Shown here one piece after another: positions 1 through 64,000 of a stretch of DNA of 64,000 nt (the first letter of the stretch is position 1; every line of letters starts with the position of its first letter). A program made the position numbers and the translations under genes. The notes under the pieces were generated by a model. It was not told the DNA's origin and searched no databases. It saw nothing but the letters and a program-made list of their open reading frames with translations. The DNA is taken from NCBI RefSeq assembly GCF_000003815.2, contig NC_049990.1, positions 11,745,549 to 11,809,548 of the forward strand, in the 5' to 3' direction. Source of the DNA: Branchiostoma floridae. Its lineage: Eukaryota; Chordata; Leptocardii; Amphioxiformes; Branchiostomatidae.

Positions 1-302
1 AGTGAATTTAAACATAATACATCCACCACAAGACACCTAGTTACATCGTTTACACTGCTATGATTATGAAATGCATATCTTAGTATCTAAAATATGTGCT
101 ACTCTAAAATCAAGTAAGTGGTTAATTTCAGGATTATGCAGTATATGACTCAATATGAATAGAAACATGGTACATACAGGGCGTGATGATTGAGAAGGTG
201 CCTTTGCAGACTGGGAAGGATAAAAATAAGAAAAACTCAATAATTATTATAAACTGTGATGAAGAGGAGAAACTGATTGAAGAGAAGGTGCTTTGTAGCC
301 TT

Positions 303-392
303 GGCACCATCTGAATTCTACTGGGGCTCCTTGCACTTGCTGCCCTAGCAAGTGTCAGGACTCAGGAGCCCTGGTAGGAATCAGATGGTACC
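303..392. repeat. 90-base hairpin left of the last gene D exon
   Basis: Arms 303-331 and 364-392 (GGCACCATCTGA and TCAGATGGTACC at their ends) pair at 24 of 29 positions. An inner perfect stem, CACTTGCT with AGCAAGTG (334-341, 347-354), has a five-base loop. Confidence 0.7.
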
Positions 393-590
393 TAGGCTAG
401 GGGCTGTGAGGTGTACCCTAAAGATCAATTGGGCCTTGTAGTGGTTACATTGCTGCAATGCCAAATAAAAGAATCTGGGTTGCCAATGGTTAGTTAGTTT
501 ATGAACACAATGCTTGCTGTTTATCTTATGCATTGTATCTTCTTGGTTGTATCTTTACGCCATCTTTAAAGAGCTGTTTGCTAAACATAC

Positions 591-2807
591 CGGCGGTGGT
601 GCCGCAGACTGGAGTTGCTGGACTTGTTGTACTTGTTGAGTCTCTGGAATCACTTGTATGTCCGGCTCTTGTACATCTGCTTGGAAGGGCGAGTGCTTGA
701 TGTTGCGACCAGCATACACGACAGAGATCTCGTGGTCGCCCTTCTCAAGGGGTGTAAACTTCAGCTTATGCCTGTCGTTTCCCATGTCAGTCACCGAGGA
801 CTGGATCTCTCCTGACGGACCACGCACCAAAGATTTAAATGTTCCTGCAAAGTCAAACATAAAGAATGCCTCATATCTCATTGTGGACAGACAGACTGCC
901 CCTACATAGGGACTTATAGCTATGGGACTCATGATGATAATGATGATATCTCGTTAGTATTAAGTCTCACAAGATCTTTGTCAGCATAGTCCTAAGTACT
1001 TCATTGTTTCTGGCAACGGTATTTCATGAACTGAAAGAAACAGTCCATGCAGATTGTCATTGTAAAAATACTAGGATATTAGTACAATCTGGTTTATCTG
1101 CTTACATGTGCATGTTTATTTCCACTGAGCTGATTGGTGACTGATTGGTGAGCTCTTATGAGAAAGAGTATGGAGATTGAATATACTGACTCTGGTGGAG
1201 TAGCCTCCTACTGTAATGGCTTGTGTGGCCCAAGGGCTACAGAATTGGAGATAGACACTGCCCATATACACCAAAAGGTATGAGAAGATTGTTAAACTTC
1301 CGGCAACTACTTAATAGATGTACATGTAAGATTTTTAAACATAAGGTATAAATCTTACCTTGTCCAGCAGTGGATGCGTCCAACTCCACATTACATGTCT
1401 TGTCCACTTTCAGGGGCAACGCCCGTCTATCTGCCACCAGCTGTCCCTCTTTGCCAAGTATTTGAACATTCCCTGGTGCGGAGATGTTTGGATAGAAGGG
1501 ACTACCTGCTCAAAATAAACAAAATGATTAATCTTTACCTCTAGCTCCATAAAATATTATAATCAGTCTGTCTTGGTGTGAGTCTGCAGTGAGAGAATAT
1601 TGCAAAATGGCAGCATGTATGGTAGAAGTGGTGTAATAGAATACTTGGGGGATTGGAAGGTAATATGGTTTGACTCAGGTCCAATGGTGGTGTAGTTAAG
1701 AACCAGGAGGGCACATGGCTACACACACTTATAGATCATTATATATTAGTTAGCTATGGACTTAGACCTTGTTAACAACATTGTGGATTATTAAGAGAAT
1801 GATTTCATGTGAAGTGATGCAAAATATACAAAACAGTTTATTAAGTTTTTAGAATACACAGAAAACAACTTACAGTTTTAGATGATGTTATGAATGGCAT
1901 GATTTGCTTCTGTCTGATTCATAAAAATGATAGAGAAGAATGAATAAGAAGAATTTTACCTTCCACATGTTTTCCAAAGTACACAATGTCCACAGTGTGG
2001 GGTCCTGCATCTCTTGGTGTGTAGATAACTTTGTGTTGGTCACCTTTGCTGTCCACCTCGTGAGGGACAAATCCATTGTTGTCTACAAACATAAAAGATA
2101 AATCCATGTTAGAAATCATTTTATCAAAAGGTATGTAAGATCTACTAACATTAGTCCACCAGTTCACATATCAGCTACCTCTACAAAACGTTACATAATC
2201 TGAACAGATCTCCAATACAATGGCTTCCCGTATATTTCCACATATCTAAAGTCTGGATGCCTGTGACTTGATGCAATAGAGATTTCTTGAGCACACTGTT
2301 TTTCAATGTGACAGATATATATATATCGTCTGATGTGTACATGTCAATGGAAGTTATGTCTTTGAAAGTGCACAGTTTATCAGTACTGCACATATAAATG
2401 GATGACAAAGCCTTCATTTCGAATGTATTTTTGATCAGCATGTGTAACCTGGTGTGTTATACCAAAGGGCAGTTATTCTGGCTATACAGATACAGATAGC
2501 ATGAATTTAAATGACCAATTGTGTGATTATGTGTGCCAGTTTGTGCAATTTATGTGTATATAGATAAACCACAGAATCATATCTTATATGCTTCCACATT
2601 AGCATCAATGATATGATTTGCATGGCTGTAATATATATTGCTAACAACAAAATGACTTACTTGAGATCCTGACGCCAAGCTCTTCCAGCTTGCAGTTTTG
2701 AGCATTAATGTCAAAGAAGGCCTTTTCATCAACATATCCTCTCACCAACCCATCTCCAACTACACCAATCTCGGGTTCGGCCTGGACATCACACACAAAT
2801 GGTGTAC
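591..2807 (-). CDS. Gene D last four exons in window: divergent filamin repeats
   Basis: Exons 2661-2807, 1960-2082, 1359-1505 and 591-844. They encode GTPFVCDVQAEPEIGVVGDG; HKVIYTPRDAGPHTVDIVY; GSPFYPNISAPGNVQILGKE with LDASTAGQG; and FKSLVRGPSGEIQSSVTDMG with LKFTPLEKGDHEISVVYAG and KHSPFQADV, then VQQVQQLQSAAPPP. The exon division differs from the a-b-c-d cassettes and resembles the start of the C-terminal block of genes A and C. The last exon either splices at GTATGT (589-590) or runs on to TAA at 555-557. Confidence 0.82.
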
Positions 2808-5800
2808 CTACAGGGATATGATAGCAATGTTTCACATGTTAATACCTTGAAAGAATAGCTTAAAAGTTCTTGAGTACCAGTACATGCATCGATAACATAG
2901 AAATGTAAAATAAAAACAAGGTTGATATCCTCCTAACATCTGATAAAGTCATTAGTTGTCATTATTTAACACAATGCAGACAACTAACTGGCCAGGCGGA
3001 CAGCTACAAGAACAGGAATATACAGATCACAAGCTAGTGTAATGACCAACATGTTGAAACATGTTCAAAGCANNNNNNNNNNNNNNNNNNNNNNNNNNNN
3101 NNNNNNNNNNNNNNNNNNNNNNNNNNNNNNNNNNNNNNNNNNNNNNNNNNNNNNNNNNNNNNNNNNNNNNNNATCAATCAATGTAAGCTCATACAAGTTT
3201 ATTTAACCTCAAAAGAAGTCCTTCCAGAAAAAAGGACCGTTCGTGTAGTAGGTGATCATCAGCCTCAAGGGTTTTTGACAGTTAATTTACATAAGCTATA
3301 CATCATATCCAGTTGCTTGAGTAACTGCTTTTTTGGGCGTATTAATACCGATGTGTTCAAGGTGGTAAAAAGGTAAATGTTGAGTAATTTCTACAAATTA
3401 ATGTAAAAAAATGCCATTTCTCATGTATTGGGAAACAATCGTTGCGTACTAGGATATGTACAGTTTGGCAGCGTCAAATTTCGATTTCACAAATCACTTA
3501 CTATAAGATCGCTAAGATACGGACAGAGATTGCTATTAGAATAAGCTTAGATATTTCCATAGATTTAACTAATCGTTTACAGGTACAGGCATATTTTCGG
3601 AAAACGTTTTCTCTAACACGGTATTGAATACCTTGAAATGTCGTTTCCTTCCCAACGAATGAGTAGTCCAACAGAGTCACGACAATCTTTGAAACATCGT
3701 ACGCTTCGAAAGTGAAAGGACTGCCAGTCACCTCCTTTCCAGAAAAGAACACGCTAACATCATGTTGACCTACGATATCACAGGAACATAAGAAAGGTTA
3801 ACTGAATATTGAAGATTTTTTCGCCAGTTCTGTTTTGAATTATCAAAATGTGATAACGTTGTATGTATGTTTTGTCTTCAGTAAAGCAAACTTACCGATA
3901 TCGTGTGGTGTAAAAGAGACCAGGCTGTCTTCCACTTCATAGCGTAAAGGACGTCCTTTGGGGTCTGTGAAGATTTGTCAGATTGATTTGAAAACTAAGA
4001 CACCATCGTTTTCATAATATTGTAATTATGATCGCAGTCGTGGATGAAGGTGCCCTTCTTTTCTGTTTTTAGCTGCATGGGTCATTTATAGTATTACAGT
4101 CAAACCTGCCCGAGCGACCACCTCTTCTCAGCGACCACCTGGCCATTTCGACCGCTTTTTCTCGGTCCCGATTTTTTTTCCCATTGACTTAAGCATTAAG
4201 CGACCTTTTCTCAACGACCACCTGGCCAACGCGACCGCGACCGGCCCAAATTGGGACCCATAACGACCGCATCATTTTCAAAATTGAGGTTTTCATCGAT
4301 TTTTGATGATAACTAGCGCGATTTTGTGCCGAAATCGTTGTAAGAAAATCCGAATTTATAATTAGTTGTTATAGAATTTAAAAAAAAATCTATATCATAA
4401 TAAAGTGAACGAATGCTGAAACGTATATAGCCTCATACTTTTTTAAAGAAAAATCTGTGTAGCTCATACCTTTTTAAGGAAGATCTGTACGTGTGAGTGC
4501 TTTTGTCCAACTGTACTGTATACATTCACCCGTGGGTAAGTACGCTATCGGGACGTACTGGGCATCGAATTCGAAAGGTGCACCGTAGTTATTTCAGATC
4601 AAGAACATAGCGACGCATAAAGGCTTTTTTGGTAGTTAAGTGACAGCATCAAAGTTCCCTTACTGTCTAAAACGGTAGTGTACAAATACTTGAGCTTTAA
4701 AACACTGTATCGTATAAAAACTCGATAAAAGCTTGGGGTTAAATTTACAATTTACAGTGTGCGTGTTGTATTTGACATTAAAGACCTCGCTTCTTTGCGT
4801 GCGTGCAGTGTGCTTGCTTTTGCCATTAAACACAACGGAAACCATTTATACTTTGCATCAGGCATGTTTTGAGTCGATACTCTTCTCAGCGACCACCTGT
4901 CCAAATCGACCGCTTTTGTCCGGTCCCCCGGGTGGTCGACTTGGGCAGGTTTGACTGTATACATAGTTTTTAGCTTCATGCGTCCTATATGCCCTCAGGT
5001 GTTTAGGAAGAAGGCAAACCTTACTATGTTTTAAAATCGCATTGTCATAATGTTCAAGCAGAGCTTTTAGGGGAAATTGGTGATTTTTCTATCTCGTTTG
5101 TCCGACAGCTAAAACACGTCACTATACTCTTGATTGGTGATCTGCTTGTTGATAAATGAGAGAAAAAATTTCATATCCTGATACCTGTCACGTGCACACC
5201 AAGAAGGTCGTCGTTGTCGGCACCACCGATGAAGAAGTAGGCTTTCTCATTGACGGGGATCCTGCTGAGGTTCTCTGCCATCACCACTATGTTTTTGGTA
5301 TCCAGTACCAAGAACTGGAAGGGAGATCCTGCAAGAAACCTGACTACTGACCCACAGAAATCACCAGCACAAGAATGAACCTTGTTTATTACGCGCAACT
5401 GCAAGCTGACATAGCTTGTTAGCGGGAATGTCCAAATAGTACACAGCAGACCCTTGCGGAAATGTGCAAATCGTACACAGATTCTTGCGGGAATGTCCAA
5501 ATAGTACACAGAAATCACCAGCACAAGAATGTACTTTGTTTATTACGCGCAACGCCAATCTGGCCAAGGTTGTAAGCGATAATGTCCAAGTCGCACACAT
5601 GCCTTTTCAGAAGTTATTTCCTAAAAACAAAACACATGGTGCCCGTGGTATGGCAAATGAATCATGTGCTATGGATTTTGATGTGGCTGTTTTGTTGTTG
5701 CTCTAAATAGCCTCTGAACAACAGACGACGAGAACATATTTTGATAGTTTGTGTACACATGTGTGTATGTCTTGTTTACCTGGCACAGGTTTGTTGTTGT

Positions 5801-8800
5801 ACTTCATGTTGACACTGTAGGTTCCAGGTTGGGTGGGAGTATACTGCACGAGATACTGGTCACGAGAAGGCTCCGTCATAACGTCGGGGACGTTGGGATC
5901 GACAGTGTAGGTCAACTTGCCTGGACCAGCATCTCTGGCGTCCACTGGGAAGTGTAGATAGGACATTACAATTGATCTCTATGTATCATCAAGTATGTAG
6001 AGAGTGTATGACGATGAGCTACCCAATAGGTATTTAGATTCGACTTGGTGGGAGGCAAACCAGTAACGGAATTTTATTAGATGTTTTATTGCCAAGTCAT
6101 TGCTGAGACCTATTTTACTACTAGTATCTTATTGACAGTACAATAACCGACCATCAGCAACAAGTAACCCACCATCTTTTGCAGGTACCAGGTGACATAG
6201 GCAATCAAACTTCAGCAACACAATTCTTCGTCTTCTTATGTCATCACTTAAACGTATCTAAAAGGGAAGTACGTGGCCCTGATATACTGTACATTATGAT
6301 ATTTATGAAAGGCTTTTGAAATATAAGTTTTATATACCTTTGATGTTGACAGGTTGGTTAACTGTGGCAGTCCTGTCTGGATCAGCGCGTATTCTGTTGG
6401 CATCGAAAACGTTGACGGTGTAGGGGCTGCCAGACACTTCCTTCTCGTCATAGTGCACCCTAACCTTGTGTGGACCTGTGTGGGAAAAGAAGATAACTGT
6501 ATTAAGGACATGGCGTGTTGGTTAGCAAATGATTTCAAGAACAACATAGAATTTTCCCCCCACGAGATCCTCATTGTTCTTTGTCACACTATCAGGCTAC
6601 ATTGTAGAGACCAGCAATTAGGTCTTTATTTTGAAGTTCTTTTGGTTCTCATTTTCACTTACCAATCTCTCTTGGAGTGTAGTCTACGGTATACGTTCCG
6701 TTGTGTGATGTGATGTTAGCTGGTACATCTTTACCCGTGGGATCTATAGATTTTGAAAAGACGAGTATGTTAATTTTGTAAATTACTTAATTGCTCTTTT
6801 TAGTATACTGGATGACATGATATTATATTACATTCGCTTTGCATAGTTGTGTGTTTACAAAAAGTCAAACCATCACAAGAATCTACGCATCATTACCTAT
6901 AGATCTAAGCTTATAAGGTACCGTTAGACATATAAAAGAAGGATCATTGAGAACATAATACAATAGGACTAATCAAAAGCAATAGAACTTACCGAACACC
7001 TTCACCAAGGCATCTTCCACGTTCCCTGGTCCTTTTGTCTCCATGTAAAAAGCGGTCTTCTCGTTCACAGGAAGAGGCAGAGTCTCGCTCACACCATCCC
7101 CGTGGACATCAATGGCGTCCATGTTGAACACTTTGCATGGGAATGGGCTCCCTATGGCAGCAACATTGAGGTGTGTTAGAACAGATTATATGAAGAGTCT
7201 GTTGATACACGTTTATGTTTACCTTTAGGGAAGGGAACATATCGTTTTTGCTCCGTTTCTTCTTGACTCTAAACAAAATAATAAGGTCAATGACCTGGAC
7301 CAGACACATGGTTACTGATAAAGTAGCAAAGAACTTGTGGTGTTCTATTACATTATGTAGCAAGTGGTAGGACGGGGGATGGTCACCATAAATACGATTT
7401 TGTTTCAGATAAAGATTACTGAGCAGTAGTTTTTTTAGGTTAGACCACGTGAAGGTATATATTATGCATTTACTTTCAAATATCACCTCTCTAGTTTTTA
7501 TTCATTTTATTTTGTATATGTAACTACAGTAGCACCAAATAAATATCAAATATGATATTTGAATACATCTTTTCAGTTTTACCTTCCACAGGAAGACCAC
7601 CGTGTCGGATGTGGGCGTTGTAGGTTCCAAGTTCATTGGCGAGGAAAGTCATCAAATGACGCCCGTCATCCGCCTTCCACAGCTCGGAGGGAACCTTGTC
7701 CCCATCCTTGCTGATTTCTCCGGTAAGTTCTGCCTTGCCAGCATTCCTGCCATCAACTTGAGGGGTAAAGACACCGTTAACTTACTATGACTGCAACAGT
7801 TATACGAACTAGTGAAATTAAATATAGAATTAGCCATGTACATTGCAACATAGAGTAAGAAACTTGTGAAGTTGCTGCAGTACTGCAGGAAGGTGATGAT
7901 GATGATTTCTTACTTTTCAAAGACACTTGCTGTCCTAGTTTGGCCTTAGGAACGCTTTGCACTTCGACTTTGCTTGGATCAAAGGCATGCGCTATGAACG
8001 GGCTTTCCTTGACTTCTTCCTCGCCATATTTCACCATAAACTTGTGGTCACCTGAAAAAACAAACATCGTAAAGTTAGACTTAAAAACTGGCATCAACTC
8101 TGTTGTTTGTAGTTTTGTATATCATGCATTTGATATGTTTCTAAAAGGTAACTTTTAAAGGCAGATATTTTTTTAACTCTCAAAAATCTCTAAGTATAAG
8201 TGCTTTGATACGAAGATTGATGATTGAAAATTTGAAACATAAACGCACCGACATCCACGGGTGTGAAGTTGACACTGTAGATCTGATCCTCTGCGTTCAT
8301 TTCACAAGGGAAGTCCCTCTCCGTAGGTCCTAAGTTACAGGAAAGAACGGAATTAGAATCAAACATTATGAAAAGCCCCACAAACAACGTTTCTCAAAGT
8401 AACGGCACTAAGTCATATGAATTCTGACAATAAACATGAGAGAATTTGTTTAGAATTAATACATAACCATCATAACTATCTACTTAATATCTTACCGGCC
8501 ACTTTGACGACCACCTCTTCGTCCCCAGCCTTGGTGGCATCAATCTTCATGATAGCCTCCTTGTTGACCGGAATACTTTTCTGTTCGCCTATCCCTGCCC
8601 CCATGACCACTATGTCCTCAGGGGTCGACAGGGCAGTTGTATATGGAGACCCTGCAAGTTTCGATAGTTATACGCTACTGGCTGCAATTCTTATTTACAA
8701 TATCAATCAAAGTGGTATTTTAGCAAGAGTATCTCTTCGGCTGAAATACAGACTAGAAATTAGGAAGCCATTTTTCTAAATAAAAAATGGAACTCGAAGA

Positions 8801-11800
8801 TACTCGAATTCAATGCTTTCATAGCCTTTTTCAGCCTTCCATTCTTTTCTTTTTATGAGATGGTATGTCACCTAATTCGATTTAACAGCCATGAACCGTC
8901 AATTTAAAAGAAAGTAAAGCAACATCTTCTAAGTCTAAGTAAGTTTGATGCCGTTACGCTGTAAAAAAACCTGATGATTTCAGTGACTTAAAAAAACTTA
9001 CCTTTAACGATGGTGTCATTGAAGGAGAATGTTGTAAGATGGGCTGCACTAGTTTTTGGGGTGAACGTTAGATCGTACAGTCCCTCTCCGACTGAACTCA
9101 GTTTGGACGGCACGTCTTGACCACCTGCCGCCACTACAGCCTTCAGGACACCCTGTCCAGCGTTCGTAGTGTCAACTAGAAAAAGAAAATTCAAATGTCT
9201 ATTACAACCTATGTTTTGTTGAAATGTTATGTAATATGACTCGTAGATAGGTGTTTCATTGACTCTTGGGAACATTCACGCTGCCTGCAACAACATTATT
9301 ATTGTGTTAAAGCTGCTTCCCGTTTATTGCTTGTTCTATTACAATGCACAGCATTCCCATTTGCTATTGCACTTCCCACACTGCCGTAAGACGTTTTAGC
9401 AGGAATGTTAATCTAGGCGACCGTACCTTTGTGACAAACGTCCTTTCCTATCTTCCCTCTCTCCTGTGCGTTCACCTCTACGGCCGAGGCGTCGTACGCG
9501 TGGCTAACGAACGGCTTCTGCTTCACTGGCTCTCCATCAAAGAGGACCAGGAAATCGTACTGGCCTAGAAAGGAAACAGGAAACGATATGTCCTCAAATT
9601 AGACACGTGGCGTAATCAAATAAAAAAGCACAGCAAATAATATTATGCGCTTAGCAAAACGGAGTTATCTATACATGTGTAGATTATTTTTACTTAATGG
9701 TCACCACGTAACAAGACCTGAAGGTCATTTCAAGGTGTGACCCAAAGACTATTTCAAGGTTACGGTTACATTGTACCTGTAAATCGTCTCTTCTCCCTCG
9801 GTCAGAAACATCATGATTGAGACCAGCTCAACTACTCACTAAGGGTGAGGACTAAATACCCAACGGGCGAAGCAGGGGATTGCCAAAGAACAACATCGTG
9901 TCAATCATGTACTCAAGTCAATGTGCAAATGTCTAGTGGCACCGCCATTTCCGTCATGTATCAAACAGTTGGAGCCCTTATTTTCTAGCATTGACAACTC
10001 TGTTGGTATGTAGCGTTAATGTTTAGGCTACGCACCTACGTCACTTGGAAGGTACTCCACATTCGTGACCTTATCCTGGTCAGATGGGGTCACACTGCCG
10101 GCATAGTCTGCTCCCTTCCGGGGTCCTGGTTTGGTAGAGACAATAAAATTAACAAACAAATGAACAAAATACCACTCATGTATGTTCCACTCAAAATCAA
10201 ATGGTGGTTAAAACTATAGAGTATATTTGAGTCAAATAAATCATCACTAGTAGTACTGCGGCGCTAGATTAGTATGCAAGTAAACTGGTAATCTGTTGGA
10301 GAGTACATGCATGGTAATTAGTTTGATATCTACAGGAAAGGTACATAAAATTAATCACAAACAAAAGAAATCAAGACTGTGTGAACATATTCACATTGTC
10401 GCGCATATGATAAATGACAAGAAGGAAAAAGGGCAGTCAACACATGCTCTGTTGTCTAGCACAGAGAGAACGCTCGCTGGCACACACAGAGCGCTGACGC
10501 ATGACGCAGGCAAAATTCACAAACCGGCGATCTTCACGGTGACTTCACCGTCACCGGAGCGCGAGGTGTCAATTTCCCACAATGCACGCTGTCCCACCGG
10601 AACTAGTTCCTCTCCCTTGACCTTCACATCCTCGGCCGAAGCCACAGTACAGACGTACGGGGAACCTTCAAAAGTGGTGTCCGTTAGTATTGCATCATGA
10701 TAGATTCGAATTCGTAGCAAATGTTTTTGATTGGTCAAACAATTCTAAAACACACTAAAGTAACAAGACCAATCTGGCATTTGTCAAAGTTCTGGAGTCT
10801 AAGAAAAATCCGATGTAAATGTAACAAACTACAGCAACTTGAAAACAGAATGCAGACATGATAAAAAGAGGCACGTGCTTTATAAAGAGAGAGCCAGCCA
10901 TGCCTATCTAACCAATTGGTCATGCCGTGAAAAATCGTCTTACAGTGATAGACGAATCCGAGTAAGGCTAACAAGAGTTACGTTTACCCGGCACGTCTTC
11001 CTTGTTGAACCTTAAGATTGTTGAATACTCCCCGGACCTATCAGGAGTATAACAGAGACTGTATAGCCCGGGTTGGGTAGATGACAATTGACTGTGAATC
11101 GACCTTCCGTTGGACCTCACTTCCCCACCTAGCGTTCCTCTTCCAGCTTTTGTGGTATCGACTAACGAAGAACATCCACAAGTGATGAGTTCATTTGTAA
11201 GTCGAGTTCTTCTTAAAATTTTCTTTTTGTAATTATGTTAGTTACCATTGTCTAAAGGGAAAGTACTGTATTATTGATAAGGAATGTTAGTACTGTAGGC
11301 AGTTAATTTGTGATCAGGTCTCCATATCACAACAATACCTATTCCATTCTGGCCTTTCACATGAAGTCGATACTTGAAATACCAAACATGCACTTAGTAC
11401 TTTTTCTCTATGTAAAATTGCACAATGGTGAAACTTGTATCAAAGAAATTCACTGATTTTCATAACGCCTAAGTATGATACATACTTTGGATCTCAACGC
11501 TATCGCCGATCTTGGCTTTACTCTGATCCGACACTTGGATCTTGCTCGGATCATATGCGTGTGAGATGAATGGGGAACCCTTTATGGTGACGTCATCCTT
11601 AAGGACCAGAAACTCGTGCTGACCTGTTTGGGAGCAAACGTCAGTGGCAACCAAGAAGCGCATCGTGTAAAAAAATAAGTTATAACACAAAAGTGCAATG
11701 TGACATTCTTACTTTTATGGTAAGTTATTCACTGTACTGTCGTAGAATGATGCTGTAAATATCAGATGATGTACATGTGCTGGTTTTCCAATATTATAAT

Positions 11801-14800
11801 CGTTAGGAGTCTTTACAAATCTGGGAGAAATTTCTGGCTTTACACGAAGAACATCATCCAACGGCGTAGACTGTTCGATCGCTACAATTTGATAAGTTAC
11901 TCTTCTAGATATTTTAGTCAAAAGAATAAGAATGAAAATGAAACTAGTAATGAAGCAAAATCTTGTAGTTGTATAGTGAGAAGTACCTTCAAGTTGGTTA
12001 TCAAATGATTCAATTAACTGAAACGATATTAAGCCATGAGAAGAGCTGCAACCGACGTATTATGCTTGAAGGGAAAAGAAAGTCAATTATAAATAATTGT
12101 ATGTGAGATATTCAGAAGTTAATGACAAGGTAATATGGAAAAATGTCAGTCATCAAAGAAGGACTAGTAGTATCCTCAAACAAAAACACATGCCTAGTGG
12201 AGGGCTAGATTTGCCATGGAGTACTGGAATACCTAAAGGAGGCGGGTGGAATGGTATAGAATGAAAATCACACACAGAATAACAAGACTCCAGTCCATAC
12301 CAACTTCCGATGGTATGTACAGAACTGTGTAGATGTCGTCTTCTTCAACAATCTCTCCTTGCACAGTAGCGTCTTCTGAAGGTCCTAGGAGGTCAAAATG
12401 TTAACGTATGTTATCAATCTGTGCTAATGGCATATGATATTTCTATTCTATAGCATACTAAGCAGTACACAAAGCTTAAGTATATTAGGAAACGTGCGTA
12501 TGAATGGGAATAAAGAAAAACGCCGCAAGCGCCGACTCAAGATAAATTCGCAGCCGCGTTTGCCAACAAACGAAAATGTAGGATGCATGGTTCGCGTAGT
12601 AAAGCAACTGAAAATTGAATGTGGGAACAGTAGAATTGAAGCGCATGAGGTACATATTCATTGCAAGTATCGCCACGGTTGTATCGCATGAGACTACAGT
12701 AAGGAATTGCTATTAGATAAAGTTCATTGTGTGATGTACCTACCATTTGTTTAGCAACCAGTTTTATATGTTCATTTCTAAAGTGAGTTAACAAACTTAT
12801 AGCGTGTTGTCTTCTCTTCGTTAAATCCGATGAAAGAATTTATATTTCCGCTGTTTATATAGCATTGCATACCTTGCGGTAAAAAGTTCACACAAACCTG
12901 CTATTTTGACGACCACGTCCCCTCCCGGAGTCTTGCTAGCGTCCACCTGGAACTTTGCGAGTTTCCCAACAGGCACGTTCCCTAAGCCTTCCCCGCTCAC
13001 CGCGATGTCGCTCGTGTCGAAGTTCTCGTACACCAATGGAGATCCTTATATGTGAAGAGTTAACAGGTTTCAATATGTGGATTGGCAAAATAGAGACCAC
13101 CTGGTAAGGCTTAAAGTGATACTCTGCAAATGAATATAGTTTTGTATGTTTATGGGATTGCAAGACATTTCATTATGATGGTCATGAAATAATCATGTAT
13201 ATGCGTTGCCCTCGATACCAGATTCAAACAACCATGGCTAATTATGAGCTGCATATAGGAAAAACTTGACGATAGCACGTCCAGGACAAAAGATACAAAA
13301 GGGTGTTTTGCTGCAGTACCGACGTCACTTATCCCAGTGGGCATAAAATTGAACTTGACCTTTTCCTTCTCAATACCAATTAGGCAATTTACATACTTAG
13401 TATCATCACAATCGAATAATCTAGAAGTAATAAGAAATAAGAAGTTCTTAGCTCATACAGACCACAAACATTCGTAAACACTAAGACACACGCACGAGAC
13501 TTGCACCCAAAGCAACATATTCAATTTTCAGCATGGGGGTATACGTAGATATTCATACCTGGAACTGTGACGTCATTGTACTCGGCGTGGACTTCATACT
13601 GCCCCAGCCGCTTGGGCTGGAAGGAGACCTTGTATTTCCCGGTGTCCAGTTTATCGCAGTTGTGAGGAACGGTCTCATCCTTGGTGGTCACAGACGTGTG
13701 CAGGATCCCTGGGCCAGCTTTCTTTGTGTCCACTGGAAAAAATGACATCGATGTCATGAGGGATACTATGTGCTTTTTTTTATCCTATTCGTCTTATATA
13801 CCCAGTCAGCTTGTAAAGAACTTGTGACTTTCTAAACATAGATTAAGAATACTGTTAATATTGTAATTATAGGAGATTGACCACCTTAGATAAACCTAAA
13901 TGTGACACGGTAATTAGCAGCTGGTTTCTTCGCCAAACGCCAACATGTATTATACATGCAGTTGTTTTCACCTTGTTTAGTGTTGCTAACAATCATTAAT
14001 GAGATAGCTAACTGGACATCGCTAAACGCGATGTATTGTGTATTCATTAATGTTTAAAACTAGTGCCGTTCAGACCATAAAAGGCATATGAATATTGTAT
14101 CTTATATGTATGATAAGTGCAAATTTTGAAGAAGAAATACTTACCGATACTGGACACATATCCTAGTTCGTCCCTCTTGCTGAGTGGACCAAGGCTGACG
14201 CGGTTGACGTCATACGCATGCACGGTCACGGGGCTACTGGCCACGGTCAGGCCCGCGTACTTGACGTTCACCTTGTGGTCACCTTCAGGGAGGAAAAGAT
14301 GTTGTCATCATATGGAGACTCTAATTGTAGTCAACTACAGCTCTTGCATTGTAAAGACAATGGTCAATAGTATAGTGTGTATTGTGATGGTCTTGCAGTC
14401 TCCGAGCGGACGTGAGCAAAAGAGAGGAATTTGGCCAAATAGCGACAAATAAGTTGACATGAAGGATTTCAGTCAGTCCTTTGCAGTCTATTCAGCTATG
14501 CCGATCAGTTCACTTCAAGGCCAATTAGCCCCTACTATTAGGCTTCTATTCCTAACTTGGCCTAAGTCCCGTATCATTATTCGGCCGGTTTGGAGTATAG
14601 TAGAGACTTATGCTCTTGCCTATTTCTGTTACAGTGATATTACTTATGCGCTAGCTTAGACTGTTATCTGATATAAACCACGCACGTGGAAGAGAGAATA
14701 GCTCACCTGGTTCCGTGGGTGTGTATGTTGCCGTATAGATGGATCCATCTTTGTACATATCGCAGGGGACGTCGCGGTCTACCGAGTCTATAACAAAGAC

Positions 14801-17800
14801 ATAAACAACATTGTCTTCCAAAGTTCAGGGAGGGGTTTAGAATAATCCTTGCAGACTATCTTATCGGTATTTGTGTTGCATGTATGTAAGTAATATGCTT
14901 CCCAAGACGGTTCTTATGTCTTATTGATTTGTAGTAGTGTAATGGGTTACAATTGAAACAGCTAGAGAATATACCCTGATTCAGCTTTCAGCATCTAAAT
15001 TGATATTGAGCTAGTACCATAACCAACCTGACACAGTTGCCACCACGGGAGCATCTCCGGACTCCGTGGTGTCCACGTTGAAGGACACGGTCTCCCCCAC
15101 TGGTAGATAATGTCCTCGTTTGTATCCCTCACCGCGGACTACTACCTGGTTCGGATCGATGACTGGGCAGCGCACTAAAGAAATAAAATAATGAAAATGA
15201 TATCATTATCTATGATCAATTGTCTATAATGATTGTAATTGTAAAAGGTACTAGTATATAACATTATGCTCGTTCGGAGATTTGAGAGGTGGAACAGTCA
15301 ATGTGACTCCTCCACGCGACTCCCCTATGTTGCCCCCGCTAGCGCAGCTGGATATACCAGTACAAACCAGATTGGGCCTGACCTGCATACACCAAGAGTT
15401 CTCCCTCTTCTCTAAACATTAAACAATTTCCGCTCTAAAACCCTCCCGCGGGCAAAACCAGTATAACCANNNNNNNNNNNNNNNNNNNNNNNNNNNNNNN
15501 NNNNNNNNNNNNNNNNNNNNNNNNNNNNNNNNNNNNNNNNNNNNNNNNNNNNNNNNNNNNNNNNNNNNNNNNNNNNNNNNNNNNNNNNNNNNNNNNNNNN
15601 NNNNNNNNNNNNNNNNNNNNNNNNNNNNNNNNNNNNNNNNNNNNNNNNNNNNNNNNNNNNNNNNNNNNNNNNNNNNNNNNNNNNNNNNNNNNNNNNNNNN
15701 NNNNNNNNNNNNNNNNNNNNNNNNNNNNNNNNNNNNNNNNNNNNNNNNNNNNNNNNNNNNNNNNNNNNNNNNNNNNNNNNNNNNNNNNNNNNNNNNNNNN
15801 NNNNNNNNNNNNNNNNNNNNNNNNNNNNNNNNNNNNNNNNNNNNNNNNNNNNNNNNNNNNNNNNNNNNNNNNNNNNNNNNNNNNNNNNNNNNNNNNNNNN
15901 NNNNNNNNNNNNNNNNNNNNNNNNNNNNNNNNNNNNNNNNNNNNNNNNNNNNNNNNNNNNNNNNNNNNNNNNNNNNNNNNNNNNNNNNNNNNNNNNNNNN
16001 NNNNNNNNNNNNNNNNNNNNNNNNNNNNNNNNNNNNNNNNNNNNNNNNNNNNNNNNNNNNNNNNNNNNNNNNNNNNNNNNNNNNNNNNNNNNNNNNNNNN
16101 NNNNNNNNNNNNNNNNNNNNNNNNNNNNNNNNNNNNNNNNNNNNNNNNNNNNNNNNNNNNNNNNNNNNNNNNNNNNNNNNNNNNNNNNNNNNNNNNNNNN
16201 NNNNNNNNNNNNNNNNNNNNNNNNNNNNNNNNNNNNNNNNNNNNNNNNNNNNNNNNNNNNNNNNNNNNNNNNNNNNNNNNNNNNNNNNNNNNNNNNNNNN
16301 NNNNNNNNNNNNNNNNNNNNNNNNNNNNNNNNNNNNNNNNNNNNNNNNNNNNNNNNNNNNNNNNNNNNNNNNNNNNNNNNNNNNNNNNNNNNNNNNNNNN
16401 NNNNNNNNNNNNNNNNNNNNNNNNNNNNNNNNNNNNNNNNNNNNNNNNNNNNNNNNNNNACGGGACATACGAGAAACTTAGATATTCAAGGGAGGAGTGA
16501 GTGAGGAGTGATAACTCTTGTTATTCCAGTTTATACGATACTTACTCGGAACTTCCACGTCCTTCCCGACGTCCCATTTGGCCTCGCTGACCTTGATCTT
16601 GGTGATGTCATAGGCATGGCAGACGAACGGACCGCCGGGAACTTCCGTGCCGTTGTACTTGACAGATATGTCATGTTCACCTGCAGTAGAGAAGTTTACA
16701 TCTTATATGTTCTGAATTTTATTGGAAGCACGTCTTGTCGAACAATTGTTTTAATGTGGTTTCTGATATCCAGTTAATTTATGTGATAAAGTGTTCCCAA
16801 TGCGACTAGAGTATATGAACTGACTTATAGATGTTTGCCCCAAATGCAAGCAAAAGATGTATGCAAACTGGTGCGCATCATTAGGTTGTCATAATTTGAT
16901 ATCAACATATTACATATTTACTGCATGCATGCCTAAAAGACATTGGGCAATATTTCAAACTGTATACGTATATTGACTATAGTAATGTGCAAATTGCAAC
17001 CCAATCGACGAATTATATCACGGAATGTCATGTAGCTATGGTACTGCTGTTTGTCTTAGATATGTCTTAATCCATTTGTTTACAGCCCCCCTCCCATAAC
17101 TTAAGCATCTGGGCGTGCCTATACAGAAACATATATTTTCAAGTCTAGCATTTAGTGTGCTATGCAGCTGTAATAGGTGTTCCGGAAAGCATTACTGTTA
17201 CAAAGTGTTTTGTCGTGACTATTGGAATTTAGTGAGTGAACAGCAATAACAACAACAACATGACGTTGACGTACCGACTTCTTCGGGCACATATTCCACC
17301 TGGATGCCGCCGTTGGCGTCGTTGTATCGGCACGGGAGACGGTCTTTCCTCGGCCCTGCAGGACGCAGAAAACTCGTAGAGTTCATCTTCTTTAAGAACT
17401 CTACTAACCTCTTATCTATACTCTGATTATAATAGTCAGGTGGCATCTTGGTACTAATATTCTACCCTGTGTGTCCTAGAATGTGCACAAGTAATGTACA
17501 TATATCGATATTAGTTTGTGATGTATTAATTATTCATGCAGGAGACACTCCTTTATTTAAGGTGTGGTATCATTGTTGTATATGCATCATTTGCATACGG
17601 TGAAGGGTGTGGCCTTAGAGGACCCCGACGTCACAATGGCAGATGATGCGTCATCGTTGGAAAGACGATTCAAAATTAACATCTTTCCTATCTGATATAT
17701 TTATTAATAATAACATTGATGATAATGATGATAATATGTATTCGTTAAGACTACATTTCTATGGATTCATTAGGACTTATTTCATGTATCTATGTTATAT

Positions 17801-20800
17801 TTTGTCTGACCATCACCTCTTCTCCTATAACCTCAATGAAAAGTGGCCAGCAGGCCCATTTGAGTTTTTCATGAATTAACAAAGGCTTATTATTAATAAA
17901 TAAACAAAGACCTATAAGTTAACAAAGAAACAAACAACTCACCTGTAACGATGATTTCCATTGGCAGTTCCTCCACATTTTCAGCGCTGACCATGAACTT
18001 GGCCGTGCGGTGAACCGGAACATGTCCCAGGCCTGACCCGGAAACAATCACTTTTCCGGAAGTTTCAGAAGTTTCTAGGTCAGAGGGGTAAATCATACGT
18101 ATTAACGTTAAGCCAAATTACACCTCTCTACACCAATCAAACGTAAGTAAACTCAGAGTAAATCATACGTATTAACGACAACAATGACCTGCTACAACTT
18201 ACAAGTAGTATTTACGTATATCCGATCATTCTTTTTCTGTATTCCTAATTCATATGCTCTTTGTATAATTAAAAAACATCAAGACCGGTGGGCGTAAAGT
18301 TATTATACTTTTGTCTTGATATTGCTATCAATTACAAACGCATTGGCTGACCGACTATTCAACGTGGTTTGACTATGTGCCTTGCTATTTACCACGAATC
18401 TTTTCATAAGCGCGGTACCTGATTCGCCCATGTGCTTTACTGAATAATTGCAATGAACAGGCGATAGAAACATGCTTATCGGAGAAAAAAACAACAATAT
18501 TATCTGCTAATTTAGTTGTCAATAAGGATTAGAACGTGGAAGAGGGAAGGCTTGATTTGAATTGACAATGTATTGAATGAAGTTGTCTGTTCGTTGCTGT
18601 CTACACCTGCTGTTTTCTGCAACATTATTTCACTGTCGGTTGACGAACCTCAACAGTAATTTATGAGCGAAAAGGTGTGAATAACTACTTATTCTCCAGA
18701 TCACGTGACACACTATTACAATGGTAACAAAATGGTCAAGTAATTAACTATGTCACCTAGCGAGCGTGTTTATATCCTGAAAAGTTGTCTGTCTTGTTAC
18801 AAAATATATGGAGGCTGTACCGGTCAAGTTGTTAACTTTCACTCAGTCTGTAAAAGTTGATTTTAATTGTATATTAGACTTTCACTATTTTATTATTTTT
18901 TAGTTTGTATATTGTGTAACTAGTGTTTTAATTTTGCCCACTTTTGGATCTACTGCCCACCTCCCATCAATAACTATTATATTGTGTGACACAATTTCGC
19001 TTGAGGGGGATACTAGTAGTCACTTTCTTCCAATACCTAACGATTGAGCGCTCTATATAAAGGGTATTTGTAAATTCAAGGCCTGTTCGGCACCAGGTAA
19101 CATTTATCGGATGCCTTTAATTGGTAGTGTTGTCAGTTATGCATTGTAACTGATCATAAATATGGTTTAAAGATGAAGAATTCTACCATACTGCGTTTAC
19201 ATGTGCCTCTGCTTTAAAGGTCACACAATGTCATGTAAGAAATGTGTGCACGTCTTCTCAAGCACGCACTCTCAAGGGACGATAAACAATCAAAGAAAGC
19301 CAACAGGTCCTTAGAATGTCGCTCTTGTCGGTAAACAGTTACGCACTAACGATTCCTGGTGGTAGTAGCAACAAACAGGTCCACGTTGTGCCCCCACTAC
19401 CATTCCGCGAGTGCCACTGTAAGGTGTGGACACCATATGCCATTAAAATGAACAATTATGATTCAGTATCTAATCTTTCGCCGTAGACTATGGATTGATA
19501 ATGTTTTGGTAAACTGACAAATTCTTTTGGATGTCACCTTTTAGTCCACACCCAATTGTTTCGATGATTTGTTTGGCCCAATTACGCGTAATTATATCCA
19601 CGCTGGTTGTCGGAACCTGCATTTTTGTAGGTGTGGCCGCAATGGAATCTTTAATCTTTGGTGTTTTCTTTCGCTAACATGTGCCATTACCCATGTCCTT
19701 GAGTAGAGTAACCCTATTGCGTTACTGTATAGATCTAGTACGTTTACAGTCAGTAAGTGGCCGCTTGAGATACATTCTTTCAAAAAGTTTGTAGTGACCT
19801 TTCCAGGTCATATATCAATAGTCGCCGGGCGAAATTTACGCATACAAAACGCATTGCTGGAGGTTGTTGTCTTCAGTACGATGTACATGTGAGATAAAAA
19901 TCTTTTTAGCCATTGTACGAATGGTTAAATTACATACTTTTTCGCAACTGTTGTGCATCATAGCGTGTCTGTAAACATGCTAGATAATTGCGCACAGGTT
20001 GAGTCATATGGCAGCTGTTATCGTTGTTGTCGGTTTGCCGAGTAGGAATGCAGAATGTTTCAAAAATTCAGTTGAAAGAAAAGGCTTTCAATCTTTAGAT
20101 ACGCTGTTCTTTACAAGTGATACGTTATAAACTAGCCAGGAAGAGTAAAAGTTATCAGTAGTTACATTGCGCTCTATGCCAATCCACTGCACCGGAAGTT
20201 TTTCCATGTGGTGGGGTGGGGGGTGGGGTGGCATTAAAAGTATAAGTGTAAACAGGTAGGAAATCAGTTTTTAACTTTTGAAACTTACCTGGTTGTCCAT
20301 TAAGAAGCTTGGAAGGAGGAGGAGCGGAATAGGCAGTGTCTGCGGAGGCTAGTGCCACTTGTTCCGGCATGGCTGGTGGTGGTTTCTCTGGCTCTGGTTC
20401 TTCGTCACTCGAACTGGAACTGGAACTGGAACTCGACGTCAGATCATCTTCACTCACGATGATTATCTTCGCACCTTTCTTCTTCTTAAGTATTTCCTTT
20501 AGCTGATCAACATCATCAATCTCCCTACCCTCAATCGTTTTTGCCTTACGGGTGGACTTTTTACTGAACATGTCATCAGCTTTGTCTTTTATCTTTTCGA
20601 CAATAGATTGTTCTTTAGGTGCCTCCATGGTGGGTGGTGGGGCCGAACGGACCTCTTCGACAACAGTAGGCGGTGCTTCCATTGGGAAGACTGGAGGCGC
20701 GGTGGAAAGTGCAGTTGTCGGGGTTACCTCTTCTTCGATGTCCGAGGACGACGTCGAGTCTTTCCGAAGTTGTTTGATGTCGCCGAGGACAGATTGTCGG

Positions 20801-23800
20801 GCTCCTTCGATATCCCCGGGGCTCTTTGCTGTGTGCAGGGGCACGCTGTTGTTGACAGGCGGAGCGGGAGCTTGCGTCTCGACCTGGGTCACCTGGGTAG
20901 CCTGAGGTAGAACAGGAGGGGGCGTGGTCTTCACAGGTTCGGCAGGTTCGACAACATACATCGGAGAGACGGTCTCGCGCACGCGCGGTGACTCGGCGGT
21001 CTTCTTCGGTTGGGCGGTCTTGGCGACCGGTTTCTGTGGGGGGATAGGACTAGCTTTACTTACATTTATAAGTGGAAATGGTTTGCGTATGTTTTCGACA
21101 GGTGTCATAGGTGGAAAAGGCTTGCGTAATTTTTCTGCAGGCTAGCTAAAGGTACTTTCAACTGGGGAGTTTTTTTCTTACAAAGTACTTTATACTGGAG
21201 AATGTGTGACATGTTTTTGTACAGGTGACACTTTGTACTGAAAAAGGTGCGCGTGTTTTTTCCTACAGTCGAAGCACTTTCAGATGGAGATGCCATGCAT
21301 TATTGAAAGGTGAAGCAATATTATAAGAAGAAGGTACTCTTACCTTGACAGCAGGAGGCGTTTTCTTAACCGGAGCAGACGGCTTCTGAACTTCAACCGG
21401 AGGAGGCGCTTTCGCGACAGGAGGAGACGCTTTCTGGACCGGGGGAGGGGCCCGCTGTACTTCAACTGGAGGAGACGCTTTCTCAACGGGAGGAGACACC
21501 TTCTGGACCGGGGAAGGAGCACGCTGTACTTCAACGGGCGGAGGCTGTTGTACCTTAGCTGGAGGAGGTAAGCTTTTGACTGAAGAAGACGGCTTCTGTA
21601 CTTCCATTGGAGGAGACGCCTTTTCGACGGGAGGAGACACATTTTGGACCGGAGGAGGAGTGCGCTTTACCTCCACGGGAGGAGGAGCTTTTACCTCCGG
21701 AGAAGGTGTCTTCTTCACTGCGATCGGAGGAGTTGTTTTTGCCACCGGAGCAGGAGGCTTCTGTGCCTCTGGTGGAGGGGCGCTTTGTACCTCAGGAACT
21801 GATTTCCGCTTCAGCGAGGATCCTTTTGATCCAACTACTCTACTCGGCGGAAGATTGGAATCTTCAGCATCAATATTCATCCGGCCTCCCTTCCTGTCGT
21901 CCACACTGCTGAGGGAGGACAGGCTACTCGTAGAGCTCTTCTTTTCTTTCTTTTTCAGCTTCTTCTTCTTTGGGAGATCAAGACTGCTTGAAGACGTGTT
22001 ATCTGAACTTGATGTCATTCTCTCTAATTTTGCTTCTTTTGACGGTAGGTCTGCGCTGGGACCGGCAGCAGAGGCATTGACTGCTGGAGCTAGTGCCGTT
22101 TTAACTTCCGGCACTGCAGCTTTCTTCATCGAAACGTTGTTCTCAACACCGCTACTAGATGATGTATCAGGTTCCATTGATCTTGTTTGAGACCTCACCA
22201 CGGTAGGGGTAGGCAGGCTTTTTTCTTCATCTTCTACTACTTGTACTTCTGCTTTCCTTAGCTTTGGAGCCTCCTCTTGTAGCTCAAGAAGTGGCTTGCG
22301 CTCTCGTGGTTGGTCAGGTAAGGTTTCAGACGTACCGTACTTTATGCCAACATCGGTCTGCGCCTGCTGTAGGTCATAACTGGTCTTTTCTCGACCGAAG
22401 AAGGTCTTGATTCTATCCATGACGCCGGGTCCTGACGTTCTTACCTTCGGTGGAGGAGACGGTTGTTTGCTTAGCTCTTCGTCGCTCTGTCCTTTCTTGC
22501 GAAAGAAGCTTGCCTTCTTTCTGACGTTTCCTTCTTGGACGCCCCGAGGTTTCTTTGGCTCGCCTTTAGGTTTACCACCCGCCAGGACGCTCTGTGGGAT
22601 GTGGGAGCCTGAATTCGGCTCTCTTACGCCTACGGGAGGGTTTACTCTACTAGGCGGTGAAGAGGACTGTACTTCCTCGGCTGGCGTTACTGCTGCAACC
22701 GGTGTATAGGCAGGTGGCTTTCCTAATTTATCGTCCGACTCAGACGAAGTATAGGAGGGCTTACTTCTTTTGCTGTCTAACTGGTCGTCTATGTTTTCCT
22801 GTGATCTCTTCTCACCGATTTTGCGAATGTCGTCCAGAACTGACGTACGTGCGTCGTGTGTCTGTACTGCTTGCTGAGTACTCATCCCTCCCTCTAACTC
22901 TTCCTCTTCTCTAGCAAAGCTGCTGCTACTAGCTATAGCAGGTTCTGGAACGAGTTCTTCCTGGATTTGACTGCTACTGCTTTCCTGTAAAGGGTTTTGA
23001 GTAGCAAGCTCTGGATCCAATTCTTCAGGGCCTGATTCTGTGACCTTCTCTTCTGTATCTGAGTCTTCAGTACTGTGAACAGGAGTGTCTTCTTGCTCGT
23101 CGTTGCTCTCGTCTATGGTCAGAGTACTCTCTGATGATGAATCTGCTCTTCCCAGCTGTCCAAGAGCTCTTATGTCTTCAAGTACCGATTTCTTTTTCTC
23201 TACCTGGTTAGGATCCTTCACCACCTCTGTTTCCTCGGTTTTGTCTTCAGAGTCTCTGACAAAAGCTTTGTTTTTCACTACTTGGTCCGAATTTTGCTCT
23301 ACTTCTGTCTCTGTATCCTCGCTTCTGTCTTCGGTGTCTCTCACAAACTCTTTCTTTTTCTCTACCTGGTGTGGATCTCTGTCTACGTCTGTCTCTGTAT
23401 CCTCAGTTCTGTCTTCAGTGTCTCTGACAAACACTTCTTCGAGTGAGCTTACTCCTGAGTCACTAAACGGAGACGTTTGGACCTCTCCTTCGCTAGACTT
23501 GAAGACTTCGTCGCTTGAAAGCAGTGGCTGCTCGTGGCCTGGAAACAACGGCTGCTCGTCGCTTGAAAGCAATGGCTGCTCGTCGCTTGAAAGCAATGAC
23601 GGTTCGTCGGCGGGATTCTCTTCGATAGTATCGTATCGAGTGGAACGAATGGACCCACAGACTGATGAAGCAACAGACGGAGGTCGTCGGCTTGGAGACG
23701 TATCGTTGAGGTCGATGAGGGATGTTTTTGAATTCCTTATTCGGAGATATATTGAAGAAGAAAATTGCAGGATAGTCTCCTCATCGGAATCAGCGGCGGC

Positions 23801-23803
23801 CAT
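591..23803 (-). CDS. Gene D: giant filamin-repeat protein with disordered N-terminus
   Basis: At least 30 coding exons on the minus strand, starting at ATG 23803 and reaching at least 591. About 7.3 kb of coding sequence is visible. Exons 21344-23803 and 20289-21033 encode about 1,068 residues of acidic, Ser- and Pro-rich sequence. From 18074 onward every exon encodes filamin Ig-like repeats in phase 1. Seven cassettes of four exons (a-b-c-d) each encode two repeats; an eighth, differently divided set follows. The d exons of cassettes 1 and 7 are missing where the assembly gaps lie. There is no CH domain in the visible N-terminus, so the usual filamin actin-binding head is absent or replaced. 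The left end is ambiguous: a strong donor at 589-590 suggests the gene continues past position 1, which fits the absence of the GPGL last-type repeat found in A, B and C. Likely a cytoskeletal scaffold, by inference. Confidence 0.85.
2449..2499 (+). repeat. SINE/LINE-type 3' tail copy
   Basis: Begins CTGGTGTGTTATACC and ends GGCTATACAGATACAGATAG. It shares both motifs with the inverted copy at 59930-59988. Located in a gene D intron. Confidence 0.5.
3073..3172. other. Assembly gap of 100 N
   Basis: Exactly 100 undetermined bases, a placeholder size. It lies in the interval where the d exon of gene D cassette 7 is expected. Confidence 0.99.
3303..3341 (+). repeat. Dispersed repeat copy (ATCATATCCAGTTGCTTGAG)
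   Basis: Contains TCATATCCAGTTGCTTGAG followed by TAACTGCTTTTTTGGGCGTA. Related copies are at 39850-39890 and 40793-40820, the latter with an inverted partner. Probably the end of a common interspersed element. Confidence 0.55.
3632..5328 (-). CDS. Gene D cassette 7 (exons a, b, c; d lost in gap)
   Basis: Exons 5185-5328, 3896-3964 and 3632-3769 (144, 69, 138 bases). They encode GSPFQFLVLDTKNIVVMAEN; SLVSFTPHDIG; and GKEVTGSPFTFEAYDVSKI. The intron between a and b carries the TIR element at 4097-4957. The expected d exon is not found between 3631 and 2808, where the 100-base gap lies. Confidence 0.85.
4097..4957. mobile_element. Non-autonomous pogo/Tigger-like TIR element, 861 bases
   Basis: Terminal inverted repeats CAGTCAAACCTGCCC and GGGCAGGTTTGACTG are flanked on both sides by TA. 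A TA duplication and a CAGTC start are typical of the Tc1/mariner-pogo group. No transposase frame is seen inside. The left end and the inner right end share a direct repeat containing CTTCTCAGCGACCACCTG and CGACCGCTTTT. It sits in an intron of gene D. Confidence 0.75.
5353..5553. repeat. Tandem repeat cluster in gene D intron
   Basis: A 47-base block (starts CACAGAAATCACCAGCACAA) occurs at 5353-5399 and 5507-5553. Between them lie three copies of a unit of about 30 to 36 bases (GCGGGAATGTCCAAATAGTA and variants), and a weaker fourth follows near 5576. Confidence 0.75.
5780..7151 (-). CDS. Gene D cassette 6 (exons a-d, two filamin repeats)
   Basis: Exons 6993-7151, 6663-6743, 6338-6475 and 5780-5944 (159, 81, 138, 165 bases). 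They encode GSPFPCKVFNMDAIDVHGDG; GTYTVDYTPREIG; GSPYTVNVFDANRI; and VDARDAGPGKLTYTVDP with YLVQYTPTQPGTYSVNMKY. The d exon is nine bases shorter than the others. Confidence 0.88.
7583..8651 (-). CDS. Gene D cassette 5 (exons a-d, two filamin repeats)
   Basis: Exons 8496-8651, 8249-8329, 7914-8051 and 7583-7756 (156, 81, 138, 174 bases). They encode IVVMGAGIGEQKSIPVNKEA; IYSVNFTPVDVG; ESPFIAHAFDPSKVEV; and IDGRNAGKAELTGEISKDG with LMTFLANELGTYNAHIRHGG. Introns here are short (164 to 242 bases). Confidence 0.87.
9002..10665 (-). CDS. Gene D cassette 4 (exons a-d, two filamin repeats)
   Basis: Exons 10525-10665, 10036-10125, 9427-9564 and 9002-9175 (141, 90, 138, 174 bases). They encode GSPYVCTVASAEDVKVKGEE; VTNVEYLPSDVG; QKPFVSHAYDASAVEV; and VDTTNAGQGVLKAVVAAGGQ with YDLTFTPKTSA. 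The b exon is the longest of the set. Confidence 0.87.
10988..13044 (-). CDS. Gene D cassette 3 (exons a-d, two filamin repeats)
   Basis: Exons 12898-13044, 12301-12384, 11486-11623 and 10988-11161 (147, 84, 138, 174 bases). They encode IAVSGEGLGNVPVGKLAKF; DIYTVLYIPSEVG; GSPFISHAYDPSKIQV; and IDTTKAGRGTLGGEVRSNG with YSLCYTPDRSGEYSTILRF. The d exon starts with Ile because the split codon is A plus TC. Confidence 0.87.
13559..15174 (-). CDS. Gene D cassette 2 (exons a-d, two filamin repeats)
   Basis: Exons 15028-15174, 14707-14787, 14145-14282 and 13559-13732 (147, 81, 138, 174 bases). Signatures in order: VVVRGEGYKRGHYLPVGE; YTATYTPTEPG; HKVNVKYAGLTVASSPVTVH and AYDVNRV; VDTKKAGPGILHTSV and YKVSFQPKRLGQYEVHAEY. 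All splice sites are GT-AG and phase 1. This is the most regular cassette and serves as the reference for the unit. Confidence 0.88.
15470..16459. other. Assembly gap of 990 N
   Basis: 990 undetermined bases between exon c of cassette 1 and exon a of cassette 2 of gene D, where one d exon is missing. Confidence 0.99.
16546..18074 (-). CDS. Gene D cassette 1 (exons a, b, c; d lost in gap)
   Basis: Exon a 17943-18074 encodes KVIVSGSGLGHVPVHRTAKF and lacks the GSPF opening of later a exons, because it begins the filamin region. Exon b 17275-17355 ends GGIQVEYVPEEVG. Exon c 16546-16680 (135 bases) encodes HDISVKYNGTEVPGGPFVCH and AYDITKIKV. The next d exon should start with the rest of a phase 1 codon, but the 990-base gap follows directly. 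Confidence 0.84.
18075..20288. other. Long intron of gene D between disordered region and filamin repeats
   Basis: 2.2 kb without coding signal. A 20-base direct repeat (GTAAATCATACGTATTAACG) occurs at 18088-18107 and 18158-18177, just before the acceptor. Confidence 0.7.
20289..21033 (-). CDS. Gene D exon 2: second part of disordered N-terminus
   Basis: A 745-base exon entered in phase 0 after acceptor CCCCCCACAG and left in phase 1 at donor GTAAGT. It starts KPVAKTAQPKK, contains a third SVLGDIKQLR motif (20764-20793), a basic helix-like stretch (VEKIKDKADDMFSKKSTRK), LKEILKKKKGAKIIIV, a run of ten serines and a closing AYSAPPPSKLLNGQPG. The reading frame continues upstream through the predicted intron for about 30 codons, so the acceptor could lie further upstream (see 21050-21300). 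Confidence 0.84.
21050..21300 (-). repeat. Decayed tandem coding-like repeats in gene D intron 1
   Basis: Minus-strand units of about 39 bases (for example GCAAGCCTTTTCCACC and GCAAACCATTTCCACT) encode EKLRKPFPPMTPVENIRKPF in frame with exon 2. Earlier, more degraded units with stops lie to the right. They may be former coding repeats or small alternative exons. Confidence 0.45.
21344..23803 (-). CDS. Gene D exon 1: 820-residue disordered N-terminus
   Basis: Open from MAAADSDEETILQF to PPAVK at donor GTAAGA (phase 0). The acceptor TTTCTTTACAG lies 10 bases upstream of the ATG, so a 5'UTR intron precedes it. In order: LLSSDEQP repeats (residues 69-99); three tandem acidic units of about 28 residues starting FVRDTED or FVRDSED (125-205); SVLEDIR (206-212); SVLDDIR (321-327); VMDRIKTFFGREKTSYDL (461-478); a Lys/Ser block (KKKKLKKKEKKSSTSS); and a long PPVEVQ/PPVQK proline repeat up to the exon end. 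No known domain is seen. The sequence predicts as intrinsically disordered by composition; the role is unknown, perhaps a binding or tethering arm. Confidence 0.87.
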
Positions 23804-23813
23804 GGAATATGGA

Positions 23814-26800
23814 CTGTAAAGAAAATTGAATTTACATTATCCATAAATCTTGTTTAATCTTCTGATGGACATTGATGAGTAAATCCACACTCACGTTGAC
23901 TATAAAGGACTACGGAGATCTCAAGACAATTCAAATAGTTAAATCTATTCAAGTATCATATTGTGTAACGACAATAAATTTGTGAAACATTCATTCCTGT
24001 GCACAGAAAAAAGTTTATTTGCTGTAGCAATAGTATTTGTCACCATTCTTAGCTTATTATTATGAGGGTCTATACACTGTAAAAAGGGTGCATCTCAAGG
24101 ACTGTTCACATCAGTTTATGTGTTATGGCTTCAGATATGATCAGTTTCGCTTGCATTTGAATCCTAATTTGCCTTGCCTAGGTGGGCCTAAGATGACCCC
24201 GTTCTGTCTATAGGTACGGACAATCATTTTGGAATGTATGAAATTAAGCCTTGTCCATTTCTGACCACCAAATGAGGCAAAGCTGGGTGGGGAGGGGGGC
24301 GAGTCTGACATGATCATGAATCATTCGTCTTCCGGTACAACTTAAACTATATCTTACAGGCCACGTTTGATTCCACTAATATACAGTCGTCGTATATTAT
24401 CATAGTCTGTGATAAACACGTGTTTCCTACCTTGTTTTTGATGTTAAAGAGTCCATAATCTAAGCAGATGGTAACAGGCGGATTGAAAGATGCTAGTTTG
24501 TTGTGTCTCGGGGAATGATTGGAATGCCAATCTGTTTATCCTCATTTAGGGTAAGGAAGAATGCAAAAGCTTTTGAAATTCAAATTGCCCCCCCCCCCCC
24601 ATTCCCACATGCCACATGTCAGAGAAAAGTTTGCTAACAGACTCTCGTCTAAAGTTTGACATTTAGATTTTTTTAAATACCTACATTTCTAGGTGTCAAT
24701 GACAAATTTCGGGGTTGCTTTAAAGAGCTTTTTTTTAAAGTTTTATTTTGACACCTTGTGTACGACTCCAGAATAGGACTTAAAGCTTATCTATAAATAT
24801 TTTGAAACGCATTCCCGAGCCAGGTGTGTTTTGGGACGCGTCAAGGTTTATTCTTAAACCTTGCACCATCACTGCACTTAAACACTGGTCTGATGCAATC
24901 GATTCAAACATTCCACACAGATTTTCCAGTGGCTTAAACGTTTGATTGGGTACCTTTTGCATTCAAGATGTGCAAAATATAAGATATATTCATCTGTAAC
25001 ATGTTCTACCCTGTAACCTTCCCTAATACGTATGAATGTAACTCAATATGCCTACAATAAACCTCGGGTTAATACCGGTTATACTTTTAAATTTGTCTAT
25101 TTAACAAATAACAACATCCACTGCGTATGAGCAAAAGTTTTCCTTTGACCTTGAGTCAACAAAATTGTGGAACAAAATGGCGGCCAGAATTGGACCACGG
25201 TTTAAAAACTATGGCTGCTCGGTCCGAATGCGCTTTTTAGGACGCGTGTTAGGAGTTGTGCTGAACTGACTGTAAAAGTTTGTGAAAAATTGTTATTTTG
25301 CCGCAACGACGGAACTCTCACGTGCAATTTTACATTTAGTTGCCAGACAGATGCAAATTATATCTGATTTTGAATTAGTAAGTTTTGTACTGGGCATTGG
25401 TTACACTATTCAAGATTCCATGGTAGGTATGTTGTTAAAAGTTTTGAGAAGAAAAAGACCCCCCCCCCCCCACCCCCTGCACACACACATACATACTAGT
25501 ACTCTCCAACCAAACACTAGCGGCCTTGTTTTCAGATACCCTTCAATCTCGACACCTGTGAACCTAATCGTGGTTTAAAGGGACAACAGAGCAAAGGCTT
25601 AACCAAAGTAACCCTCTTAAGTCACAACAATCACAAAGACATACAGCTACAGACGTTTCTACTTTGTTGGTTCACAGATTTCTAAGACACGAGTTTATAA
25701 TTACTCATATGGGAATATCTTCATATATCGTGAAGAATGTGTGGCATGTACTGTTTTACACACGCCTTGCGGGAAAGCATGAATATGCTAATAAGCTTCT
25801 TCCTGTACAATTGACAAAAGGCCCGGATTGGATTGTTCACCCCGGGGCCAGGTAGTCGGGGCGAGTAGATCAACAGAAAACTTCAAGCTTATTGGAGCAG
25901 AAAATTTGCACACATACTCATACTTCTTATAAAACCACTTAAACAAAAACGCAGTTTTTCTGTCTGTATTGAAGAGGGGCATCATTTTTATTGATTTATG
26001 GAAAATTCTATTTTGGTTATAGATTGACCCCTGCTTAAGTATGGAATGACAAGAATGCACCAATAATCGCCGACCGATGACGACTTGAGATAGGATTGGG
26101 GAAGAACTGGTTTGACAAGGTAAGTGGCAAAGGGTACGACCCAAGAGATTTGCTCTGGTATTGGCATCTTGTGTTGTCTTCCAATAATTCATGAAATGCC
26201 TATTCCAAATACCAGTCATAAGCGGGGGTTGTTGTTATGTTGACGGAAAGTGACATATAAGTTGAATTTTTGATGGAAAGTATGATAGTATGTTATTTTT
26301 AGGAATAATAGGATACTGTGTGTGATTATGTCCGGGTCGCTGCCCATACACACATACCATGTAAACATCTGGTGAAAGATTGTGATAAATATGGGCTTTA
26401 TATTTATCCCTCTACTAGGTTATAAGTATTTCTAAAGAAAGTAAAAGTTTTACCGTTTAAAATTTAAAGAATGATGATCCCATTAATGAAATAAAATATT
26501 CTTTAGAAATTATGAGTGACAAAATGTGTACATATTTGTATACTTTATAATTTATACTTCTCTGATATAACATTAGGGTCTGGTAACAAGTCCGGTGTAA
26601 TTCTATGTGCACGCTGTTTTAAACGAGTCAGACTGATTCTATGCCAAGAATGAATTAACTGATGCATTATCATTAGCATTTTTACTTAGCAATAATCAAG
26701 CCATAGCATCAATTAAGGTTACGTGAGTAGTACAAACGTTGACCTAAAATCAGATACCGAATACGTTTTGATTTCAAAATAGATAAAGAAAATAACTCAC
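23814..26800. other. Probable 5'UTR intron of gene D
   Basis: 3 kb of AT-rich DNA with two poly-C runs and no supported exon. A 143-codon minus frame at 25788-26219 has no recognisable features. Confidence 0.5.
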
Positions 26801-26900
26801 CAGTGCCGCCATTTATGCTACCAAATCTCAGCACTCTAGTCACGAAAAGTGTTGAAGACTCGAGCACGAGTCAAAGTTTTGTCCTGCGCGACCAAGGCCT
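26801..26900 (-). other. Possible 5'UTR exon of gene D (right boundary approximate)
   Basis: A good donor (CACTG then GTGAGT) lies at 26799-26801, and the first coding exon of gene D begins after a clear acceptor 10 bases before its ATG. The sequence immediately before the donor contains ATGGCGGCACTG. If joined to 23813 this gives a 12-codon upstream frame (including stop) overlapping the main ATG. The promoter and the true right edge were not identified. Confidence 0.35.
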
Positions 26901-27890
26901 CTCCAAAATGGTGGCCAGGCAAGGGCGTTGGACAGGATGAGACCCCTCCTACCGATATACGTCACACATCGCTTGACATTCTACCTTTCACCTATAATTG
27001 ACTGATGCAGGGCGGCTTGGGCAAATCTTGATAGACTTGTACGGGGAAGCTACGGGTGACTGAGTTGAACGCTTATATATCAGCGATCTCTATTGAAGAT
27101 TTTCCACTTTCATACAACACCAAAATTTGCTGACCTCGAATTTTCAGTCGCACTTCTGTCGACCTTCTTCAGGAATGATGATTCAGTTACTCTGATCACG
27201 TGACTTAGAGACACGTGACTCGAGTAACGAATCATATATGCCCGGCAGGCGGTATCGGCCCCCGTCTCTGTTAAGTGTCGGCTGGTGTGCTCTTATGTAG
27301 ATGGCCTCCTTTCATGCTAATATTAGCGATCTCATTGTTACAGAATTCACCACTGAATTATGTACTTGAGCGCCCTTTGTAGTGCGACGATATCAACGAT
27401 ATACGCTTGCTATAATGAATCCCAAAATATTAGACGAAGATATTCTTTTAAGCATTAACAATTAATGAACGCATGCCCACACTAACGTCAAATGAAAAAA
27501 AAAACCCAGGAAGTATAGCCAATTTGACACTCACAATATATAGCTACATATGCCCAAAGACGTTAAATTGACTACAATGTATAGTAGTAATACGTTTGAT
27601 ACTTATAGGCTTTTTTTTCGTCCGTATGAGGTCCGTATGGAAGTCTTAGCATCTAACCCAACGGTTCGCTAGAAAAATAATAGAAATTGGACAAATATAG
27701 CTGGTCGCAAACTGTACTTCTAGGCCAGCTGACTCCTCTGGCATGTTATCTGGCTATACTTGTCTAATTTCTCCTATTTTTTTTCAGCGCCCTGTGGAGC
27801 CTGGTAGAGCCGAAGCACTCCATGCGGACTCATACTACTAAGATATATACGCATGTGTGAATCCGGCTGTATGCATACAGAATACGCGTG

Positions 27891-27923
27891 CATACACACA
27901 TACATACACACACATGCATACAC
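27891..27923. repeat. CA/TACA microsatellite
   Basis: Alternating CATACACA-type sequence in the spacer between genes C and D. Runs of 11 to 13 C also occur at 24588-24600, 25459-25471 and 44447-44457. Confidence 0.6.
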
Positions 27924-28534
27924 TCAAATGACACAATAATTTCAATAAAAATGCCAACACTTCGTTTTTCAAATATAGAATGATTGTTTAATGTAATAGA
28001 TCCATATATAAAGTGCAAATTGCAAGACAACAGTACCCAACCGTAACTTTAATAACTAGATCCCCTTAATACATGAACCCTTAATTTCCGGCCCCATTAA
28101 ACCCATAACCTTTATTCCCTTACAAAATAGACTATGTATGATATGTTCCGTATGGTTTTTGGTAATAACTGTAGCCATATGTTTCATTTCAAAACAAACA
28201 TTTTATATAATAAAATTCAGCTAGCACATACTAAGAAGTAAATATCGCAAATATATTATTCCCCAACCCTCTATCTATAAATGCGACTAGATATTTTATC
28301 AATAACTATCTCTTAACTGTGTGGCCTATGCCACATAAAGTTCTATTGTGCTAAAGTTCTATCATATTGAAGGAGATACTATTTGCAAGAAAGCATAAAT
28401 TTAACCCTCGTTGGGCCTATGGCACTAATAGGAGATATCAATTGCGGTAAACCTTGTACTAAAGTATGCATGTATATATCAAGCCAAAGATAAAAACTAT
28501 GGTAGTAGAAAATGGGCAAAATCACAATGTGATA

Positions 28535-29239
28535 GAGTCCATTCCAAGACACCATGCGGGTTTTTAGGCGATATTTATAATAAGTCTGAATTATTTTGAA
28601 TAAAAGAATATCTGAGCCACAATAATTAAATTCTTTTCAAAAAATTCACTAAGAAAATACTCATCTATTTGAATTCCTTTGAATATTTTAGAAACATTTT
28701 GAAAGTAACTGTGCGAAAATATCTTTATTTAGAATAATTGTGAAACCGCTGTGTGATTATTTCACATTTACAAATATTTACAAATATTTGTAAACTTTTT
28801 CAAATGGTAAAATTAGTTTATTGCCCCCATAAAAGTAAGCCCTATTGTTGCATCTGTATATTTTTAGATTCCACTGCTGGGAACTGGTGGATCCTTTGTG
28901 GTGGGCCATTGTTGCATGGCACCCAACCATACTTTGCAAGGATGTGTGAATTGCTATCTTCCCAGCCCACTGAACCATTTACAAAAAATGGTAGAAAATG
29001 GTAGAAAATGGTAAATAATGGTAGAATGCTGTTATCATTATTTAGAAACCATTAGAAGTTTCCAGTTCCACACCATGAATATTTCCAAAGTTTTACAGGA
29101 CCAGGGAAATATTTATAAAGTTAAAACAGTGTTAAAATATTTCTGAAGTATCAAATGTCCTAGACATATAATTACAAAACTTTAAAATCAATTCTAAACA
29201 ATGGCAACAAACATCCGCATGGTGTCTTGGAATGGACTC
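28535..29239. mobile_element. MITE-like element with perfect 25-base terminal inverted repeats, 705 bases
   Basis: Left end GAGTCCATTCCAAGACACCA and right end TGGTGTCTTGGAATGGACTC are part of perfectly matching 25-base arms (to 28559 and from 29215), with TA on each side. The interior is AT-rich without a convincing frame and holds a 10-base tandem repeat (AAAATGGTAG, 28985-29026). It lies downstream of gene C. The family was not recognised. Confidence 0.72.
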
Positions 29240-29346
29240 TAACTGGCAATAGGTACTATCAAAATTAACTATGTAACATATATAATTGAAAAAAAAAACA
29301 GACATAAACAAAGCAATTCCATTGCAATAAAGGCGCCACTAGCGTT

Positions 29347-29352
29347 TTTATT
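29347..29352 (-). terminator. Polyadenylation signal candidate, gene C
   Basis: AATAAA on the minus strand, about 365 bases after the gene C stop codon, just before the TIR element at 28535-29239. Confidence 0.35.
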
Positions 29353-29713
29353 TTCGTGGGGCCACATTGTCTCCAAAGCTAAAGAAAAGGTTCCATTTAA
29401 ACCATCATATCACCTGATTACGTGTAACAAAGAAAGTGTCTTAAAGGAAGCGGTGTATTAACTTTAGGCCTTTTCTTTTACATTGAACGCCCATGGCATC
29501 TTGGTGTCATTCACATGTACTCGTCTTGGTTTTTAAGCTGCTATACAGCTAACTTTCATAAAGCTGAGTGGTATTCATCAAAGAAGACTAAACTATGCTA
29601 TTACTTTTTCCATACGAAAGAGGTGTTCTGTGTTTTGTTAAAATGGCCGGGGTATGTTCATCAATGGTCTTATCAAAGCCACCCCTTTAAACATCTGTAA
29701 CTGATCTGATTTG

Positions 29714-29900
29714 TTAGTAGTATGTTGATACGGGCCCGTCGCGTTCTATCCTCCTACCATAGATTCTTTCCTTCTCCTTGTAGTTGCCAGGCAACGCGTA
29801 CCCATAATTTGGGTACTTGACATGCCTGCTGCTCCGCTGGGAGGCGCTGCGGCTACGTGTGATGGGCTCGCTGTGGTAGTAACCGTAGTCACCGCCGTTC
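29714..29900 (-). CDS. Gene C terminal exon: Tyr/Arg/Ser-rich tail
   Basis: Encodes the last 62 residues, with RSRSASQRSSRH, YGYALPGNYKEKERIYG and a C-terminal STYY before TAA. The acceptor follows a C-rich tract (CCCCCTCCCCCAG). The tail carries RS-type and tyrosine motifs, possible phosphorylation sites. A minus-strand AATAAA is at 29347-29352. Confidence 0.8.
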
Positions 29901-32900
29901 CTGGGGGAGGGGGTGGTAAATAGAATTTCGTATTCAATATAGAAAACCAAGGAAACAAATTGAGAACGTACAAAACATTCAAAGAGACATATGAAAGAGA
30001 AACGTATCTTAGCATTTCAAGCTTTGAACATCGCAGAGCTATGAGTAAATTCGCATAAGTGACCACCCATTACATATAGAATCCGGCAGGCATAACCGTA
30101 CTCCTTTAAATGATAGAACATGTAAATTCTGTGACCACTTGTATCTCGAAGACGAGACACATTTTTTTACTAGAGTGTACATTGTATGAATACGAACGCC
30201 AATCCCTATTTAATACTTTACAAATAGACAATAACTGTAAGAAAATGTCAAAACAAGACTTTTTTAAGTACTTGATGTTATGCAAGGACGACCATGCTAT
30301 CGACACAATATGTAAGTATGTCTCCATGTGTTTCAAAAAGAGAGAAGAACATGTTTAGATGCAGCCATTAGAGATTGTAACACATAGTGTCTTAGCTCCT
30401 TTTCCATTTAGACTAATTTAAAATCATTGTATAAGTCTAGTTTTTTCCTCTGCATTCATAAGACCATATGTGGTCCCTTTGTGCATTTAGCCCTCGGGCA
30501 TGAATATGCAATAAAGATTATCATATCATTCAATATACATGGTCTTATAAACGCCATGCAAAACACTCACTTAAAAATGCATGTACAAACATTTCAAACC
30601 TTAAGTCTTTACCCCCACTGCAAATTTGTCAGGTTCGTTTTGGTTAAGAAAGCTGGAGTTCAACTCCGGCATTTTAACTAGCTACAGTATTGAAATTGTT
30701 GTGATACCAGGATTTTACCCCCTATGCTGATGGAAAAGTCAACTTAAGTTCAAAGCATGGCAAAGGTCACAATTTTTTGCAAGACTAAAAAATATACATG
30801 CTTCTGTCCCTCGAGCAGAAACCTCGACCATTATGATCAAAATTTTTCCAAGAAAAACAAAATGAAAATAAGTCAATAAACAATCATTTGTGGTTATCTT
30901 AAGTGTATTTAGTCACGGCCTTTCTTATAGTTTATAGCTTGTTTTAACTGTACGCTGGAGGTGTCGGCCTTGTAAAGGGTGTATAATCATGTTGCCCACA
31001 CCTTTCAGATTTCATTCTGTGAATCTTAATAAATAAATAAAATAACTCCAGAAATGTGCTCCCTCACCTATCGGCGTACATCACCTCGTCCTCATCATCG
31101 ATCCTGACGAGGAAGGGGCTGCCGGGAACGTGCTGCTTGTCCCACGTGACGTCGATGTGGTAGTCTCCCGGCTCTCTCGGTTCGTACTCCACGGCGATGG
31201 TGCGGTTACCGCTGTCCTTGATGGGTGTCATCCGCACGTTGAACCCCCCTGAAATGTCGTTTTAATATGTCAGTATGAATAAACACATACCATTGGTGAT
31301 CTAGCCAAAGCTCAAGAAGCGTCTGTGCGGAATGAAAGGTACATGTGCAAACTCCAAAGGATCGTATACGTACCAACACAGATGAGCTGTCATGCAAAGA
31401 TCAAGAACGTTCAACAATTTCTGAGCTTGGAAATTCGAAGTATTGTCTGTTGAAGACAAAATTAATTTTTACCCCTAAACATCGTCCCTGTCATGATATT
31501 GCTGACAAAATAAAAACGATCCCAAGACAAATATAGTGTTGTGATAATAGAATAGGTGAAGTGAAAAGTTTAGAAGGAATGAATTTATGCATTTGATGAC
31601 AGGTCATTCAATGCATAAATGTGTAAGAAAAGGTATATATGTATGATGACAGGTCGAGATGATTAAGCAGAAGTACAATCAACATTCATTGTATAGTGTT
31701 AATAGCATGTACAGGTTCAACCTCTTTTTGCTTCTTAAGTTATAAAATACCTGACCTTTCGGTCCATGGACCCTGACTTGCAGCTTGCCGTGCCCAGCAC
31801 CCTTTGTCTCGCAGACGAAGTTGCCCCTGTACCCCTGCAGGTTGCCGCTCTCCAAGCCCGGCCCGAAGCAGCGCACTTTACTGGGATCAACTGGCCCCAC
31901 AACGTAGAAATTGAAGGGACTCCCTGTAATTAAAGTTGATATCAAGTTGAAAATCACAGGAAAAAGATATGATTTGACACAAAATAATATGTTCATGAAC
32001 ATAGATCTTGTTCTTTTAATAACATCAAGTTTCAAGATTGTCCTAAACGTTTGCTAACATAGAAACTGAGGATATGGTGACATCTCCAAACCGGGCCCGG
32101 GGCCCGTCCGTGCTTTTTGCGGCAAAGAAAAATAGAAATATACACAAAATACGGTCATGTCTCACCTTTTTCTTTACGTTTTGTATGTTTATACTTTTTG
32201 TTCCTGTAGACTGAATAACCGGGTCCTGGTTTGAAAACGTGACGATAGAATAAGTGGGTAATACAGTGTCCTGGGCAGGAGTTTGATACTAACCTTTGAC
32301 CGCTTGGTCGTCATACCTGACGTCCATCCTGTGCTTGCCCTCCTCCCTGGGGATGACCTCTAGCCCGTAGGTACCGTTCCCGTTGTCCTTCATGTTAACC
32401 TTGGCTTTCTGAGTCGGTCCCTTACAGCGAGCAGACAAAATTCCTGAAAAATTATACAAACAAATCACTTTTGACTCATTGCTTACGTCACACGCCCACC
32501 TGATGTAAGCTATTTCTAGAAAATTATTTCCAAATGATATTTAAAACTTCAGAGTAAATCCTTCAATTCTTGTTGAACAAGTTGTCCTGTGGTCAGGGTT
32601 GTTTTGACTTAGAATCAAAAGGTTCTCGGTTCAAATCCCTAGGCACTTAACACCTATTTCCCCACTTCACGGTGAAAATGAGTGGCCATGAGTAGCTGGC
32701 TTCGGCTTGGGATGTCGTCTCGGGTAGGGCGTAAAGTCGGAAGTCCCGTGCTTGTGTGAGGAGAGCCTATTTTCACCCCGCAAAACTTTAAAAATCACTT
32801 ATCGGGAGTAAGGGTCCATCGAGGTGTAAGTGGATCAAACCTATCAGATTGGTCTTACCGCACAAAGTATACAAAACTGGTGTGTTACGCCCCGAGGCAA

Positions 32901-35900
32901 TTTAATGGTTATGCTGGACAAACAAGATGATATTGTAGAAAGATATATCAAAGATCTTACCTCCTTGCCCAGCGTCCCTCAGATCAGCGGTCAGGTATGC
33001 GGGCTCGCCAACCAGTACGGGGTCCCTGTCCAACCCGCCAAGCTCAACTCTGGATGCGTCGCGCCTGGCCCCGCCCTCAACTTGCACTTTGTACGGAGAG
33101 CCCTCTAGCGGGCGTCCGGACCAGGCCACGTCCAGGTCATGCACGCCTGAAACCCATAGATGTAAGAATTATTCCATAATGTATGAAATATGACTAGTAA
33201 AAATTGTTGTCTGGTTGATTCGGCGACCCGGCTATCTCTGTCAGTATAATCGTTGATCCGACAGTAGAGATCCCGATCCAAGTCTCTACAATGTACCTAT
33301 TCAAAGTCGCAAAGTCCTTTACAGATTCGTCTCAAAGCTGCATTGTTGCCCTAATGGTTAGAATGTTTCGTTACCATATACTTTATATTAAGCTAAGTTA
33401 CTAGTGAAATTACTGACCTGGGACCCTCGGTGTGTACCTAGCCTTGTACATGTCACCCTGATCATCCAATGGTTGTAGGAATACGTCAACCGGACCTTCA
33501 GGGCCGGTAACACTACAGGCAGGGGTACCTGGTTAGAACAAAGCATAGGATAACAATACGTTATCGATAACGTCGATTGTAAATAGAGTAGCTTCTACAA
33601 GAATTCTGTGGATATATCGACATCACATGTTAGGCCCATTGGCCCCATCTACATGTACATTGCAACATTTTAATCAACCTAGACGCCAAGAATCATATTC
33701 TATATAGCCGTATAGGACCGTGACTGAAGCCGAAGAAATGTGTCATATAGACGATACTATTGTATCATTTAAGCGGTGTCTAGGAAATTATATAATCCGA
33801 AAAACATCAAAGGATATTCCGGAAAAAATATGATCTAGATGATACAGTGTTAGTAAAGGAGATAACAGCAAAGGTTGTTAGAGCACAGCAAACAAGAGTA
33901 AAGAAGGCAAACATGCTCTGGTCAAACGATTCCCACCTCTCCCATCTGTGCTGTAGCCATCACCTTAACATAAAGATAAAACACAATTAACGTAAATGCA
34001 ATGTATTTATCAAAGTAATCTTACAACATATAGCTAGCACCCAGGAAAAGTTCAAAACCAAGCAATAAATGATTATTGAACTGACACCAAGGCTGAGGAT
34101 AAGTTTATGATTTGCTTGATATGGAGCTTGATACGGATTTCTTGAATTCATAAAGCATTCGAACACAGTCAAAAGAAACGACATTTATAGATATTGTTTG
34201 AGAACATTTGTGAGTATGGCACACCATCAAAAAGCATCAAGATTGAGTCCTCATCGTCGCAAGACTCTGATTATCGCGAGACATCGCGAGAGTTGACAAA
34301 GGCAGCATGTGTAAAGAAAACATTGCTCTCACCAGACAAGAGACTACAAGCATTGCAATCAAACAAAGCATTCTCTACTCAAAGATAAGAAAAAAAATAA
34401 GAAAACATAAGCGAACCTGTGTCTACGTCTGTCATGAAATCTTTTGAATAATGGGAAAGTAGATCGTGTTATTAACGTTATGATGTATTCTGTAACATAT
34501 AACGTGCATGGACAATCTATTCTCTGTGTGAAGAACATTCCAAGTGAGACGCGAGCAATCGATCTACATCAAACCTAGTGAACGTTACTTAAAGTCATCC
34601 CAGGCGCATACGATAACGATTTTCTACGCATTCCTTTTCTACGCGTGGCAAGTAAACCATCACGTGCACCTAGCGGCAGCAGGTGAGAACATGTCTGGTG
34701 TAGATAAACATAAGGTAAAGAAAACGTAGTGCTGACCTCCACCAGCCCGTGTCCCATCGATGGTAAACTCCGCAGTCTCGTCCACCATGGCCCGCTGCAG
34801 GCCCGTGCCTTTCAGGATCACTTCGTAGGACTGCTTGGCCGCGGCCGGACTGGGCGGTGTGCGCGCGCGGTCTCGGCTGTTGTACGCGTCACAGTAGATA
34901 GGGGCCAGGTCCGCACCATCCCAGTCCAAGTTGATGGGATGCCTCCCTTCGGAATAGATGGTGTAAGATAGAGAGTTAAAGGAATGTTTTTATGAGATTT
35001 CGATTCCAGTCAATGACTTTGCGCATTATCCAAGAAACTTTTCACCTCCAATTATTTTTCCTACCAAGGTTCGTTTTAAATCTGAAAGGACAAGCTGTGA
35101 AGATGCAGCGGGGCGATGACGCAGTTGAACATGAAACATATCTACAAAAATGAGTGTAGCAAGAATAAGGTTCTTTCTACGAACACGTCTTTTAGCTGGC
35201 AATTGAATGTAAGCCATTTGACATGATAAAAACAATTGTTTCTTGCACTTTTGTGTATTTACATTTTACAAGGAGTTAAAATAGACCTGCATGAAGCTTT
35301 TGCAGAGGTCATATGAGGAAAGAGGTAAGGGTCAAAAAGCTATGAATATGTATCATAACACAAGTGTTTTGGATGTATGTCAATCTAGTATCAAACCAGT
35401 TTGGAACGCTCCAGGCTCTTCTGATAGCTTCTCGATGACAGGAGCTAGAATATGATGGATTCCAGGCTATGTATATGTACATACCTTCCACCCTCGGGGT
35501 GAACTGGAAGGCATTATCCTGGTCAAAGTTCGTGGGTACCGATGACCCAAGTGGGTCGGAGACCTTTGTCCCCAGACGACCTGACCCAGCCTTGGACGTG
35601 TCAAGGGTCACCTTGCACGGGTCGCCTACCGGCCAGGTGAATGACCTGTCCGCCCCTACCGGTGGGTACACGCAGGTGATGTCGTTAGGATCAATTACTG
35701 TGAAGGAGAACGGACTGCCTGCAAAGACATGAGACATGAGACATGGTCACAAAATTATACATAGAAATTCCATCTACCAGGCAAAGAAAACATGTGGTAA
35801 TTGCAGTGTTGCAACCCATGAAAAATGATACTGAATTGTACATACATGCAAATGCTAAACGTGTTTTGGCATTACAACTTCAACATTTAAATGATAAAAT

Positions 35901-38900
35901 TGCTGGCCACTGCAAATTAAACGTCTATCTGGAGTCTGTACCCTGATATGACTTAAACTATTACAAACGCTCCTTTCCTTACAGGAGTTAAACATATATG
36001 TAAAAAGGAGCCTAGTACTACAACTTGCCTTCTGCCTCCTTCCCGTAGTATTTGATTGACGTGTCAAACCGACCGGTCTCCGTGGGTACGAACCTCACGT
36101 TTGCGGTGGTATCCGCGTCCTTTTCCAGGGAGGCAAGAGCTCTAGTTGTTGGGCCTGGGCATAAGGAAATCATGTGTTAAAAAGTAATGAAGATATTCTA
36201 TGTAACTGTATGAGGACAGAAATCAGATATCTATTTCTTCAGGATAGGTGACCAACACCGACTATCGCCGATTAATCTGTCACACTGTTGGGTCAGGTCA
36301 GAGGTCATTTTTGTTAGTCACTCATAATTACTTCTTGCAGTGTAGTAGTTTTGTGGTGATTGGAGATTACTGGTAGTAGTAGTATAAGATGAGCCATCTT
36401 CTCCCTGAAGTCTGCTGATATGGAAATAGTTGCATTGCAGTAAATGATATATCATCAAATAAACAATGACAGCGAGGATACAGCGCATTGGTAGTCAAAC
36501 ACTTTCCATACGATATCAATCGGAGTAAGAAAAATAACCCAACTGTACCAAGTTTTGCTACACATGACATACATCATCGTTACTAACCAAGGATCTGCAC
36601 GTCCATCTCTTTCATGTTCATGGAGTCCTCAGTCCTGATGGGAAACTCGGCATGTCGGTCCTTGAAGACCGTATGAAGCTTCTCTCCATGGGCATAACAG
36701 CTGGATGAGACATCAACAAATGATTACACTCCAAATAGTGATGAAAAAAACAACTCTCGAGCTCTTCCCTCATACAGTGCAAGATTTAGTAAAATAAAGA
36801 AATACACAATAATGTAGGTATTGTGCAGAAAATCTTACAGACAAAATGTATTTTGGAGATATATGCCAGATTTGATACATTTAATTGCTTGAGTCTGTAC
36901 AACATCAAACATCCAGGTCAGACGGGAGACGCCACAGGCTGCCTGGCACATGTGCTTGTTTTTCAGTCACGTCACTATTTGTGAGTTGTTTCTGAGAGCT
37001 AAGCCGTACACTTACCAATGTGGTCCAATTTCCTACTTGTAGGATTTACAGTTTAATGAGTTAAAGTTCACCGAAATATTTATATAGGTTGTGTGGATTC
37101 AAGTATTATTTACCGGTCGTTGACAGCTGGTGCCGACTGTTGGTACGCTGGTGCTGACTGTTGATACACGGCTTGCTGTGGTGGGGCCTGCTGATAGACC
37201 ACTGGCGGTGGAGTCTGGGCCCGATAGACAACCGGTGGGGGCGTTGGAGCGCGGTACACTACCGGTGGGGGTGTAGGGGCCCGGTACACCACCGGTGGAG
37301 GGGTAGGAGTCCGGTACACCGGTGTAGGAGGCCTTCGCTCCCTGTGCTCTTCAACTGTAGATAACAGATGTGTACAATCAAAAATCAATCTTTTGTTTCA
37401 TGGTAAGAATGTTTCAGTAAAGAAAACTCGAAGCTTGCGAGATTGCCAAAACTTGCCAGTTAAGTGCCTAAGGTTATGCAGATTACATCCCCCAATCCCT
37501 GATGAACCCAATGTCTATCTTAAAGAGAACTGTCAGCCTAATGGAATGGTAAAACTATGTACCAACGGAGTAGCGTGGTTGCTCGACAGTGTAGCGTGGT
37601 TGCTCTACCTCCACCTCTTGGTACACGGTGGTTTTGGAAGGTACGTAGATGTAGTGTTCAATGTCAGCCGAATCCTGGATACGGACGTAGAATGGGCTTC
37701 CTTTGAAAAGGAAAAAAAGTACAGTCAGTAAATATGAGTGTGTGCATTTAATCGAATATTACTACCATCCATGCATACACATTATCTAGAGGATTCTACA
37801 AGTTCTGTCTATTATGCGTGTCTTTCTGTAACACTTTATTGTAGTACCATGCCTTTTTTCCAATTGGGAAATTGCGAGCGTAGTATTCAACAAGTGAAGA
37901 CGTCCTAATCACGTAACAGATAACCATCCTAGACATAGGCTCTTGTTAAAAATATGTAAAAAAAACGTATGCATGCTCCTTTTGGGATCAGCCAACAAAA
38001 TGTACTTGTAAAGAAGTAAAACCGTGCATTCGTCAAGTGTCAACTAAATATGATAGACCACGTACTTGTTCGACGTCCTTGAATTTTGGCTTTGTACACC
38101 ACAATGGGATAAATAAGAACGTAATGACTACTTAGATAAGATCAGATAAGGATCTGTATTGTGTGGGTTTCTCCCTATAATTTCAGTCAAACGTCTTTGA
38201 AGAAAAAAATTGAACCATGCATGAACCTAGCTTTCTCAAACATAAGGCGCAGCCAACATACGTATACGTACGTACTTAAACACCAGAAATTAAGTTAGAG
38301 TAAAGGGGGTATGGATGCAGCTATGGTGATATCCCATGCTCTTGCATGCAGTCTGTAGATGCCACATGTATTTACGCTGTTTTAGGGGGCTGTATATCTC
38401 AGGATGTAATTCTTAACTACTGTATATTTGATTTTACTATCTTTGAATTTAACGAGAAGTTGCCTTCGGTGAATACAATCCTTCTGTGCAAAATTGTAGC
38501 ATAGCATGCGTTTTATTCAGCCCAAACGTTTTGTCATTCTTTGAACATCGTAAGAATATCTAGTGCTTACCCCTGACAGGCTTTCCCTCATAGAACACGT
38601 CGATTCTGTAGGTTCCTGCCTCCTTAGGTAGGAACGTCACCTCGAACACACCGGGTTCCCTCTCTCCAACGACTTGGTATGGCACCGGGCGCTCGTTATT
38701 GGTGATAGTGATGTCAAAGTCGCCACCGCCCGCTCGGGTCGCATCGACTAATGTATGGGCAAAACAAGTGATAGTATGAACAAAAATGGAAAGGAGTGTC
38801 TAGCTTCGGTTAAGGACGTCCCTCAATTAGTGCTAGGTCCCGTGTTTGAGTATAATCACGACTAGAGCACTCATGATAACCCACCAAACCTTATGAAAAA

Positions 38901-41900
38901 GAGTATGGGTCCTTCTATGTGTCATTGGCTCAAATAAAATGGGTCCTTCCATGGGTCCCTTCATGTGTCATTGGATCAAATAAAATCGGTCCCTCCATGT
39001 GTCATTGGATCAAATAAAATCGGTCCCTCCATTTGTCATTGGATCAAATAAAATAAGTACTTCCATGTGTCACTGGACCAAATAAATCTATCCAGATATG
39101 TAGCTTTTACTCTTCAGTACAAACGTTATGTGTTACATAATGAGGAAGCTTACCAAGGAGGTAATACAAAAACAATGTACTATATGCCATTTCAACTGTA
39201 TTAAACTACCACAGGGCGATTTTATTGAGTAGGAGTCAGTGGTATTTGCTCTGCGGGCTTCAAGGTCGAATTTAATGAGATCGTCTCTCTTTCACGGTAC
39301 GCCCAATGACATTACTGTTTTCGTGGAACTGATAGACAAATGATTAGTAACCAATTACTTTCATTGTAGCATAGCTGTTTGAAACTTTTCCAAGAAACTC
39401 TTTCAAAGTTATTGAAGGATGAGGAACATTGTGCTTTTACAGACCTAGGAATCCGGCTGGACGATCGACAACAGCTCCGTGAATGGCCGTGACGATAACC
39501 TCCCTCTTGGGCGGTTCCAAAGCTCGGGACTCCGTGACAGTATAGGTGGCCTGCAGGAGAAAAACAACGCCAGAGTAAGCTTGAACCCCATCTTCAGTAG
39601 AGCAACTACGTATCAATAAGCACCATGTATTGTGCTAAACAGGAACAGTTGTAGTGCTTGTATGCATTGAGAATTGTATGCACAGAACATTAGATCACGT
39701 TACACGGGTCAAGGCTGCACATGGGGTAGAGACACAAACAACAGTGTAAAATACGTCGATGAACATCGTTAGACATCCAGGTAATGTGATATCGCCGACA
39801 CTGACGAAAGACGCCGAATGGCTGTCTGAAACGCCTGGCCGTTTCCAAAATCATATCCAGTTGCCTGAGTAACTGCTTTTTGGCGTAACAGTGCAAAGTA
39901 TTTGGTACATATCTTGGACATATACAGATACTTAGACATTATGTACTATAGAACAGGGTGCTGCACTACAAATGTACATGCGTTGTTGAATAAAATCTTC
40001 AGTTATATATTCAGGTTCTAGAAAAAGGCAGAAACCTACATTTTGTACCAACTGGTCTCTCATTGTGTGTCTCGTGTTGTTGACTCGTCCCCAAATCAAG
40101 CGTGCTAATGGTCAAACCTATCGTCGTTATCAAGGGCGTATTTAGGTATGTAAATTGCCCACCTCCAAATATGGTAAATGCACGTCATTAATTCTGTCTG
40201 AACCTTGCAAAACCTGCTTCTGACGTCACACATACACATATGTATTCTATTCTTACTACCAATCGCAAATGTCAGTCCATTCATGTGTTAAAGATAGACA
40301 ACAGGCATTTTTGGTGATATGGCAATTTTGTTTCTATCAATAGATAAGGAACTTTAGTATTTGTTTGAGCGCGTCATAGGTTAAGATAGCACTCAATGTG
40401 CACTCAATTTCGTTAATTAAAAGATTTTACCAGATGATCGCACTTATGTCCTTGACTTTCTTTAGCTGTCTCTGTATATATCGACAAAATATGAGATTTA
40501 GAAATATACCAAAATTACGCAAAAATACAGCATATAGAAAAAGTGATGATAAATAGCAACGTCAAATTCTAGTCCTAGCATACTGTCCTTTCTTAGTAAC
40601 TATTATGGATGTGTGTTGTGTATGCTCTGTGAAGAGGTTGCTCCATCGTAGAGGCCCCTGACACTGTAGACTTACACTTACTGTAACTGTCGGAATGTAC
40701 ACTAATTTTGTCGATGAAGACAGTCATCCAGGCAATAAGATACACAGGTAGATGTTGCTCAAACAACTGGATATGATTTTGAAAACCATTTCCAAAATCA
40801 TATCCAGTTGCTTGAGTAACGTCTATTTGGCATAGACTATTTGCTTGGTTAAAGTATGTTTCAATACTCTGTCGTTGACGTGAGTAGAAGCTTACCGGTG
40901 CGTCATGATGATCGTGATGATGATGATGATCATGGTCATGATCATGTTGATGATGATCATGGTTGTGGTGATCATGGTCATGGTCATGGTCGTGATGATG
41001 GCTTCCAGCGACTGAGTGAGACTCCTCAGCTTCAATCAGCCCGGGCTCGCCGATGTAGCAGTTGAATGGGCTTCCTGTGGGTACAGGAAATACAATACGG
41101 TATATTATGCATGTAAGGACAAAGTTCCATTTTTTGCATCGACTGCTATGCCTCAAACATGCCGACCTTTACAATGGCATCTCCTTTAAATTAACTACAA
41201 ACAGAAGAACAAAACGTGTGCCTTAACATTTTCAAGCTTTTACATTTTAAAATTAACGAGTTAAGAATAAGTGCCACATTTCAATACAGTGTTAGATTAG
41301 ATTCGTGTACATTACACCGCACGCACTGCATATCAGCATGATGTGTTTGGTTATCAAAAGTTTGCTTTTTCACGTTTGTGAAGTGCACAAATATTACGTA
41401 AACCACTGACATGTGAAAATCATAACAATCCCACGTTGAAGAATTATATACATTTGAATGATATATGGATTGAGTAACGTTATAGGTGTAGATATCAACC
41501 TGGCGTTTCTTTTGTTCGACACGTAAGGGATGTTAAAGTGCTATCTTCTTACCGCTGACTTCGTCATTGTTGAACTCGACATCGATCTTGTGATTCCCCG
41601 CGGTGTCAGGAGAGAACGAGACGTTGTAGTTGTGGGGGCCCACATCTTCTATCTTACTGCGCACGCGCCGACCGTCTGGCCCATTGACGTGGACAGTCAG
41701 GTCTCCGTTCCCAGCCTTGGCTGTGTTGACTGGGGAGAAGGGGGAGGGGGGCAAGATGAAAGAACGCAGTACTTCGTAAATGTTTCCTCTCGATGTTTTT
41801 TCTTTTAATTTGTTCAGGAAGCATTATGAAAGTGCTGAGGTTTTCATGATGATAATGGTCTAATGGGAGACAATCTTACTGATGACTCTTAGAGTAATTA

Positions 41901-44900
41901 AATATGAATAAATCACAAACAAACGAAGATCCAAACATTAATCACTAACGTGGTATGCGTCACGTTAGGAACACGTTCTTAGACCTAGAAACTTCAACAA
42001 AAAGAAGACATTATCATTCTCACCAAGGTCAGTCTGAGTTCCTCTGGTGCGAAATCGCTGCACTGATGTATGGATCATTGTCTACTTTTCTGTACTCAAA
42101 TAGCAAACCCCATGGGGTAACTTAGGCTCTCTAAAGAATGTTCTATCGGGAGTCTTGTTTCACTAGTGTCATGGGAAAACGTTTGTTTATTTCGCCTCGG
42201 GGAAGTCTTTCCTTGTAATATCTTCAACAATCATGCATGTCTTTTGGGCACAAGTAATGAAGCTAATAATACAGAATTACGTATTTTTACTATAAACAAT
42301 GGCTATATACCATTAGCTTTTAAATAAATGTTGTTGATATAAAATCGGTATCATAGTTTGGTAAAGGTACAACATGACCTTTTAGATTGTTACAGGCCGT
42401 AAAAAAACTCTGAGCTTTTGCACCATAGACATTCCTCTTGTAGCAATTATTTGGGAAAATGCATATCAAACATGCTTTTCTCGAAAATTGTTTTTGTCTC
42501 ACAGATTCTTGTTTTGAGAACCCTATAATCTTCAAATACTAAATGTTTACAGTTCGCGCCTAGAATGCACTCGTCTGTAGACATTTGTTTATAAAACACA
42601 GATTAACAGACACTGCTTAAGGGGTTCATTCACGCCCTGTTACCTTCGACAACAAATGAATTTTGTCGGCAGCTGACCTATGACCCGCTAGCCCAGGTGA
42701 TGTTTGTGAACTTATGACACAGACACGAGGTTTCCGACTGAATGAACTTTTATAAGGGAGGTAGAAATCGATCCCTCTCGTACATTGCACATAGTACATT
42801 GACATTTTATGTTTTACGACTCATGAATGTATAACGTTATTCAAAGCGAACAATGGGGATATTGAACATAACGTTATCTGACTGCTGTAGAACATTCTAT
42901 AATATGTTTTTGTGAAAACATATCTAAATATTAACCATGCCGAAGGAAAGCGCATCCAGGGTTTGTTGTCTTTGTGCGCAACGTGTAGAATATAATAAGT
43001 TAGAAGTAGATAAAAGACTACACAGCAAAATGGTGGTCTGCTCTCGCTAAATGCTTTAGATACAGGTGCTTCAGAAAGGTGAAGAATCTACCTGTGCACG
43101 ACTAGAATATGCGTGCGTGAGCCGCCTGTGCCAAGTACAGTAATGCAGTAACCTTTAAGTACTCACCAATAAAATGTGGTAAGAAATTGCTCGGCTCTCA
43201 AGAACACATACAATACAAGAGTTAGCACTAAGGCATGTCGCAGTGGAAACTTCTTATTTCTGCTGTTAAGATTTATCATTGTGACACCAGTGTGACCCAA
43301 AGAATTAGTGTAGCTATCTACTCTTTGACTCATTGACTATCCGGACTTTTACAGGGATATTAGCTCGTAATAACTGTAGATTATGTTTTGCATGGACCAA
43401 TCGTGGAGCTGTTATTGTGAACTCGTGCGAGATTCATGCCCTTTCAATTTAGAAAACCACAAGCATTCATCACCATCCAATTACCTTGATTACGGGACAC
43501 CGTGGTCATCAATTATTCAAAAATCATGACCAATTTTGATAATTTACTGTAGGACTTTCTCAGGCGTCGTTGATTGCAGTTCTCAGTGTTCATGAATAGC
43601 TCAACCACATTCAAATATGATTCTACGTTTGATGATCTCTGAGTCATTAACAATGAAAATAGAGTTGCTACATTCTATGTAAATCATTTCATGTTAGAAA
43701 TATCATCATCTTTAAAAGATAATATAATGTGTTCGTAACACATACTTGAATAAAAAAAAAAAGATACATGTATTTTAGACATACCTGAAAACTTGACGAG
43801 TTTGCCTAAGATGTCGTCATGCAGGTCGTTGACCTCCACCTGTGTGGGGTCGTACACTTCACATGTGAAGGGGCTGTTGGGAATGTGGTTTCCCTCGTGC
43901 TTCACAGATACAGTCCATGGCCCTAGAGATAAAATGAAAAAATTCCATTGTATTTGCTCTTGCCTTGATCAAAATCTTATCTATCATACGTATACATAAA
44001 CAAACTTTTTAAGGCATATATCAAGAAAATAATATACTAAACATTTTGGCATACATATCGGTATGTCTTCCAAAAAACAAAATAAATAAATACTTGTACT
44101 TAGGTAAACACAAACACAGCGATACATCTAATCCTGTGAAAAAAGTAACTAGCTTTAATGCAATTTATGTTAGCTATATAGAGACAATGTTCTTCTTGAC
44201 CACCACCTACCACTATACACACTCGCATTGCGTCCGCTACGAGTAAGACGTTGTCGCAGACGAGAGCCTCCACCATATAAAGAGCAGCGTGTGGGATGGT
44301 TATCATTATCATAGTATTTCTACACATTTTACAATAGTTAGACTTTTAGAATTTTCCCCAGTATAAAATAGATAGAAAGTGCATGGCATGCCTACATCTC
44401 AAGCTGTCATCAGATCTGTGCTCAAGTGCCATTAACACGCCATGCACCCCCCCCCCCTTCAACACCATGAAAACAGATACAGCCAGGGATATTCCTTATT
44501 TGTGATGCTACCTTAATTGGATCCGTGCATGATAGAACATAGTTTAAAGTTTTGGTAATTTGCCATGACATTACACAGTTTTAGGCTTAAGAAGCCAGAT
44601 ATTTTGATGCCATAGTAGCACACATGGGGCCCTGAGACTATTGTAGTCCTTACTTTCACACGGGGCAAATCATCCAGGTGACATGAGGCCAATGTTCTTA
44701 AAAACGAATGCCTACCATAAAAGTGCTTACATATGATGGAATTGCATGCCTTCCATTGTCAGAAGTCAACCTGTTACCTCAATTTTGTATGTTGCTAGCA
44801 TGCTATTACAAACATATGTTGCTGACCATGGTTAATTCTAGTGACCAAAGCTTACCAATATTGTCTGGCGTGTAGCTGCCGATGATCTGACCATCCCTCT

Positions 44901-46111
44901 CCTTCCTCAGGTCCAAAGGCTTGGCGGTAGTGTCATACGGACCTTGTGCGTCCACGGTGAAGTAGTCTCCCACCATACCATAGGGCAACACCTGGAACCA
45001 GATACATTAGAACTACTTATAGAACTGTGATCTAAGAAGTACTACTGTTCTGATATTTATCATCAAGCATTGAATGAAGCGTATTTTTTTTTCAACTAGT
45101 TATCGCAAAACCAATTGATAATATCTTTTATCGTGTTTTTTAAATCTATGCTACTATGTTTAAAACTGTTGGTAGTGATTTTATTTTTTGCAAACATATA
45201 ATATAACAATTATAAAGTATAGATGGGAATGGGAGGAGAATGCTAACACAACACAAATTACCCCAAATGACCATAATTTGTGCTGAATGAGCCTTTGAAG
45301 GCCTGTATAAGGTGACAATCTAAGACTGTAATACTCTGGAATGTACCAGCCACACCTGTGGGTGTGACCTGTTATTCTTCCACCACAATATGGCGTTACA
45401 CGTAGGCGCAATCTATTGTGTTTATACACCGACAACCCTTTGCACAACTTACATATAAAAGGGAGCAATTTTGTGGTAAATCTATGATACCTTCGTCTTT
45501 TGACAATATATCGCTGTACCTTTTCCAAAATCCCAAAGTGACACACTTGAATGATACTAGTATGCTAAACTATATATTATTCTGTGAACTTTGACACCGG
45601 AAGAAAAACATTCGCATAGACCTCTATGTTTCATTTTGTGCCTCTACTGCTGATAGTAGCTCACATATATAAAGGAGTTGATAGACAAGTCATCATGTAT
45701 AATAATGGTATGAAACCAGATATCCCCGATTTATAGCTCTAGCTTACAAATCAACTGAATGAATAACAGACATATTTGATCGTAATTTTGTCGTTGCAAT
45801 ATTGATTTAAACCTTGGAAAAGGGAAAATACAAAATGGCGGACCCACCTTCACAGCAGCCGGCCTGTTGAGGCGGGCTTGGTTGACGCCATCTCCGGACA
45901 CAAACGGGACATTAGGCCTGGAGTCCCTCCGTTCACTGTCCCCGTTACTATAACCGTTACTCATGCTCCCTCGGTGAGAGTCGCTGGTGAAAAACCCGGC
46001 CTTGGTTGGTTCTGGATCATACGAGGTGTCAGAGTAGGTCCCAACCTTGACCCGGCTGTCATCGTTGGGATCTTTCAGGTAATACTCTCCCACCACCGCT
46101 GTTGAAGACAT
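29714..46111 (-). CDS. Gene C: filamin-like protein with His-rich and Pro-rich linkers
   Basis: Nineteen coding exons: 45848-46111, 44856-44991, 43785-43922, 41553-41729, 40896-41074, 39445-39550, 38571-38747, 37563-37700, 37114-37354, 36588-36700, 36029-36154, 35485-35718, 34737-34946, 33418-33528, 32961-33146, 32294-32443, 31756-31923, 31068-31248 and 29714-29900 (stop TAA). The spliced length is 3,222 bases, 1,073 residues, and the frame is open throughout. An in-frame TAA lies 30 bases before the ATG in the same exon. About eight filamin repeats are visible. Most introns are phase 1; the exceptions adjoin the non-filamin segments. No CH domain is present, so direct actin binding in the filamin manner is not expected. 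The C-terminal ten exons match gene A. The likely role is a cytoskeletal or membrane scaffold, by inference from the family. Confidence 0.88.
30005..30523 (+). mobile_element. Non-LTR retrotransposon 3' remnant
   Basis: Plus-strand reading gives RHNRTPLNDRTCKFCDHLYL and EDETHFF, then after a frameshift LECTLYEYERQSLFNTL and more to a stop at 30356-30358. The CxxC, EDExHF and CxLYxxxR pattern is the tail found after the reverse transcriptase of many LINEs. The end resembles a LINE 3' end (GGGCATGAATATGCAATAAA). It is frameshifted and truncated, and lies in the last intron of gene C, opposite to the gene. Confidence 0.65.
31068..31923 (-). CDS. Gene C exons 31756-31923 and 31068-31248: last filamin repeat
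   Basis: The first exon (168 bases) encodes GSPFNFYVVGPVDPSKVRCF, GPGLESGNLQGYRGNFVCET and LQVRVHGPKG. The second (181 bases) encodes GFNVRMTP, VEYEPREPGDYHIDVTW, DKQHVPGSPFLVRIDDEDEV and MYADR, ending in phase 2. This is the same last-type repeat as in genes A and B. Confidence 0.9.
32294..33146 (-). CDS. Gene C exons 32961-33146 and 32294-32443: filamin repeat 7
   Basis: The first exon (186 bases) encodes VHDLDVAWSGRPLEGSPYKV and LTADLRDAGQGG. The second (150 bases) encodes GILSARCKGPTQKAKVNM and KHRMDVRYDDQAVKG. They match gene A exons 60912-61085 and 60166-60315. The intron between them contains a SINE-like insertion ending close to the donor at 32960. Confidence 0.87.
32588..32918 (+). 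mobile_element. tRNA-derived SINE-like insertion
   Basis: A B-box-like GGTTCAAATCC (32628-32638) follows an A-box-like TGTGGTCAGGGTT (32589-32601), the internal promoter layout of tRNA-derived SINEs. The element ends with CTGGTGTGTTACGCC (32878-32892), a tail also found at 2449 and, inverted, at 59988. It lies in the gene C intron just before the donor at 32960. Confidence 0.55.
33418..34946 (-). CDS. Gene C exons 34737-34946 and 33418-33528: filamin repeat 6
   Basis: The first exon (210 bases) encodes GRHPINLDWDGADLAPIYC, an Arg/Pro loop, then YEVILKGTGLQRAMVDETA and TRAGGG. The second (111 bases) encodes GTPACSVTGPEGPVDVFLQ and ARYTPRVPG. Both align with gene A exons 61546-61737 and 61283-61393. 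Confidence 0.86.
35485..35718 (-). CDS. Gene C exon: filamin repeat 5
   Basis: This 234-base phase 1 exon encodes GSPFSFTVIDPNDITCVYPP, then LDTSKAGSGRLGTKVSDP and FQFTPRVEG. Nearly a full repeat lies in one exon, as in gene A exon 62179-62430. Confidence 0.88.
36029..36700 (-). CDS. Gene C exons 36588-36700 and 36029-36154: filamin repeat 4
   Basis: The first exon (113 bases, phase 2 to 1) encodes CYAHGEKLHTVFKDRHAEF and MDVQILG. The second (126 bases) encodes VRFVPTETGRFDTSIKYY and GKEAEG. The second exon ends at a GC donor (GCAAGT), the only non-GT donor in the gene. They correspond to the first two gene A exons in this window. Confidence 0.82.
37114..37354 (-). CDS. Gene C exon: Tyr-Pro-rich tandem repeat linker
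   Basis: A 241-base exon encoding four tandem copies of a ten-residue unit, YRAPTPPPVV, followed by YQQ repeats (VYQQSAPAYQQSAPAV). Such PPPVxY sequence can bind WW or SH3 domains; that is family knowledge about the motif class, not evidence of a partner. The exon starts in phase 1 and ends in phase 2 at donor GTAAAT. Confidence 0.84.
37563..37700 (-). CDS. Gene C exon: end of repeat 3 and linker
   Basis: This 138-base exon starts GSPFYVRIQDSADIEHYIYV and ends with an eight-residue duplication, VEQPRYTVEQPRYSV. It joins the filamin domain to the proline-rich exon that follows. Confidence 0.83.
38571..39550 (-). CDS. Gene C exons 39445-39550 and 38571-38747: filamin repeat 3
   Basis: The first exon (106 bases, phase 0 to 1) encodes ATYTVTESRALEPPKREVIV and VDRPAGFLG, and its donor is GTCTGT, weaker than its neighbours. 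The second (177 bases) encodes VDATRAGGGDFDITITN, VTFLPKEAGTYRIDVFY and EGKPVRG, a d-type filamin exon. Confidence 0.82.
38905..39088. repeat. Minisatellite, 34-base unit, about five copies
   Basis: The unit contains TGTGTCATTGGATCAAATAA and a TCCCTCC spacer. The first spacing is longer (45 bases). It lies in the gene C intron between 38747 and 39445. Confidence 0.8.
39850..39890 (+). repeat. Dispersed repeat copy
   Basis: TCATATCCAGTTGCCTGAG then TAACTGCTTTTTGGCGTAAC. It lies about 90 bases after a CTGACGAAAGACGCC motif, resembling a retrotransposon 3' UTR. Located in a gene C intron. Confidence 0.5.
40754..40820. repeat. 28-base hairpin made of two inverted dispersed-repeat copies
   Basis: The arm 40754-40781 (contains CAACTGGATATGATTTTG) is complementary to 40793-40820 (CAAAATCATATCCAGTTG) with two mismatches and an 11-base loop. 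It lies about 75 bases from the His-rich exon of gene C, on its 3' side. Confidence 0.7.
40896..41074 (-). CDS. Gene C exon with His/Asp-rich linker
   Basis: The exon opens with GSPFNCYIGEPGLIEAEESH, closing repeat 2. It then encodes about 33 residues made almost only of His and Asp (HHHDHDHDHDHHNHD and similar). It ends HHDAP at a phase 0 donor (GTAAGC). Such runs bind Zn, Ni or Cu ions in other proteins; here that is inference. The DNA is a CAT/GAT-rich simple repeat that could vary in length between alleles. The reading frame is held on both sides by filamin residues, so the run is truly coding. Confidence 0.85.
41553..41729 (-). CDS. Gene C exon of filamin repeat 2 (d-type)
   Basis: A 177-base phase 1 exon encoding VNTAKAGNGDLTVHVNGPDG, then YNVSFSPDTAGNHKIDVEF and NNDEVSG. 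The order and signature correspond to d exons of gene D (VDTxKAGxG at the start, VxG at the end). Confidence 0.9.
43785..44991 (-). CDS. Gene C exons 44856-44991 and 43785-43922: first filamin repeat
   Basis: The first exon (136 bases) starts VLPYGMVGDYFTVDAQGPY and ends IIGSYTPDNIG. The second (138 bases) encodes WTVSVKHEGNHIPNSPFTC and then EVYDPTQVEVNDLHDD. The second exon has the length, phase and layout of the c exons of gene D. Confidence 0.87.
45848..46111 (-). CDS. Gene C first coding exon: disordered N-terminus
   Basis: Encodes 88 residues starting MSSTAVVGEYYLKDPNDDSR, rich in Ser, Asp, Gly and Tyr, with RGSMSNGYSNGDSERRDSR, and no recognised domain. It ends in phase 0 at donor GTGGGT. 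The exon also contains 31 bases of 5'UTR back to an acceptor (AG at 46143-46144), so an upstream non-coding exon is expected. Confidence 0.82.
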
Positions 46112-48198
46112 GTCTGACTCTGTCTCCTCAACAGTTATTTACCTGGCAGTGAGTAGAGGATGAGTGGCGGTGTTTTTATCCCATCTTTGTTATGCAGAAG
46201 CTAAGCAAACAAACGCTATAACATACTTCGTTATCTGCATGACTGCTCAGCTTTCCGATTGCCCAGGAAGGATATACAGTTGGCAACAAAATTAGTCATG
46301 ACACTCATAAATTTTCATCAATTGTCGTATGTGGAAAATGGTTTATTTTTCTGTTCTTCTTTAAACTACTTGCGCAACTTAGAACATTGATGGATATGAT
46401 TAGATGATAGTGTTTATGAAATTTCAATGTACAGAGGCACTTTATTCATACTTTAAAAATATGTCACTCACATCTATCAATGCATTTTCTTAGATTGTTT
46501 CAAGTTCAAAGTCTTAGTTTTGAAAATGAGGTCAGGTCGTAATTGTTTTGATTAACAATTGACAAATAAATGATTTCTAAAAATAAGTTCCAAATTTTAC
46601 TGTGCTTTATTGAGAAAAAGCCAATTCACAATAGGTATAATACTTGAGGTAATTTAAATTTTGTTGTCAACTGTGAAAGTGCAGTTCCTGACGACAACAC
46701 AGGTATTCTTACTAAGCTCCCCTTTAACCTTTTCCTACACCAAATAACCGAACAAGCTTTAGTCGAACATGCATAAGATGTAATACTATGCAAAAGGTGT
46801 TAAAGTAAACTTTTTCCCTTTTATCTTATTACTTAACCCATGTACAGGGAGCGGCATCATTTATAAAGCCCAAAATAAATCTAATTATAACAACTTTATG
46901 ATTAAGTAATGTGACATGTAGGTTCAATTTGGGATAATTCCTGATAAATGGAAAATATGTTTTATTGATTTAATCAGTTACCCCAGTTGTAGTCTAGAAA
47001 TACATGGTATGTTTACATCTTTTAGAAGACAAATCTAACATTATAATCTGGGAGTGTCACGTTTATATGACACACCCAATATAAATATAGTTACGTCTTT
47101 TCGCTGGCTTCAAAATATTTGGAGGTCTGGCACTCTTTTCATGCGATAAAAAAAATTTATATTTGATCCAAAATGCACGGAGTATCAACAAAATATGGTT
47201 CGAAATCCTTGTTTTACCGTGATATCATTACGTTTCTATCGAGATCATTGGCGTTAATAAGACACCAGTGAAAGACCTTGAATACCTCTTTTGGGTGCAG
47301 TCAAATTCTTGCCCAGCCACCGAACAAATTACAGTAGCTTTTTGTCCAAAGTTCGTCTTCAACCGTTAAATTGACTCGTCCAACCACTAAGTCAGCCAAA
47401 AGTACTAACCTTCAATGCATTATAACTAAACTCGTAAAACTACGTTCATCGACCATCTTAGATATGATCATTAAAATAAATTATGAGGATTCTACTTAAT
47501 ATATTTCAATGTAACACTCACTAATGGATTATACCGCCTTTTGAATATTTCGTGACACAAGGGATTCAGGTGAGAAATATAATTGATTTGTCCCTTCTTA
47601 TGGAGCAAGGCTATTAAATGTCTGACAGTTGGAAACATTAAGCCTTATCCAGGCCGAGGTCAGATAAGATACCGTTAATCTACTTTAACTGATTAGAATG
47701 GCTATAATTTCAATGCTCCATCGTGACAGAACAATCATACCCAAAAGACATGGTCTTCAGTATAGAGATACTCCCCCTTGTTGTCAATGCTTAAGGCTAT
47801 CTAAAACGTCATGTTCGCGCCCACTTCCTAATTGGACAATTCTGACATTCTTCACTACACCAAAATAAGAAATGTGGAATTTATTGTCATTTTCAAAGAA
47901 TCCAGATATTACTTAACCTGTGCATCGCAGCTAATGTTCAAAACCATTACAGTTTTAGAATAACCCAGTATTTACTACACGTTTGTAGATAGGAAGACGC
48001 CCCAGAGACAGGTCAAGTGGAAAGACAAACAGTAAGAGTATTTCAAAGATCCCATTCAAAATACCCCCGAAAGTGGATTCCCACGCTTGGCTAGCGGTTT
48101 CCCATGAACAGTAGATGCCACTCCGTAGTGCAAGACAAAGCAGGAGAGAGAAAAGACGCGGACACGGTGCTTTATATGATAAGAACTAGTAGACTTAC

Positions 48199-48250
48199 CT
48201 GTGCCGGTGTGATCAGAACTACACTAAAGGGTACATGAAATATTTATGTG
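48199..48250 (-). other. Possible 5'UTR exon and start region of gene C (right boundary approximate)
   Basis: A strong donor (GGCACAG then GTAAGT) is at 48197-48199. Its acceptor partner could be at 46143, just before the 31-base leader of the gene C start exon. An AT-rich ATAAATATT stretch (48238-48250) might be a TATA-like element. There is no coding evidence. Confidence 0.35.
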
Positions 48251-49954
48251 GGAGGTAGCTTACTGAGTCCTTGGGGAAGGTTCGTGTAATATTGTGGAGA
48301 TCATTGGAGATTTTCCAATTGCATTTGAAATTGAACATCCATTAAACCAGTGGCTTGTCATAGGTACTTATGTGTGTTAGTTTATTCAAAAATCGCGGAA
48401 GGAAATGTATTTCTATGAACATCTGAGGAAGCGAACTGTGAAAAATGATCGAGCCCACTTGAATATGAAATGACACTTCCCCCAAAATCCTTTGTTCCCT
48501 TTCCTTGGCACACCCAGACCTTTTACACAATTGATTCAACACGTGAGGTCAAATGTCTTTTAGGTATTTACAAGTTCGTCGCATGATACAAGCAACATCT
48601 TGTGTTTTCCATACATTATCTACATTTTGCGTTTGTCATTCTTTACACTATTTTACTTTCAACGCTTAAGGTAGACGCTACAAGTGTTGAAATCGTGGTT
48701 TGGTAGACAGGGACACCAGTCTGATATGTATTATGAGTCATCTGCGGTTGTCTCTTACACATGTTCGTGCATACGCCTTAAGACCTATCTACATGAAAAG
48801 GTCACAAAAGCATTACATTTGTCTCTGTCTGTCCAACATACTAATGTGATCATCCTAGTCAAGGATGCTGTGCTTATCTTCTAACTAATTATACGTAGGA
48901 AAGATAAAAGAACAGATGTAGGGATGGATGATAAAAAATCTCATCTCTTATTTTATGCATATATCCCTGATAGATAAACGGTAAGAATGAGTGTCAACAT
49001 AGATATCTTTTCTACTAGGTCTCTGTAATGGTACAGCCCTACTTGTAAATCATCGTACTAGCGGACACACCTGTGCATTCAACCATCAAGTACAGTTTGG
49101 TCTGTCGTCTTATGTCTTTGTTAGGCAGCTTTTTGTATCCTTTGTCCATAACCTATCCCAGCATACCTCGACAATTGGCAGCTCTTTTGACAGGCTCTGC
49201 TCATGATCCGCCAGAAAAACTGGATTTTCTACTGGGTGAGCCGTTTCGGGTCGTTTCGTCTGTATGGCTCTTTGTCTTGTGGGAAGTGACCTCTGTACAA
49301 CAGTTTACACAGACAAGAATTGTTTCTGGACTCGAGTGGTCATATTATGGCGCATATCTTACTTACCAAGAATTCACCAGTTAGTATTTTAACCGTCAGG
49401 GCAAATTTCTGGGTTAAAGTGGTACCTCCTAACCAAGTGAAATGGACTTACTTGTACGAACCATTCGGTCGTAAAATCGGCACCAACATTGTCCCCAGGG
49501 ACAAAATATTGTGTCAACAACACAGCTGTGGGAGGGGGGTACACACCTCGGGCAAAGGGCAAAGGACACCAAACAGACTGGTATAGAATGTACTGAACAT
49601 TCGTGCAAAAAAACACAAGAACAAGTTATGATTGTCTTAGGTTACAAATCATCAAAAAGTTGTCTGTAATGAGTGCGTTGTTAGTGAAGGGTCATAGTAT
49701 GCATAATTGAATTGACAGAATCATTATGCCACTTAGCGACAGACACTTTTTGATACATGAAAGGGACTAGTATAATATAGTCATGGTCAATACATGTACA
49801 AACATGTCGCATGTCAATACACCTATGTTCAGTTCTAGCTTCATTCACTGAGTTTGTCACCCACGTCAGTATACATTCCTTCTTTCATCAGTTTCCTGAG
49901 AGCAGCATAAAAAGGTGGCTAATATACAGATGACAGAGGCTCTATCAGCTAATA

Positions 49955-50532
49955 CGAGGGGCGTTCAATAAGTAATGACTCTGACTCATTTCCCATAGCA
50001 GGAGATTAATGAAACTTGGCACAGTTATTAGTCTTTCTCTTCATAGGAACCACCCAGAGTTATTCATTTCTCCCATCGTTTGATGCAGCTCTGGACACCG
50101 TTTTTGTAGGACACCCCAGGTTGGTCCTTCAACAGATGCCTCATCAATGGCAGAAGAGGAACGACCAGGTCTGGGAGCTGTTTCCACAGACTTCCGGCCA
50201 TGTTTGAATTCAGGATGCCAGCGTTTTACAAGGTCTTATGATGGGGCATCATCGCCATAAGTTTCTTTCATTTCATCAAAAGTCTCCTTTGGTGTGCGTC
50301 CTTTCAAATACAAAAACCGGATCACTGCGAGACACTCAACTGGCTCCATTTCACACCTGGGCCATTTCACACCTAACTCAGTTCAAACACCAATAAATCA
50401 GAAACTACAATTAGTTCAGAGCTCTTTTTTGCAAGATCATTTATAGAGATATCTATCATTACACATGCAAAATTTCATCTAGATCAGACAACTGGAAGTG
50501 GGTCAGAGCTATTACTTATTGAACGCCCCTCG
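49955..50532 (-). mobile_element. Internally deleted mariner element with broken transposase
   Basis: Terminal inverted repeats CGAGGGGCGTTCAATAAGTA and its complement are flanked by TA. On the minus strand a frame from 50349 reads MEPVECLAVIRFLYLKGRTP, then KETFDEMKETYGDDAPS, an in-frame TAA at 50236-50238, then KRWHPEFKHGRKSVE and APRPGRSSSAIDEASVEGP. This is the N-terminal helix-turn-helix part of a mariner transposase. The catalytic DDD region is absent and the element is under half the usual 1.3 kb, so it is inactive. Confidence 0.88.
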
Positions 50533-50776
50533 TATATAGATGAAAATGGCATCTGCATAATAATATTACTCAGCTTATCAAAGCAATTAATACTACTCCT
50601 TAATAACACTAATAATGCAATTAGTACACCTAAGACGTCATAAAGGCAGTTGATGCTTATGACTAAAATAAACATAGTCTTATTTAACATTTGTCGCGGT
50701 TAATGCTTTAAGCACTGAAACGCACACAGCAACCAAATCGTAACATTGTGATCATGCTCTTCATATAAAACATTAT

Positions 50777-50782
50777 TTTATT
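50777..50782 (-). terminator. Polyadenylation signal candidate, gene B
   Basis: AATAAA on the minus strand, about 180 bases after the gene B stop codon. Confidence 0.55.
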
Positions 50783-50958
50783 TTTCTCACTGAGGCTAAT
50801 TGAAACGCAAAAAAAATCAGTATTGCTCGATAAAAACAGTATTACAAATGTGCAAGACAAACTCTACCATCACACTTATTCATTATCCAACTATGATACC
50901 TGAGAAATTTAAGTATGTACAATGCTATGTTCATGAAGTATTCTCATAGGCCTATCTT

Positions 50959-52280
50959 TCACCATTTGATGCTCTCCACTCTGACCAGACTAACCTTAGC
51001 TTTGCCCTTTTCATTGTCTGAGGCAAAAGGCAGTCCTTCAACACTTTTACTCAGTGGTTTCATAGGCGAAAGTGGCCGTGGTGGGCTAGTTTCTTTTATC
51101 ACTGGACTACTCTTGTTCTTTCTAGATTTCCTTTTCTTTGGAAAGCACAGCGTTGTCTTTTCTTTCACTTTACCTGTCTCATTTTGTTGATTCCCAATTT
51201 CTTCGATTGATTTTTCAACATGAGAATCGTTTGGCGTACCTGCCTTAACACCCTTTCCTTGAGCTTTTAACTTTGAGGCCTCCTCTTTGTTTGAAAGATC
51301 TTTTACCATTTCCTCATTTTCTACAAAGCTTACTTTCTGCCGCTTCTTTGACTTTTCATCAGCAACTTTTGTGTCAATTTGAGGAGTTAAAGTTGGGACG
51401 ATTTCTTCTGCTTTCGAATTCTTTCCCAGAAATACAAATCCTTCTGTGTTCCTGTTGGGAGTAACATCAGGTTGTGACTGGCTCAGTCTCTGGTTTAATT
51501 CTGTATCTTTAGGATCACTGACTAACCCTTGAGAGCTCATTCTTCGACCTGTTTCAACCTTACTTTCATCGTGATTTAGGTCATACGAACTTCTGTTTCC
51601 TCTCAAACTCTTCCGCAGCACACCTGCTATAAACCGGGGCTTTCCGTCTTCTTTCTTGTCAGTCGCCATCTTGGATGCCATATTTGGGTCAGCCTGACCT
51701 TTGACCTCACCGACAACATGTTTCGGCTCTTCTAAACCACTCGGTGCCATATCATCAGACTCAGGAGCTTCTGTGGTGGGCTGTAAGGGTGCTCGACGCT
51801 CCCTCTTGGACTCTCGTTTCACAATCGCCCTGTACTTCCTCGTGATGAACGATTGGTGGCGCCTCAAGTTGGCGCTCACTTCAGCCTTTTGTTCTGCCTG
51901 AATAGCAGGAGAGATCGGGTTGTTTTCCTTTCCTGACGAACTTGAATCAGAACTTGACGGTGACCACAGACCAGTGTTAACCCAGTGGTCGATCTCCTCG
52001 TACGAAGGCCCTTCTGGTGGTCTCTCTTCTCCTTCGCCTTCCTTTGGCGGGAAACCAGCCACGGGACCTTGAACGTCTTGGTTTGGAGCTTTTGAGAAGA
52101 GTTTCGACATCAGTCCTGGTTTCTTCCTTTCCGTGAGTTCGACTTTAAACGGACTCCCCGGGACATGGTCGTCAGTCCACTTGATGTGGATGAAGTAGTC
52201 GCCTGCGGACTGCGGCTGGAACGACACCGCCACGGGACAGTTGGGGCCGTCCATAGCTGTGGTCATAACCGGCACATTTC
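50959..52280 (-). CDS. Gene B exon 4: end of repeat and long disordered tail
   Basis: The first 50 residues finish the filamin repeat (VSFQPQSAGDYFIHIKW, DDHVPGSPFKVEL). The remaining 390 are hydrophilic and low in hydrophobic residues, with Ser runs, Lys/Arg clusters (KRESKRERR, KSKKRQK) and a segment FIAGVLRKSLRGNRSSYDL at 51577-51636. That segment resembles VMDRIKTFFGREKTSYDL in the gene D N-terminus. No membrane segment is visible. A minus-strand AATAAA lies at 50777-50782, about 180 bases after the stop. Confidence 0.86.
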
Positions 52281-55200
52281 CTAAAAAAAAAAAAACATAT
52301 CAGAACAACTCACTCAGAGATGGCAGACTGACTTAATCCCCTTACCCATGCTCATCTGTTACCCTTTTAGTCCTACATATATAAAAAGAATGACACCGGG
52401 AATAATGCTACAATTATGAATTATTGGAAATAGCAGAAACACACATAGTCAAGTAGGCAGACAAACAAGCCGAAGTATTACCTCACTCCCTTGGGGTTAG
52501 GTTACATTGGCTAAAATCTTAAGAAGCTAGATACTAAATAATCCTTGTGGGATTACCTTGCAGTGTCATTTCTATTGCTGTCATTTGCATATATATACAA
52601 GCTAGGTTAGGTCGTTAATTTACGTTAAATCTTAAGAATAAAGAGAGAGTTAATAATCCAAGACTACCTGCAGGCCCTAGCACGTTGACCATGAGCACAC
52701 CAGTTCCTGCATCTACCGTCTCACACACGATGTTACCCCTGTACGTGTCCAGGTCTCCGTTCTTCAACCCCGGCCCACACACCCTCACCCGGGCAGCGTC
52801 CGGGTAGTACGGGCTTCTCACGTCGATAAGGACAGGGGCTCCTTTAGTTAAAGACAGCAATCACGGTTTTAGATTAGAATCTTCAGTTGGACAAAGAACG
52901 TTATAGTATACTAGTACGTAACTTAGGAAAATTAGAAGCATTAAGATTTTACAACCCATTGCAACTCAGATATAAGCGCCAGTAATTTGAGCTTTGTTTC
53001 TTAAAATACCAGCTTGTCAAAATACACTCAAGATTAATTATCTACATATACATACATGGACCGGATGTTTTCAAACGCCAAAGGGGAAATGTGGGTAACT
53101 TAAAATGTCGAAAAGCTTTGATAAGCTTCAGAAAATAATCTCACTTATAATCTACGAATTTAGCAACAATACGGGTGCGACTGAAACCACGTATCAATAA
53201 CTCAATGTGCCAACAGAAAAGAAGACCATAGAATCTGCCAAGGAGGCTTGATGTAAAAAAATATACAGACTGTACATTCTACATTCAAAAAGATCATTAT
53301 AACAAGGATTGTCTCTGATTTAGTCCTACCAACACAAATTGCAGATTTTGAAGGATTTACCTAAAGAGTATCCGTTGACCAGGATGTTGACGAAGTGAGC
53401 CCCCAGACGTTTCGGAGTGAAGGAGAAATGTTGAATCTTGCCGTTCCCAATGCTGCGGTATTGTACAGCAGGCTCGCCCTTGTACAGGATCTCAATGGAT
53501 ACAGGAACTCCGGCGATGAACGCTGTATCCACTGTAGGATACCATAATTATAACACCATGAATTAGTCAGTCAACTAAGTAATTACATGCTGTAACCTTC
53601 ATGTCGAAATATGCTTTCATATCAGATAATGTACGCTCGTAAATATCAGTTTCTGGCCCTATTCCCTGTGTTTGTTTAAAGTTATAGTTGATGCAGATTC
53701 GCCAAATCACTTTCTGTATGTCTTGCCATCGGTACATGGTTTGTATCTATATCTTGTATTCGACCATATATATTCCAATACTGTCTATGTTGGCAGAAAA
53801 TGTTTCCAAACTATGCAGTTTAAAAGTTATCATAAAGAAAAGAAAAGAATTGTTGTTGTTGTTATATCTGCGACACACAAGATAACTTTTGAATTCGTAA
53901 GCACAGAGTCGACGGCCGATATAATTATGCAAAACGACTAAATCCGCTGCCCGTTAGGGAGTGCTTTGCAGATATTTCGTCGTCACAAATTATTTGCTAT
54001 AATACTTACACAATGAGCGTACTGTGTTGCACAAAATGTACCTACGTGACCGTTCCGACGTCCCTTCACTACAGCATTGTGCCAAAATGAAAACCGAGAA
54101 ACCTTCAATACTGTTCAATCGATTACCGATAAAACAGATTTCGACCTTTTACCCCTTCTAGTACTTCAAAAACAACGTTTCAAGAGATTGCACCAGATTT
54201 TCCGAATACCAATACTTGGCTAAGTGCTGATTTGGACAGTAGGTACGTACAAGAGCTGTGATTTGACATGCTTCGATGCTGGTCAGTATTATGTTACACT
54301 CACGTCTGTTCTTGAATAAATCTTTTGTATCAAAACTATACAGGTGTAACTAATAGAGTACGTGCAAGTTTGTTATGCCACTTGGGCACTTTTAAGAGAA
54401 TTCCTAAGCCATATAAATCAGTTTTAATGCAGCATTTCAGGCAACAAAGACACATCTGTAAACTGTATAATGTAAAGATTGTTGTTGATTTTTCCTAATT
54501 TTTACAGAAAAGGCGCCTATAGAAATAATACACGTGAATTTTTTTTATTACAAAAAGGTAATCATATAAAATGTCTAAATGTTGTTGTTTTGAAAAAAAA
54601 AACTATTACTTGAGATAAAAGTATGTTTGATCCACAGTCAAGTACGTGTCGGTAACGTTTGATGTAAATCCTTTTCGGATATGGAGAGGGGTTTTCGTTT
54701 ACTACCAGTTGGCATTGTCTTTTAAGTACCTCGTTCAAAATGTACTTAAAATAGGTTAAAAGAGTAAGTTAGACCGAGAGCATGGCAACTTAAATATGGG
54801 TCTCAATCATACCGTAAGTCAATCAGTATGAAAGTATATCTTAACATAGTCTAATAGACTGATAAGTATGCGAAACAAAAATTTACCCTGACCCTTACAT
54901 TTGTCCATTAATTATTGCTGACATTTTACAAGATTATGACCTTTGACCCTAGCCCATAATATGCACATCTGCACCTGTCTGCGCTGTCGTCTGACAACCC
55001 GTTGTGACATTTCAAACGATCGCCCAATTTACAAACGATCATCGTAATTTGCAGCTGTACTTCGAGGGTGTGTTTAAAGAGCGCTGTTTGCCTTATTAGT
55101 AAATATTTACGCGGTGACGCAACAAAACTTTAAGCGAATATCACACAACACGATTCAATACTCCAAGGACGTTGTAACGTTATAACGTCCTTGGATACTT

Positions 55201-55419
55201 TGTTGATTTCCCAAATATGTGTCAAATCTAAAACAATGCCAACGAGCATTACTGATTCTATTAGTTTCTATTTTCATCACATAACGTGAAACTATCAAAC
55301 CTTCACCTATAAAATGAATGCTAGCAATAATCACAAATCCTCTTACCTAAAACAGCTGTTTCCAGAAGTACATACGCCCTTTTCGGAATGCGAACCGATA
55401 CCTCACGATCCGTGGCCAT
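50959..55419 (-). CDS. Gene B: short two-repeat filamin-like protein with long disordered tail
   Basis: Four coding exons: 55347-55419, 53361-53531, 52668-52841 and 50959-52280 (stop TGA). All introns are GT-AG, phase 1, giving 579 residues. The ATG has A at -3 and G at +4, and an in-frame TGA lies 6 bases upstream, so translation cannot start earlier in this exon. Residues 1-81 form one degenerate filamin repeat, about 82-190 a canonical last-type repeat (GPGL, VCET, VPGSPF), and the rest is a Ser/Lys/Glu-rich tail without a recognised fold. There is no CH domain and too few repeats for a normal filamin. It looks like a truncated paralogue that kept the C-terminal repeat and acquired a new tail. 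Its actual function is unknown. Confidence 0.82.
52668..52841 (-). CDS. Gene B exon 3: start of last-type filamin repeat
   Basis: Encodes ARVRVCGPGLKNGDLDTYRG, then NIVCETVDAGTGVLMVNVLG and PAG. It aligns by eye with the GPGL exons of genes A (59395-59562) and C (31756-31923). Confidence 0.9.
53361..53531 (-). CDS. Gene B exon 2: degenerate filamin repeat
   Basis: This 171-base exon encodes VDTAFIAGVPVSIEILYKG and HFSFTPKRLGAHFVNILVNG, the SFTPxxxG hairpin of a filamin repeat. It is close in length to the 174-base d exons of gene D and also begins VDT. The usual AGxG turn is altered (IAGVP). Confidence 0.82.
   Translation of the reverse strand, partial: WIQRSSPEFLYPLRSCTRASLLYNTAALGTARFNISPSLRNVWGLTSSTSWSTDTL
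55162..55195. repeat. 34-base near-perfect palindrome in gene B intron 1
   Basis: TCCAAGGACGTT and AACGTCCTTGGA flank GTAACGTTAT, itself nearly self-complementary. Only one base pair in the whole 34-base dyad is mismatched. Confidence 0.8.
55347..55419 (-). CDS. Gene B exon 1: start codon exon
   Basis: Encodes 24 residues beginning MATDREVSVRIPKRAYVLLE and ending at donor GTAAGA in phase 1. The phase fits the next exon (split codon gives Val). An in-frame stop just upstream fixes the start. No similarity to a CH domain or signal peptide is visible. Confidence 0.72.
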
Positions 55420-56245
55420 ATTTCAGCTACTTCAAGAAGGTCCCGTCTTCAAGTTAAATATTGTAGACGTTTATAGCATCAAAAGTCCGCGGTACAATTG
55501 TAAACCCGTATAGAAGTACACATCTCTTTGCGGTGACATCCCGAGATGATATGGCGAGATGTTGTCTTCGCGTAGGTTCACCCCAGGCACCGGCATGAAC
55601 AGGGGTCAAACAGCTGGCTATTGTCCTTTCATCTAGATAAAGGTACTTAAGACGTGACTTGTAGTGACCACACAAGTTACCCAAAGTCTTTCTTAAGGAC
55701 GCTAGGTGAAGTCCAACAGGTAAGACGTAGCTTGAGTTGTTCCTTGGACATAAACTGGTACCGGTGTGTAACAACTACAGACTCACAGAGATCTGTGAAT
55801 ATATGTAAACACGTGTCTCATTTGCATTTTCCTTCGGGCTGTTCCCATGTGTTAGTAGAGCATTAAAACAAGAGAAGAAAGACTGGTTTCTCCGTTTTTA
55901 ACCTCTCGAGTGTATAGCATGACGAATATTTGCAGACATATAACTCTGAAACATGAACGTTGACGTTTGTTTGAACCAGATGGTTTCACAGAAGGGTGGT
56001 CAATTTTCAGCTGCGTTGGAGTAACGTTCATTGAGACTTTACGGTTCGTTTGTTATACCGGAACTTCCATTCATCGTTGGATTTTGAAAAGGCAAATGCC
56101 AGTTATAAGTGGTCCTCGTTTCAAAGCTCGTTTCTTCTTAGACGAAGACAGCACAGCGACGACACGACGTTTGTAGACTGAAAAGTTGCAATAGAACACT
56201 GAACTATTCGGTAGTGGTCTTTTATTTGTTGTATTGATAACATCA

Positions 56246-56275
56246 ACTCTCATAATTCCACCGAATTATGAGAGT
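56246..56275. repeat. Perfect 13-base hairpin upstream of gene B
   Basis: ACTCTCATAATTC and GAATTATGAGAGT are separated by CACC. It lies about 830 bases upstream of the gene B start codon and has no T run of a bacterial terminator. Confidence 0.75.
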
Positions 56276-58316
56276 CATATATTACCATTCGTCACGGTTT
56301 TTCATCTGTTTGTTTACGCTTTACGTAAAATGATAACTTTTGCGACAAACCCCAGAAAAGAATGAAGCCTTACAGATGGTATCGATCTGACCAGTGAGAC
56401 AAGATTGTAGACAAGTCTTTTGTTTCTGCGGTGTATATTCCACCTACAGGTTAATGGGGTCAACTGTCCTGTCCCAAGAAACTAACCGCGACATTTTGAT
56501 TTCAACTCAAAAGTTAGTACAACGCTTAACTCTAACACAAAGCATATACATGGATAAAAGTTTCCAGGTGCAGCTATACACGGAACAAACCTATGTTGTC
56601 GATAACAAACGCTTGAAATTAAGGTAGTAGGACACAGTATTTATGCGCGATCCCCGGGGTCTATGACGCGGGTACATAAAGTAGTACGGATAAACTTGTT
56701 GAAGGAGAGGTAGAAAGCCTTATTTGAGAGGCAGCCAGATATAACCTGTGCTGCGTGGTCACGAAAGGTGTCGACTTTGAGACTGTATGGTTTGTATTGT
56801 GAAAGTTTTCTATTTCATGTATAAATGCACCCCATTACGCAACTGCCCTTCTGGGGTGAGCCGGCTGCCGTTATTTCAAGGTGGCGTGATAAGGCGATAC
56901 GTCGACAGGGTTTTTTAAATTTAATTTTTTGTGGCTTGTACCCTAAACTCAAACATACCCGTTTTGGGCGTTCCTGACGTGCACCCTACTATATTTTTTC
57001 GCGTCGAAGCCAGTCACCTTGTGGCCCTTAACTATGGAAATCCCCAAAGGCCCAAAACTGCGTTATGCTACCTGAAGTTAACTTTCCTACGTATAAACCT
57101 TTCAGTTCACAACCCATATATGACGTTTATAACAGTCCCTCTTCTGTCTCATTTATCCCGGACTGTCCAGTCCAAATCCTATTCGATATCATACTACATT
57201 TGTCATTTGTATTACTTTAATTTTCACGTTTCATTGATGATGCTAACGTTTCACCCTAAAGAACCGTCACCCTTGTTCCTTGTACTTTTTCAACTTACTT
57301 GATCAATAAATAAAATCAACCTAACGACAAGACTTTGTGTCGATAGTGTTAGTTTTATTCCAAATGATTATACAAAGGAAGTGTCACACTCTATTATGGA
57401 CCCAAAAATGTCTGTAAATTTGGCCGCTGTGACATTAAATATTCTCGATTCCTACACGTACTTTCTCACCATGGTTAAGTCATTACTACAAATATGGTCA
57501 GACTTTACATCTACATATTCTAAAAACTGCTATGTACAACGTAATAAGTTGACAATTTTTACAATACCATTCTATTGAAATGAACCTGAAAATGTTACGT
57601 GACATAATTACGTATATGATATAAAGTGACTTTCCAGAGATTCGTTCAAAGATTATTGCCATTTAACACTGATGGAATGAGCAAGAAGTTAGAGAAATCT
57701 CTCATAAGTAATAAAATAAATATACTTGTCTAAACTAGCAACACAGGCACGCAAACATTATCCTACCTGATGTAGTATTGTAACTTTTACAAAAAAAACA
57801 CATTAAAAGTCTTAAATTTTTACATTATAGAAATTGTACAAGATCGAAAATGCTATTAGTAACTTATCACGTTAAAAAGTTAAGTGTTAAAAGTTAAACG
57901 TTTAATGTACAAGAACCCTTGTTAAGAGAGGCAGTTTCAATAAAAAGATGCACGATTCTATTAAAGTACGTATGTGCAGCGAAGTGCATTGTGGGCACTA
58001 TGTCAAAGGTCAAGGGCCCTGAGATATAAACAAAACACGTCTAGAAATTTTTTATGCAAGCCATACGCTGGCCTAGACTGTTTACAAGTTAGGGGCCTTC
58101 ACATTTGACAGATTATACCCATGATGCATTTTTGTTGCGCATGCGTACCTGGGATAGCAAGCCTCATTTTGTTGTCGCCGCCTGTAAAGAGTTAGTATAT
58201 GCACATGTCAATGCCAACACGGAGGGCACTGACGCCCAGATCACTCTCATCGGAGGCATCTATCACGAGAGCTAACTCCATGTGGATTCAAATTTCGCAC
58301 TCTAGAAAAACGAGCA

Positions 58317-58322
58317 TTTAAT
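58317..58322 (-). terminator. Polyadenylation signal candidate, gene A
   Basis: ATTAAA variant on the minus strand, about 280 bases after the gene A stop codon. No AATAAA is closer. Confidence 0.3.
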
Positions 58323-58599
58323 ATTCAGTAAATGCAAAGAGATAGAAACGTCTTTCATACAAAAGGGACATAGAATATGTACCATATCTCTCCGGCTGTG
58401 CATTGCCAAATGCATTTTGCAGTACGGATTATTTTGCTCACGCATAAAATAGGGATACAATACTGATAAAACTTGCAGTGTGACTTTTAAAAGTCTATTT
58501 CCGTCACATGAACGCAGACGCACGCATCCTTAGAAAAGTCTTCTTGGCAGGCACCGCAACTAAACGTTGATCATACGATGCCCCGGATGTAGGCTTTCC

Positions 58600-59027
58600 T
58601 CACATTTTAGGTTTACTGAAAGCCTTTTTGAAGGAAAACTTTCTCGTTCTCGTTGGCCTCTGCAGCAGCCTCTCGGACGTTGACCTTCTGATGGCCCTGC
58701 CCACATATCGCATCCTCGGCCACTCATTGGCTGTCAGTATGGGTGACGCCTTCTCTGGCACCTCCTCCTCCAGGTCAGCGTCCAATGCGATGGAGTCTCC
58801 CGACTGAGATCTCCTGATTGACGGGTTGGATGCTGCACGAGCTTCCAGCTCCAAGTCCTGTAGCTCTTCCTCTGAGTCTACGAGGATGATGCGGAAAGGG
58901 CTGCCGGGAACGTGGATTTCCGACCACTTTACGTCTATAGCGTACTCGCCAGGCTCGGTGGGATCGTAACGGACAATGACAGTCCTGCCTTTCGGCCCTG
59001 TTGGTGTCATCTGAACGTTGAAGGCAC
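58600..59027 (-). CDS. Gene A terminal exon: end of last repeat plus charged tail
   Basis: The exon starts with AFNVQMTP, completes the repeat with YDPTEPGEYAIDVKWSEIHV and PGSPFRIILVDSEEEL, then leaves the Ig fold. The tail of about 85 residues has an acidic segment (LDADLEEEVPE) and ends very basic (RTRKFSFKKAFSKPKM). It contains two RRSxS sites (IRRSQS, IRRSTS) of the kind basophilic kinases use; phosphorylation is inference. Stop codon TGA. A possible polyadenylation signal (ATTAAA on the minus strand) lies at 58317-58322. Confidence 0.87.
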
Positions 59028-62000
59028 CTGAAAGCAATATCAAAAGAGTCCCAGTCACAAAATATAGTGCAACCTTCATGAAACGTCTAACCGTTTGCAT
59101 CAAAATTTGTACTCAGTTCCTAGAGGAAGTGTTGTATTGGATGTCAAAGAAGGACTGAGCTGCAACAGAGTTTAGCAAGAAAATATGCCGTCTAGACAAT
59201 AGGTTTGTAGATACTGTAAGTTTAGAAAGTTTTTACCAACTTTGACAAAGCATCCCTTTACGTTTCATCAAAAGCTTGAAATAGATCTTTAGGCTTTAAA
59301 AAATTTGCAGCAGATTGAATCTAAATCCAACCATCTGGAGTGTAAAGAAAAAATTAGGAAACCAAAGCAAAGAATTGTAAAGTGCGCCCCCTACCTTTCG
59401 GTCCATGTACCCGCACCTTGAGCTGCCCCGGCCCAGCCTCCACAGTTTCACACACGAACTCTCCCACGAACCTGCCCAGCACGCCGTTAGACAGGCCCGG
59501 ACCAAAGGCTTTCACCTTAGCCGGATCCGGGTAACCAACGATGTTGACGATAAATGGGCTCCCTGTTAGAAATTTCATAATTCAGAGTTAGGTCCATAAA
59601 TATCCATATACCCTTTTAATATTCTGATGCTTTGTGTTCTTTGTACATGTATATCAATATATCTTTTTGCATTTCGCGTGTACATTTTGTGCTTACAATT
59701 TCTTCCGTAATATTATAATGAAATAGGAATATAAAATAGATCTTGAAATTCTACATACTAAGCACTATACTTAGGTTAATCACTGGCTGAGTAAATACGA
59801 TGAAGCATCTTCTCTTTCCATCGCAAATGAAATATGAAGATCAAGAATTAGGATACGTTTATCAACGTTTACTATGCATAGGAACTTATCCAAAATATGA
59901 TTTAGATATGAGTGACATTTGCATACGATCTGTATCTGTATCTGTATCTATATAGCCGGTATAACCGCCATTCGGCGTAACACACCAGCTTCGTGTTCAA
60001 CAATTTTTACATGTTCAACAATTTTTAATATTTAGATGTATTGATTCTGCAAGTTCATTCTAATGACGCTGAAAAAAGTGATAGATGTCACTCAAAACGT
60101 CTGGAAGTAAATTTACCCAGTTGTAGATATTCAATTGTGTTAGAAGAAATGAACTGAGATGTTACCTGGAATATAAGACCCGTCATATTTGATCTCCAGC
60201 TTGTGTTTGCCCTTCTCCACCGGATGGAGACACAGCAGGAAGGTGCCGTTAAAGTTATCCGTCAGGTCCACTCGGGCAGGCTTCGAGGGGCCCAAACACC
60301 TGGCCGCTAGCTTACCTAGGGGATAGAAATCACATGAAATAGCGGTTAGTCCCCTTTGACTGCAGATTTTAAACATTCAAATCTTTTACTACAATATTCG
60401 TTGACAATACAACAAGTATTGGCACAACAAAGATGAAGTGTACGACCTTCTACTACTAGTATACGTATGACAACGACGCATTCGACATTGAATAATATTT
60501 ATGTCACCACCGAATAAAAGGACAATTCACCATAGCTAAGGATACCTCATTCCACACAGCTGAAATCGCTTTCACATCAAGGTCAACTGGGTTGTAGATA
60601 AGCATGAAAGTTCATCTCTGTTGGGAGAATACATTATTGAAAAATGCTAACACTTTACATGGCCCACCCTCAACAGAGTGGGGGAGGGGGGGGTTAACAT
60701 ATAGACCGTCTGATGCTTATGACTACCTCCTACAAAAGTGGTATGTTCCTGACGTCACTGCTGGGGATAAAAGGGTCATCCATTCATTGAACAAGGTCGA
60801 CGGAGTTCGCCCAAAAATTTAGGGGGCTAAATCCCTATAGTGCTAATTCCAGTGTTGAATGTTAAGTGTTAGCATTTTTCTATAATGGGTTGCAGATAGA
60901 TTGCTGCTTACCTCCCCTGCCAGCTTTCCTGATGTCTACGGTAGCCCTGAGCGCCTGACCGCCAAACCCCCACTTCAGTCCCGAGAACACCACCCTGGCA
61001 GAGTCGATTGGTTTCGTCACAGACACTTTAAATGGGGCTCCGTTTATCTTCTTCCCCGACCACGTGATGTTCAACAAGTAAGATCCTTTTGTAAGAGAAA
61101 AAAAAGGAACATATTAGTGTATTGGGTGACTAAACAACCAACGACTCTACATTAAATACGAACATTGAAAAAGCCATAATATATAGGAAGTAAAGCACAT
61201 GAGAGAATATTAGTAATACATAACAATGATGGTGGAAATGCTTCACTTAGTTGTAGAAAGTAGTATATATGTAAGTGTGTACCTGGTATATCGGGTTTGT
61301 ACGTCGCTTTGTATGTATTTTTCCTGTCAGGTATCGCCTCTATCTTGACAGGAACATCAGCCTTCAGTCCATTCAGGATGCAACTGGGAGTACCTAGCAT
61401 GTGTTGACATAAGATTTTATCAAAGAAGTGATGAATTAATCGCAAATCAACAACGCAATTTTAAAACATGATGAATTTAAAGATTTAAGTACAGGTGGCT
61501 CAGTCCCTAGGGCGTCGCCAAAAAACTGTCAGATATATTTCTAACCTTTTCCAGCTTGAGACCCATCCAGTGTAAACTCTGCTGTCCGTGCGACTTGTGC
61601 CTTCCTGAGTCCCTCCCCCCAGACCACTACTTTGGTATGGTCCACCGGAAGTGCACTTGTCCTCTTCTTTGCCAAACCGTAGATGGGTGAAGACGGAATG
61701 TGTGCGTCTGAGAAGAGGATTTCTATCAGGTGTTTTCCTGGAAGAGAGCAAAACAGACTCTTGAAATCACCAAAAATGATTACAAATGATTATCAAGGAG
61801 GACTATATGCTAATTTTACAAAACAGTCTCCCCTTCATCAAAGAAAATTAAGTAAATAGAAACATAGCAAACGAATTATGGTTCAATTTGCCATATTTTA
61901 AGACAAATCACAGAATAGAACCGAAACAACAACTAAAACAACTAAAAAAAGTCAACAACCAACAAGAAACAAACTAAGTTAAACCTTCCTAACCAAACAA

Positions 62001-63266
62001 AATTACAAATGGTTGTCATGGAGGGCTATGTGCTAACTTTACTTTAATGAACTAAATACAAACGTTACAAACGCAACAGATTATGGTTCAATTTGCCATA
62101 TTTCAAGAATAAAATCAAAACAACAACTAACACAGCTAGAAAATCAACAAACCAAGAAACAAACTATTACTAACTAACCTTCTTCTTCTGGGACGAAGCT
62201 TATTCTCTGCTTGCCGCCATTTTCCTGCCCCACCTGCACCGGTGTCTGACGGGAAGGCCCCTGGACAGACGCCTTGACCTTGCCCGGCCCTGCCTCCGCC
62301 GTGTCCAACAGGATGAAGCAAGTTTCCCGGATGAAGAGGAGGATTCTGCCCTTCTTGTCCAGTAACCTGCGCAGTTCTCCCAGCAGTTGGACTTTAGACG
62401 GGTTCACTACCACTGGATGGAAGGGGCTCCCTGCAAAGGGTTCAATCATTGGCAAAAACTGAGTCAAGGTCATCAATATCAAGCAACGCTAAACAAAGAA
62501 CATATCAGCTAAATTGATGCCAATCACATTTGTCACAACTTATTAGTGGAAGACTAGAATATCATACATATAACATTTAAAAATGATTAGAAATACATTC
62601 TAAAGATCGTTTTCGCTTAAAAAGTTTACATTTATATAAGTCAATACGAATGCTATGAAGAGGAAATCAAAATCACGACAAAAAGGCTCCGCCCTTGACC
62701 TGTCGCCAAAAATCACTTACGTACCGTCTATTTCTGTCCCGTCATATCCGACATAAATGTCAAAGATGCCGACTTCCACCGGAGTAAAGCTGACGTAGAA
62801 TCTGCTACCGTCTTGCTGGATCTTGTGTTTGGCTATAGTGTTGGGACCTGCAAGTTTTTATGGAGGAAGTGGAAAGTAGAAAGATAAAGAGAAATACTAG
62901 TAGTAAGGAGCTTTAAATATGTTGTTTCATAACTGTTATGGTGTGTTTGAAATCGTTGTTTCTATTTTTTCTACTCCGTACATATATACGTAAGTGACAA
63001 ATGGGCGAGAGAATAGTTAATTGAACAAATGAATCCATAAATGACAGATTGAATGAATGGACGAATATTCTTGATGAATCAATGAATAATAAAATACAAA
63101 CCGTTGATTTTGACATCTAGTCTGTCGGATTTGCCGTCTGTTGTCTCGACGATGAACTGCGCAGGCGTGTTCTGGAAGCACCTGTACAGCCCCTCCCCGC
63201 TAGCCGTGGCCTTCGCTTTCCCGCCTTTTGCACCCACGATTATCTTCTTCAGCTTCGTGAACTCCT
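58600..63266 (-). CDS. Gene A: filamin-like protein, C-terminal part (5' end outside window)
   Basis: Nine coding exons on the minus strand: 63102-63266, 62725-62847, 62179-62430, 61546-61737, 61283-61393, 60912-61085, 60166-60315, 59395-59562 and 58600-59027 (stop TGA at 58600-58602). All eight introns are GT-AG and phase 1, and the frame stays open through all of them, giving about 586 residues. The residues form about five filamin Ig-like repeats, recognised by GSPF at strand ends, AGPG turns, YxPxxxG and the VxGPGL start. Filamins crosslink actin and scaffold receptors and signalling proteins in the cytoplasm; that role is family knowledge. The first exon begins mid-codon, so the gene continues to the right, and any CH actin-binding domain would be there. 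The last repeat is followed by an acidic stretch and a basic tail. Gene B starts about 3.2 kb downstream in the same direction. The filamin family call is secure; the subfamily is not. Confidence 0.88.
59395..59562 (-). CDS. Gene A exon 8: start of the last filamin repeat
   Basis: This 168-base exon encodes GSPFIVNIVGYPDPAKVKAF, then GPGLSNGVLGRFVGEFVCET and LKVRVHGPKG. The GPGL, FVCET and VHGPKG signatures mark the final repeat in all three complete C-termini of this locus. Gene C has an exon of identical length at 31756-31923; gene B has 52668-52841. Confidence 0.9.
59930..59988 (-). repeat. SINE/LINE-type 3' tail copy with GATACA repeat
   Basis: Read on the minus strand: CTGGTGTGTTACGCC, then ACCGGCTATATAGATACAG and further GATACA units. 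Located in a gene A intron. Confidence 0.5.
60166..61085 (-). CDS. Gene A exons 6-7: filamin repeat
   Basis: Exon 60912-61085 (174 bases) encodes YLLNITWSGKKINGAPFKVS and then VVFSGLKWGFGGQALRATVD. Exon 60166-60315 (150 bases) encodes GKLAARCLGPSKPARVDL and KHKLEIKYDGSYIPG. The second exon has exactly the length of its gene C counterpart (32294-32443). The intron between them carries the inverted-repeat element at 60633-60886. Confidence 0.86.
60633..60886. mobile_element. Small inverted-repeat element, about 254 bases
   Basis: Arms at 60633-60655 and 60864-60886 (core GAAAAATGCTAACACTT) match at 22 of 23 positions in inverted orientation. The interior has a G run and no frame. It lies in the gene A intron between exons 60912-61085 and 60166-60315. 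Target duplication is unclear. Confidence 0.5.
61283..61737 (-). CDS. Gene A exons 4-5: filamin repeat
   Basis: Exon 61546-61737 (192 bases) is read between acceptor TCTTCCAG and donor GTTAGA. In the spliced frame it gives LIEILFSDAHIPSSPIYGL, then VVVWGEGLRKAQVARTAEF and LDGSQAGKG. A longer unspliced frame over the same bases, reading past the donor, is not filamin-like. Exon 61283-61393 (111 bases) gives GTPSCILNGL and YKATYKPDIPG. Gene C has the same pair at 34737-34946 and 33418-33528, the latter also exactly 111 bases. Confidence 0.85.
61779..62178. repeat. Tandem intron duplication of about 220 bases in gene A
   Basis: Segments starting at 61779 and 62002 share ATTACAAATG, CTAACTTTAC-like sequence and TTATGGTTCAATTTGCCATA at an offset of about 223 bases. 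The right copy abuts the donor of exon 62179-62430. The left copy ends with CTTCC at 61984, which looks like a relic of that donor. Confidence 0.7.
62179..62430 (-). CDS. Gene A exon 3: most of one filamin repeat
   Basis: This 252-base exon opens with GSPFHPVVVNPSKVQLLGEL and holds LDTAEAGPGKVKASVQGP and ISFVPEEEG. One exon therefore carries almost a whole repeat, unlike the split exons around it. An unusual basic insert (RRLLDKKGRILLF) sits in the first strand loop. The counterpart in gene C is 35485-35718 (234 bases). Confidence 0.86.
62725..63266 (-). CDS. Gene A exons 1-2 in window: one filamin repeat
   Basis: Exon 63102-63266 (165 bases) reads EEFTKLKK, then GEGLYRCFQNTPAQFIVETT and DVKING. 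Exon 62725-62847 (123 bases) continues with FYVSFTPVEVGIFDIYVGYD. Together they make one repeat: the A-to-D strands from the first exon and the YxSFTPxxxG hairpin from the second. The same pair is seen in gene C (36588-36700, 36029-36154) and at the left end of gene D (2661-2807, 1960-2082). Confidence 0.85.
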
Positions 63267-64000
63267 CTGAAAGCACAACAATACAACGTAAGACCCAGTA
63301 TAGACAATATGTATACTACGGAAACAATAGTAGAAGAGCAATCCAGAATATACGATGTCCGAAAACGCATTTTAGTAGACTTCAGGTGGCAATATCACTA
63401 CTTAAGGGAACCGGTGCGACACTGCTGGGTTTGAAAGATTACTCAACGAATTACAGAGATCAAGAACGAATTTTCTTTCTTACGTTTTGTGTATTTTGTT
63501 GTCTTTAAGTCATACTTTTGCGTATTATGCAATATCTACGTAATTTAAAAAGTCGGTAAAAATAACACAGTGCCGAAACGAACCCCGCAGTGCCGCACCG
63601 GTGCCCCAAGTGCAGTGAGATATCACCTATTGCCAGTGTGGTGTTTGTTGTTTTTACTTTGGCAATGGCAATGCTTCCTTGCTCAAAATTTCATTTCCAT
63701 TATGATGCCTTAATAAACGTGCGGCAATGGAGATGCTATACTGTATTGTATTGTATTGTATGAACGATTTTAGCGTTTTAATGGTATTCCGATTTTGATG
63801 GCAATTTTGGGACGTATACGTAACATTTGCATGAAAAGTATAGTGTTGCAGGATGTTCTCTCTAGCTGTTTTTGCACGCACCCTACCTGTGACAACTCCA
63901 GTGAACTGCTAGCAAAAACTATTGTGAGTGAACAACCCGGTGATGCTTGCCCTCTTGCGATTTTCTTTTCCTTATAGCTATTTTGTGTATTTTATTCGAT

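Follow-up and report, generated by a model that had tools for sequence, protein, structure and literature searches.

The window, the whole 64,000-nucleotide stretch of Branchiostoma floridae DNA analysed here, carries on its minus strand a predicted gene, gene D, in which PF00630 matches lie above the cut-off and the chained exons span the profile, so that the product is a filamin repeat protein. The exon borders are predictions, and those of the two upstream coding exons were taken by eye from the sequence. The first coding exon (21344..23805) is an open frame rich in serine and proline, and a Pfam scan of 21336-23803 returned no family at E<=1. The second (20289..21141), likewise an open frame, is of low complexity and ends in phase 1, which fits a1. 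None of 32 PF00307 matches (E<=0.001) falls in the surrounding cluster at 11.7-11.8 Mb of chromosome C12, in an intron-blind search that split CH exons could escape.

Downstream of these exons, four exon classes termed a, b, c and d recur in seven blocks, five of which are complete. Exons a1 to a7 lie at 17943..18074, 15028..15174, 12898..13044, 10525..10665, 8496..8651, 6993..7151 and 5185..5328 (132, 147, 147, 141, 156, 159 and 144 nucleotides), and b1 to b7 at 17275..17355, 14707..14787, 12301..12384, 10036..10125, 8249..8329, 6663..6743 and 3896..3964 (81, 81, 84, 90, 81, 81 and 69). Exons c1 to c7 occupy 16546..16680, 14145..14282, 11486..11623, 9427..9564, 7914..8051, 6338..6475 and 3632..3769, with 135 nucleotides in c1 and 138 in the other six, and d2 to d6 occupy 13559..13732, 10988..11161, 9002..9175, 7583..7756 (174 each) and 5780..5944 (165). 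Exons d1 and d7 were not found in gene D, and assembly gaps of 990 N (15470..16459) and 100 N (3073..3172) lie at the two expected sites. All 27 exons found have AG/GT borders, a length divisible by three and phase 1 at both ends. The first-pass annotation of this DNA had described just such an array, with a fixed a-b-c-d order repeated seven times, exons a of 132-159, b of 69-90, c nearly always of 138 and d nearly always of 174 nucleotides, and phase 1 introns throughout, and in these points it was right. Its range, 2661..18074, does hold the seven cassettes, but a8 (2661..2807, 147 nucleotides) at the end of that range starts a different two-exon repeat and not an eighth cassette. This terminal module continues with exon e (1960..2082, 123 nucleotides, profile 48-88), a class also present in other C12 genes, exon f (1359..1505, 147 nucleotides, profile 90-37) and an exon of 254 nucleotides (591..844) whose end is unsure, exon chaining having picked 633; gene D continues past the window edge beyond it.

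One block encodes two filamin repeats, as had been proposed: repeat X is made of a, b and half of c, and repeat Y of the other half of c and d. Intron positions differ between X and Y and are identical across the seven X and across the seven Y repeats (d being seen in five). An intron falls on a domain border only at every second border, between d and a, and the other border is spanned by c. The order a-b-c-d-a is obeyed by 81 of 85 neighbouring a, b, c or d exons in five C12 exon chains (the window with its flanks, the second cluster on each strand and two pieces of the third), whereas 2000 shuffles of the labels gave no more than 40. Exons below 9 bits were removed beforehand, an exon without a class interrupts the chain and stays out of the count, and the splice weights were trained on gene D exons. 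Two of the four misses fall at the gene D gaps and two in gene C. The best match of an exon carries the same letter in 27/27 cases in gene D and in 98/100 in the family. The classes themselves rest on a profile and splice weights for which gene D supplied part of the training data.

Grouping of a with d exons from one cassette, the outcome named in advance as evidence against cassette duplication, is an ill-posed test, because a (profile 90-45) and d (31-88) correspond for the most part to different stretches of the domain; X and Y repeats were compared instead. The two kinds separate with support of 97/99 in a tree of 12 gene D repeats (without the partial Y1 and Y7), of 95/87 for X and 98/96 for Y when the gene D repeats are joined by 23 FLNA repeats, and of 96/90 in a tree of 40 repeats from seven C12 genes. 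Adding FLNA to this family tree lowers the SH-aLRT values to 76 for X and 54 for Y, and a rooted drawing of it places 4 of the 20 Y rows on the same side of the root as X, so that the support applies to the unrooted split only. A clade uniting X and Y of one cassette is rejected by the AU test in four of five cases (p 0.025, 0.005, 0.00004 and 0.0002); for cassette 6 it is not (p 0.0595). X and Y separate in the trees, and it was therefore the two-repeat cassette that was duplicated.

The cassette is not private to gene D. The same chromosome carries about seven further filamin-like genes, grouped in three clusters, and five of these genes contain a-b-c-d runs. For the most part, cassettes are not grouped by gene in the tree: D6 groups with E3 (92/83) and A1 with H1 (95/93), and the gene D cassettes are weakly clustered, with 4 changes against a shuffled mean of 5.8 (44 of 500 shuffles were as low). 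Joined cassette data group D3-D5 (93/94) and the repeat tree groups X3-X5 (98/92), whereas Y5 stands outside Y3-Y4 in the family repeat tree; the b exons show no 3-4-5 kinship. Cassettes 3-5 are thus likely, at a lower level of confidence, to be gene D's own later copies, as X and the joined data indicate and Y indicates for 3 and 4 only. At that same lower level, most cassettes are likely to predate gene D. The idea of growth by a symmetric two-domain unit consequently holds for the unit itself, through the X/Y split, the intron positions and four of five AU tests; it was probably not mainly gene D that grew.

Very probably, the rod of gene D is a tandem series of four-exon, two-repeat cassettes, a unit that originated a single time, in an ancestor of the filamin-like genes of C12, and increased in number by tandem duplication; the simplest mechanism would be unequal crossing-over between matching introns. 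Exchange in register would add whole pairs and leave frame and fold intact, and growth would stay pairwise because the domain-border intron occurs at every second border and all introns are in phase 1. The product may be pictured as a flexible scaffold of Ig-filamin repeats that carries at its N-terminus a long stretch of low complexity.

The first-pass annotation had also linked the pairs to the mechanosensing units of vertebrate filamins. In the mechanosensing pairs of FLNA, the A strand of one repeat is detached, the partner offers a class-A C-D ligand groove and the compact pair is opened by low force. That the lancelet pair was multiplied as a force-sensing unit like FLNA 16-17, 18-19 and 20-21 is unlikely. 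The phmmer search does place X6-Y6 in register with these three pairs, and the AU test rejects a grouping neither with FLNA 16/18/20/22 (X p 0.33, Y p 0.42) nor with FLNA 17/19/21/23 (X p 0.06, Y p 0.12). By profile score, a measure of sequence and not of structure, strand A is however present in 40/40 cassette repeats: all 20 X reach at least 4.7 and all 20 Y at least 8.5, against 0.0, -0.5 and -2.8 for FLNA 16, 18 and 20, on a profile built from FLNA and gene D repeats in which FLNA 15 is also low (0.4). The class-A ligand motif, composed with FLNA and canonical sequences in view, occurs in none of the 40 cassette repeats and in all three odd canonical repeats tested (17, 19 and 21) of the same genome. 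Nor is there a register in the best FLNA matches, which are odd-numbered for 8/20 X and 9/20 Y, and the tree of gene D with FLNA contains no grouping of X with vertebrate even or of Y with odd repeats. Judged by sequence, the cassette repeats would lack both the detached A strand and the class-A groove, and the tie to mechanosensing is not supported.

A still less probable account is that single repeats were duplicated and that the alternation came later, via selection against like neighbours or gene conversion among every second repeat. Light et al. 2012 reportedly argued that alike neighbouring repeats are avoided, and each of the five complete gene D cassettes has an X repeat of lower pI than its Y repeat. 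The pI difference was considered as a general pattern and rejected, since it holds for only 10 of 17 in the family (p 0.63). X and Y differ, moreover, in their intron positions, which selection at the protein level would not create.

The four-exon pattern might also be an exon structure that all filamins inherited from before the cassettes, in which case no special duplication would be needed. In the genome's own canonical filamin (C5:3.06-3.12 Mb), 19 of 39 listed exons do start and end in phase 1, and individual intron positions around profile 73-75 and 88-90 are found again; yet none of the 39 belongs to class a, b or c, and one is d-like. C5 exons of 174, 141 and 129 nucleotides equal the human FLNC spans c.3791-3964, c.5399-5539 and c.5540-5668, deduced from published splice variants. 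A fourth C5 exon length presumably matches human FLNC as well, by the variant at c.5842. Because these four lengths agree, the canonical exon structure is the conserved one, and gene D does not have it (141, 129 and 174 at repeats 16-17). Human FLNC exons of 174 bases were considered as homologues of exon d and discarded: with codons 1800, 1823 and 1882, known from variants, placed by hand on repeats 16-17, the introns fall at other sites, and the C5 gene gives the same picture. An ancestral origin of the pattern is thereby largely refuted and very improbable.

The same-letter exons of gene D are 28-33% identical on average and no similarity was seen between introns of different cassettes, for which it was sought, so the cassette duplication is old; the copying is both real and old. 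Recent copying or an assembly artefact has a negligible probability: the assembly gaps inside the array would favour an artefact, but recent copies are hard to reconcile with so low an identity, with a self-BLASTN (E 1e-3) that pairs only stretches in 4095-5599, in or beside introns around a7, and with a repeat search that adds weak families of just 30-32 bases, which look like chance or stem from exons.

CH1 and CH2 exons lie within C12:21552621-21565486, upstream of the third cluster, and no third CH domain was seen in the part of the upstream sequence fetched. As a tentative reading, with the balance of probability slightly against it, lancelets could keep a second, ABD-bearing filamin lineage with a rod of four-exon, two-repeat cassettes, which budded off ABD-less paralogues that carry between zero and seven cassettes and form three clusters on a single chromosome; its growth by pairs would be independent of the paired growth of canonical rod 2. 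Nothing on the C12 cassette family appears among the literature matches listed.

Pairwise growth had been called notable, and it is less so in the light of earlier work: two domains are the commonest duplication unit overall in a domain-duplication survey (PMC1553488, available part), and a repeating two-domain pattern in canonical filamin and tandem duplication of two domains have already been put forward (PMC4170960, available part). In the literature covered, pairwise growth of filamins is deduced from similarity between proteins; here, the unit is fixed independently by the positions of introns. The varying number of cassettes in neighbouring genes forms a natural series in which to ask whether pairs are copied for their function or because introns permit it, and one genome displays two filamin architectures side by side.

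Canonical filamins (FLNA/B/C and the C5 gene) share with gene D Ig-filamin repeats ending in GSPF and many phase-1 introns. They have no a-b-c-d cassette, and FLNA-type proteins possess an N-terminal CH1-CH2 actin-binding domain and a C-terminal dimerisation repeat, whereas no CH domain was detected near gene D. By description, the C12 genes would resemble Jitterbug/FLN-2, a divergent second class of filamins that contain long intervening sequences; the ABD of that class has three CH domains, compared with the CH1 and CH2 exons seen in the fetched part upstream of the third cluster. Lineage-specific filamin repeat arrays like that of gene D are also described for Trichoplax, via tandem duplications, and for the leech, whose filamin, unlike gene D, grew mainly by single domains (PMC8275333, available part). 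Nebulin likewise repeats a four-exon block with exon borders inside domains, but its block encodes seven domains (PMC1553488, available part), while that of gene D encodes two Ig-filamin repeats, with phase 1 introns throughout and a single one of them at a domain border.

Gene D, the minus-strand filamin-like gene at the low-coordinate end of the window, starts at about 23.8 kb and extends beyond the window start. Its first two coding exons are long and of low complexity, the first of them giving no Pfam family at E<=1, and filamin repeats follow. The exons are predictions that rest on open frames and on AG/GT borders. The interval from 18074 to 2661 contains 27 of them, each entered and left in phase 1; their order is a-b-c-(gap), five times a-b-c-d, a-b-c-(gap) and a8. 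Exon a measures 132-159 bases and b 69-90; six of the seven c exons measure 138 bases and one 135, four of the five d exons 174 and one 165. Both absent d exons coincide with stretches of N at 15470-16459 and 3073-3172. The first-pass annotation had described this order, these lengths and the uniform phase correctly almost to the base. The intron a7|b7 contains an element of about 865 bases (4094-4960) with TA at its flanks and terminal inverted repeats beginning TACAGTCAAACCTGCCC, and resembles a non-autonomous Tc1/mariner-type transposon.

On the 92-position filamin profile used for exon mapping, a covers positions 90-45, b 46-73, c 75-29 and d 31-88. The first repeat of each four-exon cassette (X) consists of a, b and the first half of c, the second (Y) of the second half of c and d, with introns near positions 46 and 74 in X and near 30 in Y. 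Exon c runs across the X|Y border, while the Y|X border is marked by an intron that interrupts GSPF at its Gly codon. Copying of single repeats would be expected to leave one intron pattern in every repeat, whereas two patterns alternate, which supports the cassette as the unit of duplication.

The proposed growth by a two-repeat unit is also backed by trees. X and Y of gene D (seven X and five complete Y; the partial Y1 and Y7 were left out) separate at 97/99 (ultrafast bootstrap/SH-aLRT), and a tree that also includes 23 human FLNA repeats recovers X at 95/87 and Y at 98/96; in the repeat 16-17 stretch the FLNA sequence used matches chain 2k7p over 171 of 171 residues. Trees constrained to unite a cassette's own X and Y were rejected by the AU test for cassettes 2, 3, 4 and 5 (p = 0.025, 0.0046, 0.00004 and 0.0002, respectively) and were not rejected for cassette 6 (p = 0.0595). 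Same-letter exons are, as anticipated, the nearest counterparts, being the best local-alignment match for 27 of 27 gene D exons, partly because the letters cover different parts of the domain; the repeat-level trees are therefore the stronger test.

The cassette belongs to a gene family. A search with PF00630 of the 513 Mb genome, in which the window occupies C12:11745549-11809548, gave at least 110 matches among the best candidates. The regions analyzed were the canonical filamin locus of C5, the window with its flanks, the second C12 cluster and a sample of the third (17 kb plus 14 kb upstream of it). Many single matches on C15, C12, C7 and others lie in open frames of about 450-790 residues, a setting that resembles TRIM-NHL-like proteins. 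Exons were chained by profile and splice weights, and those below 9 bits were removed before order was counted. Neighbouring a/b/c/d exons on C12 keep the order in 81 of 85 cases, compared to at most 40 in 2000 shuffles; two of the out-of-order steps are gaps in gene D and two are steps in gene C. Among the C12 genes, delimited by position as A to H, E, F, G, H and A also have runs of a-b-c-d like those of D (A spans about 92.5-58.6 kb on the window's scale and so begins upstream of it), so that cassette duplication stands but not as a property of one gene. Gene C has partial runs with exons missing, B one d-class exon and the terminal part, and H, which joins two separate stretches of the third cluster, may comprise more than a single gene. 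The exon classes after the last cassette, a terminal module, are common to D, E, F, G and A. The last exons of B and A (50959-52299 and 58600-59112, minus strand) each hold a filamin repeat end and a low-complexity tail with a stop, which indicates several separate filamin-like genes in tandem within the window. A repeat-start exon of gene C (SPFNCYIGEPG..., about 40909-41075, minus strand) leads into a long region rich in His and Asp, with a possible splice donor after it, and a low-complexity open frame (TTGGGVGARY repeats; 37228-37731, plus strand) lies opposite this gene.

The gene D copies average 28-33% protein identity among same-letter exons, and when the region was compared with itself by BLASTN (E 1e-3), introns belonging to different cassettes did not match one another; the hits were confined to repeats within 4095-5599. 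Cassettes 3 and 4 form the closest pair in a (46%), c (47%) and d (42%); a5 and c5 are near them, d5 is not, and the closest b exons are 5 and 7. Among 40 X and Y repeats from seven C12 genes the X|Y split is supported at 96/90, dropping to SH-aLRT 76 and 54 in a quick tree with FLNA added. In a tree of 19 joined X+Y cassettes, the cassettes are mostly unsorted by gene: A needs four changes, the maximum for its four rows, and D four for seven rows (shuffled mean 5.8; equally low in 44 of 500 shuffles). The first cassette of A groups with the first sampled cassette of H (95/93), D6 with E3 (92/83) and D3, D4 and D5 with one another (93/94). X repeats alone group X3-X5 (98/92), Y repeats alone only Y3-Y4 (96/90), with Y5 elsewhere, and many inner branches of these trees are weak. 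Weak sorting by gene together with the D3-D5 group suggests that much of the array is probably older than the split of the C12 genes, gene D having later gained copies in its middle.

The canonical FLNA/FLNC-type gene on C5 served as a control: among its 39 listed rows, five of them short spurious ones upstream, one is d-like and classes a, b and c are absent. Its exons of 174 (profile 20-73), 141, 129 and 174 bases equal human FLNC spans deduced from splice variants, the second 174 span resting on c.5842. The canonical exon structure, judged from these lengths, thus is conserved between this genome and human at the matched places and distinct from the cassette. In published variants, c.3791-1 with c.3964+1 or c.3965-2 delimits 174 bases, and c.5398+1, c.5539+1 and c.5669-1 delimit 141 and 129, provided that no further intron lies between (PMC11173278, PMC13128179, PMC10273088, PMC7461563, PMC7216277, PMC7522348, PMC6614037). 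A predicted 868-base exon of the canonical gene (C5:3080995-3081862) holds about three repeats, unlike the cassette genes.

A link of the cassette pair to mechanosensing had been suggested as well, and it was not supported. On a profile built from FLNA and gene D repeats, the strand-A stretch scores 0.0, -0.5 and -2.8 in FLNA 16, 18 and 20 and -0.6 and 2.4 in canonical C5 repeats 18 and 20, whereas strand A scores in all 40 cassette repeats (4.7-11.7 in 20 of 20 X, 8.5-15.0 in 20 of 20 Y), although FLNA 15 is low too (0.4) and the lowest X stands beside FLNA 17 (4.9). The class-A groove motif, composed with FLNA and C5 sequences in view, is found in three of three odd C5 repeats tested and in none of the 40 cassette repeats. 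In favour of the pair, FLNA 16-17, 18-19 and 20-21 each align with X6-Y6 in register; the best FLNA matches have no odd/even register (odd for 8 of 20 X and 9 of 20 Y), and the isoelectric point pattern of X versus Y holds in five of five cases in gene D and 10 of 17 overall. Sequence comparison of this kind does not support the cassette as a mechanical unit.

Gene structure would be the plainest account of pairwise growth: with all introns in phase 1 and a domain-border intron only at every second border, in-register unequal exchange would add whole pairs. As to origin, CH1 and CH2 exons lie upstream of the third C12 cluster on the same strand, and no CH match was found near the window's cluster at E<=0.001. 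The CH1 exon matches filamin and alpha-actinin actin-binding domains and is 43% identical to FLNA. The third cluster, its CH exons linked to the cassettes by position, may hold the lancelet member of the Jitterbug/FLN-2 class. Members of this second filamin class carry three CH domains and repeats that have diverged, and some FLN-2 isoforms lack the actin-binding domain (PMC3143143). Two-domain growth of filamins as such is already known; the new part, as far as a limited literature search shows, is the exon cassette, together with the way in which it differs from the canonical structure. In a general survey, two domains are the commonest duplication unit, and a block of four exons in nebulin encodes seven domains (PMC1553488).
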